A stretch of 64,000 nucleotides of DNA, taken from NCBI GenBank assembly GCA_028554795.2, contig JAPYKE020000270.1:823501-887500 (forward strand). Direction: 5' to 3'. This document shows, piece after piece, positions 1 through 64,000 of this stretch. The notes under the pieces are model-generated. The model worked only from the letters and a program-made list of their open reading frames with translations. It searched no databases and was not told the DNA's origin. Position 1 is the stretch's first letter; every line of letters begins with the position of its first letter. Source of the stretch: Sinohyriopsis cumingii. Lineage: Eukaryota; Mollusca; Bivalvia; Unionida; Unionidae. A program made the translations under genes and the position numbers.

Positions 1-1
1 G

Positions 2-499
2 TCCGAAACAGAAAAATCGCAAAAGTACGGTCAACTCTTGCAACGACTGAAACTCTTTCCCCAGAAAGCTTTAGACGAAACAGCTCTACCCACTCTGAAA
101 GATTTTAAGACCTTGATGAAAAGTCCAGCACCATCACCAGTACCAGTACCAGTACCAGTACCAGTACCAGTACCACCAGTACCCGTGACCAAGACAGAAA
201 AAGGAGAAGAAGAGGAAGGGTTTCAAACTCCACCAGAAAAAGTACGCAAGTTAACAACACCACCTACCTCCAGAATTGGATGGATTAAAAGGATGATGGC
301 CACCCCTTCTTCATCACAAGAGAAAAAGAAAGTGAAGACAGAAGTGAAGACAGAAGTGAAACAAGAACTGATATCCCCCGCTCAGACATTCTTCTCCTCT
401 TCGACACCTATTGCTGGCCGCACACGCAAAGCATTGCAATCCAAGAAAATACCCCAAGAGAAAAAGAGTAGCATCCTCCAAGAGTGGGTGTCTTATTAA
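2..499 (+). CDS. 5'-truncated Polinton protein with Pro-Val repeat tract (unknown function)
   Basis: The frame is open from the window edge (position 2) to the stop at 497-499, so the real start lies upstream; the first internal Met is at 38. The product is hydrophilic, with an N-terminal helical stretch, a Pro-Val dipeptide run from repeated CCAGTA-type hexamers (about 136-180), an acidic patch, then Lys/Glu-rich sequence with two tandem KTEV copies. Position just upstream of the integrase and transcription in the same direction make it part of the outer element. I do not recognise a family. The PV run is a repeat expansion and may vary between copies. Confidence 0.5.
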   Translation, partial: SETEKSQKYGQLLQRLKLFPQKALDETALPTLKDFKTLMKSPAPSPVPVPVPVPVPVPPVPVTKTEKGEEEEGFQTPPEKVRKLTTPPTSRIGWIKRMMATPSSSQEKKKVKTEVKTEVKQELISPAQTFFSSSTPIAGRTRKALQSKKIPQEKKSSILQEWVSY

Positions 500-521
500 C
501 ACACCAACCAACACAAAAAAA

Positions 522-1622
522 ATGGAAAAAGTCTTAGCCAGCATTTACTACGATCCCTCCCATCCTGCAGGTTACGCAGGAGTTCAAAAATTGTATCGTG
601 CTGCCAAAAACGCGACTGAAAAGTCTCCGTTTACCTCAAGTGCAACGATGGTTACAAGAACAAGCTACCTACACTTTACACAAACCCATTCGACGCAAGT
701 TTGCCAGAAGTCGCACCCGAGTGGAAGGCATCGATCATCAATGGCAAGCCGATTTAGCCGATGTCTCTCATTTGGCCAGCTACAATCGTGGCTACAAATA
801 TTTGTTTTGTGTCATCGACGTCTTTTCCAAATTTGCCTGGGTCGTGCCCTTGACTTCCAAATCGAGCAGCGAGCCCTGCAACGGGTGTTGAAACAAAGCG
901 GTCGTCACCCTCTTCGATGGCAAACGGACAAAGGCACCGAATTTCTGAACCAAGCTTTCCAAAAAGAATTAAAGAAACGTGACATTCATTTTTTTACCAC
1001 CGAGAATCCCGAAACCAAAGCCAGCATCATGGAACGTTTTCAACGCACTTTGAAAGAACGCATGTGGAAATATTTTACGCATCACCACACTCTGAAGTAC
1101 ATCGACATCTTACCGCACCTGGTGCAAGCGTAGAACCAATCTTACCATTGAAGCATCGGACGTGCCCCGCAAGACGTGACTCCCGACAACGAAGTGTTGG
1201 TGGTTGAGCGTCTGTTTGGTACGTCCCCTACGAGGGCTGTCCCCGAGAAAAGCGGAATGTTGGCCGTAGGAGATTGGGTGCGCATTGGCAAAACCAAACG
1301 CACTTTCGACAAAGGTTACTTACCTAACTGGACGACCGAATTGTTTCGCGTCACTGGACGAGTGCATGGCCGTCATCCTGTCGTCTATAAATTGGAAGAC
1401 ATGAACGGAGAAGTGCTCAAAGGAACGTTTTATTTGCCCGAGTTACAACGTGTGACCAAAAAAGAAGACGACGTATACGACATCGAAAGCATTCTCGAAC
1501 GCAGAACCCGTAAAGTGGGCAAACGACGTGTCAAAGAAGTCAAAGTACGTTGGAAAGGATATCCACCCAGTTTCGATTCTTGGATCGACGCTTCGCAAGT
1601 CATCGAGTATAAAAAGAAGTGA
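522..1622 (+). pseudogene. Chromodomain integrase of the outer element, inactivated
   Basis: A retrovirus-like (rve) integrase of Polinton type. The catalytic Asp lies in a WQAD context (about 750), the second Asp in QTDKGTEF (about 925), and the Glu in a MERF context (about 1030). A C-terminal chromodomain follows (about 1480-1610, with a WKGYPPSFDSW motif). The frame is broken at least four times. One extra base lies near the A-run at 615-619. A second frame change lies near 865-875, probably a small deletion. There are two nonsense codons in one frame, TAG at 1131-1133 and TGA at 1149-1151. The start at 522 is the first ATG of the N-terminal frame. The chromodomain distinguishes it from the inner element's integrase, which lacks one. 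It cannot make a full-length enzyme as it stands. Confidence 0.85.
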
Positions 1623-1627
1623 CCATC

Positions 1628-2047
1628 ATGCCCTTTCACACAGCAGACGCAGCTACGTCGACCACTCCTTCTTCACCTAGTTCTTCTGTGCAAGATTTAC
1701 AAAAACATCCCTTGTGGGTGTGGTGTGGAGAACGTGTGCCTAAAACGCAAATCGTCTTTTTCTGCCAAATCTTCGTGGTGTATTGTGTCATCGGGGCAGC
1801 CATCGCCAATTTGAGTTTGCAACAAGGAGACAAACAATTGTGGACCATTTTATTGAGCAGTTGCATCGGTTACCTGCTTCCTAATCCCTCCCTGAAATTC
1901 ACCTCGAACGGGAACCCCGGGAACCTTGTGTCCAGTGCCAGTGCCAGTCACCACTTCAACCACAATCAGAACCCCATTTTAGACGGAGACACGCCTCTGA
2001 CGTCCAGCAATATCCCCTCGGACAGCCACAGAACTCTGGAGTTATGA
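1628..2047 (+). CDS. Small Polinton membrane protein with two hydrophobic segments
   Basis: About 139 residues from the ATG at 1628; the frame also opens at a GTG at 1619. After a Ser/Thr-rich N-terminus comes a conserved-looking block: a PKTQIVFFCQ motif, a first hydrophobic segment, NLSLQQ, then a second hydrophobic segment ending YLLPNP. This is the pattern I recall for the small membrane protein found between integrase and penton genes in Polintons. It probably acts in a membrane of the producing cell; its role is unknown. Its TGA overlaps the ATG of the penton-like gene (ATGA at 2044-2047), which suggests coupled or closely spaced expression. The frame is intact. Confidence 0.65.
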   Translation: MPFHTADAATSTTPSSPSSSVQDLQKHPLWVWCGERVPKTQIVFFCQIFVVYCVIGAAIANLSLQQGDKQLWTILLSSCIGYLLPNPSLKFTSNGNPGNLVSSASASHHFNHNQNPILDGDTPLTSSNIPSDSHRTLEL

Positions 2048-2958
2048 GTCACCAAAACCAATTTTACTTAACCTTACCCAGTGACAGTTCCATGGAGGTG
2101 TTTCCCCACAACACGTTGTGCTGTTACACGGCCAAATTACCTCAGGCCATCCCCTTAGATCACGAAGCCCATTGGGAAGTGGCTTTGGTAGAAATGATTC
2201 ACCCTGCACAAATCCAAAACATCACCGAAAAGCAAAACACTTTTGAGGTCGAAATCATCAACCAACAATTACAAGAAGCCATGAATGACATCAGGTTTTC
2301 AGAGGACACAAGACCATCCAACAATACACCCTTCAATATCTACACCTTGAAAATTCCGGCAGGGTTTTATTTTAGCGGCCAACATTTGGTGGACACCATT
2401 GCTTCCAGGTTCGAGTTAGCTTTTGGCAAAGCCCTGAACAGAATCAAAAAAAGTGTCACCCAGGAGTACCATAAAGTGGCTCGTCGCTTACTGATGAAAT
2501 TTCAGGATAGCCAAACGTTGTCCATCAGTTTTAATCGTGACTTGTTTGATATTTTAGGTGGAGACACAAAAATGGCTCCAAATTTTAAACCAAAGATCAA
2601 CAGCAATACGGAATTTTATAAGTTTTTTCGATTCCCTGTAGAACTGAACCAAGGACTGAATTTGATGTTTGTGTACTCCGATGTGGTGGAGTACAACGTG
2701 GTGGGACACACCTCCGTACCGTTACTGCGTGTCATTCCTTTCAAAGTGGATAGTACCACGATCAGTGACCAGGAAGGTGGAAACACCTATCACGTCCACC
2801 GGGAATTTTTCCATCCTCACTATTTGCCTGTCAGCAAGTCGTATTTGGACACGATCAACATTGCTATAAAAGGAGATCTGGGACAAAATATTCCATTCAC
2901 CAAAGGAAAAGTCACGGTGAAACTCCATTTTCGAAAACGGTTCTCTCACGACTCGTAA
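2044..2958 (+). CDS. Penton-like minor capsid protein of the outer element
   Basis: 304 residues, intact. The N-terminus (FYLTLPSDSSMEVFPHNT) and the segment LDHEAHWEVALVEMIHPAQ are typical of the Polinton minor capsid (single-jelly-roll, penton) family. Beta-strand-rich sequence follows, with a C-terminal VKLHFRKR end as in other family members. It is expected to occupy the vertices of an icosahedral capsid. It starts inside the stop of the upstream membrane-protein gene and is followed 3 bp later by the pVI-like gene. Neighbouring intact capsid genes beside a dead integrase suggest that the structural genes decayed later or were kept longer. Confidence 0.8.
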   Translation: MSHQNQFYLTLPSDSSMEVFPHNTLCCYTAKLPQAIPLDHEAHWEVALVEMIHPAQIQNITEKQNTFEVEIINQQLQEAMNDIRFSEDTRPSNNTPFNIYTLKIPAGFYFSGQHLVDTIASRFELAFGKALNRIKKSVTQEYHKVARRLLMKFQDSQTLSISFNRDLFDILGGDTKMAPNFKPKINSNTEFYKFFRFPVELNQGLNLMFVYSDVVEYNVVGHTSVPLLRVIPFKVDSTTISDQEGGNTYHVHREFFHPHYLPVSKSYLDTINIAIKGDLGQNIPFTKGKVTVKLHFRKRFSHDS

Positions 2959-2961
2959 GTC

Positions 2962-3378
2962 ATGTATCCAGTGTACCGAGGGGTTGCTCGACAGCGAGGA
3001 CACGGCTTAGGAGATATGTTAAAATCGGCCTTTCGTTCGGTGGCTCCAGTATTGAAACCGATGGTGACACACGGATTGCACGCCTTGAAAGATGCGGCAC
3101 TGACGCAAGGCAAAGAATTTCTCCAAAATGTCATCATCGACAAACAAAACCCTAAAGAAGCCTTCATGAGGGCAGGCAAAAATGTCTTGCTGCAAACGGG
3201 CAAAGACCTTTTGGGCCGACAAGACACACCTATAAATGCCCTGCACGCTACCGAGTCAGGCATTCAGCAAGGACAAGGCAGAAAGAGACGACGAAGAAAA
3301 CACCCTTTCACCAGACTTCAAGCTAGAAAGGCCAAGAAAAGAAGAACCGTTCGAGACTTAGACGTTTTCGATTATTGA
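2962..3378 (+). CDS. Adenovirus pVI-like internal capsid protein of the outer element
   Basis: 138 residues. Near the N-terminus is a Gly-rich GLGDMLKSAFRSVAPVLKP amphipathic segment, the hallmark of pVI-like membrane-lytic proteins in Polintons. A central helical part and a strongly basic C-terminus follow (KRRRRK and KKRRTVRDLDVFDY), fitting nucleic-acid or capsid binding. It lies between penton and MCP genes, the usual Polinton order. The function (packing inside the shell and endosomal membrane disruption) is inferred from the adenovirus family, not shown here. The frame is intact. Confidence 0.65.
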   Translation: MYPVYRGVARQRGHGLGDMLKSAFRSVAPVLKPMVTHGLHALKDAALTQGKEFLQNVIIDKQNPKEAFMRAGKNVLLQTGKDLLGRQDTPINALHATESGIQQGQGRKRRRRKHPFTRLQARKAKKRRTVRDLDVFDY

Positions 3379-3393
3379 GAAAGAACAAAAAAA

Positions 3394-4240
3394 ATGATGC
3401 ACCGAGAGTCTTGCGCTTGTTCCAAGTCGGAACTGGACCTGTTTGCCATGCCCCCCACCATGATGACCATGCAAGAATCCCAATGGGTGGAATTTCATCC
3501 CGTCTCCTCATTGGCCGATTCCGCTCCCATCGAGTTTGAAATCAAAGGAGAGCCCGAAGATTACATCGATCTGAATAGCAGTTACTTGTACCTGAAAGTC
3601 AAAATTCTAGATAAGACTGGAGGTGCTATAGACGATGAAGCAGTAGCTCCCGTCAACAATTTCATGCATTCCTTGTTCAGTGGAGTGGACTTGTACTTGA
3701 ATAACAAACTGGTCAGTAGCAGCATGGATACTTACCCTTATCGTGCCTACCTGGAAAATCTCTTGACGTACGGAATAGATGCCAAGAACACTCATCTCAA
3801 TGCCTGTGTGCTATGGGAAGCTGACGAACCTACCAAGTTTGAAAATTTGGAAACTGATGAAAAGAAAGACAACAATGACGGATTTGTAGAACGAAGAAAG
3901 AGAATCACGGGAGTCAACACAAATTTAGAACTGATGGATCGTTTGCATTTGGACATGTGGTTGCAAGAAAAGTATTTGCTGAACGGGGTGGATATCCGTC
4001 TGAGACTGAATCGTAGCAGTGCCGCTTTCCATTTGATGGCTGATAGTGACGGTTACAAAACCAAAATCCTAGAAGCCAGACTCTACGTATGCCGTGTGGA
4101 AGTGTTACCTAAAGTGGGAAACGACATCAGTCAGACGTTGAGCAGAACGACCGCCAAGTATCCCATACGACGCGTGGAAGTGAAAACCTTCACCATTCCC
4201 AAGGGACAGCGATCCATGATCGAAGATCATCTGTTCCAAG
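3394..4240 (+). pseudogene. Outer-element major capsid protein, 5' part (split by inner element)
   Basis: N-terminal about 282 codons of a double-jelly-roll MCP of the kind annotated in many animal genomes as F54H12.2-like. Recognisable segments are VEFHPVSSLADSAPIEFEI, DYIDLNSSYLYLKVKI and NNFMHSLFSGVDLYLNN. Coding ends at 4240, where the inner element begins. The frame then reads 32 codons into the inner terminal repeat, stopping at 4336-4338. The remainder resumes at 19289 in a frame that is compatible across the duplicated 5 bp. Without the inner element the gene would be of normal length (about 437 codons). So insertion is the only visible lesion in this gene. Confidence 0.9.
4236..4240. 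repeat. Target site duplication CCAAG, left copy
   Basis: CCAAG immediately precedes the left terminal repeat and recurs directly after the right terminal repeat (19289-19293). Five-bp duplication fits a retrovirus-like integrase. The MCP coding phase is consistent on both sides when one copy is counted. Confidence 0.85.
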
Positions 4241-4479
4241 AGCAGCAGAGGGGGCGAATCGGACATTTTGTCCAATCGTTATTTTGCTTAATTAATACTT
4301 TCTGCACTCAACGATCTAGTGTCGTCAGCGCCTGGTAAAAAAAAAACGACGAATTCGTTGGGGGATCGTCGCGTCGTCATTTGGTTTAATTAACACCTTC
4401 TGCGCGTCGATCCCCAGCGTCGTCAGCGTCCGGTAAGCACATCGACGACCGCGTCGATGTCGTCGCCCCCTCTGCTGCT
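4241..4479 (+). repeat. Left terminal inverted repeat of inner element (239 bp)
   Basis: Reverse complement matches 19050-19288 at all but two adjacent positions. The repeat is itself bracketed by a 17-bp inverted repeat (AGCAGCAGAGGGGGCGA at 4241-4257 and its complement at 4463-4479). Inside are two diverged direct units (4279-4338 and 4376-4436) sharing a TTAATTAA core and a GTCGTCAGCG...GGTAA end. A small hairpin (GGACA/TGTCC) lies just inside the outer end. Confidence 0.93.
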
Positions 4480-4511
4480 AAGGAGTTGTTTACAATGAAA
4501 ATTATTTACAA

Positions 4512-5186
4512 CTAACCGAATATTTGGTCAAGTCCGATACGATATCGTGTCCGAGGATCATGTAAATTTATCGTTACGAATCCATGTGGGGTTGACTGAG
4601 CATGACTAAAAAAGTTTCGAAAAACATTAAAGTCCATGTCACCGCCGCACCATGTCTGCCAAATATTTCGTAGCGTGTGTGTATCAACGCCGTTGAATAC
4701 AGCAAGAATATTGCAGTTGTCTCTAATTACTTTTGGAATCTGAGTGTATCGTTGAGTGACATATATCACGTCAGTGTTTTTATGCCTGCCTCTGGAAAAT
4801 ATCCTAGCTGGGTTTTTTTGATTGTCTAACATAACATCATCGTACACGACTAGATTGTTAACGTCGCCATCAATATCATCAATACCCGGTGCATCATTGA
4901 TATCTGTAATAAACTCGATGACATTTTTTTTAGCGATCGCTGATGCATTCTCGTTGAAATCTTTCAACACCTCGTAGCATCGTTGATCATCTACGCTAGG
5001 AGCAACCAAATACAACTTATCCCACTTCATCCATCTCATTATTAAATTGAGTAACAATTGCGTCTTGCCGGATCCAGATGGTCCGATGATAATCATCCGG
5101 ATCGAGTTTGGTAACGCTGCAACATGCTTAACTGGTTCTCTTGTTTTAGTCGCCGAAAAATCAATTATATTCATATTTCTATACAT
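4512..5186 (-). CDS. A32-type genome-packaging ATPase
   Basis: 224 residues. It carries a Walker A (GPSGSGKTQ, about residues 35-43) and a Walker B-like segment (NNLVVYDDVMLD). A Q-containing sensor region (VIYVTQRYTQIPKVIRDNCN) follows, as in the FtsK/HerA-superfamily packaging ATPases of nucleocytoplasmic viruses, adintoviruses and Polintons. It is expected to drive DNA into preformed capsids. The gene is transcribed toward the left terminal repeat, ending 32 bp from it. Its start lies 5 bp from the divergent zinc-ribbon gene, so both must share a very compact bidirectional promoter. A second Met lies at codon 5. Length is usual for the family. Confidence 0.85.
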   Translation of the reverse strand: MYRNMNIIDFSATKTREPVKHVAALPNSIRMIIIGPSGSGKTQLLLNLIMRWMKWDKLYLVAPSVDDQRCYEVLKDFNENASAIAKKNVIEFITDINDAPGIDDIDGDVNNLVVYDDVMLDNQKNPARIFSRGRHKNTDVIYVTQRYTQIPKVIRDNCNILAVFNGVDTHTLRNIWQTWCGGDMDFNVFRNFFSHAQSTPHGFVTINLHDPRTRYRIGLDQIFG

Positions 5187-5191
5187 AAATT

Positions 5192-5470
5192 ATGGATCTA
5201 TATTGTGTGAAGTGTAGAGTGCGTACTGGCACAAATGATATGACAACCGTTACAACAAGAAATAATAGATCGGCGCTTACTGGTAAGTGTGTACAATGCG
5301 GTACAAAGAAATTTAGATTTATTTCTATTAGACCCGGAGATGTTTTAAAAAAAAGCGAGGAGGTGATATTGCAGCCAAGTTATCAAAACTCCCCGGAACA
5401 CCGTGGGCAAAGTATCCAGGAGAAAAGCACCTCCCAGGATATAGCTACTGTGGCCCCGGAACACGATTAG
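5192..5470 (+). CDS. Zinc-ribbon (DUF5679-like) protein, 0-frame product
   Basis: 92 residues. The first 45 form a compact zinc ribbon: YCVKC near residue 4 and KCVQCGTKKFRF near residue 33, with the spacing I associate with DUF5679. After about residue 50 (after the TTTTAAAAAAAA run at 5343-5354) the sequence turns low-complexity and unlike any domain. Meanwhile the -1 frame becomes a clear PLA2-like domain. So the last 40 or so residues in this frame are probably either a short alternative tail or not the main product. It is divergent from the ATPase gene. Confidence 0.7.
   Translation: MDLYCVKCRVRTGTNDMTTVTTRNNRSALTGKCVQCGTKKFRFISIRPGDVLKKSEEVILQPSYQNSPEHRGQSIQEKSTSQDIATVAPEHD
5344..5434 (+). 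promoter_or_regulatory. Candidate -1 ribosomal frameshift signal
   Basis: In the zinc-ribbon frame the run is read as T_TTA_AAA_AAA, a canonical X_XXY_YYZ slippery heptamer (5344-5350), with a second A_AAA_AAA option (5347-5353). After a 5-8 nt spacer, GGAGGTG (5359-5365) is exactly complementary to CACCTCC (5428-5434), which could close a long-loop stem or pseudoknot. A -1 slip fuses the zinc ribbon to the PLA2-like domain. The alternative is loss of one A from the run, by mutation or assembly error. Confidence 0.5.
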
Positions 5471-5715
5471 ATATCAGACTCGATGATCAAAATCAGCCCA
5501 AACCCGGTGAGTATCCAATAAACGCTATCGATAAGGCGTGTCATGCTCATGATGTTGCTTACAAAAGTAGCGATCTGCAACAGCGTCATATCGCGGATGT
5601 AAAATTAATTCACGCATTAAATGCTATTCCTGATAAATCCGTCAAAGAAAAATTGGCCTCATGGTTGGTAAAATCGGCTATGAAAGGTAAATTAATGATG
5701 GGCGCTGGTAATTAA
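5353..5715 (+). CDS. Phospholipase A2-like domain, -1 frame extension of the zinc-ribbon gene
   Basis: Read in the -1 frame from the A-run, this gives a PLA2-like domain. It has a YCGPGT calcium-loop-type motif, then DKACHAHDVAY carrying the His-Asp catalytic pair, and ends at TAA 5713-5715. This compact form resembles the PLA2 domain of parvovirus VP1 and of some adintovirus/Polinton proteins, where it helps virions leave endosomes. In this frame there is a TAG just upstream (about 5329) and no ATG before the core motifs. It therefore cannot be translated alone, and needs -1 frameshifting, transcript slippage, or is a broken gene. The integrase starts 7 bp downstream. Confidence 0.75.
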   Translation, partial: KRGGDIAAKLSKLPGTPWAKYPGEKHLPGYSYCGPGTRLDIRLDDQNQPKPGEYPINAIDKACHAHDVAYKSSDLQQRHIADVKLIHALNAIPDKSVKEKLASWLVKSAMKGKLMMGAGN

Positions 5716-5722
5716 TAACAAC

Positions 5723-6667
5723 ATGGAATCCATCTATTATTCTCCGAGAGGATACTGGAAGGGGAAGGCCGCAATTGGTAAGCTTGCAAGCGCTGCAAAG
5801 GTAACAAAAACCACTGCGGCTAATTGGTTATCCAAACAGGCTATATGGCAAATCTATCTACCACCGCCTAAACAAATCAACTTCTCGCGCTTTGATGTCA
5901 GCGTACCTAATGAAGTTCATCAGGCTGATATACTATTTTTGCCGCATGACAACGGTTACAAATACGCGCTAACCGTAGTTGATGTTGCGAGTCGATACAA
6001 ACAAGCGGAGCCGTTAAAAACAAAGTCGGCAACTGAAGTAGCCGCTGCGTTTGAAAGAATTTATCGAAGAGGCCCTCTGCGCTGGCCAAATCTATTACAA
6101 GTTGATCCCGGTAGTGAATTTCGCGGCGCTGTTTTATCAACGCTGAAACATCATAGCGTCGCGATACGACGAGGTCATACTGCGCTACATCGTGATCAGG
6201 CAATTGTTGAACGATTCAATCGGACTCTCGCTGAACGGTTATTTGGATATCAATACGCGAAGGAATTCATCCAAGAAAAACGATCTCGTGAATGGGTCAA
6301 AAGGTTGCCAGGCGTAATTGCAGCGTTAAATAACGAGATTACCCGAGCAATCAACATGAAGCCCAGCGACGCGATTAAATACGAGTATATACCCGGAAAA
6401 TCAAAAATAGATAGCGTTTCCAAGCAGATTCTTGGCGATGTCACTGTTAGATATCTATATGAACCAGGAGAGCTTGAAGGCGGTAAAAAAAGAGCTACTG
6501 ATCCTATTTGGAGTGTTGCCACACATAACATATCAACGATAACACGATCAACTGGTAGACCACCGATCTATAGACTGGATTCAACTGCTCCTCAGCGCGG
6601 ATTTACACGCGAGCAACTACAAGTGATACCTGACGATACTCAATTACCCCCGCGTGGTCTTAACTAG
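5723..6667 (+). CDS. rve-family integrase of the inner element
   Basis: 314 residues, intact. The DDE triad is visible: Asp in HQADILFLPHDNGYKYALTV, Asp in QVDPGSEF, and Glu in AIVERFNRTL. An N-terminal helical region resembles the Polinton integrase start (YYSPRGYWKGKAAIGKLASAAK). The C-terminus has an SH3-like part (ending REQLQVIP) and no chromodomain, unlike the outer element's integrase. It should cut and join the 239-bp terminal repeats, and the observed 5-bp target duplication fits this enzyme class. Its stop overlaps by 8 bp the end of the convergent polymerase/helicase gene. Confidence 0.9.
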   Translation: MESIYYSPRGYWKGKAAIGKLASAAKVTKTTAANWLSKQAIWQIYLPPPKQINFSRFDVSVPNEVHQADILFLPHDNGYKYALTVVDVASRYKQAEPLKTKSATEVAAAFERIYRRGPLRWPNLLQVDPGSEFRGAVLSTLKHHSVAIRRGHTALHRDQAIVERFNRTLAERLFGYQYAKEFIQEKRSREWVKRLPGVIAALNNEITRAINMKPSDAIKYEYIPGKSKIDSVSKQILGDVTVRYLYEPGELEGGKKRATDPIWSVATHNISTITRSTGRPPIYRLDSTAPQRGFTREQLQVIPDDTQLPPRGLN

Positions 6668-9600
6668 CGCCGTTGCGTCTATTACACTCAAGACATGTCA
6701 ACCTCACATTGTTTTTGACATGACCGAGACTGTTATCAATCCTGTCCACGGTAAATTGGCGAGCGTCTTTATCCGAATAGCGCCAACTCATTATACAATT
6801 GCAACTCGCACAGTGATTATTCTGTTGTTGTCGTAACGCAATTATTAATTCGGCATCAATATCAAAACGCCGCTGTATTTTTTTATCCTGTTGGCGGTAA
6901 CCCGAGAGTTTTCTATCAATGACGCTTGCATCGATGACTCCGTCACTGGCTTTGTCACTGGCTTCGTCAATAACAATTCTTCGAAGCTGATTTATTCTCC
7001 GTACTCGGGACACTGCAAGATAGACTAGATTCGACCATTCGATGCGATTATCAACCATCCAAACAATTGTGTCCGTGATGGTTAGTCCCTGCGAGGAATG
7101 TATTGTTGTTGCGTATCCTAGCGTCCACGGGGATTTATCAGCACGTAGCGCGTCCTCGACGACACCGATATCAACGAGCACGATATCATTCAGCACGAGA
7201 ATTTGTTTTTTTGCCCCCGACGCTGTCGGGGCTGGAATTTCAACTTCAATGTTCTGCCGCCGTGTGTCCGCGGGTCTATAACATAACGGCACTGGACGCG
7301 TTGGAAACCTTTCCTTATGCAACGTAAACAACCTCCGCTGAAGTGTGTCTCTGACTATCTTTCTGCTCGCTACAATCAAATCGTTTGGTCTCCATGTTTC
7401 CCAGAATTCATTTAACGGCGTTTCCGGAATCACCTCGCGAATTATTTCACATTGAATTCTATCCGGCTGTAATCTGATTAATTTCTTAACCTCGCGCAGT
7501 TGTTCATCAAGTGCTCGGTAATCAGTATCGGTTTCTTCATAATAGTCCACAAAACCCCTTAACCAATCATGTGGACCCTCGCCGACAAATGGTGGTGGTT
7601 GGCCATGGTCGCCACACATGATTACCGCTGTATTCGCGCGCAGCAACCAATCAAGAAACATTTGTAAAGTATCTAACGAAACAGTACATATCTCATCCCA
7701 GATGATAATGTCGGGAATAAATTTTTCACCCATTCGATCAGGAGTCCACTCACCGCCGCTGTATCGAAAAAAGCTGTGATAAGTAACGGCGTCAACATTT
7801 CGTTGTTTTATCTCTCGCGCTAGTCTATGGGTCGGTGTAAGCACGATTATACTTGCCCGCGTTCGAAATAATTCAATTGCCCGAGTCGTCTTTCCTGACC
7901 CGCCACAGCCGCTTAAATAAACCGTCTTGTGTCTACAAATTGGATCAGAACACGATGGTGCATTAGACCATTCTGACAATTTATCACCGCGTAAGTAGTT
8001 GTTCTCAACGGTGACATCTGCTGACGGGGAATAATCGCGTCGTATTTCATTTTTAATTCTCCATGTACCCCAACTCTCGTCCGGACTAGTAAACTCGGCT
8101 ACGTTTTCCTTATACGCTACGTCAACATAAAACGAATCAACGGCTACTCTAACCGCGGTATCGGGAAATTTATTTATCATCGAGAATAAATTGATAGCGG
8201 CATAACCCAGCATAGACGCCCTCAAATGTGGATACGCCGGGCTGTCTCCATCGCTGTAGGTAACAACTGTACCCAACCTCGTTCCATTGGACAAGAAAGC
8301 TGTTTTGCAGTTCACGTATCTATTTTTTGCCACTGCGTCCTTGATTACGAAATCATATTCTGCGTCATCTATAATCAGCCGTGAGCAATATCGTTTGTAG
8401 TCGTGGTTTTTTCCACCTTGTGTGAACTTACCAATTATTCTTCTACCGAGATCTTTTGCCTCGCGGTTTCGTTGGTTAAATATCCTCCTGGACCATTCGA
8501 TGATATATTCCTCGTCGGCATCAATGTTTTTTCTGGACTCGTCAATTATGCTATCTAGACGCTCCGGTTCTGGTAACCAGACTTCAGTCTGTGCCCGGTA
8601 TGATATAATCGCGTCACTGACAATCAACGAAATTAGCATGCTACAATCAATCATATACCGTAGCAGCGCTATTGGCAGCCACTTCTTTTCAGCCATGTGT
8701 CTACCGATCCAAATATAGCAACAGCGATGGAGTCCTGCCGCGAATTCAAATGATACTATGCGAGCGAATCCGGTTAAATCAAAATCAGGCAGTGGTCCAT
8801 TAATAGCAACACGAGTCATTTCATGACTGGGGTGTCCAAATCGTCTAAAGTACTCAGCGGCGGATCCATACCCGAGAAAACTCGCTGGATAACAGGCAAC
8901 CATATCAACCGAGATCATAGCGTCGCGGCTGTATTCCGTGTTCCATAGTCCACCGTGATAGTATTCCAAACAACTGGATTGTACATCCGGCAGAAATTCC
9001 TTGCGCGTTGGTCTCCACGCATTTTTCCTTGCTGCAACATGAGCTACAACCGATGGAATCGTAAAACAATTTGTTAGCAGTTGTTCATCATGCTCTTCAA
9101 ATTCCATGGCGGTTTTTTTCATCCTGTTGTGAAATGCTTCAGTGCGATATAATTCGCCGTTTGGTCTTACAAACTGATCAAAGGTATCCGCATCGTTTTC
9201 AGCGCTGCGAAGTAACCACACTGATACAGGGTCGTTTTTACACAAGTAGGCAATAGCATCAAATAGTTTCCTCTCCGCGAGAAAACCATCCCTGGAGAAT
9301 TGTTCTCCCAGGAATTCTTCGGGTATATACTTTACTGTTCTATCCCGTGGAAATATTGTGATCGCGGGCGTCCATGCGTGTTCGTTATGATCAATAATTT
9401 TGATTGGGGTTCCCTTCGATTTATACTTCGATTCGTATAATACTTCACCGGTTATCGTTGTAACGGTTATTGGAAATCTCAGCGATGTTTCTAATCTCGC
9501 TATGTCGCTGATGGTTGCTCCACGCTCTTTTACGGTTAGTTCCCACTGGTTGATTTTGCTACGTCGTAAATCAGTCAATTTGTTTCCTCGACATGCATTT

Positions 9601-10148
9601 GTAAAATGCTCTATTATTCGTTCTGCTACACAATTTATCCCCGTTGACTGTTTCATCGGTTTCAGTTTTCCGATATCAGGTTTCTTATTTAACTGGTATA
9701 TTCCATAAACAACTGCTGTTTCAGGATACGCTCGTTCATAGTATGGTCTGTCAATTCCGGTTAACAACCCCGGCTTGGAGTCGCGGCTGACAGTGACTGT
9801 TTTCTTGTCGCTGAGAACTGGTTCAAATTTATCACGTATGATCCAATCACCTGATTCCACCCGGACAATGAATTTTACTCTGAAGAAATACTTTTTACCG
9901 TCAAGTTGTGATATTATCGTTGCTGCGCGGTTGTCGTTCATGGTAGCATCAACAACACCATCAATTCGAAATGTTGACCAACTATGAGATGCACCATCAC
10001 GTTTGAATTCATTAATACAATCGCGTATTTTACTCAACAGGGTTTTATCGTTTATTAACGCTTTTGGTGTGTCCTTGAGGACTCTATCGAGATTGAACTT
10101 AATATTTTTCCAGGGCTTAATTACTGCTAATCTCTCAAACTCATCCAT
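6660..10148 (-). CDS. PolB-like / SF1 helicase / HNH fusion replication protein
   Basis: 1162 residues. The N-terminal 390 are unassigned. A family-B polymerase-like palm follows: YHGG then DMVACYP with D415 (motif A), RRIIGKF (motif B region, about 570), and a motif C-like segment where the family's D-T-D-S aligns with A669-V-D671-S, so the first Asp seems lost. Residues 746-1055 form an SF1 helicase: Walker A GCGGSGKTT, IIIWDE Walker B, GDHGQ motif III, TIHSSQG and AVSRVRR. The last 50 residues are an HNH domain (CASC ... DRIDN ... NVRLTCLECNRR). It probably unwinds and nicks DNA in replication, with the polymerase part possibly structural. It is divergent from the zinc-finger gene. The ATG at 10146-10148 is the first Met. 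Confidence 0.75.
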   Translation of the reverse strand: MDEFERLAVIKPWKNIKFNLDRVLKDTPKALINDKTLLSKIRDCINEFKRDGASHSWSTFRIDGVVDATMNDNRAATIISQLDGKKYFFRVKFIVRVESGDWIIRDKFEPVLSDKKTVTVSRDSKPGLLTGIDRPYYERAYPETAVVYGIYQLNKKPDIGKLKPMKQSTGINCVAERIIEHFTNACRGNKLTDLRRSKINQWELTVKERGATISDIARLETSLRFPITVTTITGEVLYESKYKSKGTPIKIIDHNEHAWTPAITIFPRDRTVKYIPEEFLGEQFSRDGFLAERKLFDAIAYLCKNDPVSVWLLRSAENDADTFDQFVRPNGELYRTEAFHNRMKKTAMEFEEHDEQLLTNCFTIPSVVAHVAARKNAWRPTRKEFLPDVQSSCLEYYHGGLWNTEYSRDAMISVDMVACYPASFLGYGSAAEYFRRFGHPSHEMTRVAINGPLPDFDLTGFARIVSFEFAAGLHRCCYIWIGRHMAEKKWLPIALLRYMIDCSMLISLIVSDAIISYRAQTEVWLPEPERLDSIIDESRKNIDADEEYIIEWSRRIFNQRNREAKDLGRRIIGKFTQGGKNHDYKRYCSRLIIDDAEYDFVIKDAVAKNRYVNCKTAFLSNGTRLGTVVTYSDGDSPAYPHLRASMLGYAAINLFSMINKFPDTAVRVAVDSFYVDVAYKENVAEFTSPDESWGTWRIKNEIRRDYSPSADVTVENNYLRGDKLSEWSNAPSCSDPICRHKTVYLSGCGGSGKTTRAIELFRTRASIIVLTPTHRLAREIKQRNVDAVTYHSFFRYSGGEWTPDRMGEKFIPDIIIWDEICTVSLDTLQMFLDWLLRANTAVIMCGDHGQPPPFVGEGPHDWLRGFVDYYEETDTDYRALDEQLREVKKLIRLQPDRIQCEIIREVIPETPLNEFWETWRPNDLIVASRKIVRDTLQRRLFTLHKERFPTRPVPLCYRPADTRRQNIEVEIPAPTASGAKKQILVLNDIVLVDIGVVEDALRADKSPWTLGYATTIHSSQGLTITDTIVWMVDNRIEWSNLVYLAVSRVRRINQLRRIVIDEASDKASDGVIDASVIDRKLSGYRQQDKKIQRRFDIDAELIIALRQQQNNHCASCNCIMSWRYSDKDARQFTVDRIDNSLGHVKNNVRLTCLECNRRNGAS

Positions 10149-10187
10149 ATAATTAAAACAAGTATTTAAATAAAAGAATATAGTATA
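10149..10187. promoter_or_regulatory. Short AT-rich divergent promoter region
   Basis: Only 39 bp separate the starts of the minus-strand replication gene and the plus-strand zinc-finger gene. The spacer is nearly all A/T, with TATTTAAATAAA- and TATAGTATA-like stretches. Both early-type genes must be driven from here or from within neighbouring coding sequence. Confidence 0.45.
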
Positions 10188-10535
10188 ATGAATAAATGCA
10201 AATGGTTGATGATTGGGTCGACAACCCCGTGCAATAAATCATGCAGAGGTGAATTCTGCGGGTATCATTTACAAAGCGTTCGTAATGGCTCTCTTGGCCC
10301 CCTCCCGTGCTTGGTTTGCCACGTTGGTGTAAGAGGAAAATCGCAGTTGTGTATTAATTGTGGCGGAAAGCGATACAGAGAGTTAAAGCGTTATTACGAT
10401 AAACGAATTAAAAACGCCGTCATTGACCCCACCGCCGACTCCGTCCTTGACTCAGTCAAGGACAAAATCATCAAAACTCCTCAAGACTACATTGAAAGGT
10501 TTATAATTAAACCAAATAATGAATTAGACAAGTAG
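10188..10535 (+). CDS. Cysteine-rich zinc-finger protein
   Basis: 115 residues. Two metal-binding modules are visible. The first is N-terminal (C4, C15, C19 and C24-G-x-H27, from NKCKW ... PCNKSCRGEFCGYH). The second has PCLVCHVG and LCINCGGK. A basic helix (RYRELKRYYDKRIKN) and an acidic linker follow. Similar C..C/CG.H proteins accompany helicase genes in Polinton- and transpoviron-like elements, as far as I recall. A nucleic-acid-binding regulatory or replication role is inference. It lies head-to-head with the helicase gene and 13 bp before the HNH gene. Confidence 0.6.
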   Translation: MNKCKWLMIGSTTPCNKSCRGEFCGYHLQSVRNGSLGPLPCLVCHVGVRGKSQLCINCGGKRYRELKRYYDKRIKNAVIDPTADSVLDSVKDKIIKTPQDYIERFIIKPNNELDK

Positions 10536-10548
10536 TATTATTATACAA

Positions 10549-11079
10549 ATGGACCAAGAGTTCAGACCTCACCCTGTGTTTGTTAATTACGAGACATCTC
10601 GCGACGGCATTGTTAGAAACCGCAGACTGAAGAAGCCGGTTGGATGGAAAAATAATCAGGGGTATTTGATGTTTGGTGTCGGAAAAAAGAAGTATTTTGT
10701 TCATAGGGCGGTATTTGAAGCATTTAACGGATTAATCGAGAATGGGCTTGTTATTGATCATATTAATAATAATAAGACTGATAATTCTCTTACAAACTTG
10801 CAAGCTATCTCGCAAAGTCAAAATACCAAAAAAGGGGAAACTGGTAAATACTCAAAGAAAGCAAAACCCGTAAAGTCATTTGATACAACAACTCACGAGG
10901 AAAAAATATTTCAGTCGATGAATGAGGCAGGAAAATATTTTGACATTTGTATCGCCTCAATACGAAGAGTAGCAGAACGAGTATATCAAACAGCGATCTC
11001 AAAAAAGACGAGTCACAGAATTCGATTTTCATATATAACATCAAAGGGAGATAACTCGTTTTGTGATAGCGTCGCATGA
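10549..11079 (+). CDS. HNH endonuclease with NUMOD-type C-terminus (homing-like)
   Basis: 176 residues. The HNH_3-type core is clear: VHRAVFEAFNG, then LVIDHINNNKTDN, then LTNLQAISQSQN. After a Lys-rich linker comes a NUMOD1-like DNA-binding repeat (PVKSFDTTTHEEKIFQSMNEAGKYF then a helix-turn-helix-like segment). The N-terminus fits a NUMOD4-like region. This architecture belongs to free-standing homing endonucleases of phages and large DNA viruses. It may be a selfish passenger or may help resolve or nick element DNA. ATG at 10549; AT-rich leader; downstream is the long noncoding region. Confidence 0.8.
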   Translation: MDQEFRPHPVFVNYETSRDGIVRNRRLKKPVGWKNNQGYLMFGVGKKKYFVHRAVFEAFNGLIENGLVIDHINNNKTDNSLTNLQAISQSQNTKKGETGKYSKKAKPVKSFDTTTHEEKIFQSMNEAGKYFDICIASIRRVAERVYQTAISKKTSHRIRFSYITSKGDNSFCDSVA

Positions 11080-11862
11080 CAAGAGTTACGTCCCTTGAAG
11101 TCCAATTAATGTTGCGATTAATTAATCATTTTACGATGAAAACTAATGAAATACACGCTGTTATCTAACAGCTGTATTCTTTTTTTTAATGTTTTATTTG
11201 AGTATTTGGTTTCATTTAAATGCCGTGAAACACCATTAATAAGTATTTAAGGATTCAACGATTCAAGGGAATTCAAATTAACACACACCTTGTGACTGAC
11301 GCCGCTGTATTAGTCACTTTATATATAAGATGACTCGTTATAAGCCTGGGGCTTTCGAAAGCCAATTCAACTAATCAAAACTAACCCACGCTCTTGACCC
11401 GGGCGTGTGGTTGTCTTTTGTTCACAATCATGCAACCGGGTTAATTTAATTGGGTTGCTTTTGATTGGTTGAATTGGCCGTAGAGTTCCGCCCCGCCGTT
11501 TTATGTTTGTGCTGTCTTGTGCCGTCCCCATCATCCATCAATCATTTCATTGTAAATATATTCATCCTTAATTAAGTACATGTAGTGATGTCCCCAAGCA
11601 TATCTTCTGGGCGGTCTACGATGACGTTTGTCACCCTAGGCCTCCCTCCCGGAGATGTATGTTTGGGGTTCCAAGATGTGAATGTCCTTAATTAAGTATA
11701 TATGTATGCCTGTAATCTGCCACAACACTCGAGTGGAGATTTACGGCATTATACTCCCATACAAAAAACGGGGTCAAAAATGACCCCCAATAATTTTATT
11801 AAATTTTAACTTAAATTTTATTAAAATTTTTGATATTAGAAATAAGATGTTTTATAAGAATA
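11080..11862 (+). other. Hairpin-rich noncoding region of inner element (candidate origin or structured RNA)
   Basis: The only long gene-free stretch inside the inner element, with no convincing ORF. It contains a 14-bp perfect palindrome GGCTTTCGAAAGCC (11350-11363). A 27-nt stem pairs 11361-11387 with 11452-11478, 24/27 by Watson-Crick and 26/27 if G-U pairs are allowed in the plus-strand RNA. Inside its loop are two smaller hairpins. Two further imperfect hairpins follow (about 11592-11671 and 11706-11752). Then comes a perfect 7-bp GGGGTCA/TGACCCC hairpin with a 4-nt loop (11770-11787) before an AT-only tract. TCCTTAATTAAGTA occurs twice (about 11566 and 11688). It separates the early-type genes from the late structural block, so origin, ncRNA and late control region are all possible. 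Confidence 0.6.
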
Positions 11863-12243
11863 ATGAATATCAAAGACATCAATAATATATTAACTGAGAT
11901 TTCAAAATTAAAAAATCAAGGAATTGAATTATCTGATAGTCTCGACAGTGAAAAAATATTATCCGATTATGAGATTATTAACGAACAGTCGAAACGGGGG
12001 CGTTTTACCATGGCCCGCGAGTACTTTTTTATAAAACGATTACAACATACGATTAATGAGAACCTGTACCACAATGACGCAAATGCATTCATTGGACTAT
12101 TCACTGCCGTTGAAATAATACGAAAAAAACTCGGACGTGTTTATGAACGACGCCGGGAGATTTCTAGTAAGATCAAAAACATTAGAAGGATTATAGACGA
12201 AAACTCCGTGGAGCCCCCGATGGTACACTCGGCGGAAAATTAG
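11863..12243 (+). CDS. Unknown 126-residue helical protein
   Basis: I take the ATG at 11863; the frame extends upstream only to non-ATG codons. The product is largely alpha-helical and charged (EISKLKNQGIELSDSLD, then KRLQHTINENLYHND, VEIIRKKLGRVYERRREISSKIKNIRRII), suggesting a small coiled-coil or helical-bundle protein. No family recognised. It opens the late block and is followed 24 bp later by a gene with the TTTACAAT leader motif. Confidence 0.55.
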   Translation: MNIKDINNILTEISKLKNQGIELSDSLDSEKILSDYEIINEQSKRGRFTMAREYFFIKRLQHTINENLYHNDANAFIGLFTAVEIIRKKLGRVYERRREISSKIKNIRRIIDENSVEPPMVHSAEN

Positions 12244-12267
12244 AAAATTGCGGATCAATTTACAATA

Positions 12268-13209
12268 ATGGTAGGTGAATCACTTACTACTCGGCTAGCC
12301 AGAGAGCGGCTAGCAGCGCTTAAAAAGTTTATACCGTTACGAGACAGAGTGAGAGAGAAACTTCAAACGCGACAACAAATGCAAACTGATTTTGCTGTTG
12401 GAAGCGAACAACTCTTTGCCCCGGTAACTAAAGCGACTAAGGATGTTACAGCGGCAACTGTACCCGTTCTTGGTGCGCTTGAAAACATAGCGGCAGAGAC
12501 AAAACAAACAAAAAGGTCTTTAGAAACACTCCCTGCAAAAATAGCGGCTGCTACAACACGGAGGCCACCACCACTCGCTATAACCGAACCACAAGAACCT
12601 TATGTTACAATGGCCGACGAGGAAGAATTAGGTGCTACTGCGAAAGAACCAGAAGAAGAAATACCCGAAGAAACACCCGAAGAAACATCGAAAGAAAAAA
12701 AGAAAGAGGGAAATATACCCCGTAATGTTCTTAAAAAGTCCGCAATAGATCAAATTAGAGACATCGACGACGATGAAGAATTAGTTAATTTTGTTGCTAC
12801 AACATCAACTAAGAGCATTCGAGATGAGTATATCAATGAAGGTTACAAGAAAAAAATAACCTCGACGGAGAACTGGGCAAGAATAGTGTATTTAGCGAGC
12901 AAACATAGAGAAGCATTACCACATCGTGGTGATCCCGATTACGATAAATTCCTCGAGAAAGTTAAGAGTAGAACACCAAAAAAAGGAAAAGGATACCCTG
13001 TTGGTAAAGAATCCTACGGCGTTACCTGCCCTAATAGTGTTCTCAGTGATATATCACGGCTGGAAGTACTAATTGGAGGAAAACGAGCCGGAAATAACTC
13101 TACGGAAATAATCAATAAGGCCGCTGCTTTTTGCAAGCGGTTATTTGCAGGCGGTATTATGGACATTAATGCATATCGAACGCTCATAGACGAACTCGTG
13201 GATGATTAA
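12268..13209 (+). CDS. Conserved-looking adintovirus-type protein of unknown function
   Basis: 313 residues. Basic N-terminal helix, a central acidic low-complexity region (repeated EEIPEETPEETSKE), and a globular C-terminus ending in a helical module (RLEVLIGGKRAGNNSTEIINKAAAFCKRLFAGGIMDINAYRTL). I recall a similar LIGS.KAGN...LKNE... C-terminus in uncharacterised proteins of animal adintovirus-like elements, usually beside capsid genes. A structural or scaffolding role is inference. TTTACAAT lies at 12259-12266, 2 bp before the ATG. Confidence 0.55.
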   Translation: MVGESLTTRLARERLAALKKFIPLRDRVREKLQTRQQMQTDFAVGSEQLFAPVTKATKDVTAATVPVLGALENIAAETKQTKRSLETLPAKIAAATTRRPPPLAITEPQEPYVTMADEEELGATAKEPEEEIPEETPEETSKEKKKEGNIPRNVLKKSAIDQIRDIDDDEELVNFVATTSTKSIRDEYINEGYKKKITSTENWARIVYLASKHREALPHRGDPDYDKFLEKVKSRTPKKGKGYPVGKESYGVTCPNSVLSDISRLEVLIGGKRAGNNSTEIINKAAAFCKRLFAGGIMDINAYRTLIDELVDD

Positions 13210-13235
13210 TTGGAAAACTGGTGTTTTTAATAAGG

Positions 13236-13730
13236 ATGATCATACACTACAACCATGATAAACCAGTACTCGTCTACGTGGTAAACTCGCGATTGCCTGT
13301 TTACCGCGCGTACTATGGAGATGGTCTCGGTAGCACCATTGCGGGGTTATTTACAAGAATGGCTCCAAAAGTAGCGCCGTTAGCCAAACAATTAGGAATG
13401 AAGGCTATTGATGTTATTCGTGATAAGGGTATTAGTGCCATTGGAGATGTTGCCGGAAGGGCGTTTTCTGCCGCGCGAGACAAACTAATGTCGTTGGTGA
13501 AATCTAAGAGAAAAAAACAGAAACCACCGGTAATGCCATCAACGACAGTGATGCCTGCAAATGTCAGTAAAGTAATAAATAACGCCGTGGAAGAAAAATT
13601 AGAGTCGTTGGCGACGACTCAGTCGTTGGCGACTTCGCCATCCGCCGATGCGGCAACCAACGCGCTCATGAACGCGATAGCGGGGAGTGGTTTAAATTCA
13701 AAGAATTTACGACGAAAAAATCGCAATTGA
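13236..13730 (+). CDS. pVI-like internal capsid protein of the inner element
   Basis: 164 residues from the ATG at 13236; the frame extends back to a GTG at 13221. The N-terminal part contains YYGDGLGSTIAGLFTRMAPKVAPLAKQLG, a Gly-rich amphipathic segment equivalent to the one in the outer element's pVI-like protein. Basic KSKRKKQK and an Ala/Ser-rich tail follow. It sits directly before the MCP (10-bp gap), as in the outer element. By analogy with adenovirus pVI it would line the capsid interior and disrupt membranes on entry; this is family inference. Confidence 0.6.
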   Translation: MIIHYNHDKPVLVYVVNSRLPVYRAYYGDGLGSTIAGLFTRMAPKVAPLAKQLGMKAIDVIRDKGISAIGDVAGRAFSAARDKLMSLVKSKRKKQKPPVMPSTTVMPANVSKVINNAVEEKLESLATTQSLATSPSADAATNALMNAIAGSGLNSKNLRRKNRN

Positions 13731-13740
13731 AAACATCAAC

Positions 13741-15180
13741 ATGATAAATAATAGAATGTTTGCGCGTACCGCTGATCCCGCGTTTGATATGGATGCCCCA
13801 GTGCGCAGGGATGATTCTGTCCGTGATTATCAATATTATTCTTATTATGCAGCGCAACCTGACCTACGATCGCGAATTGAACTTCAAGTCCAAGATACCA
13901 GTAAATACTTTCTGCCGTGTGAAGCGTTTATCGAAATTGAGGGAGAACTTGTAACAAATGCTGCCGATAATGCACCATACGCAGATGACCCTCGTGTTCG
14001 AGTTGGTTTCGTCAACAACGGTATCATGGCGTTATTTGAGAGCGCTAGATATCTTATTGACGGGCGAGAAATTGAATCAATAGAACGCGAGGTTGATGTT
14101 GCAACGACGATAATTGGGTTGGCGAGATACTCGGATGATTATACAAGATCGGCGGGCCCATCTATAATGTTCGCAAAGGACTCCACCGATAACGCTGACC
14201 ATCTTCAGTACATCAACGTGCTGGTGGAAAGAGATACCGCAACTAACCCACAGGCTGAAGCAAATAACCCAGACCGCAGAGCAAGACCAGGCGATAATTT
14301 CAATATTATAAAAAGTACTAACGATAATTTTAATCTAGGATTTGCAACACGAGTAGGAATGTTGCAAGGACCACGCCGAAAGTTTTCATGCGCGATTCCA
14401 CTCCATCACATATTTGGATTCTGCAGAAATGTCAGGAAGGTTATCTATGGGGCTAAGCATACAATCGCGCTGACGCGAAGAGGTGATGATAACAATGCAA
14501 TATGGCGTGCTGCTGGCGTCGCTGCCGGTAAAGTCATTTTAACTAAAATGGCATTGTGGATGCCGGTGCTGACTCCATCAGTTACCACGGAAGCACGATT
14601 GTTAGCATTTATGGAACAGGGAGGGAAATCGCTGTTGAGTTGGCTAGCGGTAACAACTGATGCTAAAGAGGATAACGTCGCCGATACGTTTACATGGCAC
14701 CTAGCATCAAAACAGGGTGTTTCAGCCCCGCGTCATATATTCATAGCGCTACAGAATAGGAATCGATTGGGTAATCAAGAACACAGCCATATGATATTTG
14801 ATCAATTAGGAGTCAGGGATGTTTCGCTGAGAATAAACGGACAACAGGAACCATCCGAGGATATACAGCTTAATTACGGTGACAACCATATCGCACGTGT
14901 GTATCATCGATTGCTGTCGTATATGGGTCGTGATCAAAACGTCGACACTGGTTTGCAAATATCACAACTTGATTTTAAAAACCGGTATCCGATTTATTAT
15001 TTTTCGCTGGAACATCTTGATTTAACGAGACAATCCGTCGTTGATATACACTTCCGAGCTCGTATAGCCCCGGGTGGTGATTATAGAGCGGTTGCTGTCA
15101 TTCTCAGCGATAAATCAATGCTGCTAGAAGGTGTTGGTGGACGAATGAGAATCGTTGATGCGCCAGTGGAAAACATGTAA
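13741..15180 (+). CDS. Double-jelly-roll major capsid protein of the inner element
   Basis: 479 residues, intact. N-terminal strands include YFLPCEAFIEIEGELV. A middle signature, FSCAIPLHHIFGFCRNVRKVIYGAKHTIALTRR, is typical of adintovirus-like MCPs in animal genomes. The C-terminal half carries RHIFIALQNRNR, LRINGQQEP and HLDLTRQSVVDIHFRARIA. It forms trimeric pseudo-hexameric capsomers in the family. The sequence is clearly different from the outer element's F54H12.2-like MCP, so the two elements are distinct lineages and not copies of each other. Preceded by TTGAAAACATCAAC. Confidence 0.85.
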   Translation: MINNRMFARTADPAFDMDAPVRRDDSVRDYQYYSYYAAQPDLRSRIELQVQDTSKYFLPCEAFIEIEGELVTNAADNAPYADDPRVRVGFVNNGIMALFESARYLIDGREIESIEREVDVATTIIGLARYSDDYTRSAGPSIMFAKDSTDNADHLQYINVLVERDTATNPQAEANNPDRRARPGDNFNIIKSTNDNFNLGFATRVGMLQGPRRKFSCAIPLHHIFGFCRNVRKVIYGAKHTIALTRRGDDNNAIWRAAGVAAGKVILTKMALWMPVLTPSVTTEARLLAFMEQGGKSLLSWLAVTTDAKEDNVADTFTWHLASKQGVSAPRHIFIALQNRNRLGNQEHSHMIFDQLGVRDVSLRINGQQEPSEDIQLNYGDNHIARVYHRLLSYMGRDQNVDTGLQISQLDFKNRYPIYYFSLEHLDLTRQSVVDIHFRARIAPGGDYRAVAVILSDKSMLLEGVGGRMRIVDAPVENM

Positions 15181-15208
15181 TTGAAAACACAAACGCGTTT
15201 ACAATAAA

Positions 15209-15685
15209 ATGTCGTATAGTGTCGTCAGTGTAGAGTTGACTGATGGTCAAGTCAAGAAATTACGATCAAAGTCGGCTAAACAATGCGGGACCACAATAAC
15301 GCTGAAGCCGTCGCAGATGGCGGGTGGTAATCATAAGATATCGTTGACGGCGCGTCAAATAAAACATTTCAATAATGCGATGAAGAATAAAAAGGGTGTT
15401 CAAATAGATTTTTCAGCCGCAGCAATTAAAAACATGGAAAAGACCGGTGGGATATTTCCGCTGTTAGCTGCGATTCCAGCGTTGATTGCCGCGGCCGCAC
15501 CAGCAGTGGCTAAGGCGGCGGCGTTAGGAGCCGTTGGTACCGCGGCGGGAATGGCATTGAAGAAGGCAACCGGGAAAGGCTACAAAAAAAAACGACCCGT
15601 GGCCGGAAAGGGTCTAAGACTACCGAGAACCCCGTATTCATGGTACTCGGGGAAGGGTCTAAGACTACCGGGAACCGTTTATTGA
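15209..15685 (+). CDS. Adintovirus pX-like hydrophobic/basic core protein
   Basis: 158 residues. The first half is a beta-type domain (VELTDGQVKKLRSKSAKQ, ITLKPSQMAGGNHKISLTARQIKHF). A long Ala/Gly/Leu hydrophobic stretch follows (about residues 78-115), then a Lys-rich tail. It ends with two copies of GKGLRLP, encoded by a short tandem duplication at about 15606-15670. This LT..Q...L / KI...LT..Q / GG(F/I)LP order is common in animal adintoviruses next to the protease gene. Probably a minor core or membrane-active component. TTTACAAT lies at 15198-15205 just before the ATG. Confidence 0.6.
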   Translation: MSYSVVSVELTDGQVKKLRSKSAKQCGTTITLKPSQMAGGNHKISLTARQIKHFNNAMKNKKGVQIDFSAAAIKNMEKTGGIFPLLAAIPALIAAAAPAVAKAAALGAVGTAAGMALKKATGKGYKKKRPVAGKGLRLPRTPYSWYSGKGLRLPGTVY

Positions 15686-15690
15686 CTCCA

Positions 15691-16148
15691 ATGTCTAATT
15701 TTGATTTAATAGACGCCGCAAACGCGCTAGCGATAAAAACTTCAGAGGTGTTTTTATGAGGGATCAATTACCGGCGGCCCCAAGGAATACTGAAACAGGC
15801 ATAATTAACCTCGATGGGTCCTCCGGAGCGGGGACTCATTGGGTTGCATACGCGATTGACCCGCGTGCAATCGTCTATTTTGATTCATACGGGTTAGCCC
15901 CGCCGAAAGAGTTCATGCGGTATGTCCGGGCGTGTTCAGCCCGGGCGTGTTCAGCCCCGGTTTTTTATTCCACGCTACCAACACAGCAATTGAGTGACCC
16001 ACCGATATGCGGCCGTGAAGTATTAAACGTACTTGCGGCGATTTCATCATCGCGGAAACCACCTCATGTGGTTGTAAACGAATACACTAGTGGGGTCGTA
16101 GAAGCTCAACGGATTTTAGAGAATAACATTTACAATAATAATGATTGA
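15691..16148 (+). CDS. Adenovirus-type maturation protease, with -1 frame break near the N-terminus
   Basis: Cysteine protease that matures capsid proteins. The catalytic His is in SGAGTHWVAY, an acidic residue in VYFDSYG, and the Cys in DPPICGREVLN with an upstream Gln. The 5' 22 codons (ATG 15691) end at TGA 15757-15759. The family's usual N-terminal sequence continues in the -1 frame, which has an ATG at 15756 overlapping that TGA. The switch falls at the A5 run 15735-15739. Initiation at 15756 would lose the N-terminal helix. A 15-bp tandem duplication (about 15926-15956) adds five residues between Asp and Cys. The end overlaps the fibre gene by 8 bp. Confidence 0.75.
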
Positions 16149-17172
16149 TATTTGGGGACGACCGGTTTCGGCGCTGAAAAAGCCCACGGAAACGGCCGCC
16201 ACCGATGACATAAAAAAACTAATTGAGGATGAAATCGCTGATACGTTGAATTTAACAAGTGTTGACCCAGGCGAAATAGTTGTATTTCAAGACCGCCAGG
16301 GTAAATTGAAATCCAGTAATGTGTCGCTGGATGACGTTTTAATACGACAGCGTGATGCCGCCGAGGACGCTATCGCGTTGTATACCGGCGACGGACGACT
16401 TAAATCAGGTGAATCCATCTTGACGATAAATGGAAAAATAAGTACACTTGGCAACAATTATATATCCGTGTCGGATTCGTTAAAAAATACTATTTCGGAG
16501 TTTACAACGCTGTCGGGTCAATTTCACACGTTGCGAAAAAATTTTAACAGGGCTGATAACGCCATTAATAAATTCTTTGGTAAAAAAAATACCAAACCGG
16601 AAGAAATTACAATAACTATAAATGATATCACTGCGTATGGACAGGAAATAGTAACGCTCAAAACCGAGGTTGAAGCGAATACATATGAAATAGAAACGAT
16701 CAAAACTTATATTGTAGCAAACAAAAAGGATGTAGACGCGCATACACAGGAAATAAATACACTCAAAACTTATATAGGCGCGGATACAGGGGAAATAGGA
16801 ACACTCATTACTAATGTTGAAGCGATTAAAGACAAACTACCGAGAATGACAGAGCAACTCGAAAAAATAAGAATCCATCATGAGAAAACCATCAGCACGG
16901 TATACACAATTCAGCATGGATTTTTAGATTGGACTCCTACGAATAATACAGTAGATATCACCGCAACTGTTTGGGGTATTTATCGATTGACATTGATTTC
17001 AAATGCGAAGTTCAATATATCATCGCCGAATTCAACCGGGTTTAACAATGCAATATCAACAATCATTAACAAGAATGCAACCGAACGGTTTATAATTTAT
17101 GCCGTTGATAGTAATATATTTAGGGCAAACATCACATGGTATGTGGAATTTGTAGCGAATCTAAGTAATTAA
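16141..17172 (+). CDS. Fibre-like coiled-coil attachment protein (putative)
   Basis: 343 residues. A short conserved-looking N-terminus (MIDIWGRPV) could be the capsid-anchoring peptide. Residues about 150-235 form heptad-like repeats, with three or four tandem units of the type EI.TLKTY(I/V).A(N/D)(T/K), then a helical segment. The last 75 residues are beta-rich and Asn-rich (WTPTNNTVDITATVWGIYRLTLISN to the end), resembling a C-terminal head. Shaft plus head architecture and location among capsid genes suggest a vertex fibre contacting the penton-like protein. The function is inference. TTTACAAT is at 16129-16136, inside the end of the protease gene. Confidence 0.55.
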   Translation: MIDIWGRPVSALKKPTETAATDDIKKLIEDEIADTLNLTSVDPGEIVVFQDRQGKLKSSNVSLDDVLIRQRDAAEDAIALYTGDGRLKSGESILTINGKISTLGNNYISVSDSLKNTISEFTTLSGQFHTLRKNFNRADNAINKFFGKKNTKPEEITITINDITAYGQEIVTLKTEVEANTYEIETIKTYIVANKKDVDAHTQEINTLKTYIGADTGEIGTLITNVEAIKDKLPRMTEQLEKIRIHHEKTISTVYTIQHGFLDWTPTNNTVDITATVWGIYRLTLISNAKFNISSPNSTGFNNAISTIINKNATERFIIYAVDSNIFRANITWYVEFVANLSN

Positions 17173-17197
17173 AAACACTAGCTCTTTTAAAATAAAA

Positions 17198-17734
17198 ATG
17201 ACCACCAAGGAAATTGAATCAGAGGTATCACCGACGTCACATCAATATCGATTCGATACCGCAAAAGAATTCTCCGCGAACTTGAAAACGCTTTCCGAAC
17301 AATACCGTGCAAAAATTAAAAAATACCGCAGAAAAATAACCGCCATCGACGCGGTCGTGTACTCGGTGTCGGGTATAGTGGCCGGTACCGGCGTCGTTTT
17401 ATCCACGGTGACCACGATAGCCCCGATCGCTGTTCCAATCGCTGTCTCCGCGATGACAACAGTTGCTGCAGTCGCCAACGCAATCACTAGAAAGATATCA
17501 TCGTGTTTTCAGAAAAAACTCAACGAGTATACAGTAAAACATCAAATAGTATCCGACGCGTACTCGAAATTATCCGGGTTGATCTCGTTGTCAATTGATA
17601 ATTTGTTCGTATCCGATGTTGAATTCTCCACGATGGTCCAGTTGTATAGCTCCGCGATGTCAAAAATCGAGGATTTTCAACTGGAAGCCGGAACCACCTG
17701 GTTGTTGAAATTAGACACTAAAGACAACGAATAA
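17198..17734 (+). CDS. Membrane protein of unknown function
   Basis: 178 residues. A basic helix (YRAKIKKYRRKIT) is followed by a long hydrophobic Val/Ala/Ile-rich region (about residues 50-95) able to form two membrane helices, then a soluble helical tail. The leader is TTAAAAACACTAGCTC, similar to other late-gene leaders here. It lies between fibre-like and penton-like genes with 5 bp to the latter. A virion membrane or entry role is possible, but nothing in the sequence fixes it. Confidence 0.5.
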   Translation: MTTKEIESEVSPTSHQYRFDTAKEFSANLKTLSEQYRAKIKKYRRKITAIDAVVYSVSGIVAGTGVVLSTVTTIAPIAVPIAVSAMTTVAAVANAITRKISSCFQKKLNEYTVKHQIVSDAYSKLSGLISLSIDNLFVSDVEFSTMVQLYSSAMSKIEDFQLEAGTTWLLKLDTKDNE

Positions 17735-17739
17735 TAATA

Positions 17740-19050
17740 ATGTCGCAGAACCCCGAAGGGTTTCAATTACTTCAGCGGATCGCGGAGAACACCACTCCGG
17801 TACAAACAAATATGATATCAATAACGTCAACGAAACCCGAATTCAGTGTGAACTTCCCATCGCCGGTTCCAGTAAAGGAAATAGCGCTGGCAAAATTGCG
17901 AGTATATCACAGTTGGCCTAATATTCGAGCGAACGCATTTAACGGACAACAACCTAATAACTCGCTGGTTTTTGCATGGACAAATAAACCCGATGGGACC
18001 CCAGACTGGAATGAGGTTACAATACCAACTGGGTCATACCAAATAGAACAAATCAATAAAGAATTTCAACGCAGGATAAAATCGATCACAGGAAAAGAAT
18101 CAAAAATCGCTATTACGGTTCATGAACCGACGTTATCGTCGACGATTGAAATAAGCACACCGGGGTATATGGTTGATATTTATAACAGTTCAATAAGAAC
18201 CATACTAGGATGGCCTAAGAATCCACCCGAGGACTTGCACACGAATGAGAAATCGTATCATGAAATTATTACCAGTTATCAAGATGATTTGTCTATTATA
18301 AAAAACACGTTATTACCCAGTTGGTTTATATTTCAAGACAGGAATACCATGCAGTGGTATTTTCAGTATAAGGAAACTCCTGAATCGCACGTCATATTAA
18401 CAGTTAATTTAAATGATATCAATAGTTTTTTTATCGAGATTAATCGTAATTACCAATTGCAACTAGAACAACTACGGAAAACAAAAGCACGAAAACACGT
18501 TGAGGTGTTAAATCAACTTATATCAGACATGGAATATATCAATGAACGAATCGTTAAAATAATATCCGCTAACAGCGATGATAATAAACAAAAATTCCTA
18601 ACCGAGTATAATATCACAGAAGCCGATTTACCCGATTTCAAGTTTCCAGGATACAACGCGCCAGAACTAAGAAAGTCTCTTAATGATGTTCTCGGTCCAT
18701 CAACTATCCTCAAACACGATAACGGAGATGGTGGTAGGCATATTGCTCCATACAACGTAAATATTGCATCGGTGATAGCGATTAATCTAGTGTGTGATGT
18801 TATCGAAGGGAGTTACCAGGTAGATACCAAGCAATCAAATCAAGCTCAACAGGGATATATCCTTTATTCGTTTTCACCAACAGCCCCTCCGGGATTTTTA
18901 ATCGTTGAGAGTCCGATTAATCCGGTCTATATGCGATGCCATGATCGGTTTTTAACGAGAATTAATTTTAAACTCACCGATCAGTCAAATAACCTAATTG
19001 ATCTACAGGAGGAGGAGTTAGTGATCACTCTGTTTGTAAGATCATTGTAA
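17740..19050 (+). CDS. Penton-like minor capsid protein of the inner element
   Basis: 436 residues. The N-terminal strands (NMISITSTKPEFSVNFPSPVPVKEIALAKLRVYHSWPNI) and the end (HDRFLTRINFKLTDQSNNLIDLQEEELVITLFVRSL) match the adintovirus single-jelly-roll penton type. An unusually long insert (about residues 190-300) contains a helical Gln/Lys-rich coiled-coil stretch. The stop TAA (19048-19050) runs into the first base of the right terminal repeat. So the last gene fills the element to its edge and its 3' end or poly(A) site must lie within the repeat or beyond. Confidence 0.7.
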   Translation: MSQNPEGFQLLQRIAENTTPVQTNMISITSTKPEFSVNFPSPVPVKEIALAKLRVYHSWPNIRANAFNGQQPNNSLVFAWTNKPDGTPDWNEVTIPTGSYQIEQINKEFQRRIKSITGKESKIAITVHEPTLSSTIEISTPGYMVDIYNSSIRTILGWPKNPPEDLHTNEKSYHEIITSYQDDLSIIKNTLLPSWFIFQDRNTMQWYFQYKETPESHVILTVNLNDINSFFIEINRNYQLQLEQLRKTKARKHVEVLNQLISDMEYINERIVKIISANSDDNKQKFLTEYNITEADLPDFKFPGYNAPELRKSLNDVLGPSTILKHDNGDGGRHIAPYNVNIASVIAINLVCDVIEGSYQVDTKQSNQAQQGYILYSFSPTAPPGFLIVESPINPVYMRCHDRFLTRINFKLTDQSNNLIDLQEEELVITLFVRSL

Positions 19051-19288
19051 GCAGCAGAGGGGGCGACGACATCGACGCGGTCGTCGATGTGCTTACCGGA
19101 CGCTGACGACGCTGGGGATCGACGCGCAGAAGGTGTTAATTAAACCAAATGACGACGCGACGATCCCCCAACGACGTCGTCGTTTTTTTTTTACCAGGCG
19201 CTGACGACACTAGATCGTTGAGTGCAGAAAGTATTAATTAAGCAAAATAACGATTGGACAAAATGTCCGATTCGCCCCCTCTGCTGCT
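19050..19288 (-). repeat. Right terminal inverted repeat of inner element (239 bp)
   Basis: Reverse complement of 4241-4479 except for two adjacent bases at the centre. There it carries a GACGTC core in place of the left repeat's GAATTC; both form the middle of a 10-bp palindrome. It is bracketed by the same 17-bp inverted repeat (19050-19066 and 19272-19288). Confidence 0.93.
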
Positions 19289-19293
19289 CCAAG
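19289..19293. repeat. Target site duplication CCAAG, right copy
   Basis: Directly follows the right terminal repeat and matches 4236-4240. Confidence 0.85.
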
Positions 19294-19760
19294 GACAGTT
19301 ACCCAAACGTTTCATCGTTGGTATTGTCGAGAATACAGCCTTCAACGGAGCTGCCGAAAAAAATCCTTTCTACTTTCAACACTTTGGCGTGTCCAAGATC
19401 GAAGTCAGTCGCGATGGCAAGACCTTGTGTACCAGACCTTTCGAACCTGACTTTGCCAAGAAGAATTACTTGAGATCGTACTTGTCCCTGTACGAAGCCA
19501 CCGGACAGTTAGGAACCAACACCAGTCACGGCATTACGTACGAGGATTATGCAGGAGGCTATGCTTTGTGGGCTTTTGATTTCACTCCAGACCAAGGCAG
19601 CGACAAGGGACATTTCCACCCTACAAAATCCGGCCAGATTCGTGTGGAAATTCAGTTTAAAAACCGAAACCCTGATGAAACGGTGAACGTCATCCTGTAT
19701 GCAGAATTCGATAATACGATAGAAATCAACAGTTTGAGAGAAGTCATCCTAGATTATTAG
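19289..19760 (+). pseudogene. Outer-element major capsid protein, 3' part
   Basis: The C-terminal 157 codons (including stop) of the F54H12.2-like double-jelly-roll MCP begun at 3394. Segments LPKRFIVGIVENTAFNG, KNPFYFQHFGVSKIEV, YLSLYEATGQ and the final TIEINSLREV are family hallmarks. The frame is open and in phase with the 5' part once one CCAAG is counted. An ATG at 19263, inside the inner terminal repeat, is in frame with it. The C-terminal half could therefore be translated separately if transcribed. No further lesions. Confidence 0.9.
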
Positions 19761-20063
19761 AAACCATGGAAGACTGTTGTCCCTCTTTAGCTAGTGGAGA
19801 AACTTTAAAGATGGAATGTGAGGAGACTGTGGAAAAATTGTTGTGTTTTGAAAAAAATTGTTTGATGTTATCATGTTGGATAATTGTTAAAAATGTTAGA
19901 GTTGTTGTTTAGTGTTAAGTGATTTTTGAATAAAAAATGTTGTGTTTTGAAAAAAAATGCCTTTGTCTTTTGTTTAGCTATAAGAATGTTGGATTGATGC
20001 TCTTTCATTTCTTACTATCCCTCTCATGACACTCACTGAACGTTGCGACTCGAAAAACCGTGC
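19761..20063 (+). other. Intergenic region after MCP
   Basis: T- and G-rich spacer with no convincing gene; a short ORF starting at 19766 has no recognisable features. An AATAAA at 19929-19934 could terminate the MCP transcript. Unlike the three genes that follow, no histone-type hairpin is visible here. Confidence 0.4.
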
Positions 20064-20100
20064 GGGGGATGTTTTCCTTCACGTCCGCGCTTTGACTTTA
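20064..20100 (+). promoter_or_regulatory. Shared upstream motif, copy 1
   Basis: GGGGGATGTTTTCCTTCACG followed by TCCGCGCTTT, 63 bp before the ATG of the small gene at 20156. The same block precedes the other two cassettes. A TTTAAG stands where copies 2 and 3 have TATAA. Confidence 0.6.
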
Positions 20101-20155
20101 AGAACCGGTTTGTTTCCAGTCTAACCATCCATTGTCGACTCATCCTCCTAAGAAG

Positions 20156-20533
20156 ATGTGTTCCAAACTAGCTAAGCTCAACGAAGCCTACGTGAATTTG
20201 CATAGGGTCAGACACAGTCTGATACCGAAGCCAGAAGAAATAGAGAATGTGAGAATGTTAAAAATCACTGAAGACCTGACAGAAGAGCTTTTCAGAGAAG
20301 AAATGAACAGGGAGAAAGAAGAATGGACAGAGAAGTACAGACTTCAGAGACAGCATCAACAGCAGCAACAACAACAACAGCAGCAACAAGAACCTGAAGC
20401 TGACAGAGGCTTTGTCGATTGTCGTATCGACACCAAAGAGTTCTTCTTCTCTTTCCGAAGAAGCAGACCTATCGCCAGAAAGTCTATCCTCAGAGGACAT
20501 CGCATTCTTAGAAACTCAAAAAGAATGCCATAG
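20156..20533 (+). CDS. Small charged helical protein with polyglutamine run (cassette A)
   Basis: 125 residues from the ATG at 20156. Helical N-terminus (KLAKLNEAYVNLHRVRHSL), an acidic/basic coiled-coil-like middle (ITEDLTEELFREEMNREKEEWTEKYRLQRQHQ), a run of about a dozen Gln, then a basic, Arg-rich C-terminus. No family recognised. It is the first of three genes in the right arm of the outer element with the same layout: motif at 20064, small protein rich in charged helices with a basic tail, and a histone-like hairpin 17 nt after the stop. A basic, possibly DNA- or nucleus-associated protein made in S phase is an inference from the 3' end. Confidence 0.6.
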   Translation: MCSKLAKLNEAYVNLHRVRHSLIPKPEEIENVRMLKITEDLTEELFREEMNREKEEWTEKYRLQRQHQQQQQQQQQQQEPEADRGFVDCRIDTKEFFFSFRRSRPIARKSILRGHRILRNSKRMP

Positions 20534-20550
20534 CAAAACAAAGAAAAAAC

Positions 20551-20590
20551 AGCCCTTTTCAGGGCTACCCAATACTCTAGAAAAGAAATA
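20551..20590 (+). promoter_or_regulatory. Histone-type 3' stem-loop, copy 1
   Basis: AGCCCTTTTCAGGGCT (20551-20566): 6-bp stem, 4-nt TTTC loop, followed by ACCCA. A purine-rich AAAAGAAAT starts 14 nt after the stem, where a histone downstream element lies. It begins 17 nt after the stop codon. This matches the replication-dependent histone mRNA 3' end (6-bp stem, UUUC-type loop, ACCCA flank, U7-binding purine box). A backup AATAAA is at 20631-20636. Confidence 0.7.
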
Positions 20591-20636
20591 ACGATCGATT
20601 TGCCAATGTGTGTAGGTAGAGTAGTGTGAAAATAAA

Positions 20637-20942
20637 CATTAACTCTTTTTAAAAAAAATGTGAGGGTATGTGTTTGTGAGTTTGTGTGTTTGTAAGTGAT
20701 CAAGTAAGTTGGTGTGGAGAGTAGATTAAAATGATGTCTTTATTTGGTGTTTGAGGTGTATATTTGGAGTTAGATTGGATTCCTTTGTGTATGTGGATAG
20801 TCTATTGAAGTGATTTACAAAAAATTTTAAAATAGTGATGGGTGGCATAAAAAAAGTGAGTAAGTGTTTCTTTTAGGCCCGCACGTTGTTGTTTTTTTTT
20901 TTTTTTGGTCATGATCTAGGTAAGATCAATTTTATGTTTTTA
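20637..20942 (+). other. Intergenic spacer between cassettes A and B
   Basis: GT/T-rich spacer with no gene. Near its end a block at about 20908-20940 (GGTCATGATCTAGGTAAGAT and onward, containing a GATCT/AGATC hairpin) is repeated at 22331-22365 ahead of cassette C. It therefore belongs to a conserved cassette leader. Confidence 0.5.
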
Positions 20943-20981
20943 GGGGGATGTTTTCCTTCACGTACGCGCTTTCACTATAAA
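20943..20981 (+). promoter_or_regulatory. Shared upstream motif, copy 2, with TATA box
   Basis: Same GGGGGATGTTTTCCTTCACG...CGCGCTTT block as at 20064 and 22366. A TATAAA at 20976-20981 follows directly. The gene starts at 21033, leaving a leader of about 25-50 nt. Confidence 0.65.
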
Positions 20982-21032
20982 TTGAAACTCGTTCGGCAGT
21001 CTAGCTACCCTTGTTGATTGATCAACACAAGA

Positions 21033-21344
21033 ATGAATAGTAGCAGAATAAGCAAACTTCTTGAACTCCAGATACATCTGGAATATGTCAGGCGCCTGGT
21101 AAATGAACTGGCTGCGGAGGCTATAATAGAAGAAGAAAGAATAAAGAAGGAAGAGGAGGAGAGAAGACAGAGGGAAGAGGAGGAAAAGAAAAGAGAAGAG
21201 AGGATGTCGTTCAATATTCCCGAGACAGAGGATTGGGGTGCTGAAGCGAATCATCCTCCCTCTTCGGCCCCCAGAAGAAAGGTGAAAGGAGACTGGGGAA
21301 GAAGATGCGTGTGTGGCGCCAGGCCAGGAAGGTGCAATCATTAG
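21033..21344 (+). CDS. Small charged coiled-coil protein (cassette B)
   Basis: 103 residues. N-terminal leucine-rich helix (ISKLLELQIHLEYVRRLVNELAAEA), then a long Glu/Lys/Arg coiled coil (EEERIKKEEEERRQREEEEKKREE). The tail contains RRCVCGARPGRCNH, a possible Cys/His metal site. No family recognised. Same promoter block and same 3' hairpin as cassettes A and C, so the three are probably ancient duplicates or a co-regulated set. The hairpin starts 28 nt after the stop. Confidence 0.6.
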   Translation: MNSSRISKLLELQIHLEYVRRLVNELAAEAIIEEERIKKEEEERRQREEEEKKREERMSFNIPETEDWGAEANHPPSSAPRRKVKGDWGRRCVCGARPGRCNH

Positions 21345-21372
21345 ATAGTTGCATCTGGAGTTAAAAAAAAAC

Positions 21373-21412
21373 AGCCCTTTTCAGGGCTACCCAATAATCT
21401 AGAAAAGAAATA
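21373..21412 (+). promoter_or_regulatory. Histone-type 3' stem-loop, copy 2
   Basis: AGCCCTTTTCAGGGCT (21373-21388) followed by ACCCA and, 14 nt later, AAAAGAAAT. About 100 bp downstream of the hairpin is also close to copy 1 (GATTTGCCAATGTGTG... AATAAA at 21455-21460). A-rich sequence precedes the stem as in histone genes. Confidence 0.7.
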
Positions 21413-21534
21413 ACTATCGATTTGCCAATGTGTGTGTAGGTAGAGTAGTGTGAAAATAAACACTAACTCTTTTTTAAGATAGTGTGAGGGTATGTGTTTG
21501 TGTGTTTGTGCTTGTAAGAGCTAAGGTATGTTTG

Positions 21535-22255
21535 TGTGAATAGTAGATTATGGGTTACTTTATTGTTTCTTAGCGTATGTGAAGAGTATAGATAGGGTTT
21601 TGTAAGCGCTCACGTACGATTGTGTGGATAGTAGATTATGGATTTGTTTATTGTTTCTTAGCGTAAGTGTTTGTGTGTTTGTGTTTGTGTGTTTGTGTTT
21701 GTACCCGCTCACGTACGATTGTGTGAATAGTAGATTATGGATTTGTTTATTGTTCTTAGCGTATGTGGAGAGTATAGTTTGGGTTTTGTAACCGCTCACG
21801 TGCGATTGTGTGGATAGTAGATTATGGATTTGTTTATTGTTTCTTAGCGTATGTGTTTGTGTGTTTGTGTTTGTGTGTTTGTGTTTGTACCCGCTCACGT
21901 ACGATTGTGTGAATAGTAGATTATGGATTTGTTTATTGTTTCTTAGCGTATGTGAAGAGTATAGTTAGTGTTTTGTAAGCGCTCACGTAAGATTGTGTGG
22001 ATAGTAGATTATGGATTTGTTTATTGTTTCTTAGCGTATGTGGAGAGTATAGTTTGGGTTTTGTAAGCGCTCACGTAAGATTGTGTGGATAGTAGATTAT
22101 GGATTTTGTTTATTGTTTCTTAGCGTATGTGGAGTTTATAGTTTGGGTTTTGTAAGCGCTCACATAAGATTGTGTGGATAGTAGATTATGGATTTTGTTT
22201 ATTGTTTCTTAGCGTATGTGGAGAGTATAGTTTGGGTTTTTATTATATGAAATGA
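21535..22255 (+). repeat. Eight-copy 88-bp minisatellite
   Basis: The phrase TAGATTATGG recurs at 21544, 21632, 21731, 21818, 21917, 22005, 22093 and 22182. Spacings are 88, 99, 87, 99, 88, 88 and 89. The two 99-bp units carry an expanded TTTGTGTG tract. Most units contain GCTCACGTACG or GCTCACGTAAG, similar to the TTCACGTACGCGC core of the cassette promoters. No genes. The region fills the space between cassettes B and C. Confidence 0.85.
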
Positions 22256-22296
22256 GAAAGAATAGTTTGGGTTTTATTATATGAAATGAAAAAGTA

Positions 22297-22404
22297 GGGG
22301 GATGTTTTCCTTCACGTCCGCGCGTTGTTTGGTCATGATCTAGGTAAGATCAATTTTATGTTTTAGGGGGATGTTTTCCTTCACGTACGCGCTTTAAGTA
22401 TAAG
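22297..22404 (+). promoter_or_regulatory. Shared upstream motif, copies 3 and 4, before cassette C
   Basis: The motif occurs twice: at 22297-22324 (a copy without a following TATA or gene) and at 22366-22395, followed by TATAAG at 22399-22404. The segment between them repeats the 20908-20942 block. The gene starts at 22456. Confidence 0.6.
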
Positions 22405-22455
22405 AACCCACAGTATTCGTCGTTCAAACCATTCTGCAAAGAATAAAAAAAGAAG

Positions 22456-22841
22456 ATGGCTTCTAACCAAATGGACAAAATACAAACATTACAAGACGTT
22501 TTAGACAACTTAGGAATGATGGAGCAGATGTTAATAAGACTGGTTAAAGACCATTATTCCTATAGTCCCCATCGTGTAAAGATGGAAATTAATAACTTAA
22601 AAAGGTAAAGGACAAGATTAGTGGTGTCATGAAAGAGATAAAGGAGGAGAAGGAGGATGAAGAGGAAAGAATAAGAATAAGCAAATGGAACGAAAAGATT
22701 GAAAAAGAAGAAGAAAATGAGAAGAGGAAGAAAGAAGAGGAGGAAGAGAAGAAGAAAGAAGAGCAGGAGAAAAAGAAAGAGAAGAAGAGAAAGAGTGTTG
22801 GAGATAAAATAAGAACTTGGTGGAGAAAAAGAAGAAATTAG
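22456..22841 (+). CDS. Small charged coiled-coil protein (cassette C), with -1 frame break
   Basis: The first 50 codons (ATG 22456, TAA 22606-22608) encode a hydrophobic/acidic helix (IQTLQDVLDNLGMMEQMLIRLVKDH). The -1 frame continues from the A5 run (22599-22603) with a long Glu/Lys/Arg coiled coil ending WWRKRRN, stop at 22839-22841. The -1 frame is closed by TAA at 22593-22595, so the switch must fall within 22596-22608. Programmed slippage, a mutation, or an assembly error in the A-run are all possible. Cassette context (motif upstream, hairpin 25 nt after the stop) shows it is one gene. Confidence 0.55.
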
Positions 22842-22866
22842 AAGCAGAAGAAGAAGAAAACCCAAA

Positions 22867-22906
22867 GACCCTTTTCAGGGCCAGCCATATTTCTCGAAAA
22901 GAGATA
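22867..22906 (+). promoter_or_regulatory. Histone-type 3' stem-loop, copy 3 (diverged)
   Basis: GACCCTTTTCAGGGCC (22867-22882): TTTC loop kept, stem with one A-C mismatch, preceded by CCCAAA and followed by AGCCA. A purine-rich CGAAAAGAGAT follows after about 13 nt. The CCAAA-type 5' flank is the form usual in animal histone genes. Confidence 0.6.
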
Positions 22907-22975
22907 GCCTTTCAATTGCCTACCCCTTTTTTTAAAAAATTTAAAAAAAAAAAAATCCCATGTTCAATTTCCCTT

Positions 22976-23170
22976 GACGCTATAAAGTCCCACCCTGTTT
23001 AAATTCCTTTGACGCTAAACCGTCCCACGATTTTTCTCCATGTTAGTTTCCCTTCACGCTAGATTGTCCCACGATTTTTCTCCATGTTAATTTTCCATTG
23101 ACGCTAGAGTGTCCCGGGTGGTTTTGTAATGCTAATTCCCATTGACGCTAAGGTATCCCCATTCACTACT
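22976..23170 (+). repeat. Subterminal tandem repeats at the right end of the outer element
   Basis: Five diverged units with core TT(G/C)ACGCTA...GTCCCA, starting near 22976, 23011, 23054, 23100 and 23144 (35-46 bp apart). The last unit runs to the inferred terminus at 23170 (CACTACT). Such repeats inside terminal inverted repeats are common in Polintons. The matching left repeat is outside the window. The 22907-22975 stretch is an A/T run with no feature. Confidence 0.65.
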
Positions 23171-23747
23171 GTTGGCTCTATAGCTGAAACAACAAACTGT
23201 ACATTCAAATTTTTTACGTATTTCGCATTGCGTTACAAAGAAAAACTGCATTTAAAGTGAATCCTCTATCCAGTTTCCATTTATAAGAAATAGGCTAAAG
23301 GACAGATAGCATCATTTTGTATCAAAATTAAATGGAAAAGTGAGAGTCACCACCTTGCACATAATTAAATTATGCATCTGAGGTTAACACATTTCTTCAT
23401 TATCTTAACGTGCATAGCAGGGTGAACATCTAGAAACCCAAAGGATATAATATTTTAACATTGTAGAAGCTTTTAAAGCAGATATAATATAGGTTTTACA
23501 TTCAATGCCCGCATTTATATCGCAATGAATTCGAAAAAGCAGGTCACCAAATGCTTGAGCTTAACATGCTTCGAGAGGCATATTTAACATTTACGGAATA
23601 CATCGACCTCATTTAAATATTCATGGTATGTAAGAAACTAAATACTAGATGTACAAAAAATACTCGTTCTCTCCTGTCACACTATCACAGATGACTTTGG
23701 AGTGATAACATTACCGGTAATGATAGTAATCCTCATCTTCATTATCC

Positions 23748-23806
<59 letters not shown>

Positions 23807-24402
23807 TTGACGTTGATTTTGTATGCAACGAAATATGTCGCAGTTGGAATATTAATAGCAGTAAAAGAAACATAAAAGCTGGAAGAACCTCAATAAATAA
23901 TCTGATGATCGGAAGTAGGAAGATGGTGCTGCATGAGATAACAGGAGATGTGCGTAATTCATAATATTTGACGGAGCAATATGCTACCCAAATAGCCAAC
24001 ACACAGATGTAGATTTAATAAGAGTGATCAAACAGTTAATGCCATGAATTATATGCCTATTAATTTAAGCAAACAATCTGACCAGGTCTAGGTAAGTGTA
24101 ATATTCAGCAATTCTACAAACCATACTGGCTAGTAAAGAGCGAATCTGAGTTGAAGAACTTGTATATCTACTTTATTCGGACAGTCACCAGAGGAAAGCA
24201 ATACTAAGTACTCAACCAATTTAGGAGTCATAAATCTGAATCCATACACCGTGTAAGTATCACGAAGCTCTACTAGAGCTCACGTAGTGCAGTCTTCTTG
24301 GAAGCTTTTAACATTTTCACTCAGAATAATGTATTCTTACCTCGAACATGCTTGTTGTCTTCAAGTTTGTGTCTGTATGTTTATGTGTAACCTCGCATGT
24401 GT

Positions 24403-24445
<43 letters not shown>

Positions 24446-27003
24446 AGAGGGGGGAGGGTTGTGGACTAAAGATGTAACCATCTTCTTCTATGGCATCGAA
24501 TAATTTTACTTCTGAAGATGACTGTGTAAGAAAAGTCTTTATTCCCGTGTGTCGAATTTCCTCAACAACCTTCCTGGAGCAGTACAATAATGTTTTAGAG
24601 GGCAAGGCAGCATTATGTAACTTAAAACCTTTTAAGAATTTAGACCGATTGTTTTCTGATCTATGTAAATGGCTAATGGATTATGAAAAATGGTGACCGC
24701 TGCCCACTCGATTTTATAATACATAAAAATCTGTTATATGGTAAATTGTTGCAACTGTGGAAACTTAATATATTTTCTTTAATTTAGAATTGTATTTTAT
24801 TTATACTTAACGATTAGAGCATTCTTTATGTCAGTAGAATACTGCTGGGATATGTGGTCGATGTGATAATTCGTCATTCAGTTCGAGGTGAATGACAACG
24901 ATCCGAATGTGAACCGCAGTCTCAATTCCATACTATGTACATGCCTTATAGTCATGTCCCCACCATGAATCACGCCTATTAACAGACATTAGAGAATATA
25001 CCTGCATTTAGCCAACTATTACTCCAATCAAATGTAATCCTTCCCAAACCCGCGCGATTGGATATCTGAACATACAGTGAACCTTTAAAATATCGTTAAG
25101 CTTATACCGCTGCTCAAAATCATTTGTCTTTCTGCAGAAAATAGTATGGCCTGGCTCAGAACCAAAGTTGAACATAAACTTCAATGGCTATAGAACTTCC
25201 GAGTTTTCTAAATCATCCATATTTTCCATCAGAATAAGGCTTTGATATAGACTTTCCGGTATCTCACCACATACCAAGCGACCAAACTACACGATGATGG
25301 TGTTGGACACCAACCTTGAAAATCGATTATCTTCTTCCACAGAACTACGTATAAAAACAGACATAACAAGTTGCTCATGATGAATTCTAAGAAAATTATT
25401 TTCCAGGAAGCGCACTTTTAATAAGATCTTGTTACATATTCTGTCTTAGAACCGACACATTTCTCTGGTAATTTCGTTTTACGGTTCAGAATCACATTAT
25501 TCATGCGCCTTATGCATGTTGTTGCTCCTAGCCAAGCTTATAAATATAGAGTATATTAATATAAAGACTTGACCTTTGCATTGGGAAATATTTTGATAGT
25601 GTAATTTGAGCTTAATTTAATTTTAATGTCAATTATATGAAAATATCGTAGAAATGATAGATACGTAAATTCAAAAGGTAAGTAAAACCAATACGGACAC
25701 TGAATATGATTTATATTTGGATATCTAAAATTGTTTATGATTCTTTTAAGCGATCGACATGAATTGATTTAACTCATTAAAGTTCATACTCTATGACACA
25801 TAATATAACCGTATACTATTATTTGGATGTATAGTGATCTCTGTTTCATAGTCGCACTTATTAATCGATGTGGTGTGTGATTTAATGCCATTTTCAGGGT
25901 GTCATAGGCTATATATGATGGCTAGTGTGGTGGATGAAGAAACAGGCAAGAACCATCGCCCCAAGGGATGACGCTATCAATATTCATGACATTCATACTT
26001 TTGACGAGCCCTGAAGTGAAATTCACACAAAGAAACTAAGATGGCACTGATCTGTAAAAAATTATACTTCTCGGTAATCAATTAGCCAATGTACGAACCT
26101 GGCGAATGAAAATAACGAGATAAAATAACTGTGCTATTATCACTTTCTCTGGTATATTGCAGCCATATTGGTGCTTGAAAAGAACATAGGCGCACGAAAG
26201 GTACTTTAAATAAATTTAAAGAGCACGCATAATCTTGGGACAATCTTTACTACATTTATAGCCATAACACCTAACAAGAAAATTATATATTACTTACACT
26301 GCGAATAAAGTTCCTGTGTACCTTCTTCCACAAGTGTTATCTTTTCACTGTCTATTAATTTTAACTTATTTCCATTTCCTTCGCCACAATCGTATAACAA
26401 ACCTTGATAAAAACAGAAACTTACATTCATTGCAAATTATTTTGTACTCTTCTAAAAATTACTTGCATTCTTTACTGAAATACGATATATTATTCGCTTT
26501 ACACTGATGATCGATCGTACCGAATAATGACATGTGAGGAAGAGAACTAGTGGATATTTTCTTTGATGCAACAAGAGATTACTCTTAATAAATGTAACGT
26601 ACTAATATACACATGTTTAAGATTTATCCAATTTAATAAGTAGAACACAAATAAAGCTTCAGATATACAGGTATAATCATCATTTTTGAACCACTTTAAT
26701 CAGAATTAAACACGAATCTAATCTTTAGATCTGTTTGCAGAAGACCTTGTGATGAATAAACCGTATGTAACGGAATCATTAGCGCATTCAAATAAACATG
26801 TGATCACGGACACAGCTACGGAAGGACACGTTTCTACTCCAGGCCACAAATATCATTATCGTATGACGCAATTACATTCAAAGTCAAAACAGTAAAACAA
26901 TTCGTCTGTAGGAGGCTTCGACAACCCGATCAGCATGGATCATACAAAATAATTATATCATCCTGTCAGTGAACGCGAATGGCCAAATATATTTACATGA
27001 CAC

Positions 27004-27044
<41 letters not shown>

Positions 27045-29700
27045 GGTGCAGCTGTTGTATGATATTCTCTAATCAAGAAATATATAGCACTTTGCGTTGC
27101 AAATCCGTGAGTTGTATCTCGTACACAGAATGATCAACGTGTCATCAGTGTTTGATATCAAGTTAGCCAGCATGCGTGATGAAAGCGATGGTGGAGGCAA
27201 TGAAGAAAGATAAAGGGGGAGAGAGGGGGGAGGAGCACACACAAATAAGTTGCTTTAGTTTCTATTTGAGGCATACAGACAGTTCAAAACCAAAATAGTT
27301 CAGATCTGTGAATATGTTTGTGTGAGAGGAGCTTGCAAGTGTTTGTCTATGAAAACAGAGTTAGATTTTTAGTCTAAATTCAAAAACTATTCTACTGACA
27401 AAAAGACTTTTAATGAGATTATTTGAAGATCAAAGTCACAAACGCAATGTTTGTAAGGATAAATTCTTGTCCAGACTCGAAAGAAATATATTAAAACGGG
27501 CAGAACAGGCTGCTCGGTCTCAATTTTATTAAGCTTACTGATGTGGGACATTCTTTTAATGTCATTTTATTTAATATTCTTGCTCAGAACCGATAACGTT
27601 CTAGCGTTACGTTCGTGCTACCTGTTCGAAACCACACCTTTTACACGCCTACTGGTCATGTCCCAAGCATGAACCAAGTTTATAACAAATATGAGAATGT
27701 ATAACTGCAAATCTGAAGAAATCCTTTACAAAAACACCCCGATAGCTGTATGAACTTACATTGAATCTACTCAGTCGCCATACACTTTTTATCAATGTCC
27801 ACAAATAATGATCTCCCGGCCCAGAATAAATAAATCCTTGCTCAGAGCCAGAGTTGAATATAGACTAAAACGTCTATAGACATGTTATATCCACGTAATA
27901 ATTTATTCCATCCATCAGAATTTATTTTAGAGATAGTCCTAGTAGTAGTCTTTACTCTTTCAACCAGATTAATTAAACATTGTATTTTTATCAGGCCGCG
28001 TTTCTCCTGCTCTATAGAACCAGCTTCGTTCTGGTATAAAATCAAATATTTCCTATTAAGCACTATGAAGTTTATTGCTGAGAAAGCAATGTTTAATACG
28101 ATTTTGTTATATATTCTAGCTCGGAACCGATATATAGACTTGACCAGAAGAAGGTTTTGAGAAAGACTGTTGTGAATTTGTCCATTGACAACAATTTACC
28201 TGTTACATTTGTATGGCACAAAAGCAATCATAAAAAGTAGACATAACAATCACCTCATGCTAAATTCGAACAACGTTATTTCCAGGAACACACTCTTAAT
28301 AAATCTTTAAATTTTCTGTCTTAGAACCGAAACATGTATGTGATGATTTCGTCTCACGGCTCAAAGCCATACTTTATATGCCGATGGCCATGTTCCGTCT
28401 CACCTCTAGCTTATAAACGTAGAGTAGTTCATCGATGCACAGAGCCAGCTTCTATCGTGTATAGGCAGTCTACATTACTTGAGCCAAATCCAGTCACAGA
28501 CACTTAATAAAATGTATAGTGTTTTTCCTTCATCACATTTGCTCTGTCTGAGGATAATAACAAACTGTCAGCAACATTTTTATATCGAGGTATGGATGTT
28601 ATCGTCTTGAATTATTGATAAAAACATTTACATGAAAATATATACATCGATATATTTTGATGTGTGTAGGAATCGGCTTAAGTTTATTTTGATAGCAAGT
28701 ATATGAAAATGTCATACAATCGATTGGCTCATTACAAAATCAATAGGTAAGTAAAACTAGGTATACTGTATATTATTGAAAATAATAGTCTCAAGATTGT
28801 TTATGATGCCATGAATGATGGACACGAATAGGTTTATCTCATTAAGGACAATACTCTATGATAAACGATATAACTTTATAATATTATGTGACTGTGTACT
28901 GATCTCTGTTTTCATAAATGCACGTATTAATGTGTTTTGTGATTTTGTGATTTAACGAATCGTATAGACATATTGCCGTTTCAAAAGAACGTCGTCACAC
29001 CAAAGGAACTTTAAATATATTATAAAGGACCAATATTCTTGAGACAATCTTTACTGCAATCCTATCTTGAAGATATGAAAAAAAAGTATACATGACCAAC
29101 ATTTCACTTTACTTTCCTCAATACCTTCTCCTCCAAATGTTATCGGTTTATAGTACTTTTCATATGATTTCAAAATTTCATACGCAATACTTGTATACAA
29201 ACCTTGGTCAAGAAACAACTTTACAGGCATTACTAACTAGTCCTAACTCATCTGAAAAAATTACACGTTATTTTTTACCAAACAACGATATCTTACTCTG
29301 TTTAAAATCAGTATCGATCGTTTGTACGAAATGACTCTAAATGAATGTAAATTACCTATATTAAATTACACGTTTTCTTTCAAATATTTAGAGTTTATGA
29401 AATTTCATACGTTGTACGCAAATAAAGTTTCATGTATAATCACCTTTCTAAACAGTTTAATCAGTATTAAACACATGCTAAATCTTTAAATCTGTTTGCA
29501 GAAAACCTTCTGATAACATGGTGCGAATTATTTTGTTGTTGTATTTTGATTTCTTATTTTATCTAAGGACAGGCTTATTTCAACTTCTATTATTTGCAAC
29601 ATTATGTCATTATGTCATTACCATGTCAATGTATGATCAGTGCATTATGTTTTCGTTCAAAAACTACCTCTTATTTTCTATATTTGTATATATTATTTAA

Positions 29701-29744
<44 letters not shown>

Positions 29745-29777
29745 GATTATTATTATTGAAATTGAATATTTGTGTGT
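23171..29777 (+). repeat. Long host repeat, direct copy A
   Basis: Collinear and highly similar by eye to 38253-44788, starting with GTTGG(C/T)TCTATAGCTGA and ending after an ATT microsatellite and GAAATTGAATATT. Copy A has about 935 bp (about 25962-26897) that copy B lacks. It contains microsatellites (AAT about 23745-23804, GA about 24409-24442, ATT about 27008-27044 and 29700-29743). Diverged internal modules also recur, for example the TTAATAAGAT...TTCT..CTTAGAACCGA type. One 68-codon ORF is at 24490-24696. No complete gene recognised. Confidence 0.8.
24490..24696 (+). other. Short ORF inside repeat copy A
   Basis: 68 codons from ATG to TGA, containing EDDCVRKVFIPVCRISSTTF. The same segment in copy B (about 39815) has an extra A that breaks it after four codons. 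A diverged inverted version (about 45950-46000) keeps related DD.ARK.FI.VC residues. It may be an exon relic of a gene carried by the repeat. No family recognised. Confidence 0.25.
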
Positions 29778-30727
29778 ATATGTGCAGGAATATGGTAGAT
29801 ATTCAAATACATTTTTTCTGTCAAAACCGTTGTGACATTTAACCGTCCATAAAAATAGTCCGAAATACCATAACCTTAGATCTTGAAGGTAGAGATTTAA
29901 AGTTGGGCCAACTTCGAAGTTAAGTTGCTTGTGGACATGACCAGTATGATTTAATAGTTAATGAGAGGTTCACCATTGGATCAGGATCGGACTGCCGCTC
30001 TCCTTAATGAGAATTATGCCTCGCCAAAACCTGTATTCCCCTTTAATCAATCAGATAGAGGGTGTCCGATTAACAGAACCATTTGTCTCATGAACCGAAC
30101 GTCCTTATGTTCTCCGGATGATGTACACCAGAGTCAACATTGACTTAAACATTGCTAATGTTCTTTGTCTGGTTCATAATCAGTTTAATCATTGAAAAGT
30201 ACCCTAAATGTGGACAACATTTCAATCTAGAAAAGTGTGTTATTTTATATGTTGCCCAATCTGTTCGCTAAACAGTAGAGTACACTAGTGCATGAAATAT
30301 ATCTCCTCTTTTCATTAGTAATGTTCTTATTCATAATAATGCATAAATGGAAGGGTAAGGTTTTATATTTTCAAAGCAGTAGAGTTACAAAATGAGTCTC
30401 GCCAACTCTTGTTTCTTTGGTAACTGTTGGCCCATTCAAGCCTTAGAAATTATGGATATATTTATGTATTTGCTCAGTGAAGTCATTCGTTAGATTTAAA
30501 TATGAAAAGATATTACTATGTGATCCATCTAAATTTCCGTGTTTGCAGATATATTCACTTCTTATTTAAGACAAAAATGTATCTTAAAATATGCATATTT
30601 TCAGCTGTGCGAATATACACAAGAACAAATACAGGAATCTTATTTTAATAATTATATATTTTTTTTAAACTACACATACTTATGCACAATCCTGACATGC
30701 TTCATGCAGATGAAGACCTAAAGATAA
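29778..30727. other. Host intergenic, no gene seen
   Basis: AT-rich unique-looking sequence without coding signal, homologous to neither copy B flank nor other parts of the window as far as I can see. The last 11 bp (30717-30727) are the left target duplication of the following SINE. Confidence 0.4.
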
Positions 30728-31066
30728 CGTGTGTGTGTGTGCATGTGTGTGTGTGTGTGTGTGTTGGATTTTTAACGTAGCTTTAACAATTTTCCAGTCA
30801 TATCGCTACGATGTCTGCAGTGTGACAGTTTGTAGTGATACCTAGCACCGGGGCATCATTCCGAAGACATGTATCATGATGTCCCCCCCCCCCCCAGCCT
30901 GACACCAGGCTCGCCAGTCCTTACACTAACCTCTTAATGCTGAGCGCCAAGCCAGGCAGATGTTAGTACCATTTTTATAAGTCTTTGGTATGACTCGACT
31001 GGGGATTGAACCCATGAACTCCCGCATCCGAGGCTGAGGCTCTAACCACTAGGCCACCAGAGTGGT
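30728..31066 (-). mobile_element. tRNA-derived SINE, copy 1
   Basis: Read on the minus strand, it begins with a tRNA-like head: a box A-like TGGCCTAGTGGTTAGAG and box B-like GGTTCAATCCC. A body with CCTGGTGTCAGG follows, then a GT/CA microsatellite tail (30728-30764 on the plus strand). It is flanked by an exact 11-bp duplication CCTAAAGATAA (30717-30727 and 31067-31077). A second copy is at 61586-61908. It is not a functional tRNA gene. Confidence 0.85.
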
Positions 31067-31077
31067 CCTAAAGATAA

Positions 31078-31272
31078 GGAAAGTAGCGAGAATCATTCTT
31101 GATGGAAATTTTGTCGTCCACCAAACATCAGCGACTAATTAAAATGCGTCTAATTCAGCAGATACATTAGTAGGAGATGTACACACATATTAGTTCATTA
31201 TCTTGGGTGAAAAATATAAACAGTTTGTTACATCATGACAATGTCTTTTTAAGAACACGTTTATTATGATTA

Positions 31273-31333
<61 letters not shown>

Positions 31334-34192
31334 AGATGTAATAATCATACGCGAAATGCAGTAATAGTGAGTTGTCGATCGTAGACTATATCTTTTGACT
31401 GAATCTGTATTGGATTTTACATGTGCGTGCTTGCTCGAGCACGTGTGAATGTGAAGAAAGATATGAGATTGAAGCAAAGATAAAGAGAGAAAAATGTAAA
31501 TTAGTTTATCTTCCCATCTTGTGCGTTCGCGCTAGTGGGTCAAGCGTGAACGAGGCTCAGAGAGAACACTATACTGAGAGTGAGATTAAAATAACAGTAA
31601 GTTGATATTTCGAGTGTGCATATCTGTTTATACATCAATATTGTGAAGTCTCATAATATGATTTGTGTACACCCCAACTTTGAGATGAGAGTAGTAAACA
31701 TGTTATTCCTCATTTATAAAAAATACCGTACAATCTTAGAATAAAATACAGTTTATCCTAATATTGGCATGTAAACATGTGGGAAACATACACTCAACTC
31801 AATCATTTAGACATATCAAAGTTGATACGTGAATACGACATATGCTTGGACATCTCAGCGTCGTTGGGTACTTATGTCATCCAGGACTTTTTGATGATGT
31901 TGCGTCAGTAAGTTATCTTTGATACATTTGCATACAGAGGATAGAAAATCAGTGATGTCGTTTGACAGGACAGTTGCTTTCATTTCATAGTAAGACCTAC
32001 TTAAGATATAATGATTTCTGTGTTTGAACTTTGAACTTTTTGGTCATTGTTCACATGAACCTAAGTCCTAAATCTAGATATTTCCTTTCCTTAATACTTC
32101 TTCAGACATTACTAAAATATCTGCAAAATCAGCACCCTGAAAATATGTACTATTTTGAGATATCAGATACTTTTTTAAAAGTAAGCATGAAGTTATAATT
32201 GTTGACATCATTGGATCACACTGAAATATTAAAATGGTATTAGCATGTTTTTAGTAATCATCATAAATGTTTCAGTGCCCATGTTGACTTATACAAGGTT
32301 TAGTGAATAATTTAGGTGTAAATATGAGAAGCCAAGTCTGTTAAGTTGGTTCAGTTACTTAATACTTTATAGTCATAGAATAATACGAATAAGGTTCAGT
32401 CAACATTTCGCAATATTGCGTTTATTAATTTGTGTTATCTTTCCTTGCCTTATTAAGTTTTGACGAAAATATGCAATTGCTAACTGAACCGTCTGAAAGT
32501 AATTATTTAAAACTGAATCACATCAGTTAGGAATTAATATGTGCTGAGTTTTAATTCATCTTCAATTTACTTTAAAGCATTTTCTTCTTTGGCTCTGTCC
32601 CGTATACAAAACATAACTCTAATTGTTATTATTCCTTATTTCTACTCTAGGACGTTTTATTTAGATTAGTTGTGTCTATTCAAATATAGTTACAAGTGCA
32701 ACCATTTCAATCTATTATATGATTCGTATGTCTACGCGAGAAACATTTGTTTGGGTAAAATACGAACAGGGTGATTCTACGAGTAGCCTGCAATCTGAGA
32801 AAATTCATATCGAAATCCATCAGAAATTCATTATACTGAAAGTAAATAGAGGCGTGTTCATGAGAGAGAGGGGTACCATCATTTGGGGTTTGGTTTCTTA
32901 CCTATATTCTAGGATAGCCACATGTTATTCCTTGCTAACATGTTGCATATAGATTATTAGTTCTTGTTCAACAAAAGAGAAAAAAATTAGATTGTCAAAC
33001 CTATTAAGAATTATTTTTCACATAGTCGCCCCATGTATTTTTAAGAGCTTTGTCATTGTTTTTTTTTCCAAAACAAATTAAACTTATAGACAGCAAGAAT
33101 TAACACCTAACCCTATGCATTGTACATCTTCATAGCTCATGATCACACTCCGAGTCCCGTTTTGCAGCTACATCTGTCATTATGGAGAAATGTATAAGTC
33201 AGTTGGTTATCGTTCAAGTTATAAAGCCGATTGTTGTTATATAATTTGATATCTCTAAAAGCATTTCATAATTACTCGATTTTGACATTCGACACAATGT
33301 CTTGTTATGTTAGTCACATGTTTCTTTTTAATACACGCAATATGAAACCTCGTTAAACAGTTCAATATCATCCTCCGTCTGTCATTTCCATCACAAATGC
33401 AATATTTGACCGTATTAATTAAAACTGGTTTGTTAGCTGTCTTTGCTACACGAAACGTATTTCAACATAAAAGTTCTGGCATAATACACATGCTGACAAA
33501 TTTTAATTCCATAAATGATATTGTATCCCGAATATCATGGTCCAGAAATGCTCTTTCAATATGACATTCTTGGGGACATCATACAAAATATCTAATAAAT
33601 CTCAGTAGCGTCTCTTTGTCAAAAATAATTGCATTTTTATTTTATATCAATATTTATGATTGCCTTTCAAATTGTATAAGCGAGGGAATTTCGAGATTAA
33701 TCTTCTCTTTCGTGATATGGGGCAATTAATTTCATGTATAATCTATTTAACATTTCGATGAAATAAATATCTTCATCTACAACTATATCACACTGTTATC
33801 TTGAATGTACATGATGACAGTAATTTGCAAAGGTTTGTTAGAAATCATAAAGGCGGCTCAAGATGCGCGTGCATTGAAGTGTGGGTATTTGCGAACATAA
33901 TCGTGGCGTCCGTGAAAAAAACTCATAATTTAGTATAATCCTTTCCCGTTGTATCTTTTGTACCGTTCTTTGTTGTGCTTTGTTGCTACACACGAATGCA
34001 TATAACACCGCTGGAGTGACATCATTTTAGGTCATGTGAAATTAGTCGTGAGGGAATATGGCCTCGTGTTTGCAGGCAAGGCGAAGGATGCCGTTTACCC
34101 GCGAACCTGTGTTCGAATCTCCATACATTACGAATAAAAATGTCTCCAACCTTTATGATAGTATTATTTGTATTAAAAAACATATATGAATG
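31078..34192. other. Host intergenic, no gene seen
   Basis: AT-rich sequence with an ATT microsatellite at about 31270-31332. Scattered short ORFs show no domain or splice context. I see nothing else supportable. Confidence 0.4.
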
Positions 34193-35020
34193 TATGGTAT
34201 GTATGTATAGTAGGTATCTATGGTATGTATGTATTGCATGTATGGTATGCATGGTATGTATGGTATGCATGATATGTATGGTATGTATCCATGTATGGTA
34301 GGTATCTATGGTATGTATGTATGGCATGTATGGTATGCATGTATGGTATTGTAAGTATAGTATGAATGGTATGTATGGTATGTTGGTATGTATGTATGGT
34401 ATGGTATATATGTATGGTATGGTATGGTATGTATGGTATGTATGTATGTATGTATGTATGTATGTATGTATGGTATGTATGTATGTATGTATGTATGTAT
34501 GTATGCATGTATGTATGTATGTATGGTATTGTATTGCATGTATGGTATTGTATGTATGGCATGCATGGTATGTATGTGTGGTATGAATGTATGTTGGTAT
34601 GTATGGTATGTATGTATGTTGGAATGTATAGTATGTATGGTATGCATGGTATGTATGGTACGTGTGTTATGTATAGCATGTATGTATGGTATGTATGTAA
34701 GTATGTATGTATGTATGGTACGTATGCATGGTATGAATGGCATGTTGGTATGTATGGTATGTATGGTATGGTATGCATGTATGATATGCATGGTATGAAT
34801 GGTATGTATGTTATGTATGGTATTTATGTATGGTATGTATGGTATGTATGTATGGTATGTATGGTATGGTATGCATGTATGATATGCATGGTATGAATGG
34901 TATGTATGTTATGTATGGTATTTATGTATGGTATGTATGGTATGTATGTATGGTATGTATGGTATGGTATGCATGGTATGCATGGTATGTATGTATGTAT
35001 GTATGTATGTATGTATGTAT
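34193..35020. repeat. TATG/TATGG tandem-repeat tract, about 830 bp
   Basis: Almost entirely variants of (TATG)n and GGTATG with occasional CATG. A duplicated block near 34770-34850 and 34865-34945 suggests a higher-order unit. It produces long open frames on both strands (Cys-Met-Val-Tyr, Ile-His-Thr-Tyr), which are artefacts of the repeat. Confidence 0.95.
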
Positions 35021-38000
35021 GCAGATCACTGTGTATGTTGTTCATTATAATTAACATTGTGTTAACCTTCATCTGGCTTTGCATTATGAGATAGCAGATC
35101 AATTCCTAATCAAATTTGGTATGATGTGTTTACATGGGTGGGACAGCGCACACATATGCACACACACATACACACAAAAGTATACTTTACATAGATGCTT
35201 ACACAGACCCATGATTTAGCCATTATTTATAATGCTTGGAAATCTAAAATATAAATATTGAGCTAAACAATGTTACCAATTATTTTAAGGTTCGATTAAT
35301 GATGCATGAAAATTTGCTGAATTTTGTTCAGTTGTTTCATTTTGCAACTTATGTCATATTGTACATGTGAATGTAATGTGTAGCATATTGCGTATGTCAA
35401 TGCAGAGTGTAGGGTATTGCAAGTGTTAAAGCAAACTTGTAACACATTCCACGTGTTTGTGTCATTTGAATAATTTTGGCTGTGTTAGTGCCAAATGTGG
35501 CATATTGTATATGTTAACTCGGCTTGTAGCATATCTTGAACAAAAACTTTAATGTATCATCGTTTATTCTACCTCACGATTCGGTGATTGTATTTGAACT
35601 GTGCAGATTACCTACCTGAATGGTGTAGGTATGCAACGGAGTTTTACTTTGTTTCCTCCTACACCAGTTTTTCAGAAGTTTCATGAAACAATACATTGAA
35701 AAAATGGAAAGTAAGAGATTTAAATTTGTCACACACTTCTAATTTACTTGAAATATTTTACGGATCTCAAAAAGGCTTTATGCGTGTTTTGCTCTTTGTG
35801 CAATAAAGTATTCATTGTATCTTTCTGTCGCGCTTTTATAGAAATGTATTGAAAAACTTCAGTACATCGTTGTTTTTCCATCTAAGCTGTTCTAAGAACA
35901 CTTGATATATGGTTGAGGTAAATGTTTAATAACGTTTCATTTTAGTCCTCTGTGCCAACATTGGGGAAATATCTGAAATAAAGAGGACTTTCCAGAATTC
36001 AACATGCATTGCCTCGTCTAAATGTCACTTGGTTTTCAGAGAAAATGTACGTTGTGGATAAGTGTTTGGTGTCTGAGCAACGAAATTTCTTTTTTTCTCT
36101 GGCCCAGATTAAGACAAATTGTTAAAACGTTTTTGATTAGATAAGAGGTTGGGATGGGCGCACATTAAACGTCAGTTATCATTATTGGGTGACCATGATA
36201 ATTATGAATAAATATTATATTTACGCACGCTTGAGTAGAGTCCAACTGCAAACAATATAGACCCTGATTAGCTGTCGCAAAATGCGCTTTCAGAACAGTT
36301 TGTTCTACTGATTACTCCTTACAAATTCAATCGACTCTTATATACAAGTACACTGGCCAAAGCAGATTTAGTTGTGCGCAGTTTAGATTTGGAATTGACG
36401 TATAAGAACATATTTGCGATGCTTTGAAATAGGATGTTCCAAATAATTATCAGAGTGTATGAACTATTAATAGACATGTGGGTTTACATGTTTGGATTGA
36501 GTTTATCCAAGTCAGAACAGTTAGCATTGTCAGCTCTTACAGTTTGTTAAATATCCAGTACAAATGAAACCTGGACATAGGTGTAAAACGTTAGATTTCC
36601 CATTTAAGTCCTTTTAGATTGTAATCACTGTTGTTGGATATCTATGTTCCGTGAACAAAAATAACTTCCGCCTTTCCCTTGAACTTTAGCATAACCAGGT
36701 ATTCTATGCTTTATAAATTCCAAACGTTTGCTTCATTTTGGAGTGGATTTGAATTTATTTTTTTCATTCAAGACTATTGTTTGTGTTTCATTAGAAATTC
36801 ATATCCAAATAAATACACACTTTAGTTTACAAAATCGTTTGCTTCATATTTAAAAGGCTAACTTGTATTTGGCTTAGCTTTATGTGAAAAAATATGGCAG
36901 AGTTAATTTGAAACATTGTATGATTTATGCGAAATGGATTGTGCAATATTCCGCTACTTAACTTACAGGAAATAATGTTTACACGAAAGTCATACGCATA
37001 GATTATGTATTACTTTTGAAATGATTCAATTGTTATCAGATGTAAAACAGCGGACATGGTAGTCTTATTGTCTTATTTTACCCAGTGGAAGTATACTAGT
37101 CTTGTACCTAGGTAATCGTGTGATCATCGGTACAGTGGCATGGAGAACTTAACTGTCATCCTTCCAACATTTACGTTGTACTCAATGCCCTCCATTTTCC
37201 AGCATTCGAGAAAAAATTCGTTGTCAAGAATACATCATGTAACTTGTATATATTCTGTATCATACATGTGTTTTGTAACTTGCATGTATCGTGTACTTTA
37301 TTACTTTTTTATTGATTCATCTAAAACAATTGTTTTATGAATGGATATCCTTACTCTTTGAACAAAAGACCCTGAAGTTTATTATTAAACAAATGTTTCA
37401 TTATTGACCAGAATTAAGGAAATCCATTTCAAGAAAGATTTAATTGTAGACTAACTCATTTGCATTGTTTCATTAACGTGCAGTTACGTGAATACGAGTC
37501 TATACATTTCCCTGTTTGAAATTACTGCTGCCTGGGTGTTGTTTCCATCTAATGCGACAAGTTTTAGAGTTTAACTCGATTTCTGTGCTTTTCAATCCAG
37601 TTCTTTCATTTTCATACATTGTTGTGTCGTTTCTTACACGTTTAACTGATTCTCAATTCTGGTCTGAAATTTATGTGAGACACACGATATATGACGTATT
37701 CTTTGTGAATTTTATATCTTGTTTTCTCACCTAAACATATGCCAGTGAGCATCTAACTGTATTTGTAAATTCCAGTGTTCAACTTTGTAGAGCATGGGTG
37801 ATGATATTGGTTCGTCTACATATTGATGTGTATCTGCATACAAAACAAATCCACAGTGAACTTGGTTTCGTCATATTTTTTTCAACCATTTGTGATTTCC
37901 GAAGATCTTTGTTATTTATTTTTATAACTTCGAGGCACATAAGATAATTAGAAATTTCAATCTGATATGAAAGTTTGAGAAATTTAGTGACAATGTGGCC

Positions 38001-38252
38001 TGATTAATAATAACCTTAGTTGTTTTCTTTGACATCATCAAAAGCACATACAACATAGACCATGATATCCAGCACCATTATTTGACTGCAATTCTCGGTG
38101 TGTGTTACCAGATGAAACTAGTCATGCTATCATGAGCCTAAAATTTTATAGTGGATACACCACTTTTTATACTACTTTATAACAATATTCATACTAGTTT
38201 AACTACAGCGACTTGTTATCTCTTTTAATGTTTATTTCTGTGCAGGGATAAA
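35021..38252. other. Host intergenic, no gene seen
   Basis: AT-rich, low in obvious repeats, no ORF with recognisable domains. The last bases (TCTGTGCAGGGATAAA, up to 38252) resemble the flank of the inverted copy near 52690. So the repeat family extends at least about 20 bp upstream of 38253. Confidence 0.4.
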
Positions 38253-39071
38253 GTTGGTTCTATAGCTGAAACAACAAACTGTACATTCAAATTTTTACGT
38301 ATTTCGCATTGCGTTACAAAAAACTACATTTAAAGTGAATCCTCTATCCAGTTTCCATTTGTAAGAAATAGGCTAAAGGCCAGATTGCATCATTTTGTAT
38401 CAAAATTAAATGGAAAGGTGTAAGTCACCACCTTGCACATAATTAAATTATGCATCTGAGGTTGATACATTGCTTCATTATCTTACCGTGTATAGCAGGG
38501 TGAACATCTAGAAACCCAAAAGATATAATTTTTTAACATTGTAGAAGCTTTTAAAGCAGATACAATATAGGCTTTACATTCAATGCCCACATTTATATCG
38601 CAATTAATTCGAAAGAGCAGGTCACAAAATGCTTGGGCTTAACCTGCTTGGAGAGGCATATTTAACATTTACGGAATACATCGATCTCATTTCAATATTC
38701 AAGGTATGTAAAAAAACTAAATGCATGGTGTCAAATAGTTTAAAATTGCAATGTTATCTTGCATTACTTGAGGTGATGTCTTCATAATAATTGGATCCAA
38801 GCATACAATTAAACGGATGAAAATTCTAAGCACGAACGGTAAAAGGGAAGTAGGGAAAACTGTTCAATCGTTTCACACATGGACATATGGGTTTCACACT
38901 GTCAAAATTTACATGCCTCCGGGAGAAAATGCTTATTGATATTTGATTGATATCTAAATTTCGATCATACTAGGATCGCTGCAGGATGTACAAAAATTGC
39001 TCCTTCTCGCCTGTCAAACTATCACAGATGACTTTTGAAATGAAAGTAATCATCATCGTCTTCATTATCCA

Positions 39072-39123
<52 letters not shown>

Positions 39124-39729
39124 CTGATGGTGATTTTGTATGCTACGAAATATGTCGCAGTTGGAATATTAATAGCAGTAAAAGAAATATAAAAGCTGGA
39201 AGAACCTCAATAAATAATCTGATGATCGGAAGTAGGAAGATGGGTGCTGCATGAGATAACAGATGTGCGTAATTCATAATATTTGACGGAGGAATTTGCT
39301 ACCCAAAGAGTCAACGCACAGATGTAGATTTAATAAGAGTGATCAAACAGTTAGTGTCATGAATTATACACCTATTAATTAAAGCAAATAATCTGACCAG
39401 GTCTAGGTACATGTAATATTCAGATTTCTAACAAACCATACTGGCTCGTAAAGAGCGAATCTGAGTTGAAGAAGTTGTATATCACCAGAGGAAAGCAATA
39501 CTAAACACTCAGTCATTTCAGGAGTCATAAATCTGAATCCATACACCGTGTAAGTCTAACAAAGCTCTACTAGAGCTCACATAGTGCAGTCTCCGTGGAA
39601 GCTCTTAACATTTCCACTCAGAATAATGTGTTCTTACCTCGAACACGCTTGTCGTCTTCAAGTTTGTGTATGTATGTTTATGTGTGAGCTCGCATGTGTA
39701 ACTGAGAGCAAAGAGAGAGAGAGAGAAAG

Positions 39730-39772
<43 letters not shown>

Positions 39773-41436
39773 GAGGGTTGTGGACTAAAGATGTATGCAT
39801 CTTCTTCTATGGCATCGAAATAATTTTACTTCTGAAGATGACTGTGTAAGAAAAGTCTTTATACCCGTGTGTCGATTTTCCTCAACAAACTTCCTGGAGC
39901 AGTAATATTTTGAGATATTAATGTTTTAGAGGGCAAGGCAGCCTAATGTAACTTTTAAAATTGTAAGAATTTAGACAGATTGTTTTCTGATCTATGTAAA
40001 TGGCTAATGGATTATACAAAATGGTGACCGCTGCCCACGCGATTTTATATTACATGAAAATATTTTATGTGGCAAATTGTTGCAACTGTGGAAACCTAAT
40101 ATATTTTCTTTAATTTAGAATTGTATTTCATTTATACTTAACAATTAGGGCATTCTTTATGTCAGTATAATACTGCTGGGATACGTGGTCGATTTGATAA
40201 CTAGTCATCCAGTTCGAGATGAATGACAACGATCCGAATGTGAACCGCAGTCTCAATTCCACACTATGTACATGCCATATAGTCATGTCCCCGCCATGAA
40301 TCACGCCTATTAACAGACATTAGAGAATATACCTGCATTAAGCCAACTATTACTCCAATCAAATGTAATCCTTTCCAAACCCGCGCGATTGAATATCTGA
40401 ACATACAGTGAACCTTTAAAATATCGTTAAGTTTATACCGCTGCTCGAAATCATTTGTCTTTCTGCAGAAAATATTATGGCCTGGCTCAGAACCAAAGTT
40501 GAACATAAACTTCAATGACTATAGAACTTATGAGTTTTCTAAATCATCTATATATTCCATTAGAATAAAGCTTTGAGATAGACTTTGCGGTGTCTCACCA
40601 CATACCAAGCGACCAAACTACACGATGATGATGTTTGACACAACCTTGAAAATCGATTATCTTCTTCCACAGAACTACGTATAAAAACAGACATAACAAG
40701 TTGCTCATGATGAATTCTAAGAGCATTATTTTACAGGAAGCGCACGTTTAATAAGATCTTGTTAAATATTCTGTCTTAGAACCGACACATTTCTCTGTTA
40801 ATTTCGTTTTACGGTTCAGAATCACGTTATTCACGAGCCTTATTGGCATGTTGTTGCTTCTAGCCAAGCTTATAAATATAGAGTATATTAATGTATATAC
40901 TTGACTTTTGTATTGGGAAATATTTTGATACGTGTAGGAATGAGCTTACTTTAATTTTACTGTCAATTATATGAAAATGTCGTACAAATGATAGATACGT
41001 AAATTAAAAAGGTAAGTAAAACCAATACGGATACTGTATATGATTTATATCTGGATATCAGATCCAAATAATCCAAATCCAAATATCTAATATTGTTTAT
41101 GATTCTTTTAAGCGATTGACATGAATAGATTTAACTCATTAAAGTTCATAATCTATGACACATAATATAACTGTATACTATTATTTGGATGTATAGTGAT
41201 CTCTGTTTCATAGTCGCACTTATTAATCGATGTGGTGTGTGGTTTAATGCCATTTTTAGGGTATCATAGGCTATACATGATGGCTAGTGTGGTGGATGAA
41301 GAAACAGACAAGAACATCGCCACAATTCGTCTGTAGGAGGCTTCGACAACCCTATCATCATGGATCAAACAAAATAATTATATGATGCTGCCAGTGAACG
41401 CGAATGCACAAAGATAGTTACATGACACTTTTTTTA

Positions 41437-41476
<40 letters not shown>

Positions 41477-43015
41477 GGTGCAGCTATTGTATGGTATTCT
41501 CTAATCCAGAAATATATAGCACTTTGCGTGGCAAATCCGTGAGTTGTATTTCGTCCACAGAATGATAAACGTGTCATCAGTGTGTGATATCATGGTGCCA
41601 GCATGCGTGATGAAAGAGATGGTGGAGTCAATGAAGAAAGAAATATAGAGGGGGGAGAGAGGGGGAGGAGCACACACAAAAAAGTTGCTTTTGTTTCTAT
41701 TTGAGGCATACAGCCAGTTTAAAGAAAAAATAGTTCAGATATGTAAATATGCTTGTGTGAGAGGAGCTTGCAAGTGTTTGTCTATGAAAACAGAGTTAGA
41801 TTTTTATTCTAAATTCAAAAAATATTTTGCTGACAAAGAGACTTTTAATGAGATATTATTTGAAGATCAAGATCACAAAAGCAATGTTTGTAAGGGTAAA
41901 TTCTTGTCCAGACTCGAAATAAATATATCAAAACAGGCAGAACAAGCTGCTCGTGCTCAATTTTATGAAGCTTATTGATGTGAGACATTCTTTAAATATC
42001 ATTTTATTTAATATTCTTGCTCAGAGCCGATAACGTTCTAGCGTTAAGTTCGTGCTACCTGTTCGAAACCACACCTTTCACACGCCTAATGGTCATGTCC
42101 CAAGCATGAACCAAGGTTATAACAAGCATTAGAGTGTAAACCTGCAAATCTGAAGAAATCCTTTACAAAAACACCCCCATGGCTGTATGAACTTACATTG
42201 AATCTACTCAGTCGCCATACCTTTTTTTATCAATGTCCACAAATAATTATGTCGCGGCCCAGAATGAATAAATCCTTGCTCAGCGCCAGAGTTGAATATA
42301 GACTTAAACGACTATATATATGTTATATCAACGTAATAATTTATTCCATCTATCATAAATAAATTTAGATGTAGTCCTTGTGGGCGTCTTTCCTCTTTCA
42401 ACCAGATTCATTTAAACATTGTATTTTTATTAGGCCCCGTTTCTCCAGCTCTATTGTACCAACTTCGTCCTGGTATAAAATCAAATATTTCCTATTAAGC
42501 ACTACGCAGTTTATTGCTGAGAATGAAATACGGTTTTGTTATATATTCTAGCTGGGACCGATATATAGACTTGACCAGAAAAAGGTTTTGAGAAAGACTC
42601 TTGTGAAATTTTCCATTGACAACAATTTACATGTTACAGTTGTATGGCACCTCCTATCGTGAATCAGCTTTCTCACCGCACAAAAGCAATCATAAAAGGT
42701 AGACATAACAATCTCCTCATGCTGAATTGGAACAACTTTATTTCCCGGAACACACTTTTAAAAATAAGTCTTTAAATTTTCTGTTTTACAACTGATACAT
42801 GTATGTGATGATTTCGTCTCACGGCTCAAAACCATACCTTATACGCCGATTGGCCATGTTCCCGCTCACAGCAAGCTTATAAACGAATAGTAGTTTATCG
42901 ATGCACAGAGCCAGCTCATATCGTGTATAGGCAGTCTACATTACTTGAGCCAAATGCAATCATAGACACTTAATAAAATGTATAGTGTTTTTCCTACGTT
43001 AAGTCTTTTTCATTC

Positions 43016-43069
<54 letters not shown>

Positions 43070-44729
43070 TATAATGTTAATAGAAAATAAATATCTATCT
43101 CAACCAATTAATGGTATAAATAATACACTTTAACTTTATCATCTACAAATTTATAATTTCTTAGCTGAAACAGTTCTAAATTAGTAGGTGTATATGCATT
43201 TATTTGCCGGTAGTAAAAGAGGTTAACAATATGTACGTTCCACTATAGTTCAGAGTTAAGAGAATTATACCTTTTTAGAAAAAGAAAATTCAGTTAATTA
43301 TTACAGAGATAGATTAAAGAAAACAATAGCCAATATGGATATAGAGTGTTGAAATAAATATCTTAATCATGGCATGTCCTACAGTGACATGTTACATTAA
43401 CAATACATACGATTGCCCGTTAATTAAATTGGTGTAAATGGAAAGACCATAAGAAACTGCACACACATATATTTGAGCAGAGTAAGACATTGTGAGGAAC
43501 TCACAAAACGGTAATATTTCTTCATCACGTTTGCTCTGTCTGAGGATAATAACAAACTGTCAGCAACATTTTGATATCGAGGTATGGATGTTATCGACTT
43601 GAATTCTTGTTAAAGACATTTACATGAAAATATATATCGATATATTTTTATGTGTGTAGAAATCGGCTTAAGTTTATTTTGATAGCAAATATATGAAAAT
43701 GTCATACAATCGATTGGTTCATAACAAAATCAATAGGTAAGTAAAACTAGGTATACTGTATATGATTGAAAATAGCAGTCTCAAGACTGTTTATGATGCC
43801 ATGAATGATGGACACGAATAGGTTTATCTCATTAAGGTTAATAATCTATGATACACGATATAACTTTATAATATTATGTGACTGTGTACTGATCTCTGTT
43901 TTCATAAATGCACGTATTAATGTGTTTTGTGGTTTTGTGATTTAAAGAATCGTATAGACATATTGCCGTTTCAAAAGAACGTCGTCACACCAAAGGAACT
44001 TTAAATATATTATAAAGGGCCAATATTCTTGAGACAGTCTTTACTGTAATCCTATCTTGAAGATATGAGAAAAAGTATACATGACCAACATTTCAGTTCA
44101 CTTTCCTCAATACCTTCTTCTCAAAATGTTATCGGTTTATAGTACTTTTCATATGATTTCAAAATTTCATACACAATACTTGTATACAAACCCTGGTCAA
44201 GAACTAACTTTACAGGCATTGCTAACTAGTCTTAACTCATCTAGAAAAATTACACGTTAATTTTTACCAAACAACGATATCTTACTCTGTTTACAATCAG
44301 TATCGATCGTTTGTACGAAATGACTCTAAATGAATATAAATTACCTATATTAAATTACACGTTTCCTTTCAAATATTTAGATTTTATGAAATTTCATACG
44401 TTCTACGCAAATAAAGTTTCATGTATAATCACCTTTCTAAACAATTTAATCAGTATTAAACACATCCTAAATCTTTAAACCTGTTTGCAGAAAACCTTGT
44501 GATAGCATGACTTTAGTGCCTTTGTTCTAGTCCCATTTATTACTTCTCAGTGAAAATTATTTTGTTGTTGCATTTTAATTTCTTACTTTATCTAAGGACC
44601 GGCTTATTTCAACTTCTATTATTTGTAACATTATGTCATTATGTCATTACCATGTCAATGTATGATCTGAGCATTATGTTTGCGTTCAATGAACTACCTC
44701 TTATTTTCTATATTTGTATATACTATTTA

Positions 44730-44777
<48 letters not shown>

Positions 44778-44788
44778 GAAATTGAATA
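38253..44788 (+). repeat. Long host repeat, direct copy B
   Basis: Second direct copy of the repeat at 23171-29777, starting 15,082 bp further on. It lacks the roughly 935 bp at 25962-26897 of copy A. It has its own insertion of about 510 bp at about 42995-43512, beginning with an AAT microsatellite, and a small one near 44510. Microsatellites lie at the same places, some changed (GATA at about 39731-39772 where copy A has only GA). Confidence 0.8.
41703..41978 (+). other. ORF in repeat copy B, broken in copy A
   Basis: An open frame of about 90 codons without an ATG near its start. It ends TGA and encodes a charged, Cys-containing product (IVQICKYACVRGACKCLSMKT, then alternating Lys/Asp/Phe). 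A pyrimidine-rich tract ending TTTGAG precedes it, so a 3' exon is conceivable. The copy A equivalent (about 27262-27535) has a stop codon and a frameshift. No family recognised. Confidence 0.25.
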
Positions 44789-45527
44789 TTTTGCTTCAGT
44801 TTGATATTTGTTTATGGTGATCTTTTTATTTCTGTTGTTGCTTTTTCCCGTCCGTAAAGTTTCATTTGTCGTATTCACTTGAATAATTCATTGTTTATAT
44901 TTTAATGGTGTCTTGTCTTTCGTTTCTGTTTGCTTTTCTCTAGTTGAAATTGTTTCGTGGATTTATTGTGATTTGTCCAATTTTGTATGGTGAAAGGGTG
45001 GTGCTGGTAAATTTTTACTTCCTGCTGTGCAGTTGTCCTTACTGAGTTTTCATTTCACTCGTCTTGTATTCGTTTTCTTAGCTTTCTGTAGTGTGGTGTT
45101 AACTCTGCTTCGACGTCTGTGTAATGAGGACTGTGGTAATCATATATATATCAATCTTCTATCTCCTCATTCCCTCTTTTTGTTTTGTTTATTTTGGTGT
45201 TTTCGTTCAATGTGGCAGTCCATTTAAGTACTTGTTTCTTTTGTCTCTGACGATTTAATTTGCTTTTGTATTCAAATCTACGATATAAGTATAGTGTAGT
45301 AATGAAACATTGCCACTATTCCAACAAACACTGGACTTGATTACATCGGTTTCGTAAGAATATTTTATAAAATTTGTTAGACAAACTTTTTGGACCATAA
45401 CTTTGTGTTTGTTTTCAAGAATACAGATGTCATATTTTCAGTAAAATGTGGTCTTTATAAACCAGGTTCGACCAATTTGATCCACACGATGATTGAACTC
45501 TGTTCAGGATCCTGATATAAAATTGCT

Positions 45528-45569
<42 letters not shown>

Positions 45570-45639
45570 TTTAGATTGCTGTTCAAAATATAATCGTTGT
45601 CATCAAAGTCGTTTGGGGTAAAATCACATTGTAGTAGTT
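44789..45639. other. Host intergenic, no gene seen
   Basis: T-rich sequence, then a GA microsatellite at about 45533-45566. No supportable gene. Confidence 0.4.
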
Positions 45640-46059
45640 TCGCATGCTTGATATAAATAGTGCTCTAATTGTTAAGCATTAATGAAATACAATTCTAAAT
45701 AAATAAAATATATGTTTTCGCAATGTTGCCACAATTGATTACATATACTATTTTCATATAACATGAACTAAACACGTCAGCATTAATTGCCATTTATCAT
45801 AATGCATTAACCATTTACATTGATCAGAAATAATGGGTCTAAATCCTTACAACTGTAAAAGTTACATCAGATTCCATTGTTCTCTAAGAAATTATTGTCT
45901 CAATATTTTGCTGCTACTAGAAGGTTGTTGTGGACACTTGACACACGAGAATAAATGTTTTTCTTGCATAGTCATCTTCCGGTTCTAAATATCTTAGATG
46001 CCATCGAAGACGATGTATAAGTTTGTTAGTAGAGCAACTTCCGTCACACCTAGCATCCC

Positions 46060-46104
<45 letters not shown>

Positions 46105-46723
46105 ACATACACGTGCACACATACGAACAGATAAAAACATCAATACGAAAAGCATGTTTTGAGCTACAAATAATATATTGTGAATAGTAATGTTAAGACC
46201 ATTCAGAGAAACTGCACTATGTCCTCTCAAGTTAAACTTCGCGAGACTAACACTATGTAAGGATTCAAATTTATGACGGCATAAGATAGTTTCGTATTGT
46301 AGTAGTCAGTTCTTGCGAATCCAAGCGCACTGTGACCAAGCCTTCCTCTGGCACCTGTCAGAATAAAGTAGGTATACAACTTCTTAAACTCAGACGCGTA
46401 CTTTACTTGCCATTAGAAATTGATATAATTACAGAATATTGCTGGCACCTCGGCCCGGTTTGATCTTTTCCTTTAAAGATCCGGTTTATAATTCGTTGCT
46501 CTAACAGTGTAATCAGGAACGTTAAAGATATATATGAGAGCTAGGAGTTTGGGTAGTGAGTTGTTCTTGTAATTAGTATGAGCTACGCATTCCTCAAGTT
46601 GTCACATGCAACATCGATATTCCACAGCGGATTATTGTTTGATGCTTTCCAGCTTGTATATTTCTTATTCTGTTATTAATTTTTCAAGTGTGAAATATTT
46701 CCTAACATATTAAATTATTATTA

Positions 46724-46763
<40 letters not shown>

Positions 46764-47280
46764 ACAAACATCTGTGAAAGTGTTTATGACCTATTATTTT
46801 GAATTGATTGAAATATATATGCAGGCATTGAAAATAAAACCTACAAATATTGTATGCGCTTTTCAAGCTGCGGTAATGGAAATAATATTCATATTTATTT
46901 GATGTTGCTGGATGTTGGCACTGTTTTACCTGTTGACAGAATGAATATTTGCATGGCCCATCTGATACATAACTAAAATGGATGTAAGGTAGTGTCCGAC
47001 ATTTTTGTAATGTTGGTCTTCTTCCTATTATAATTAAATGCAATCTCGGTATCTTATCCTTTTTGCTTATAACTCTAGCCAAACTGCCAATATTTTCTTA
47101 TATTTACCTTTCCTTTTAATTTGAATAATAAAGGGAGTAAGATGTCATCAGACCCATTGTCAATATATGGAAACTCGATAAATGGGTCACCTTAATCGTA
47201 TTGTATGTAAATTAGTGTTAAACACATAAATAAAAATTTAAATTACTTTATGTTGCTTCATCTATGTGACTAACTTCGTG
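45640..47280 (-). repeat. Diverged inverted copy C of the long host repeat
   Basis: Read on the minus strand it follows the first 1.6 kb of copies A and B. It carries an ATT microsatellite at 46718-46762, the GA-type tract (CT on the plus strand, 46051-46102), and the DD.ARK.FI.VC segment. At its left end are GTTGCAACTGTGG-like sequences. Strongly diverged, with many indels. Confidence 0.6.
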
Positions 47281-49690
47281 CCAACACAGAAATAAACATT
47301 GAGAGAGATAGAGAAAACGAGAAAGGTCATTGCTGAGAAACAAACTTTGAATGAGATTCTATTATTTATTCTAGCTTAGAAACGATCTGTTTCAATTGAT
47401 AAAGGTGTGTCCTGACAAATTACTGCATCATTCACACGCCTTGTAGTCGTGTCCCCACGATGAGCCAAGCTTATAAACAAACATTAAATTATATAAATGC
47501 ATATAGCCAACCGTTTACCCAATCAGACCTAATCCTTTACAAAAACAGTGTGACAGAACGTCTGAACTTACAGTGAACCCATTTAAGAACATCTAAAGTT
47601 ATATGGCTGACTGAAATCAGTTATGTCGCTCTCCAGACAATGTTATGGCCATGCTATGAGCCAAACTTTAAAACAGACCTAGTAGGCTATATACCTCTTG
47701 TATTCACAGACACATCTATGTACAGCATCAGACGCAAGCTTTGAGAATGACCTTTTGGTTTATTTCCACTTAGAACCAGAAAACACGTTGCGTATGTATG
47801 ACACCGCCCACCCCACCCCCGACAACCAACATCCTCACTGAATAGAACCAAACATATAAAAACAGACATAACAAGTTGCTTGTGCTAATCTCCAACAACT
47901 TTATTGCTGAGGAAACAGACTTTAATAAGATTTTGTTAAATAATCTATCTCAGAACAGAATTATTTATAGTGATCCTTTCCTTCTCGGCCCATAAAGAAG
48001 GGTGTTTACACATTTTAAGACCATCTTCCCGCTCAGAAGAAAACTTATAAAACAGAGTATATCGATGCATATAGCCATCAATGTCCCAATAGGATTCTAC
48101 AGAAACATCCTAAAAGGGTTAGAACTGGCCATCCGTGTGTAACGCACTGTTACATTATAAAGAATGAAGCCCCAACTATGAGATCATTTTGATTTGCAAC
48201 CTACACGCGATCAAACTTCAATGCTAAACACATGAAGGATCTTTTTGAAACTGTAAATGTGTCTTGTTTATTTAAAGTTCTTGAAGGAAGTTTACTTCCA
48301 TTCAAAATGATAGCTTGTGTGCAACATTCTTCGTTTTGAATATTTTTTTTACAAACTTTCGTACTGTTAGCCACCCTTAATTATCATTTTCTGATCTTTC
48401 TACAATTTGCAAAGAGCGTTTACTTTCCCAGTTGATCGCGGACCCTCGTATATTTTCATTACGTTTTTCTTGTGTAAATATTCGCCATTTTACAGAATAG
48501 TTGATCAGGCTGATTCTGTATTTTGTGACGATTCCAACAAATCCAGCCCAAATGTTTTATAACAAGTCTGCTCTGATTTGTAAACAAAATTCAGATATAT
48601 TTATGGAAGACCAATACATGACCCACATTATAGTAGCAAACTGCTTGAAACAAATATCTTACGATGGTTTCCTTATAAACATAACTAAGTATAGTCAGGA
48701 TACGCAATGGAATGATTAGGGTATTCAGATAAGCATATGCTCATGGATACAGCTAATGACAATTATGATTCGACTCCAGACAATGACAAGCAGAAAAGAA
48801 TGTATCAATTACCTAATACGCCAAAACAATAAAACAATACATCTGTAGGACGTTCTGACAAACATACCAAGCGTGGGTCAAACAAAGCCATTATATGATG
48901 CTTTCCGAGGAAGAAGAAATATAAATAGGCGACAATATAAATAAAGGAACTTTAAGGATATTCAAACGGTTATGTAAGTGCAAATTATGCAAATGATTGT
49001 CACTCTCCTTTTCAAAAATTGAAACGAACCATACAAAAAATACTTTGAAACCAGCAGTAAACGTCTTTCAATCTGTAGGACATTCAGAAAGCCAAGAGTG
49101 CAAGAATCAGGCTAAAAACAAATAGGGTATCTTCCCAGAAGCTGAGACGAGGAAATGAAAGAAGGAAGAAATCAAAATGTACAGACTAGCATGAAAGCAT
49201 GATTAATATCAAGAATCCATGCAGTGATTCCAGCTACAGCACAATTTGTGTTTTACTTACTATTGTTGTCATTTTTGTCAGCATTATTCGTTGCCTTGGC
49301 TATTTATTCAGTGGCTAATAAGCGTCTTGTTGCCTTAGTAAATTCGCCACAATTGGCACATGAACCGGATCGTTCGTCATTTTCGCAATACGTTGAGCCT
49401 GCAAGCAAAAGGTTAGTCTAGAAGATATACGATTCGATGAGTTCTCTCAAATAACGAATTTACCAATAACAAACAGACTATATCATTCAAGCCACTTTTA
49501 CAATAGAAACTTATTTATTTTGAGTGAGTGTAGCAAGAGTGTACGTAGTGTGATTTCTATCAGTAGTAATAAAACTAGAAAATTGTAACCAAATTGGGTA
49601 TAGACGGAACGATTTAGTAGCTTATCATTGCTAACAGTAATGAAACGGCAGCTACGACATCTTTCACTTTTGAATGGCCATTCGCGCTCT
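47281..49690. other. Host repeat-flanking sequence, no gene seen
   Basis: The first 800 bp match the sequence beyond inverted copy D (from 52677) and contain recurrent modules of the type GTCCCCACGATGAGCCAAGCTTATAAAC. A short open frame at 49224-49421 has a hydrophobic segment and ends next to a GT, but starts at GTG and has no further support. Confidence 0.4.
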
Positions 49691-51121
49691 CTGAAAGCAT
49701 ACTCTAATTGCTTTGTTTGATCCATGCAAAATATGGTTATCGAAGCCTCCTAGAGGCGAATTGTTTTACTGTTTTTAGAATGAATGTAATTGCGTTGTAC
49801 GTTAAAGATATTCGTTGTTTGAAGTAGGAATATGTCCTTCTGTAGCTGTGTCTGTGACCATATGCTTATCTGAATGCACTAATGATTCCGTTACATACCC
49901 TAACTACTATTAGTTATGATTGAAGGCAAAGCATAACAATAAAGTCCTTTCTATCTGTTCAGAGGACGAAATTAATTGCAAGAAAATGTTAAAACTTCAA
50001 TGGAAATAGCCATACGATTTTTAGCAAATCAGAGCGTAGTTGTTATAATAAATTACATTTAGACCGAATTTGCTGTAAACTTTCCAACCCTCTCCCACTA
50101 ACCCTAAAGATGCAATCTTCGATCATGTACCTGTTACTCGAATATACCCAATACAACAATGATTAAATGTCTATAAATATAGAATGAGGCCGATCAGTTC
50201 CTCTGTAAAATGGATGGTATTTACATGTACCACACCACCCAATATATTATCTCTGTGCTATTCATATACTGGTGGAAGACTAATGTATGGCTTATATTTT
50301 ACAGGTGTTTCTGACCGCGACAGAAACATATATTACACAGAGATTCAGAGCATTCATATTGTATTTGCGGTATGTAGTAAGAGAATTTCGACAGTAATGA
50401 AATTTCATAAATCCCACATTCTTGACGGTATTTGGACAATAATACAGATCCAGTTGATAATGACTTTGATGATGCTATATGGCACTGTTCCACACATCTG
50501 CATCAGCCAAATATATATTTATCGGCTAAATAAACATAATATCATACTCGATGAATCAATGGAGATGCATGAATCAGGCCAATTAAAATAAATGAGATCA
50601 GGGAGTAATCAATTTTATATTATCTAATACATGTTATATATGGTTATGTTTGATTATGTATTCTGCTATGCAATTTAAAATTATCTTTTCACAAGGTCTT
50701 CTGCAAAGAGACATAAAGATTTAGGCAGTGTTTAATTCCTATTAAATTGGTACAAATGGTTGACTAAATGCAGTTATATACTCTAATGTATATCAATACG
50801 CGTGCTTCATTGTGGTAACATGACTATAAGGCCTGTAAATAATGTGGAATTGAGACTGCCGTTTACATTCGGATCGTTGTCATTGTACTCTAACGGGATC
50901 ACGAGTAATAAAATAGCACATATATCCCAGCAGTATTCTTCTGACATACACAATGCTCTAATTGTTAAGTATAAATGAAATCCAATTTTAAATTAGGAAA
51001 TAATCCGTCTAAATTCTTAGAAATGTAAAAGTTACACAAGGAATCTTCAGAAGCAAAATTATTTTGTTGTCATAGAAGATGCATACGTTAATTAGACCAG
51101 AACCCCACTCACATCCTCCCT

Positions 51122-51172
<51 letters not shown>

Positions 51173-51744
51173 CTCACTCAAACATACGAGGGCACACAAA
51201 CATACAGACACAAAGATGAAGACCACAAACATATCTGAGATAAGAACATATTATTCTGAGTGGAAATGTTAAGAGCTTCCACGAGTATGCACTATGTGAG
51301 CTCTAGTAGAACGTCGCCAGATTTACACAGTGTATGGATTTAGATTTATGACGCCTTGTATGGTTTCGTGTTTAGCACTGCTTTTCTCTGGTGACTGTCA
51401 GAATATTGTCGATATTCAACTTCCTCAACTCAGAGTCACTTTTTTCGAGCTATTATTGTTTGTTATAACTGCAAAATATTGCATGTACCTAGGCCTGTTA
51501 CGTTAAATCTACATATGTGTGTTGGATATTTGGGTAGCAAATTGTTACTGCAAATATTATGAGCTACGAACATCTCCTTCTGTCACATGCAGCACCCATC
51601 TTCCCACATCCGATCATCAAATTATTTGTTGAAGTATCTCCAGCTTTTATATTTCTTGTACTGCTATTAAGTTTCCTACTGCGAAATATTTCGTAACATG
51701 CAAAATCACCATGATCATCATCATCATCATAATTATCATCATCA

Positions 51745-51795
<51 letters not shown>

Positions 51796-52676
51796 GGATA
51801 ATGCAGAAGATGATGATGACTATCCGTATCGGTAATGGTATCGTTCCAAAGATATCGATGAAAGTTCGACAGGCATGAACGTGTATTTTTCTAATAGGCT
51901 TCGGTGATCCGGGCGTTATTGAAACTTATAGGTCATTGATAGATATTTTCTTGTAAAGGGATGTAGCCTTTGGCAGTGAGAAACCCACGGATCCACGACT
52001 GTTTCATTTGAATGGCTGATATTACCCAGCCAGTCATTTCATATTTCCCAGTCTGAAACGATTGAACAGTTTTCCATATTTTACTTTTACCATTCGTGCT
52101 TAGAATTCTCGTCCATTCTATGGTATGATTGGATCGAATTAGTATAAAGACATGACCGCAAGTAATGCTAGATAACATTGAAATTTTAAACTATTTGACA
52201 CCGTGCATTTAGTTTCTAACATACCATGAATATTGAAAAGAAATGGAAGTATTCCGTAAATGTTAAATATTCCTCTCCAAACAAGTCAAGCGCAAGCATG
52301 TTGTGACCTGTTCTTTCGAATTCATTGCGATATAAATCGGGCATTGAATGTGCAGCCTAAATATTTTATCCGCTTTAAAAGCTTCTACAATGTTAAAATA
52401 TTCTATATTTTCTTTTTCTAGACGTTCACCCTGCTATACACGTTAATAGATCGAAAAAAATGTTTCACCGAAAGATGTATAATTTACTTTTATGCAAGGT
52501 GGTGACTGACTTATTACCATTTGATTATGACACAAAAGTGAAACCTCTCCTCTGGGCTATTTTTATATAAATGGAAAATGGATACAGGAGTCACTTCAAA
52601 TGTTCTTTATGTAAAGCAATTCAAAATACTTAACAATTTGAATGTACAGTTTGGTGTATCAGCTATAGCACCAACT
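49691..52676 (-). repeat. Diverged inverted copy D of the long host repeat
   Basis: On the minus strand, the start (GTTGGTGCTATAGCTGA, up to 52676) matches the starts of A and B. It follows the same order: ATT microsatellite (51746-51793), GA/CT tract (51121-51166), the segment at about 50850-50890 matching 24890-24930 of copy A. Near 49700-49890 it matches copy A's 26760-26930. Beyond 52676 the flank resembles that of copy B. Confidence 0.6.
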
Positions 52677-54540
52677 TCGTCCATGCACAGTAATCAACAT
52701 TAAGAGAGATACAATGCTGCTGTTGTTAAAATAGTTTATTGCTGAGAAAGAAAATATTAAGAAATTATATTGTTTATTAAAGCTGAGAGTCAATATATTT
52801 CAAAGTATAAATTTGTGTCCGGACAAAGAACCACATTATTCACACACATTATAGTTATATCGTCATGAGGAACCAAGTTTATAAACAGACATTAGTGTAT
52901 ACCTTCATTTTGCCAACCGTTTACTCAATAAGATTAATCCTTTACAGAAACAGCTCGATAGCAAGCCTGAACTAACAGTGAACCTGTTAAAGCAAAACAG
53001 CTCGATAGCAAGCCTGAACTAACAGTGAACCTGTTAAAACGCCTTTAAGTTTACATAACTGCCCAAAACTAAGTATTTCCTTTGGCAAAATAAAAGATCT
53101 TAAGAACAAAGTATTAGCAGACAGAAACAAAATAGAAACTAACGTTGACAATATTTATAAAGGTTGGATAAAACAAAAATAAAATCGAAAATATGGACAA
53201 GTTATTTAATGATAAAGCAGAAGGAATACACACAATGACTTGCCACTTGAATCAAAGAACATTTTTCCTGAGCCTCGACTGAGTCCATTCTTTTCCTTTC
53301 GCCACTAATTCAAGGCAACAGTACCTGTCAAGTGAATGGGTTTTAACATTGCAAATGCCACAAATAATGTTCCTCTAATCACTTATGACCAAACAGACAC
53401 GAGTCGTTAACTTTACAAATGCGTGCAATTTCCTACCTCAAATGTGTATTACCCATAACCAACCATTCAAAAAACCGTAGATAGACAGTATCCTGTATTG
53501 AAACACAATTACTACGACCCTATAGTTTTAAACTAACTAATAAAATGGAGCAAAATAAAAACAAATAATCTAATTCCCTTAAATACAAACTGAAGACACA
53601 AATAAAATTATAGGATAACGAATTTAGTCACATTTAGTCCAGAAAGTTCCATCATCACTCTTAAGGAATAAAGTTCTAATTCAATTTTATTTGTGCTTGA
53701 AATAAGATTCAACAATGGGTGTGTGGATGGCTTGTAGTAGCATATGACGTGGCAATCTCAAAGGTTTTTTGATGAACCACAAAATAAAATCCAAGATGTC
53801 TTTGTTTTGAATTCACTATAATGCCCGTTTAAATTTTCTTTCGAAGACTATTATTTAAGAGCCTTTTGTATTTCCAGTTAAAAATAATTTGAAAACATAA
53901 TGTACCCAAACCAGATACTGAGCACAGCAAATGCAAATGATTCGGCTTTAAGGTCTAACAGCACGAATGAATAATTTCTGAATAAACAAGCTTACAAAGA
54001 ACTCTACTTGGCCCAGGTCACAATTAGTATTTTTGGCAATGCTATGTCTTAATGAAATGTATCCATTCTAAAATAATTATGCCAATAAAAATATAATAAA
54101 CAACGTTGTAAACATAATGTGATTGACTCAAACCAAGTTAATTATCCTAATATTTTACCCACAATCACACAAAAAAAATATTATCTATGTATTACATTTT
54201 GACCAGAATAAAAACAAAGTTGTCTTTAGTCAGGGACACAGTGCAGTTGACTTTGGACAAGGTTAAATCCAAACTACAATTAAACATATCAATCCACGAT
54301 GGAGGAAAACTAACAAACACAAATAAAAATTAAATATTCGAAACACAATTAGGTAATAGTTTAACATCGGTCTCCATTACAGAGAAAACAATCTTAGCAA
54401 GCTATACCGGTTTATAAATTCTGAAGTCTACGCTTTTATTATCTATATAGATTGAAATGTCTCAAAACAAGTCAGATGTGAATCGCACAATTTAACTTGG
54501 TACTATTTTTTCATGAATATCTATATGGGTTTGGTGAACA
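52677..54540. other. Host intergenic with a short tandem duplication
   Basis: The first 400 bp resemble the flank of copy C. A 47-bp unit (starting at CAGCTCGATAGCAAGCCTGA) is tandemly duplicated at about 52948-53040. The rest is AT-rich without a recognisable gene. Confidence 0.45.
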
Positions 54541-55206
54541 TCGGGGGGAACTAAGCCTGAGGCCAGATCGGTGCTTCACTCAAGTATTCTTAGTTTACCT
54601 TATCGATTAAATATACTAAACAAGATAAGAGAATTCCCAAAGATAAAAATATTTGAGATGGTTCATCATATGAACCTAACTCAATCTCCTATCATGATTA
54701 AAGTACATTATAACGTCTACTCCTTGAACTCTGCTGATTATTTGGTTCCCAAATATCTTCTCAACACCGGCTCCCATCAACGAAATAATCACTACAGTCT
54801 GACAAAGCTATACACGGATACATAAATACAAATAGTACATACCTTGAGTTTATCACAATAAATATTCCTCCTCGGATTTCAGATTCAGTCATTGCAAATC
54901 TATCATGTTCTTTAAGAAAGTATACGTACCTTACTTCTTTCACTCTAGAATTGTAAGCTAGTAATAGAGATTCAAAAACTGATCTACGGCTGCTTATAAT
55001 TATTCATGATCAAAGATCTCGTTTTCGTAGCAATAAAATAAATCTATCTTTCTTTAGTCGCCAGCTTCGCCAAAAGAAATTAATCTGAATGTATTATACA
55101 ATCTGTTACATTTTGTGCATTAATTCTTAATCCGTTTAGTTGTTAAATATATTATCGATGATATTCATAGAACTTGACTAGAAAGGGTATTGAGTATGAT
55201 CGACAG

Positions 55207-55301
<95 letters not shown>

Positions 55302-56429
55302 TCAAGGTAATAGCATAAAAGTTATATAATTGTATTTCTATCGGGAATTTAAAAGTGCAATAGACGTTTATTGTATCAAAAGTTCCTTTATATCGTGCAC
55401 ATTGTAGTGCTGATCACGCGTAGGTTTGATAGATCGAAACAATCTATAATAATGTACTTAACAGTGAATGATTCATTGCAAGTCTTATGTTGCGTATTTA
55501 GGCTCGAATAAACAGTGAAAACAACAAGCTTTGAAAAAAACTTTAATAATTTATTTCCCAGGAAAATTCTGTAAGAATGGAAAAAATATGAACTTACGGT
55601 TTTAAGAATCAAATCCAAAAATAACATAAGAATAATCCACGAATACAATTTTTGAAGTCCTTATAACAAAATGTTCTACTGATTCCAAGTTAGAGTCCCG
55701 ACCAAGAATCCAAGATGGAAGACGATGACGTATGCTGTATTATGTAGTGTTGTAGCCTACAGTTCCTTGTAGAAACGATAATTATCACTCCGGTTTTAGA
55801 AATCTAAATATTTTTTATATAAAAACTGTCCTTGTTCAACAATTTAACATGAGCACATGTATTTTCCAGGAAAAAATAATTAATCCTTTCGAATCCAAGC
55901 AATCTGAAATAACTCCAAGCACCACAACATACAACTTCCAGTGTAAGAGCCCAGCTAACTGAGAATATCTCTCAAAACAAAGGTTATATCGTATTCTAAA
56001 ACTTAGAAAGGGGTCACATGATCATGTTCCAGAATCTCGTAGAAGTTATGTCCTTGTTAAAGATCGCGTACACACAGTGTGGTCCTGACGAAAACGAAAC
56101 ATTTTACTCTAAGAAAAAAGAAATTGTTTACATCTTAAACAGCTAGTTCTATCATGACCTCGACAACAACCAATCATTTTAAAATAGTAATATAACTTAT
56201 TTACGTTGTTGCTACTAATTTTGAATCATGGTAAGGATCTATATCAAGCACCTGGTGTTTATAAAACGAACAGTCAAAGGTCAAACTATTTTCTGGAAAA
56301 AGTATCATCTCCAGTGAATAAATTTACATTTCAATAGAATGTAATGAAGAATGAAAAAATTTAAACTGACAATTAATTAATTAAAATGAATGTATATTAA
56401 ATCAAATATAATTAAATCAAATATACATA
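54541..56429. other. Host intergenic with long TA microsatellite
   Basis: Contains an uninterrupted (TA)n of about 93 bp at 55207-55300. No ORF with recognisable features. Confidence 0.5.
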
Positions 56430-58645
56430 ACACAATAAATGCACTCTGGCTGGTCTGTGCCATTTAGCATGTAAGAGTGGGTAATATAAGTATGACCAAT
56501 TCTAATTCTTCCAATGACTATCTCGTCCCTACGGATGGTTTTCTAGCAAGAAGCCCATTCTGCTAAGGTTAGTTTGATCGCATCAAGTTTGTTATTCACT
56601 GCATCATTCCATAATGCATGCAACTTGAGGCGTGAAAACTTTGTGATACTAGGTTTAAAATCAGTGTATGGTATTTTAAAATCATGGTTCTGGGGATAGG
56701 GCCATTTTAGAAGCGCGGTCTGATTTTCATTACCTTTAATACCAAACTAGCTGGGTAACAAACGGTATACTATATTGTGAATGGTACACATCTCAATATT
56801 TTTAGTGAGAATATTGGTGAGTACTGGATTTGCTAATGTTATATTGTGTAGTGACTGAATTACTGATATTGAAGCGGAGAAGAAAATGGAGCTCAAAATA
56901 CATTTCCTTTCGATATATTCCACAGCAGGGTCTATAGCTCTGATTTCGGCTGACAAACAAAATCGATGTTCCATTTGGTAAGCGATAACTTTTCCATCAA
57001 CACCCATTCATTGAACGCTACTACTTTATGTACATCTAGAGATTTCACGCATTTAGCTTTAAAATTCTTTATGTGTGGAATCAATGTCGCTTTTTAGTCG
57101 ATGGTAATACCTAGAAACTCAACAACTGGTGTAGGTGTTCCGTCCAGCGTGAGTTTAGGCTCCTCGCGGTGTCTTCGTAACTGACAGAAATGCATGCGTT
57201 CTGTTTTTGATTTTGAGAATGAATTTGAAACCGTGGCAATAGCCCGATTTTGAATCTTATTGAAAGTTTGGTGTAGTTGACTTTCAATTGTATGCATGTA
57301 CTTTGATCGATAGGATATTAAGAAATCATCAACGTATAGGGAACAATCTACACCAGGAGCCAAACACTTGGTGATGCCATCAATCTTAATGTTGAAAAGC
57401 GATACATCTAAAATACTGCCCTTTGTCACACCCATCTCTTGCTCGTACGTACCTTGAATTCATTGTTAAGAGAAAGTTTGACATAAAGGAGGGCAGACGG
57501 CCTTTTAGACCCAGATACTACAGGTCATTCAGCAGCGAGTACTTCAATGTCGTGTCATTGGCCATTTCTAAATCAAAGAAAACCGCTACTAAATGTTCTT
57601 TCTTGATCAATGCGTCGCGAATAAATGTTTCCAGTCTAACCAGATGATCCTTTCTGCTACGGCCATATCGAAACCCACTTTGAAAAGGAGATGTTAAATT
57701 GTTAGTTTCCAAATACTATATAAGCGAAGAATTTAGCAATCTTTCTATTGTTTTACATACACCGCTCGTTAGGGCAATGAGGCGACAATTGGTAGGATCT
57801 GTATTATCTTTACCTGGTTTGGGAATTGGTATTACTGTTGCTTCTTTCCAAACTTTTGGTATATTACAAGTAATTCATAAGTCATTGAAGATTTACAGAA
57901 GAGCTGTTAGTAATTGTTCTAGTAGGTGTTCCTAAAACTGATAATGCATTTCGATAGGCCCAGCGAAGGTATCTTGAGCCCTTTCCAAAGTTATCGTTAG
58001 CTCCAATAATGAAAACGGTTGATTATAGCTTTCTGATTATTATACGTGACTTTCAACAGTGGTTTTTCTTTTTGAGTTTTTTTAAACTCTGAAGACTTCT
58101 GAATAATTAGAGAACTATCTTCAAGTATATAGAGTAACAAGAGATTAAAGTAGAAACGCATGTTTTCATGACGATCTTTTGTTTTCTTTGAAGGTTCGGT
58201 GAGCTTTAGCCCAGAGAAAATGGTACTTATTTAAATTTTTGAACGTAAGACGATTATTAAATTTTCTCAGCGCTTCTATGGCTCACTTAGATTCTTTAGT
58301 GAAGCAAGGTTTTATGGTTCATTTAATGTTCGGCAAGTGACCTTCCAATCATAGTCCAAAAGCAGCGAAGGAGAACAAATTGTTAAATCGATACATTTGT
58401 GTGTACCCGTTCCTGGATTTAAATACATCGGAGATTTGGTGTTATATAAACACAAATCGATTCTAAAAATGAAGTCTTCTACTTTTTCGCCTCTGGCACT
58501 TGTATGAGTTGATCCCCATACAGTCGTATAGGCATAAAATCCCCGAGCAGACCAAATGGCGCGGGCAGTTGTTGAGCAAGGTTTTTTAATTAATTTGGTA
58601 TGTTTGGTGATATCAAAATAGAACAAGAGGTAATCTCTCAATGTA
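56430..58645 (-). mobile_element. Jockey-like non-LTR retrotransposon remnant
   Basis: Minus-strand fragments lie in the order endonuclease (58312-58641, with VWGSTHTSARGEKVEDF and a DLTICSPSLLLDYDW end), then reverse transcriptase. The RT has PIPKPGKDNTDPTN and IALTSGVCKTIERLL near 57700-57830, FQSGFRYGRS and AVFFDLE at 57518-57712, then GSILDVSLFNI and the YVDDF catalytic motif at 57094-57435. An RNase H-like part follows (56747-57007, AYQMEHRFCLSAEIRAI), and RIRIGHTYITHSYMLNG near 56460-56520. Frames are interrupted several times, so it is dead. The 5' part (start of endonuclease, ORF1) is missing. Confidence 0.85.
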
Positions 58646-60814
58646 GAGTAACGCTTACAGCAATGGATTGCAAATTTATGTTACCTATCCAAGCCATATT
58701 TATAGATTTATAGTCATCCATATTCATTGGTTCAATGATGCTTTAACAATAACAATAAAGAGCAAAAATTGGACTTCACTGACGCTGGTTGCTTTGTAAA
58801 TTTAACAAAATAATCATATTTTTGCATTATATACATCCTTTTAATTATCTGAGTACATAATCCATTGTGTTATTGTAATTGAAAATTAGATTCCTTTATT
58901 TAACGATAACGATAGTTAGCATTGTCTTGTTTGCTTTTATAAATTATTAGCATGTCTACGAGACTGTATCTTCCTCTATCTGCTATTCTACTAGATCGAA
59001 GGATGTTCTCTTGTTCGTTGACATTAACATAAACATTAACGTAATCTTCATGGTTTTCATATTTTGTACATTTTTTCATTTATTAAACCAGTGTTTATAT
59101 TCATATACGCGTTTTGTATGGCCTATACGGATGGTCTTATATAAGTGTAAAATAGTCTCCATTACAGAAATCTAACATTAATTTTCTACTCTCTGTATAT
59201 TACTGCAAGTTCGTTTACCAGTAAATCTACATTTGATGTAATGTTCCCAACACGTAAACTTAAATAATGTATCTGATTAAAAGTCCAATGTCCATATAAA
59301 CTTCCTTTTTGATCCAATGTAGTATTAAGTGCATGAAACAGATCTTTATCTTTAAGTTGTATCTACTTTTTGTTTATTACATATTTACTACCAACATACA
59401 TAACCAATGCAGGATTAATGTGTTCATTGCAGAAAAGTGAAATGTTTTTCTTATTGTTACAATTTTTATATTTGTTTATTTATTGGGGGCTGGGCTTTTT
59501 GAAATTTCTCAATGGTCTCTTACAACCTTAATATGGCACTATAAATAACAATGATTTTATATTCCGTTTTCATTTTCTTCCTTTCTTATTGGCAGAATCG
59601 ATACCTTTCTTATAAGCAGAATCAATAAAGCTAATTAGCCGTTTTCTGAGGTGAATCATTCATTTAGTTAGCTATTATTGCTCAACTTCTATCAATAAAG
59701 ATCTTGTTAGTTCCAGACAGAAGAAAAGTTAAGGGAAAGTGTAATTTCCATCATTAAGATTTTAGTATTTTTTATTAAGTAACTCCGATAAATGTATATA
59801 GTAATACCGTATTTGTTTAGTACGATATTTTATGTTTTATTCTCTTACAAATTTGAGGACCATAGTCCAATATCTTCTTCTTGTTCTTTGTCTTCTCTTT
59901 TATATTTGTAAGACCATGGACAAAGGTAATTCTCACGGAAACATTACCAGCCACTGGCCCTGATTTTTCTGATAATAATTCGCCGACTTCCGGCCCAGTC
60001 CTTTAGTAAATTATTGAAGCCTGTTACCTAGGTAACCATTGTTTATCAAATTAATTTTGAAGACCACTGGGGAAGAACACAGGTCTCCTTCACAGAGACG
60101 GCATACGTTGTGTCTCATCGATTATTGCTTTAATTCTAAGAAAAGATGTTATTTATTTCATGGATGAAAAATTCTGCATTTTGTTAGTATGAATTAAACG
60201 ACACTTTAGCCTGCAAATTTAAAATTGAAAAAGTTTTTCGCTTTCGTTTTTATTATATCTTTTCTCATAATAATGCAAGACAAAACCGCTAATGAAGCCG
60301 CTTGACATGAAATACAAATACTTAATTAAACATCAAGAAATGCCGCAACTTTAGCCTCATTCTTGACTAATCTAATGTTAAACCTGACTTTACCTGCCCG
60401 TAAATCATCACATATAAAATATTTATACAGGCTGGAAAATTTGTATAACACAAATGCCATATTCATGTAATGAAATATGAGCGTATTTGAAATTTGAAAT
60501 TTTAATTTGCATTGGACTGATACTAGGGAAGATCGATTACGCATACATGTGGACGTAATGCCTGATCATATATAAGGACTCAAGGCTTAAACTAGTCTTT
60601 GATACGTTCCTAATGGCCGTTTGGCACATACTAAACGAAAATAATGAACTGAATGAGACATACAAGGTGTCCACCGCAGACGTCTATCACATGCTTAATC
60701 AAACTGAGCCGGACGTATGAGTGTACAGACGTCTAATATAATCCTAAAACAACAAGGCTTGACTGACAGCTGGTGGTATATAGGTGGAGCTTGGTCATTC
60801 GTCACATTTATCCC
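58646..60814. other. Host intergenic, no gene seen
   Basis: AT-rich; no domain-bearing ORF. The right end approaches the lectin promoter. Confidence 0.4.
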
Positions 60815-60822
60815 TATATAAA
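60815..60822 (+). promoter_or_regulatory. TATA box candidate of the lectin-like gene
   Basis: TATATAAA about 150 bp upstream of the ATG at 60969, in the only gene-like context nearby. Position is plausible for a leader of about 120 nt; unproven. Confidence 0.35.
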
Positions 60823-60968
60823 TATTTCAAACTGCTGATTGAAACGGCCTGTATTCCGTATCAGACACCATCCACTTCAAGGCTCTTGTGAAAGAAGAAC
60901 ATATTCAATACAAAACAAGGGTATTGTTTTTGAATTAACAATTATATTTTTCAACGTGTCGTGCCAAT

Positions 60969-61472
60969 ATGATGGGAACATCTAAAGTCAGATTCTCTAT
61001 TCGTTTTGTATTATGCTTGTTATTTCCATTTCCGGAGCTACTTGCTGAATACAATAACCAGGTCCCAAAACATATTGATATTCCCATCAAGTCAAGACAA
61101 CATGGCAAGGACAAGTCTTTGAACGCTGCTTTGCGTGAACAAACAGAATACGAGACGAAAACTGTGTTTGAGGGATCGGCTGTGAACATTTCCTGCAGCG
61201 AAGATAAGGTTGTGGATATTCGTTCAGCGAATTACCATGGATATTGCAATCTTTGGTACTTTCTAATTCCTTGGTACATCTTATACTATGTTCATATTGT
61301 CGACAATTGTGGTGCGGCCTGTGAAATGAACGATGTCACTGACAAAGCAATTACTATTTGTATTCAATCCAACAAGTGTTCAATACCTGCTGACAACAAT
61401 GTGTTTGGTGATCCTTGTCCTAAGCTATCGAAACAGCTTGAGGTTACATCAAGGTGTGTTGAACGTGCTTAA
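60969..61472 (+). CDS. Secreted SUEL-type (galactose/rhamnose-binding) lectin-like protein
   Basis: 167 residues, apparently one exon. Residues 8-26 are a hydrophobic signal peptide (IRFVLCLLFPFPELLA). Residues about 67-163 follow the SUEL lectin pattern: FEGSAVNISC, IRSANYHGYC, paired Cys 114 and 118, CIQSNKCSIP, FGDPCPKLSKQLEVTSRC. Eight cysteines fit the family's disulfides. Family members bind galactose or rhamnose and serve in egg coats or innate recognition in marine invertebrates. The hydrophobic stretch NLWYFLIPWYILYYVHIV in place of the usual loop is odd. ATG at 60969 (a second Met follows). It may be one member of a local cluster, given the signal exon at 62647. Confidence 0.65.
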   Translation: MMGTSKVRFSIRFVLCLLFPFPELLAEYNNQVPKHIDIPIKSRQHGKDKSLNAALREQTEYETKTVFEGSAVNISCSEDKVVDIRSANYHGYCNLWYFLIPWYILYYVHIVDNCGAACEMNDVTDKAITICIQSNKCSIPADNNVFGDPCPKLSKQLEVTSRCVERA

Positions 61473-61585
61473 ACGGACCACAAGTACTTTACAGCTACAT
61501 AACATGCAAATGCAAATACAACAATTTGATATATAATTCCATTCAGTTTTGAAATAACATTTCAACTGTCCCACAAGTACTTTGA

Positions 61586-61908
61586 GTGTGTGTGTTTGAT
61601 TTGAAATTTTAACGTAGCTTTAACAATGTTTCAGTCATATCGCTAAGATGTCTGCAGTGTGGCAGTTTACAGTGATATTTAGCACTGGGGCAGCATGTCG
61701 CAGACATGTAACATGGTGTCCCACCCAGTCACATAATCCTGACACCAGGCCAACCAGTCCTAACACTAACCTCTTATTGCTTAGCGCCAAGCGAGGCAGC
61801 TGTTAGAAACAGGTTTATAAGTCTTTGGTATGACTCGACCGGGGATCGAACTCACGACCTCCCGCATCCGAGGAGGATTCTCTAACCAATAGGCCACCGG
61901 AGCGGTCC
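61586..61908 (-). mobile_element. tRNA-derived SINE, copy 2
   Basis: Same family and orientation as 30728-31066, with tRNA-like head at the 61908 side and a short GT tail. Flanked by a nearly exact 11-bp duplication (AAGTACTTTGA at 61575-61585, AAATACTTTGA at 61909-61919). Box A and B are slightly decayed. Confidence 0.8.
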
Positions 61909-61919
61909 AAATACTTTGA

Positions 61920-62646
<727 letters not shown>

Positions 62647-62738
62647 ATGCATCTCACTATGTGGAAACTCCAGCTGGATTTCAATGTAACAGTACTTGTC
62701 TTGACATTTGTCGTCTTGTGGATACAGTCTGCCACAAG
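62647..62738 (+). CDS. Candidate first coding exon with signal peptide
   Basis: An ATG opens 30 codons plus 2 nt. They encode a short polar start and a strong hydrophobic core (TVLVLTFVVLWIQSA), then a consensus-like donor CAAG|GTAAGG (GT at 62739-62740). It looks like exon 1 of a secreted protein whose other exons lie to the right, perhaps a relative of the adjacent lectin-like gene. The downstream exons are not seen within the window, so this is a weak call. Confidence 0.35.
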
Positions 62739-63883
62739 GTAAGGTCACAAATGTTCGAAAATATACACGTATGATATAATTTTCATATGTTCTTTTCCGT
62801 TTTCTTTTACGGCCCGGTTACGATATCAAGCCACGTAGGCTCATATTCATGTGAAGACGGCCACTAAAGAAACCAAAAATGATTACATAAAGTAAAATAT
62901 ATGAAGGGTTTGAAGTGATTGCTTGGTTGTGCAAAGAAAACTATCATTTCAAAATAAAGATCGATTATGTAAAATTCAAACTGTACAGCCATTCCTATGC
63001 TTTGTAGGTTAGCAGATATACAGCATTTTAAGACTTTCCAGGAGGTAATGTTATCCATCGCACTGTAAAGAAAGTAACTCGAGGGAACATTTTGTCTCGT
63101 GCTCCTTTTTAGTGAGGCCCCTATCCTTAAATAACCTGGTTAATGAATTAGTGCTTTTTGACAGTCAAATTGCACCCCTGAGTAAAAAAATGTTATATTA
63201 TATTGGATTGAAATTTAAGTAACTGCGATACTAATATCGATATGAGATATATTAAAACTAGAATTGCACCTAAGAAACTGGGTCACAAAATGTGCTTGTG
63301 AGACAAATACTAGTAATGAAGAAATAGAGTACAAAACATTTTTGGTACAGGAATAATCAAAGATAGTAAACAATGAAACGTAGAAACAGTAAGCATAATA
63401 TTCTTTAGAGGTAATACAGGTCAAATTGTGGTATAAAATCTGCAGTATTAGTTGTTAAAATGTAAGCGTAAAGCCACTTAACCTTGGTAATAATCTTTAA
63501 ACGGTATTCAGCTTCCATTCAACCAGTTTTAAACATTCTTCAACTAACATGTGTCATTACACAATTTTATTTATAGAAAATTTCAGACCACCGCTTTACA
63601 TCTTCCAGTTTGATTTTTTTAAAAAAAAAAAACTATATGCTCAATTTAAATTCTTTCTTTGAGATATGAATATCAATTATATAAAAATATAAAAAATTTT
63701 AACAAATTACATGCTAAAATTAGCAAGCACGTGTTGATATGGGTTGGTTTAAGTGAATGAAAATTATCCTTAATGATCACATAAAAATCACCAGCTGAGT
63801 TAGTAAATGTTCATACATTATTGATTCAGTCTGATGATAGTGAGTACAAATATATATAAATATATCCACTTACTGTTATAAAA
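62739..63883. other. Host intergenic or intron, nothing recognised
   Basis: AT-rich sequence following the candidate donor site. No exon with a recognisable domain. Confidence 0.35.
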
Positions 63884-64000
63884 AAGGGACACGACTAAAA
63901 GGCGTGTTAATAATTCAATACTTTGTCGGGACACAAATGTATCCACTTGAAATAGATCGTTTCTGAGCTACAATAAATAATATAATCTCATTCAAAGTTT
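63884..64000 (-). repeat. Edge of another inverted copy of the host repeat flank
   Basis: The reverse complement of the last 117 bp (AAACTTTGAATGAGATTATA at its start) matches 47343-47460 with moderate divergence, including the CACGCC...GTCGTGTCCC stretch. A further repeat copy evidently continues beyond the window. Confidence 0.6.

Follow-up and report, generated by a model that had tools for sequence, protein, structure and literature searches.

Histone-type mRNA ends are regarded as a hallmark of replication-dependent histone genes. That end (RF00032; SLBP/U7 snRNP) shares with the small genes of the transposon described here a six-bp stem with a TTTC or TTTT loop, an A-rich 5' flank, an ACCCA-like 3' flank, a short distance to the stop codon and a purine box, the last with the sequence and spacing of the host type. 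Unlike histone genes, the genes of the element encode small coiled-coil proteins and are dispersed in very many copies, and one hairpin, copy 3, departs from the histone end by a mismatch at stem pair 2.

The closest elements are Polintons/Mavericks with an F54H12.2-like capsid from bivalves, Lineus and an Escarpia symbiont MAG (L001), with which our element, the outer of two Polinton-like elements in the window (the whole 64,000-nucleotide stretch analyzed), has in common a PolB, an A32-type ATPase, an integrase with a chromodomain, the capsid and terminal inverted repeats (TIRs). The gene set of L001, read by eye, is similar. A count of six histone 3'UTR stem-loops has been given among the non-coding RNAs listed for a set of Polinton-like viruses and virophages, none of them in cryptophyte elements (PMC12220804); the section with this count gives the number only, without discussing where the stem-loops lie, which genes they follow, how they compare with the host, or any purine box, promoter or function. 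The first-pass annotation of this DNA, which knew of no description of such ends in Polintons, is qualified by that list to the extent that they had been counted, without analysis. New here is a promoter repeat common to the element genes and to host H2B and H1 genes.

Results

The outer element is a Polinton/Maverick that has decayed. Broken frames at positions 411 to 1622 match an integrase (rve, E-value of 2.8e-5, 24.7 bits, under the cut-off of 32.6) and a Chromo domain (8.4e-8), a family B DNA polymerase (PF03175, 4.6e-28) lies at L038:4562-5953, and Pox_A32, the A32-type ATPase, matches over a short stretch (6.6e-8). The capsid gene belongs to no Pfam family, and its relatives are named F54H12.2-like. 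The inverted partner of the right TIR is found at C270:814289-814599, left of the window, and the TIRs measure about 0.3 kb.

Table 1. Features of the right arm of the outer element (window positions)
Feature	Position	Strand	Basis
Histone-promoter-type box of gene 1, GATGTTTTCCTTCACGTCCGCGC	20068-20090	+	0 mismatches to host H2B/H1 motif
Gene 1, 125-aa basic/coiled-coil protein	20156-20533	+	Pfam: no family above cut-off
Stem-loop 1, AGCCCT-TTTC-AGGGCT	20551-20566	+	RF00032 31.0 bits; host-histone model R1 52.7 bits
Purine box 1, histone downstream element type, CTAGAAAAGAAATAA	20577-20591	+	CTAGAAAAGA identical to host H3, H4, H2B
Histone-promoter-type box of gene 2	20947-20969	+	TATA-like box 29 nt from box start
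Gene 2, 103-aa charged coiled-coil protein	21033-21344	+	Reading frame
Stem-loop 2, AGCCCT-TTTC-AGGGCT	21373-21388	+	RF00032 31.1 bits; R1 55.2 bits
Purine box 2, CTAGAAAAGAAATAA	21399-21413	+	Sequence; R1 model match
Extra promoter box	22301-22323	+	69 nt ahead of gene 3 box
Histone-promoter-type box of gene 3	22370-22392	+	Motif match
Gene 3, coiled-coil protein, frame broken in this copy	22456-22841	+	Other copies in the genome have related open frames
Right terminal inverted repeat, outer element	22858-23171	.	314-nt alignment, 95% identity, inverted copy
Stem-loop 3, GACCCT-TTTC-AGGGCC	22867-22882	+	RF00032 25.3 bits; R1 37.6 bits; TIR match
Purine box 3, CTCGAAAAGAGATAG	22893-22907	+	Sequence; R1 model match

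The small genes of the right arm end in hairpins (Table 1), which the first-pass annotation had read as the same 6-bp structure on three genes, with stem drift in copy 3. Copies 1 and 2 form six pairs and are followed by ACCCA; copy 3 forms five pairs, with an A.C mismatch at pair 2, and is followed by AGCCA. The count of three genes describes the window only and was too low for the element, which has two further histone-type ends left of the window, and the frame of gene 3 is no longer intact. Both left copies have, like copies 1 and 2, a six-pair stem with a 4-nt loop of TTT followed by C, A or T. The stems begin 17, 28 and 25 nt past the stop codons of genes 1, 2 and 3, exactly the span of 17 to 28 nt that had been reported, compared with 27 to 38 nt in host histone genes; for a left gene of this copy, the stop codon lies 72 nt ahead of the stem. 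A purine box had been placed about 14 nt after each hairpin, and GAAAAGA indeed begins 13 nt past the stem in all three, as it does in host H3, H4 and H2B.

Against RF00032 (Histone3), the E-values of these hairpins are 4.5e-6, 4.1e-6 and 5.7e-4 for copies 1, 2 and 3, though all three remain under its gathering score of 34 bits and an Rfam scan of the window at the gathering threshold returned no match. When the whole window was scanned with E-values up to 1, these three hairpins were the only Histone3 matches. Rfam matches to sbrA, on the other strand, were disregarded as belonging to a different family. A covariance model trained only on the 3' ends of host H3, H4, H2B, H2A and H1 genes (R1) recovers the three with E-values, themselves rough, of 7e-10 to 9e-6, followed in the 64 kb by a next-best match of 16.6 bits, and it scores the two ends left of the window at 50.0 and 45.4 bits. 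The first-pass reading of these hairpins as histone 3' ends is thus supported by the host's own histone model as well, and the observation as a whole is confirmed. Chance might also produce a short GC stem around a T-rich loop in AT-rich, repeat-rich DNA, for which one could cite the scores below the Rfam gathering level and a simple feature score (maximum 17) on which copies 1 and 2 reach 17 but copy 3 only 14; the best of 100 simulated 128-kb sequences reached 15, and since simulations attain 14, copy 3 is not significant by this score alone. However, the R1 E-values with their clear gap to the rest of the window, together with 50,951 matches of the hairpin-plus-box pattern in the host genome against 0 for the reversed control, refute a chance origin, the probability of which we regard as practically nil.

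The host H3, H4, H2B, H2A and H1 genes have 3' ends with the same layout as those of the element. The host stem is GGCCCT/AGGGCC in H3, H4, H2B and H2A; it has the same core as the element stem, as the first-pass annotation had thought worth checking, and is not the GGCTCT/AGAGCC that it named. The purine box, which it had likewise proposed to check, is common to both: copies 1 and 2 agree with the host H3, H4 and H2B ends in the type of loop, in a gap of 10 nt and in the box sequence CTAGAAAAGA. In a 58-nt comparison, 60 of 61 element 3' ends were closest to H2B among the host histone ends (20,000 random 58-mers from the window reached at most 33/58). We infer from this likeness that the signals were captured from a histone gene, the nearest being H2B. 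The best match to U7 (RF00066) in the host, 29.3 bits and under the cut-off, was rejected as spurious because its 5' end is not complementary to CTAGAAAAGA. Matches to a loosely defined U7 pattern numbered 175, versus 15 in the control, and a single dispersed repeat predominated among the 100 that were listed. A family search for SLBP found no match in the host, nor any in its controls.

The start of the genes is histone-like, too. A repeat, GATGTTTTCNNTCACGTNCGCGC, stands ahead of the three window genes and also ahead of the host H2B and H1 genes, where the same GATGTTTTC..TCACGTCCGCGC box lies upstream of the start codon. The motif common to the H2B and H1 promoters, which holds one N at a position picked after the element copies were seen, matches the element at 0 mismatches, the best in 20 simulated 64-kb sequences being 4; the host H2B and H1 boxes themselves differ at 1 of 24 positions. 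Host H2B and all three element genes have a TATA-like box after the promoter box (in gene 1, TTTAAG only), and pairs of promoter boxes spaced by about 70 nt are seen again in other element copies. Genome-wide, the box has 37,481 matches and the reversed control 0. Among the matches listed, 50 of 63 boxes have a same-strand hairpin 250 to 1000 nt downstream (0 with the strand flipped; random mean, 0.76), and the other 13 have no hairpin pattern match within range. As both the promoter box and the hairpin are histone-like, the right-arm genes have histone-type signals at both ends. In the element, the box stands on right-arm genes, and a search that allowed up to 6 mismatches found none in the 20 kb on the left side of the window. 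The H2B/H1 box resembles vertebrate H4 site II (the H4 box).

The hairpin end is carried by four upstream gene classes; in the two left-side classes, the hairpin is present and the promoter box was not found in the DNA left of the window. The capsid gene differs, with an AATAAA 169 nt past its stop. Ten homologues of gene 1, at 66 to 78% identity, are present in other assemblies.

Two of the five hairpins of this element, those at 22867 and L038:1090, each sit at the inner edge of an inverted repeat, as a DNA-level signal of the element in, e.g., replication initiation, integration or packaging might be expected to do. Yet the other three lie outside the TIRs, each past a stop codon and in the orientation of its gene, the purine box and its spacing match host mRNA ends, and an R1 scan finds no hairpin of this type in the inner Polinton-like element. 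We therefore consider a DNA-level role very improbable.

The first-pass annotation had asked for the hairpins in related elements. They occur in copies across the host genome, whereas six distant capsid relatives from other hosts (L001 to L006), some on contigs that are short past the capsid gene, have, unlike the outer element, no histone-type ends; the trait may therefore be lineage-specific. Searches of viral contigs gave no match to the exact hairpin pattern or to a capsid piece, and none of the pattern matches to the capsid alignment (36), a minor-capsid-like protein (5) or the small-protein alignment (147) was confirmed. By tblastn, the gene 1 protein and the capsid piece had no match in phages, nor did the capsid piece in plasmids.

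Discussion

Why would a virus-like transposon end its genes like a histone gene? We consider it very probable, judging from the letters of the DNA, that the small terminal genes use host-type histone 3'-processing signals and that SLBP and U7 would thereby give them short, nonpolyadenylated S-phase mRNAs. Their ends consist of a stem-loop, a fixed gap and a U7-type purine box of the host's own type, and the right-arm genes have at their start a box that the promoters of host H2B and H1 also contain. The SLBP and U7 snRNP of the host would most likely cleave the transcripts on the 3' side of the hairpin, and cleavage would yield short mRNAs without poly(A) that are made and translated in S phase, which would offer the best conditions for DNA replication. 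Recognition by the two factors, the lack of poly(A) and the S-phase timing are what we infer from this likeness to host signals.

The hairpins could instead be inert relics of a past capture of a histone 3' end, with transcripts polyadenylated downstream. AATAAA motifs at 20631 and 21455, 65 and 67 nt past hairpins 1 and 2, make poly(A) ends possible, nearly all element ends resemble a single host gene, H2B, and a neutral sequence can spread by high copy number alone. However, copy 3 is only 63% identical to copy 1 over 73 nt and yet retains the stem core, the TTTC loop, the spacing and GAAAAGA, much as the first-pass annotation had said of its loop. Copies 1 and 2 have A-U at stem pair 1, where copy 3 and all 56 genome copies examined have G-C, a change on both sides of the stem. 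Moreover, different genes of one element share the end, in the window always at a short distance from the stop, and the start signal of the right-arm genes is histone-like as well. A relic is thus unlikely, and we favor working processing signals.

Beyond this, we see about an even chance that a Polinton lineage took over two controls of replication-dependent histone genes, the promoter box and the processing of 3' ends, with a host gene similar to H2B as the probable source, and that its accessory genes stand in for histone genes in the histone pathway. Its roughly 50,000 ends in a single animal genome may also put the lineage in competition for SLBP and U7 snRNP, with an effect on the supply of histones. 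If true, the element would have a direct route for timing virus-like gene expression to S phase and would provide a natural experiment on the sequences that make a gene a histone gene. Polinton expression in cycling cells, visits to the histone locus body and the question whether some 50,000 extra ends tax SLBP and U7 can now be tested.

There is also a caution for genome annotation. Elsewhere in the genome, 75 Histone3 matches above the gathering score are listed, and all 56 that were examined are element copies; hence, in genomes of this kind, an Rfam Histone3 scan includes transposons in its count. In 55 of these 56 copies, AAAAG stands at the same place, 14 nt past the stem, and the stem is GGCCCT/AGGGCC in 50, while 3 have a T-G pair and 3 a C.A mismatch, in both cases at pair 4.

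Histone-type ends in the window and in the host

The first-pass annotation had described a hairpin with histone-like flanking sequence behind each of three small genes of the outer element; all three hairpins were confirmed at their sites, and each is matched by Histone3 (RF00032), the Rfam family of histone 3' stem-loops (see the table). Copies 1 and 2 have the layout AGCCCT-TTTC-AGGGCT, 10-nt gap, CTAGAAAAGAA, with full stem pairing; one stem pair of copy 3 is an A.C mismatch, and a simple feature score did not set this copy above simulated sequence. All three score under the Histone3 gathering score of 34, and the Rfam scan of the window at gathering score was empty. At E up to 1, Histone3 matched no place in the whole window besides these three.

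Two host histone-gene stretches were read (L070 and L071), and in both of them the five histone genes have one common 3' layout. A covariance model trained on the five host ends alone, and run with filters off on both strands of the 64 kb, gave 52.7, 55.2, and 37.6 bits for copies 1, 2, and 3 versus 16.6 bits (E 0.67) for the next best place, so that all three score as matches to the host's own histone model, the opposite of the model outcome that the first-pass annotation had named as part of a refutation. The host histone genes lie in tandem units of ~8.3 kb, many of them on small contigs such as C531. Named matches of the host H1 protein include Mytilus, Saccostrea, and Crassostrea, as for a mollusc-like animal that is probably a bivalve.

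Coordinates and layout of the features (plain positions are those of the window, C270:823501-887500; L038 is the stretch to its left; Histone3 E-values refer to 4.5 kb)
Feature	Location	Strand	Description
Stem-loop copy 1	20551-20566	+	17 nt after stop; Histone3 31.0 bits, E 4.5e-6
Stem-loop copy 2	21373-21388	+	28 nt after stop; Histone3 31.1 bits, E 4.1e-6
Stem-loop copy 3	22867-22882	+	25 nt after stop; Histone3 25.3 bits, E 5.7e-4
Further histone-type end	L038:2135-2183	+	host model 50.0 bits
Further histone-type end	L038:1048-1096	-	host model 45.4 bits
Host H3 3' end			GGCCCT-TTTT-AGGGCC, 10-nt gap, CTAGAAAAGAG
Host H4 3' end			stem as H3, then CTAGAAAAGAT
Host H2B 3' end			GGCCCT-TTTC-AGGGCC, then CTAGAAAAGAT
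Host H2A 3' end			GGCCCT-TTTA-AGGGCC, then CCCGAAAAGGA; box 1 nt further
Host H1 3' end			GGTCCT-TTTC-AGGACC, then CTAGAAAAGAT; box 1 nt further
Promoter box, host H2B	L070:2592		GATGTTTTCCATCACGTCCGCGC; 0 mismatches to shared motif
Promoter box, host H1	L070:5994		GATGTTTTCAATCACGTCCGCGC; 0 mismatches to shared motif
Right terminal inverted repeat	22858-23171		matches C270:814289-814599, inverted, 95%
PolB (PF03175)	L038		between inverted repeats of outer element
A32-type ATPase	L038		between inverted repeats of outer element
Integrase + chromodomain	411-1622		broken frames; rve match weak
Capsid gene, outer element			named relatives mostly F54H12.2-like: Mercenaria, Ostrea, Crassostrea, Lineus
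Inner element	4231-19298		249-nt inverted repeats 4231-4479 and 19050-19298, 98% complementary

The outer element and its insertion

The outer element, a decayed Polinton, has an AATAAA 169 nt past the stop of its capsid gene. That gene is broken by a second Polinton-like element of ~15 kb that codes for an A32-type ATPase, an integrase, a 1162-aa protein with an SF1 helicase domain, and a double-jelly-roll capsid; an adenovirus-protease match was weak, and PolB had no match among the scanned ORFs. This inner element serves as an internal control, the host model reaching at most 15.1 bits within it. With the two ends that the host model detects in the left part of the outer element, this copy has five: one at each of the two inverted repeats, those of genes 1 and 2, and one of a left-hand gene, whose stem lies 72 nt after the stop. 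The gene 1 protein has ten homologues at 66-78% identity.

Several repeats were also seen. In the right arm, a tandem array with an 88/186-nt unit (21493-22240) lies between genes 2 and 3, and the right terminal inverted repeat holds four 44-nt repeats (22964-23131) with TTGACGCTA / GTCCCAC. A long TATG/ATGTATGGT tandem array at 34185-35021 gives sub-cut-off mir-297 matches.

A promoter box in common with host H2B and H1

As far as sequence signals go, the reading as histone-type 3' ends is supported, and it can be extended to the promoter. A GATGTTTTCCTTCACGT[C/A]CGCGC repeat stands ahead of genes 1-3, at 20068, 20947, 22301, and 22370, and host H2B and H1 carry the same motif. A weaker, inverted box with 4 mismatches lies upstream of host H2A, a 6-mismatch form at chance level ahead of H4, and none was seen ahead of H3; among 20 simulated sequences of 64 kb, the best had 4 mismatches, once. 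All three window genes have a TATA-like box 29 nt from the motif start, and gene 1 only has TTTAAG. The box of the element, H2B, and H1 presumably resembles vertebrate H4 site II. H1.0 promoters are described as having an H4 box similar to H4 site II (PMC6027317), and NPAT recruitment to H4 promoters as requiring HiNF-P (PMC5706932). That HiNF-P might bind the element box is our guess.

Scale in the genome

A pattern of CCCTTTTNAGGGNNA followed 12 free places later by GAAAAG matched 25,209 + 25,742 = 50,951 times in the 2.9 Gb scanned, a number that includes the host histone genes (at least 150 histone matches among 662 candidates); read backwards, it matched nowhere in the genome. At five ends each, this would imply roughly 10,000 elements by order of magnitude. 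The promoter-box motif occurs 37,481 times (reversed control, 0). In the stretch of contig C1 spanned by the listed hairpins, 50 of 63 listed boxes are followed on the same strand by a hairpin at 250-1000 nt, where neighboring boxes may count one hairpin in common; flipping the strands gave 0, and random placement a mean of 0.76 and a maximum of 4. The 100 listed C1 positions form frequent clusters ordered as one element would predict: an outward end, another 1.1 kb on, and, after a further 13-18 kb, two or three right-arm ends.

At least 75 genome matches to Histone3, all over the gathering score, were scored out of 589,472 first-look candidates. The hairpins recur in related copies across the genome: 56 of the 75 listed matches were compared with the element, and all 56 are element copies with at least 150 nt in common with it, 55 with AAAAG in the matching position. 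Their nearest upstream genes fall into four classes (26, 10, 10, and 9), the largest being an open frame, a putative gene, adjoining the left inverted repeat; the one outside the classes has only 205 nt covered upstream. None of the 75 listed matches overlaps a listed host histone match.

Origin and mechanism

Over 58 nt, H2B is the nearest host end for 60 of 61 element ends, and the five ends of this copy have 40-46 letters as in the nearest host gene (random maximum, 33). Both signals, nearest 3' end and promoter box, are found on host H2B. Capture from an H2B-like gene may be the simplest history, if weakly indicated by these likenesses, because the host H3 and H2B ends are equally alike (45/58 identical).

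Histone mRNAs are cleaved through SLBP and U7 snRNP, stay tail-less, and are translated in S phase (PMC5706932). Most likely, the host SLBP and U7 snRNP would likewise cut element transcripts after the stem, and the tail-less element mRNAs would be translated in S phase. The AATAAA found 65 nt after copy 1 and 67 nt after copy 2 may serve as a back-up or mark the true end. No host U7 snRNA was identified in the genome by Rfam match or pattern, and a family search for host SLBP gave no match, nor did its controls. Most of the 100 listed U7-pattern matches belong to a dispersed repeat with TCTTTTCCAAATTTGTCTGG (e.g., C1:38044290-38044309), which is like a U7 Sm site beside a purine-box complement.

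Earlier reports and distant relatives

The first-pass annotation knew of no description of such ends in Polintons. This holds in part: a non-coding RNA scan of Polinton-like virus and virophage genomes counted six histone 3'UTR stem-loops, of which cryptophyte elements had none, and does not discuss them in that section of the paper (PMC12220804). Among the other open-access papers listed, no title or abstract opening dealt with histone-type ends in Polintons. Isolated Rfam matches had hence been counted before; what appears new is the agreement with the 3' ends of the host's histone genes, the promoter box in common with them, and the scale across the genome. Judged by its sequence, the outer element can be classed as a Polinton whose genes are under a new kind of control, assembled from known parts.

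Distant capsid-gene relatives (L001-L006; 29-47% capsid identity) lie in bacterial MAGs serving as GTDB species representatives, from Escarpia and Bathymodiolus symbionts, Breoghania, and others, and are probably animal DNA inside bacterial bins. With E allowed up to 5, Histone3 matched nothing in L001-L005, and the host model reached at most 16.2 bits in L001-L006; this negative result covers the relatives only in part, as some contigs are short of DNA past the capsid gene. One relative has a Twister-P1-like match (L003:11734-11798; 28.9 bits, under the gathering score) ~0.4 kb past the capsid gene.
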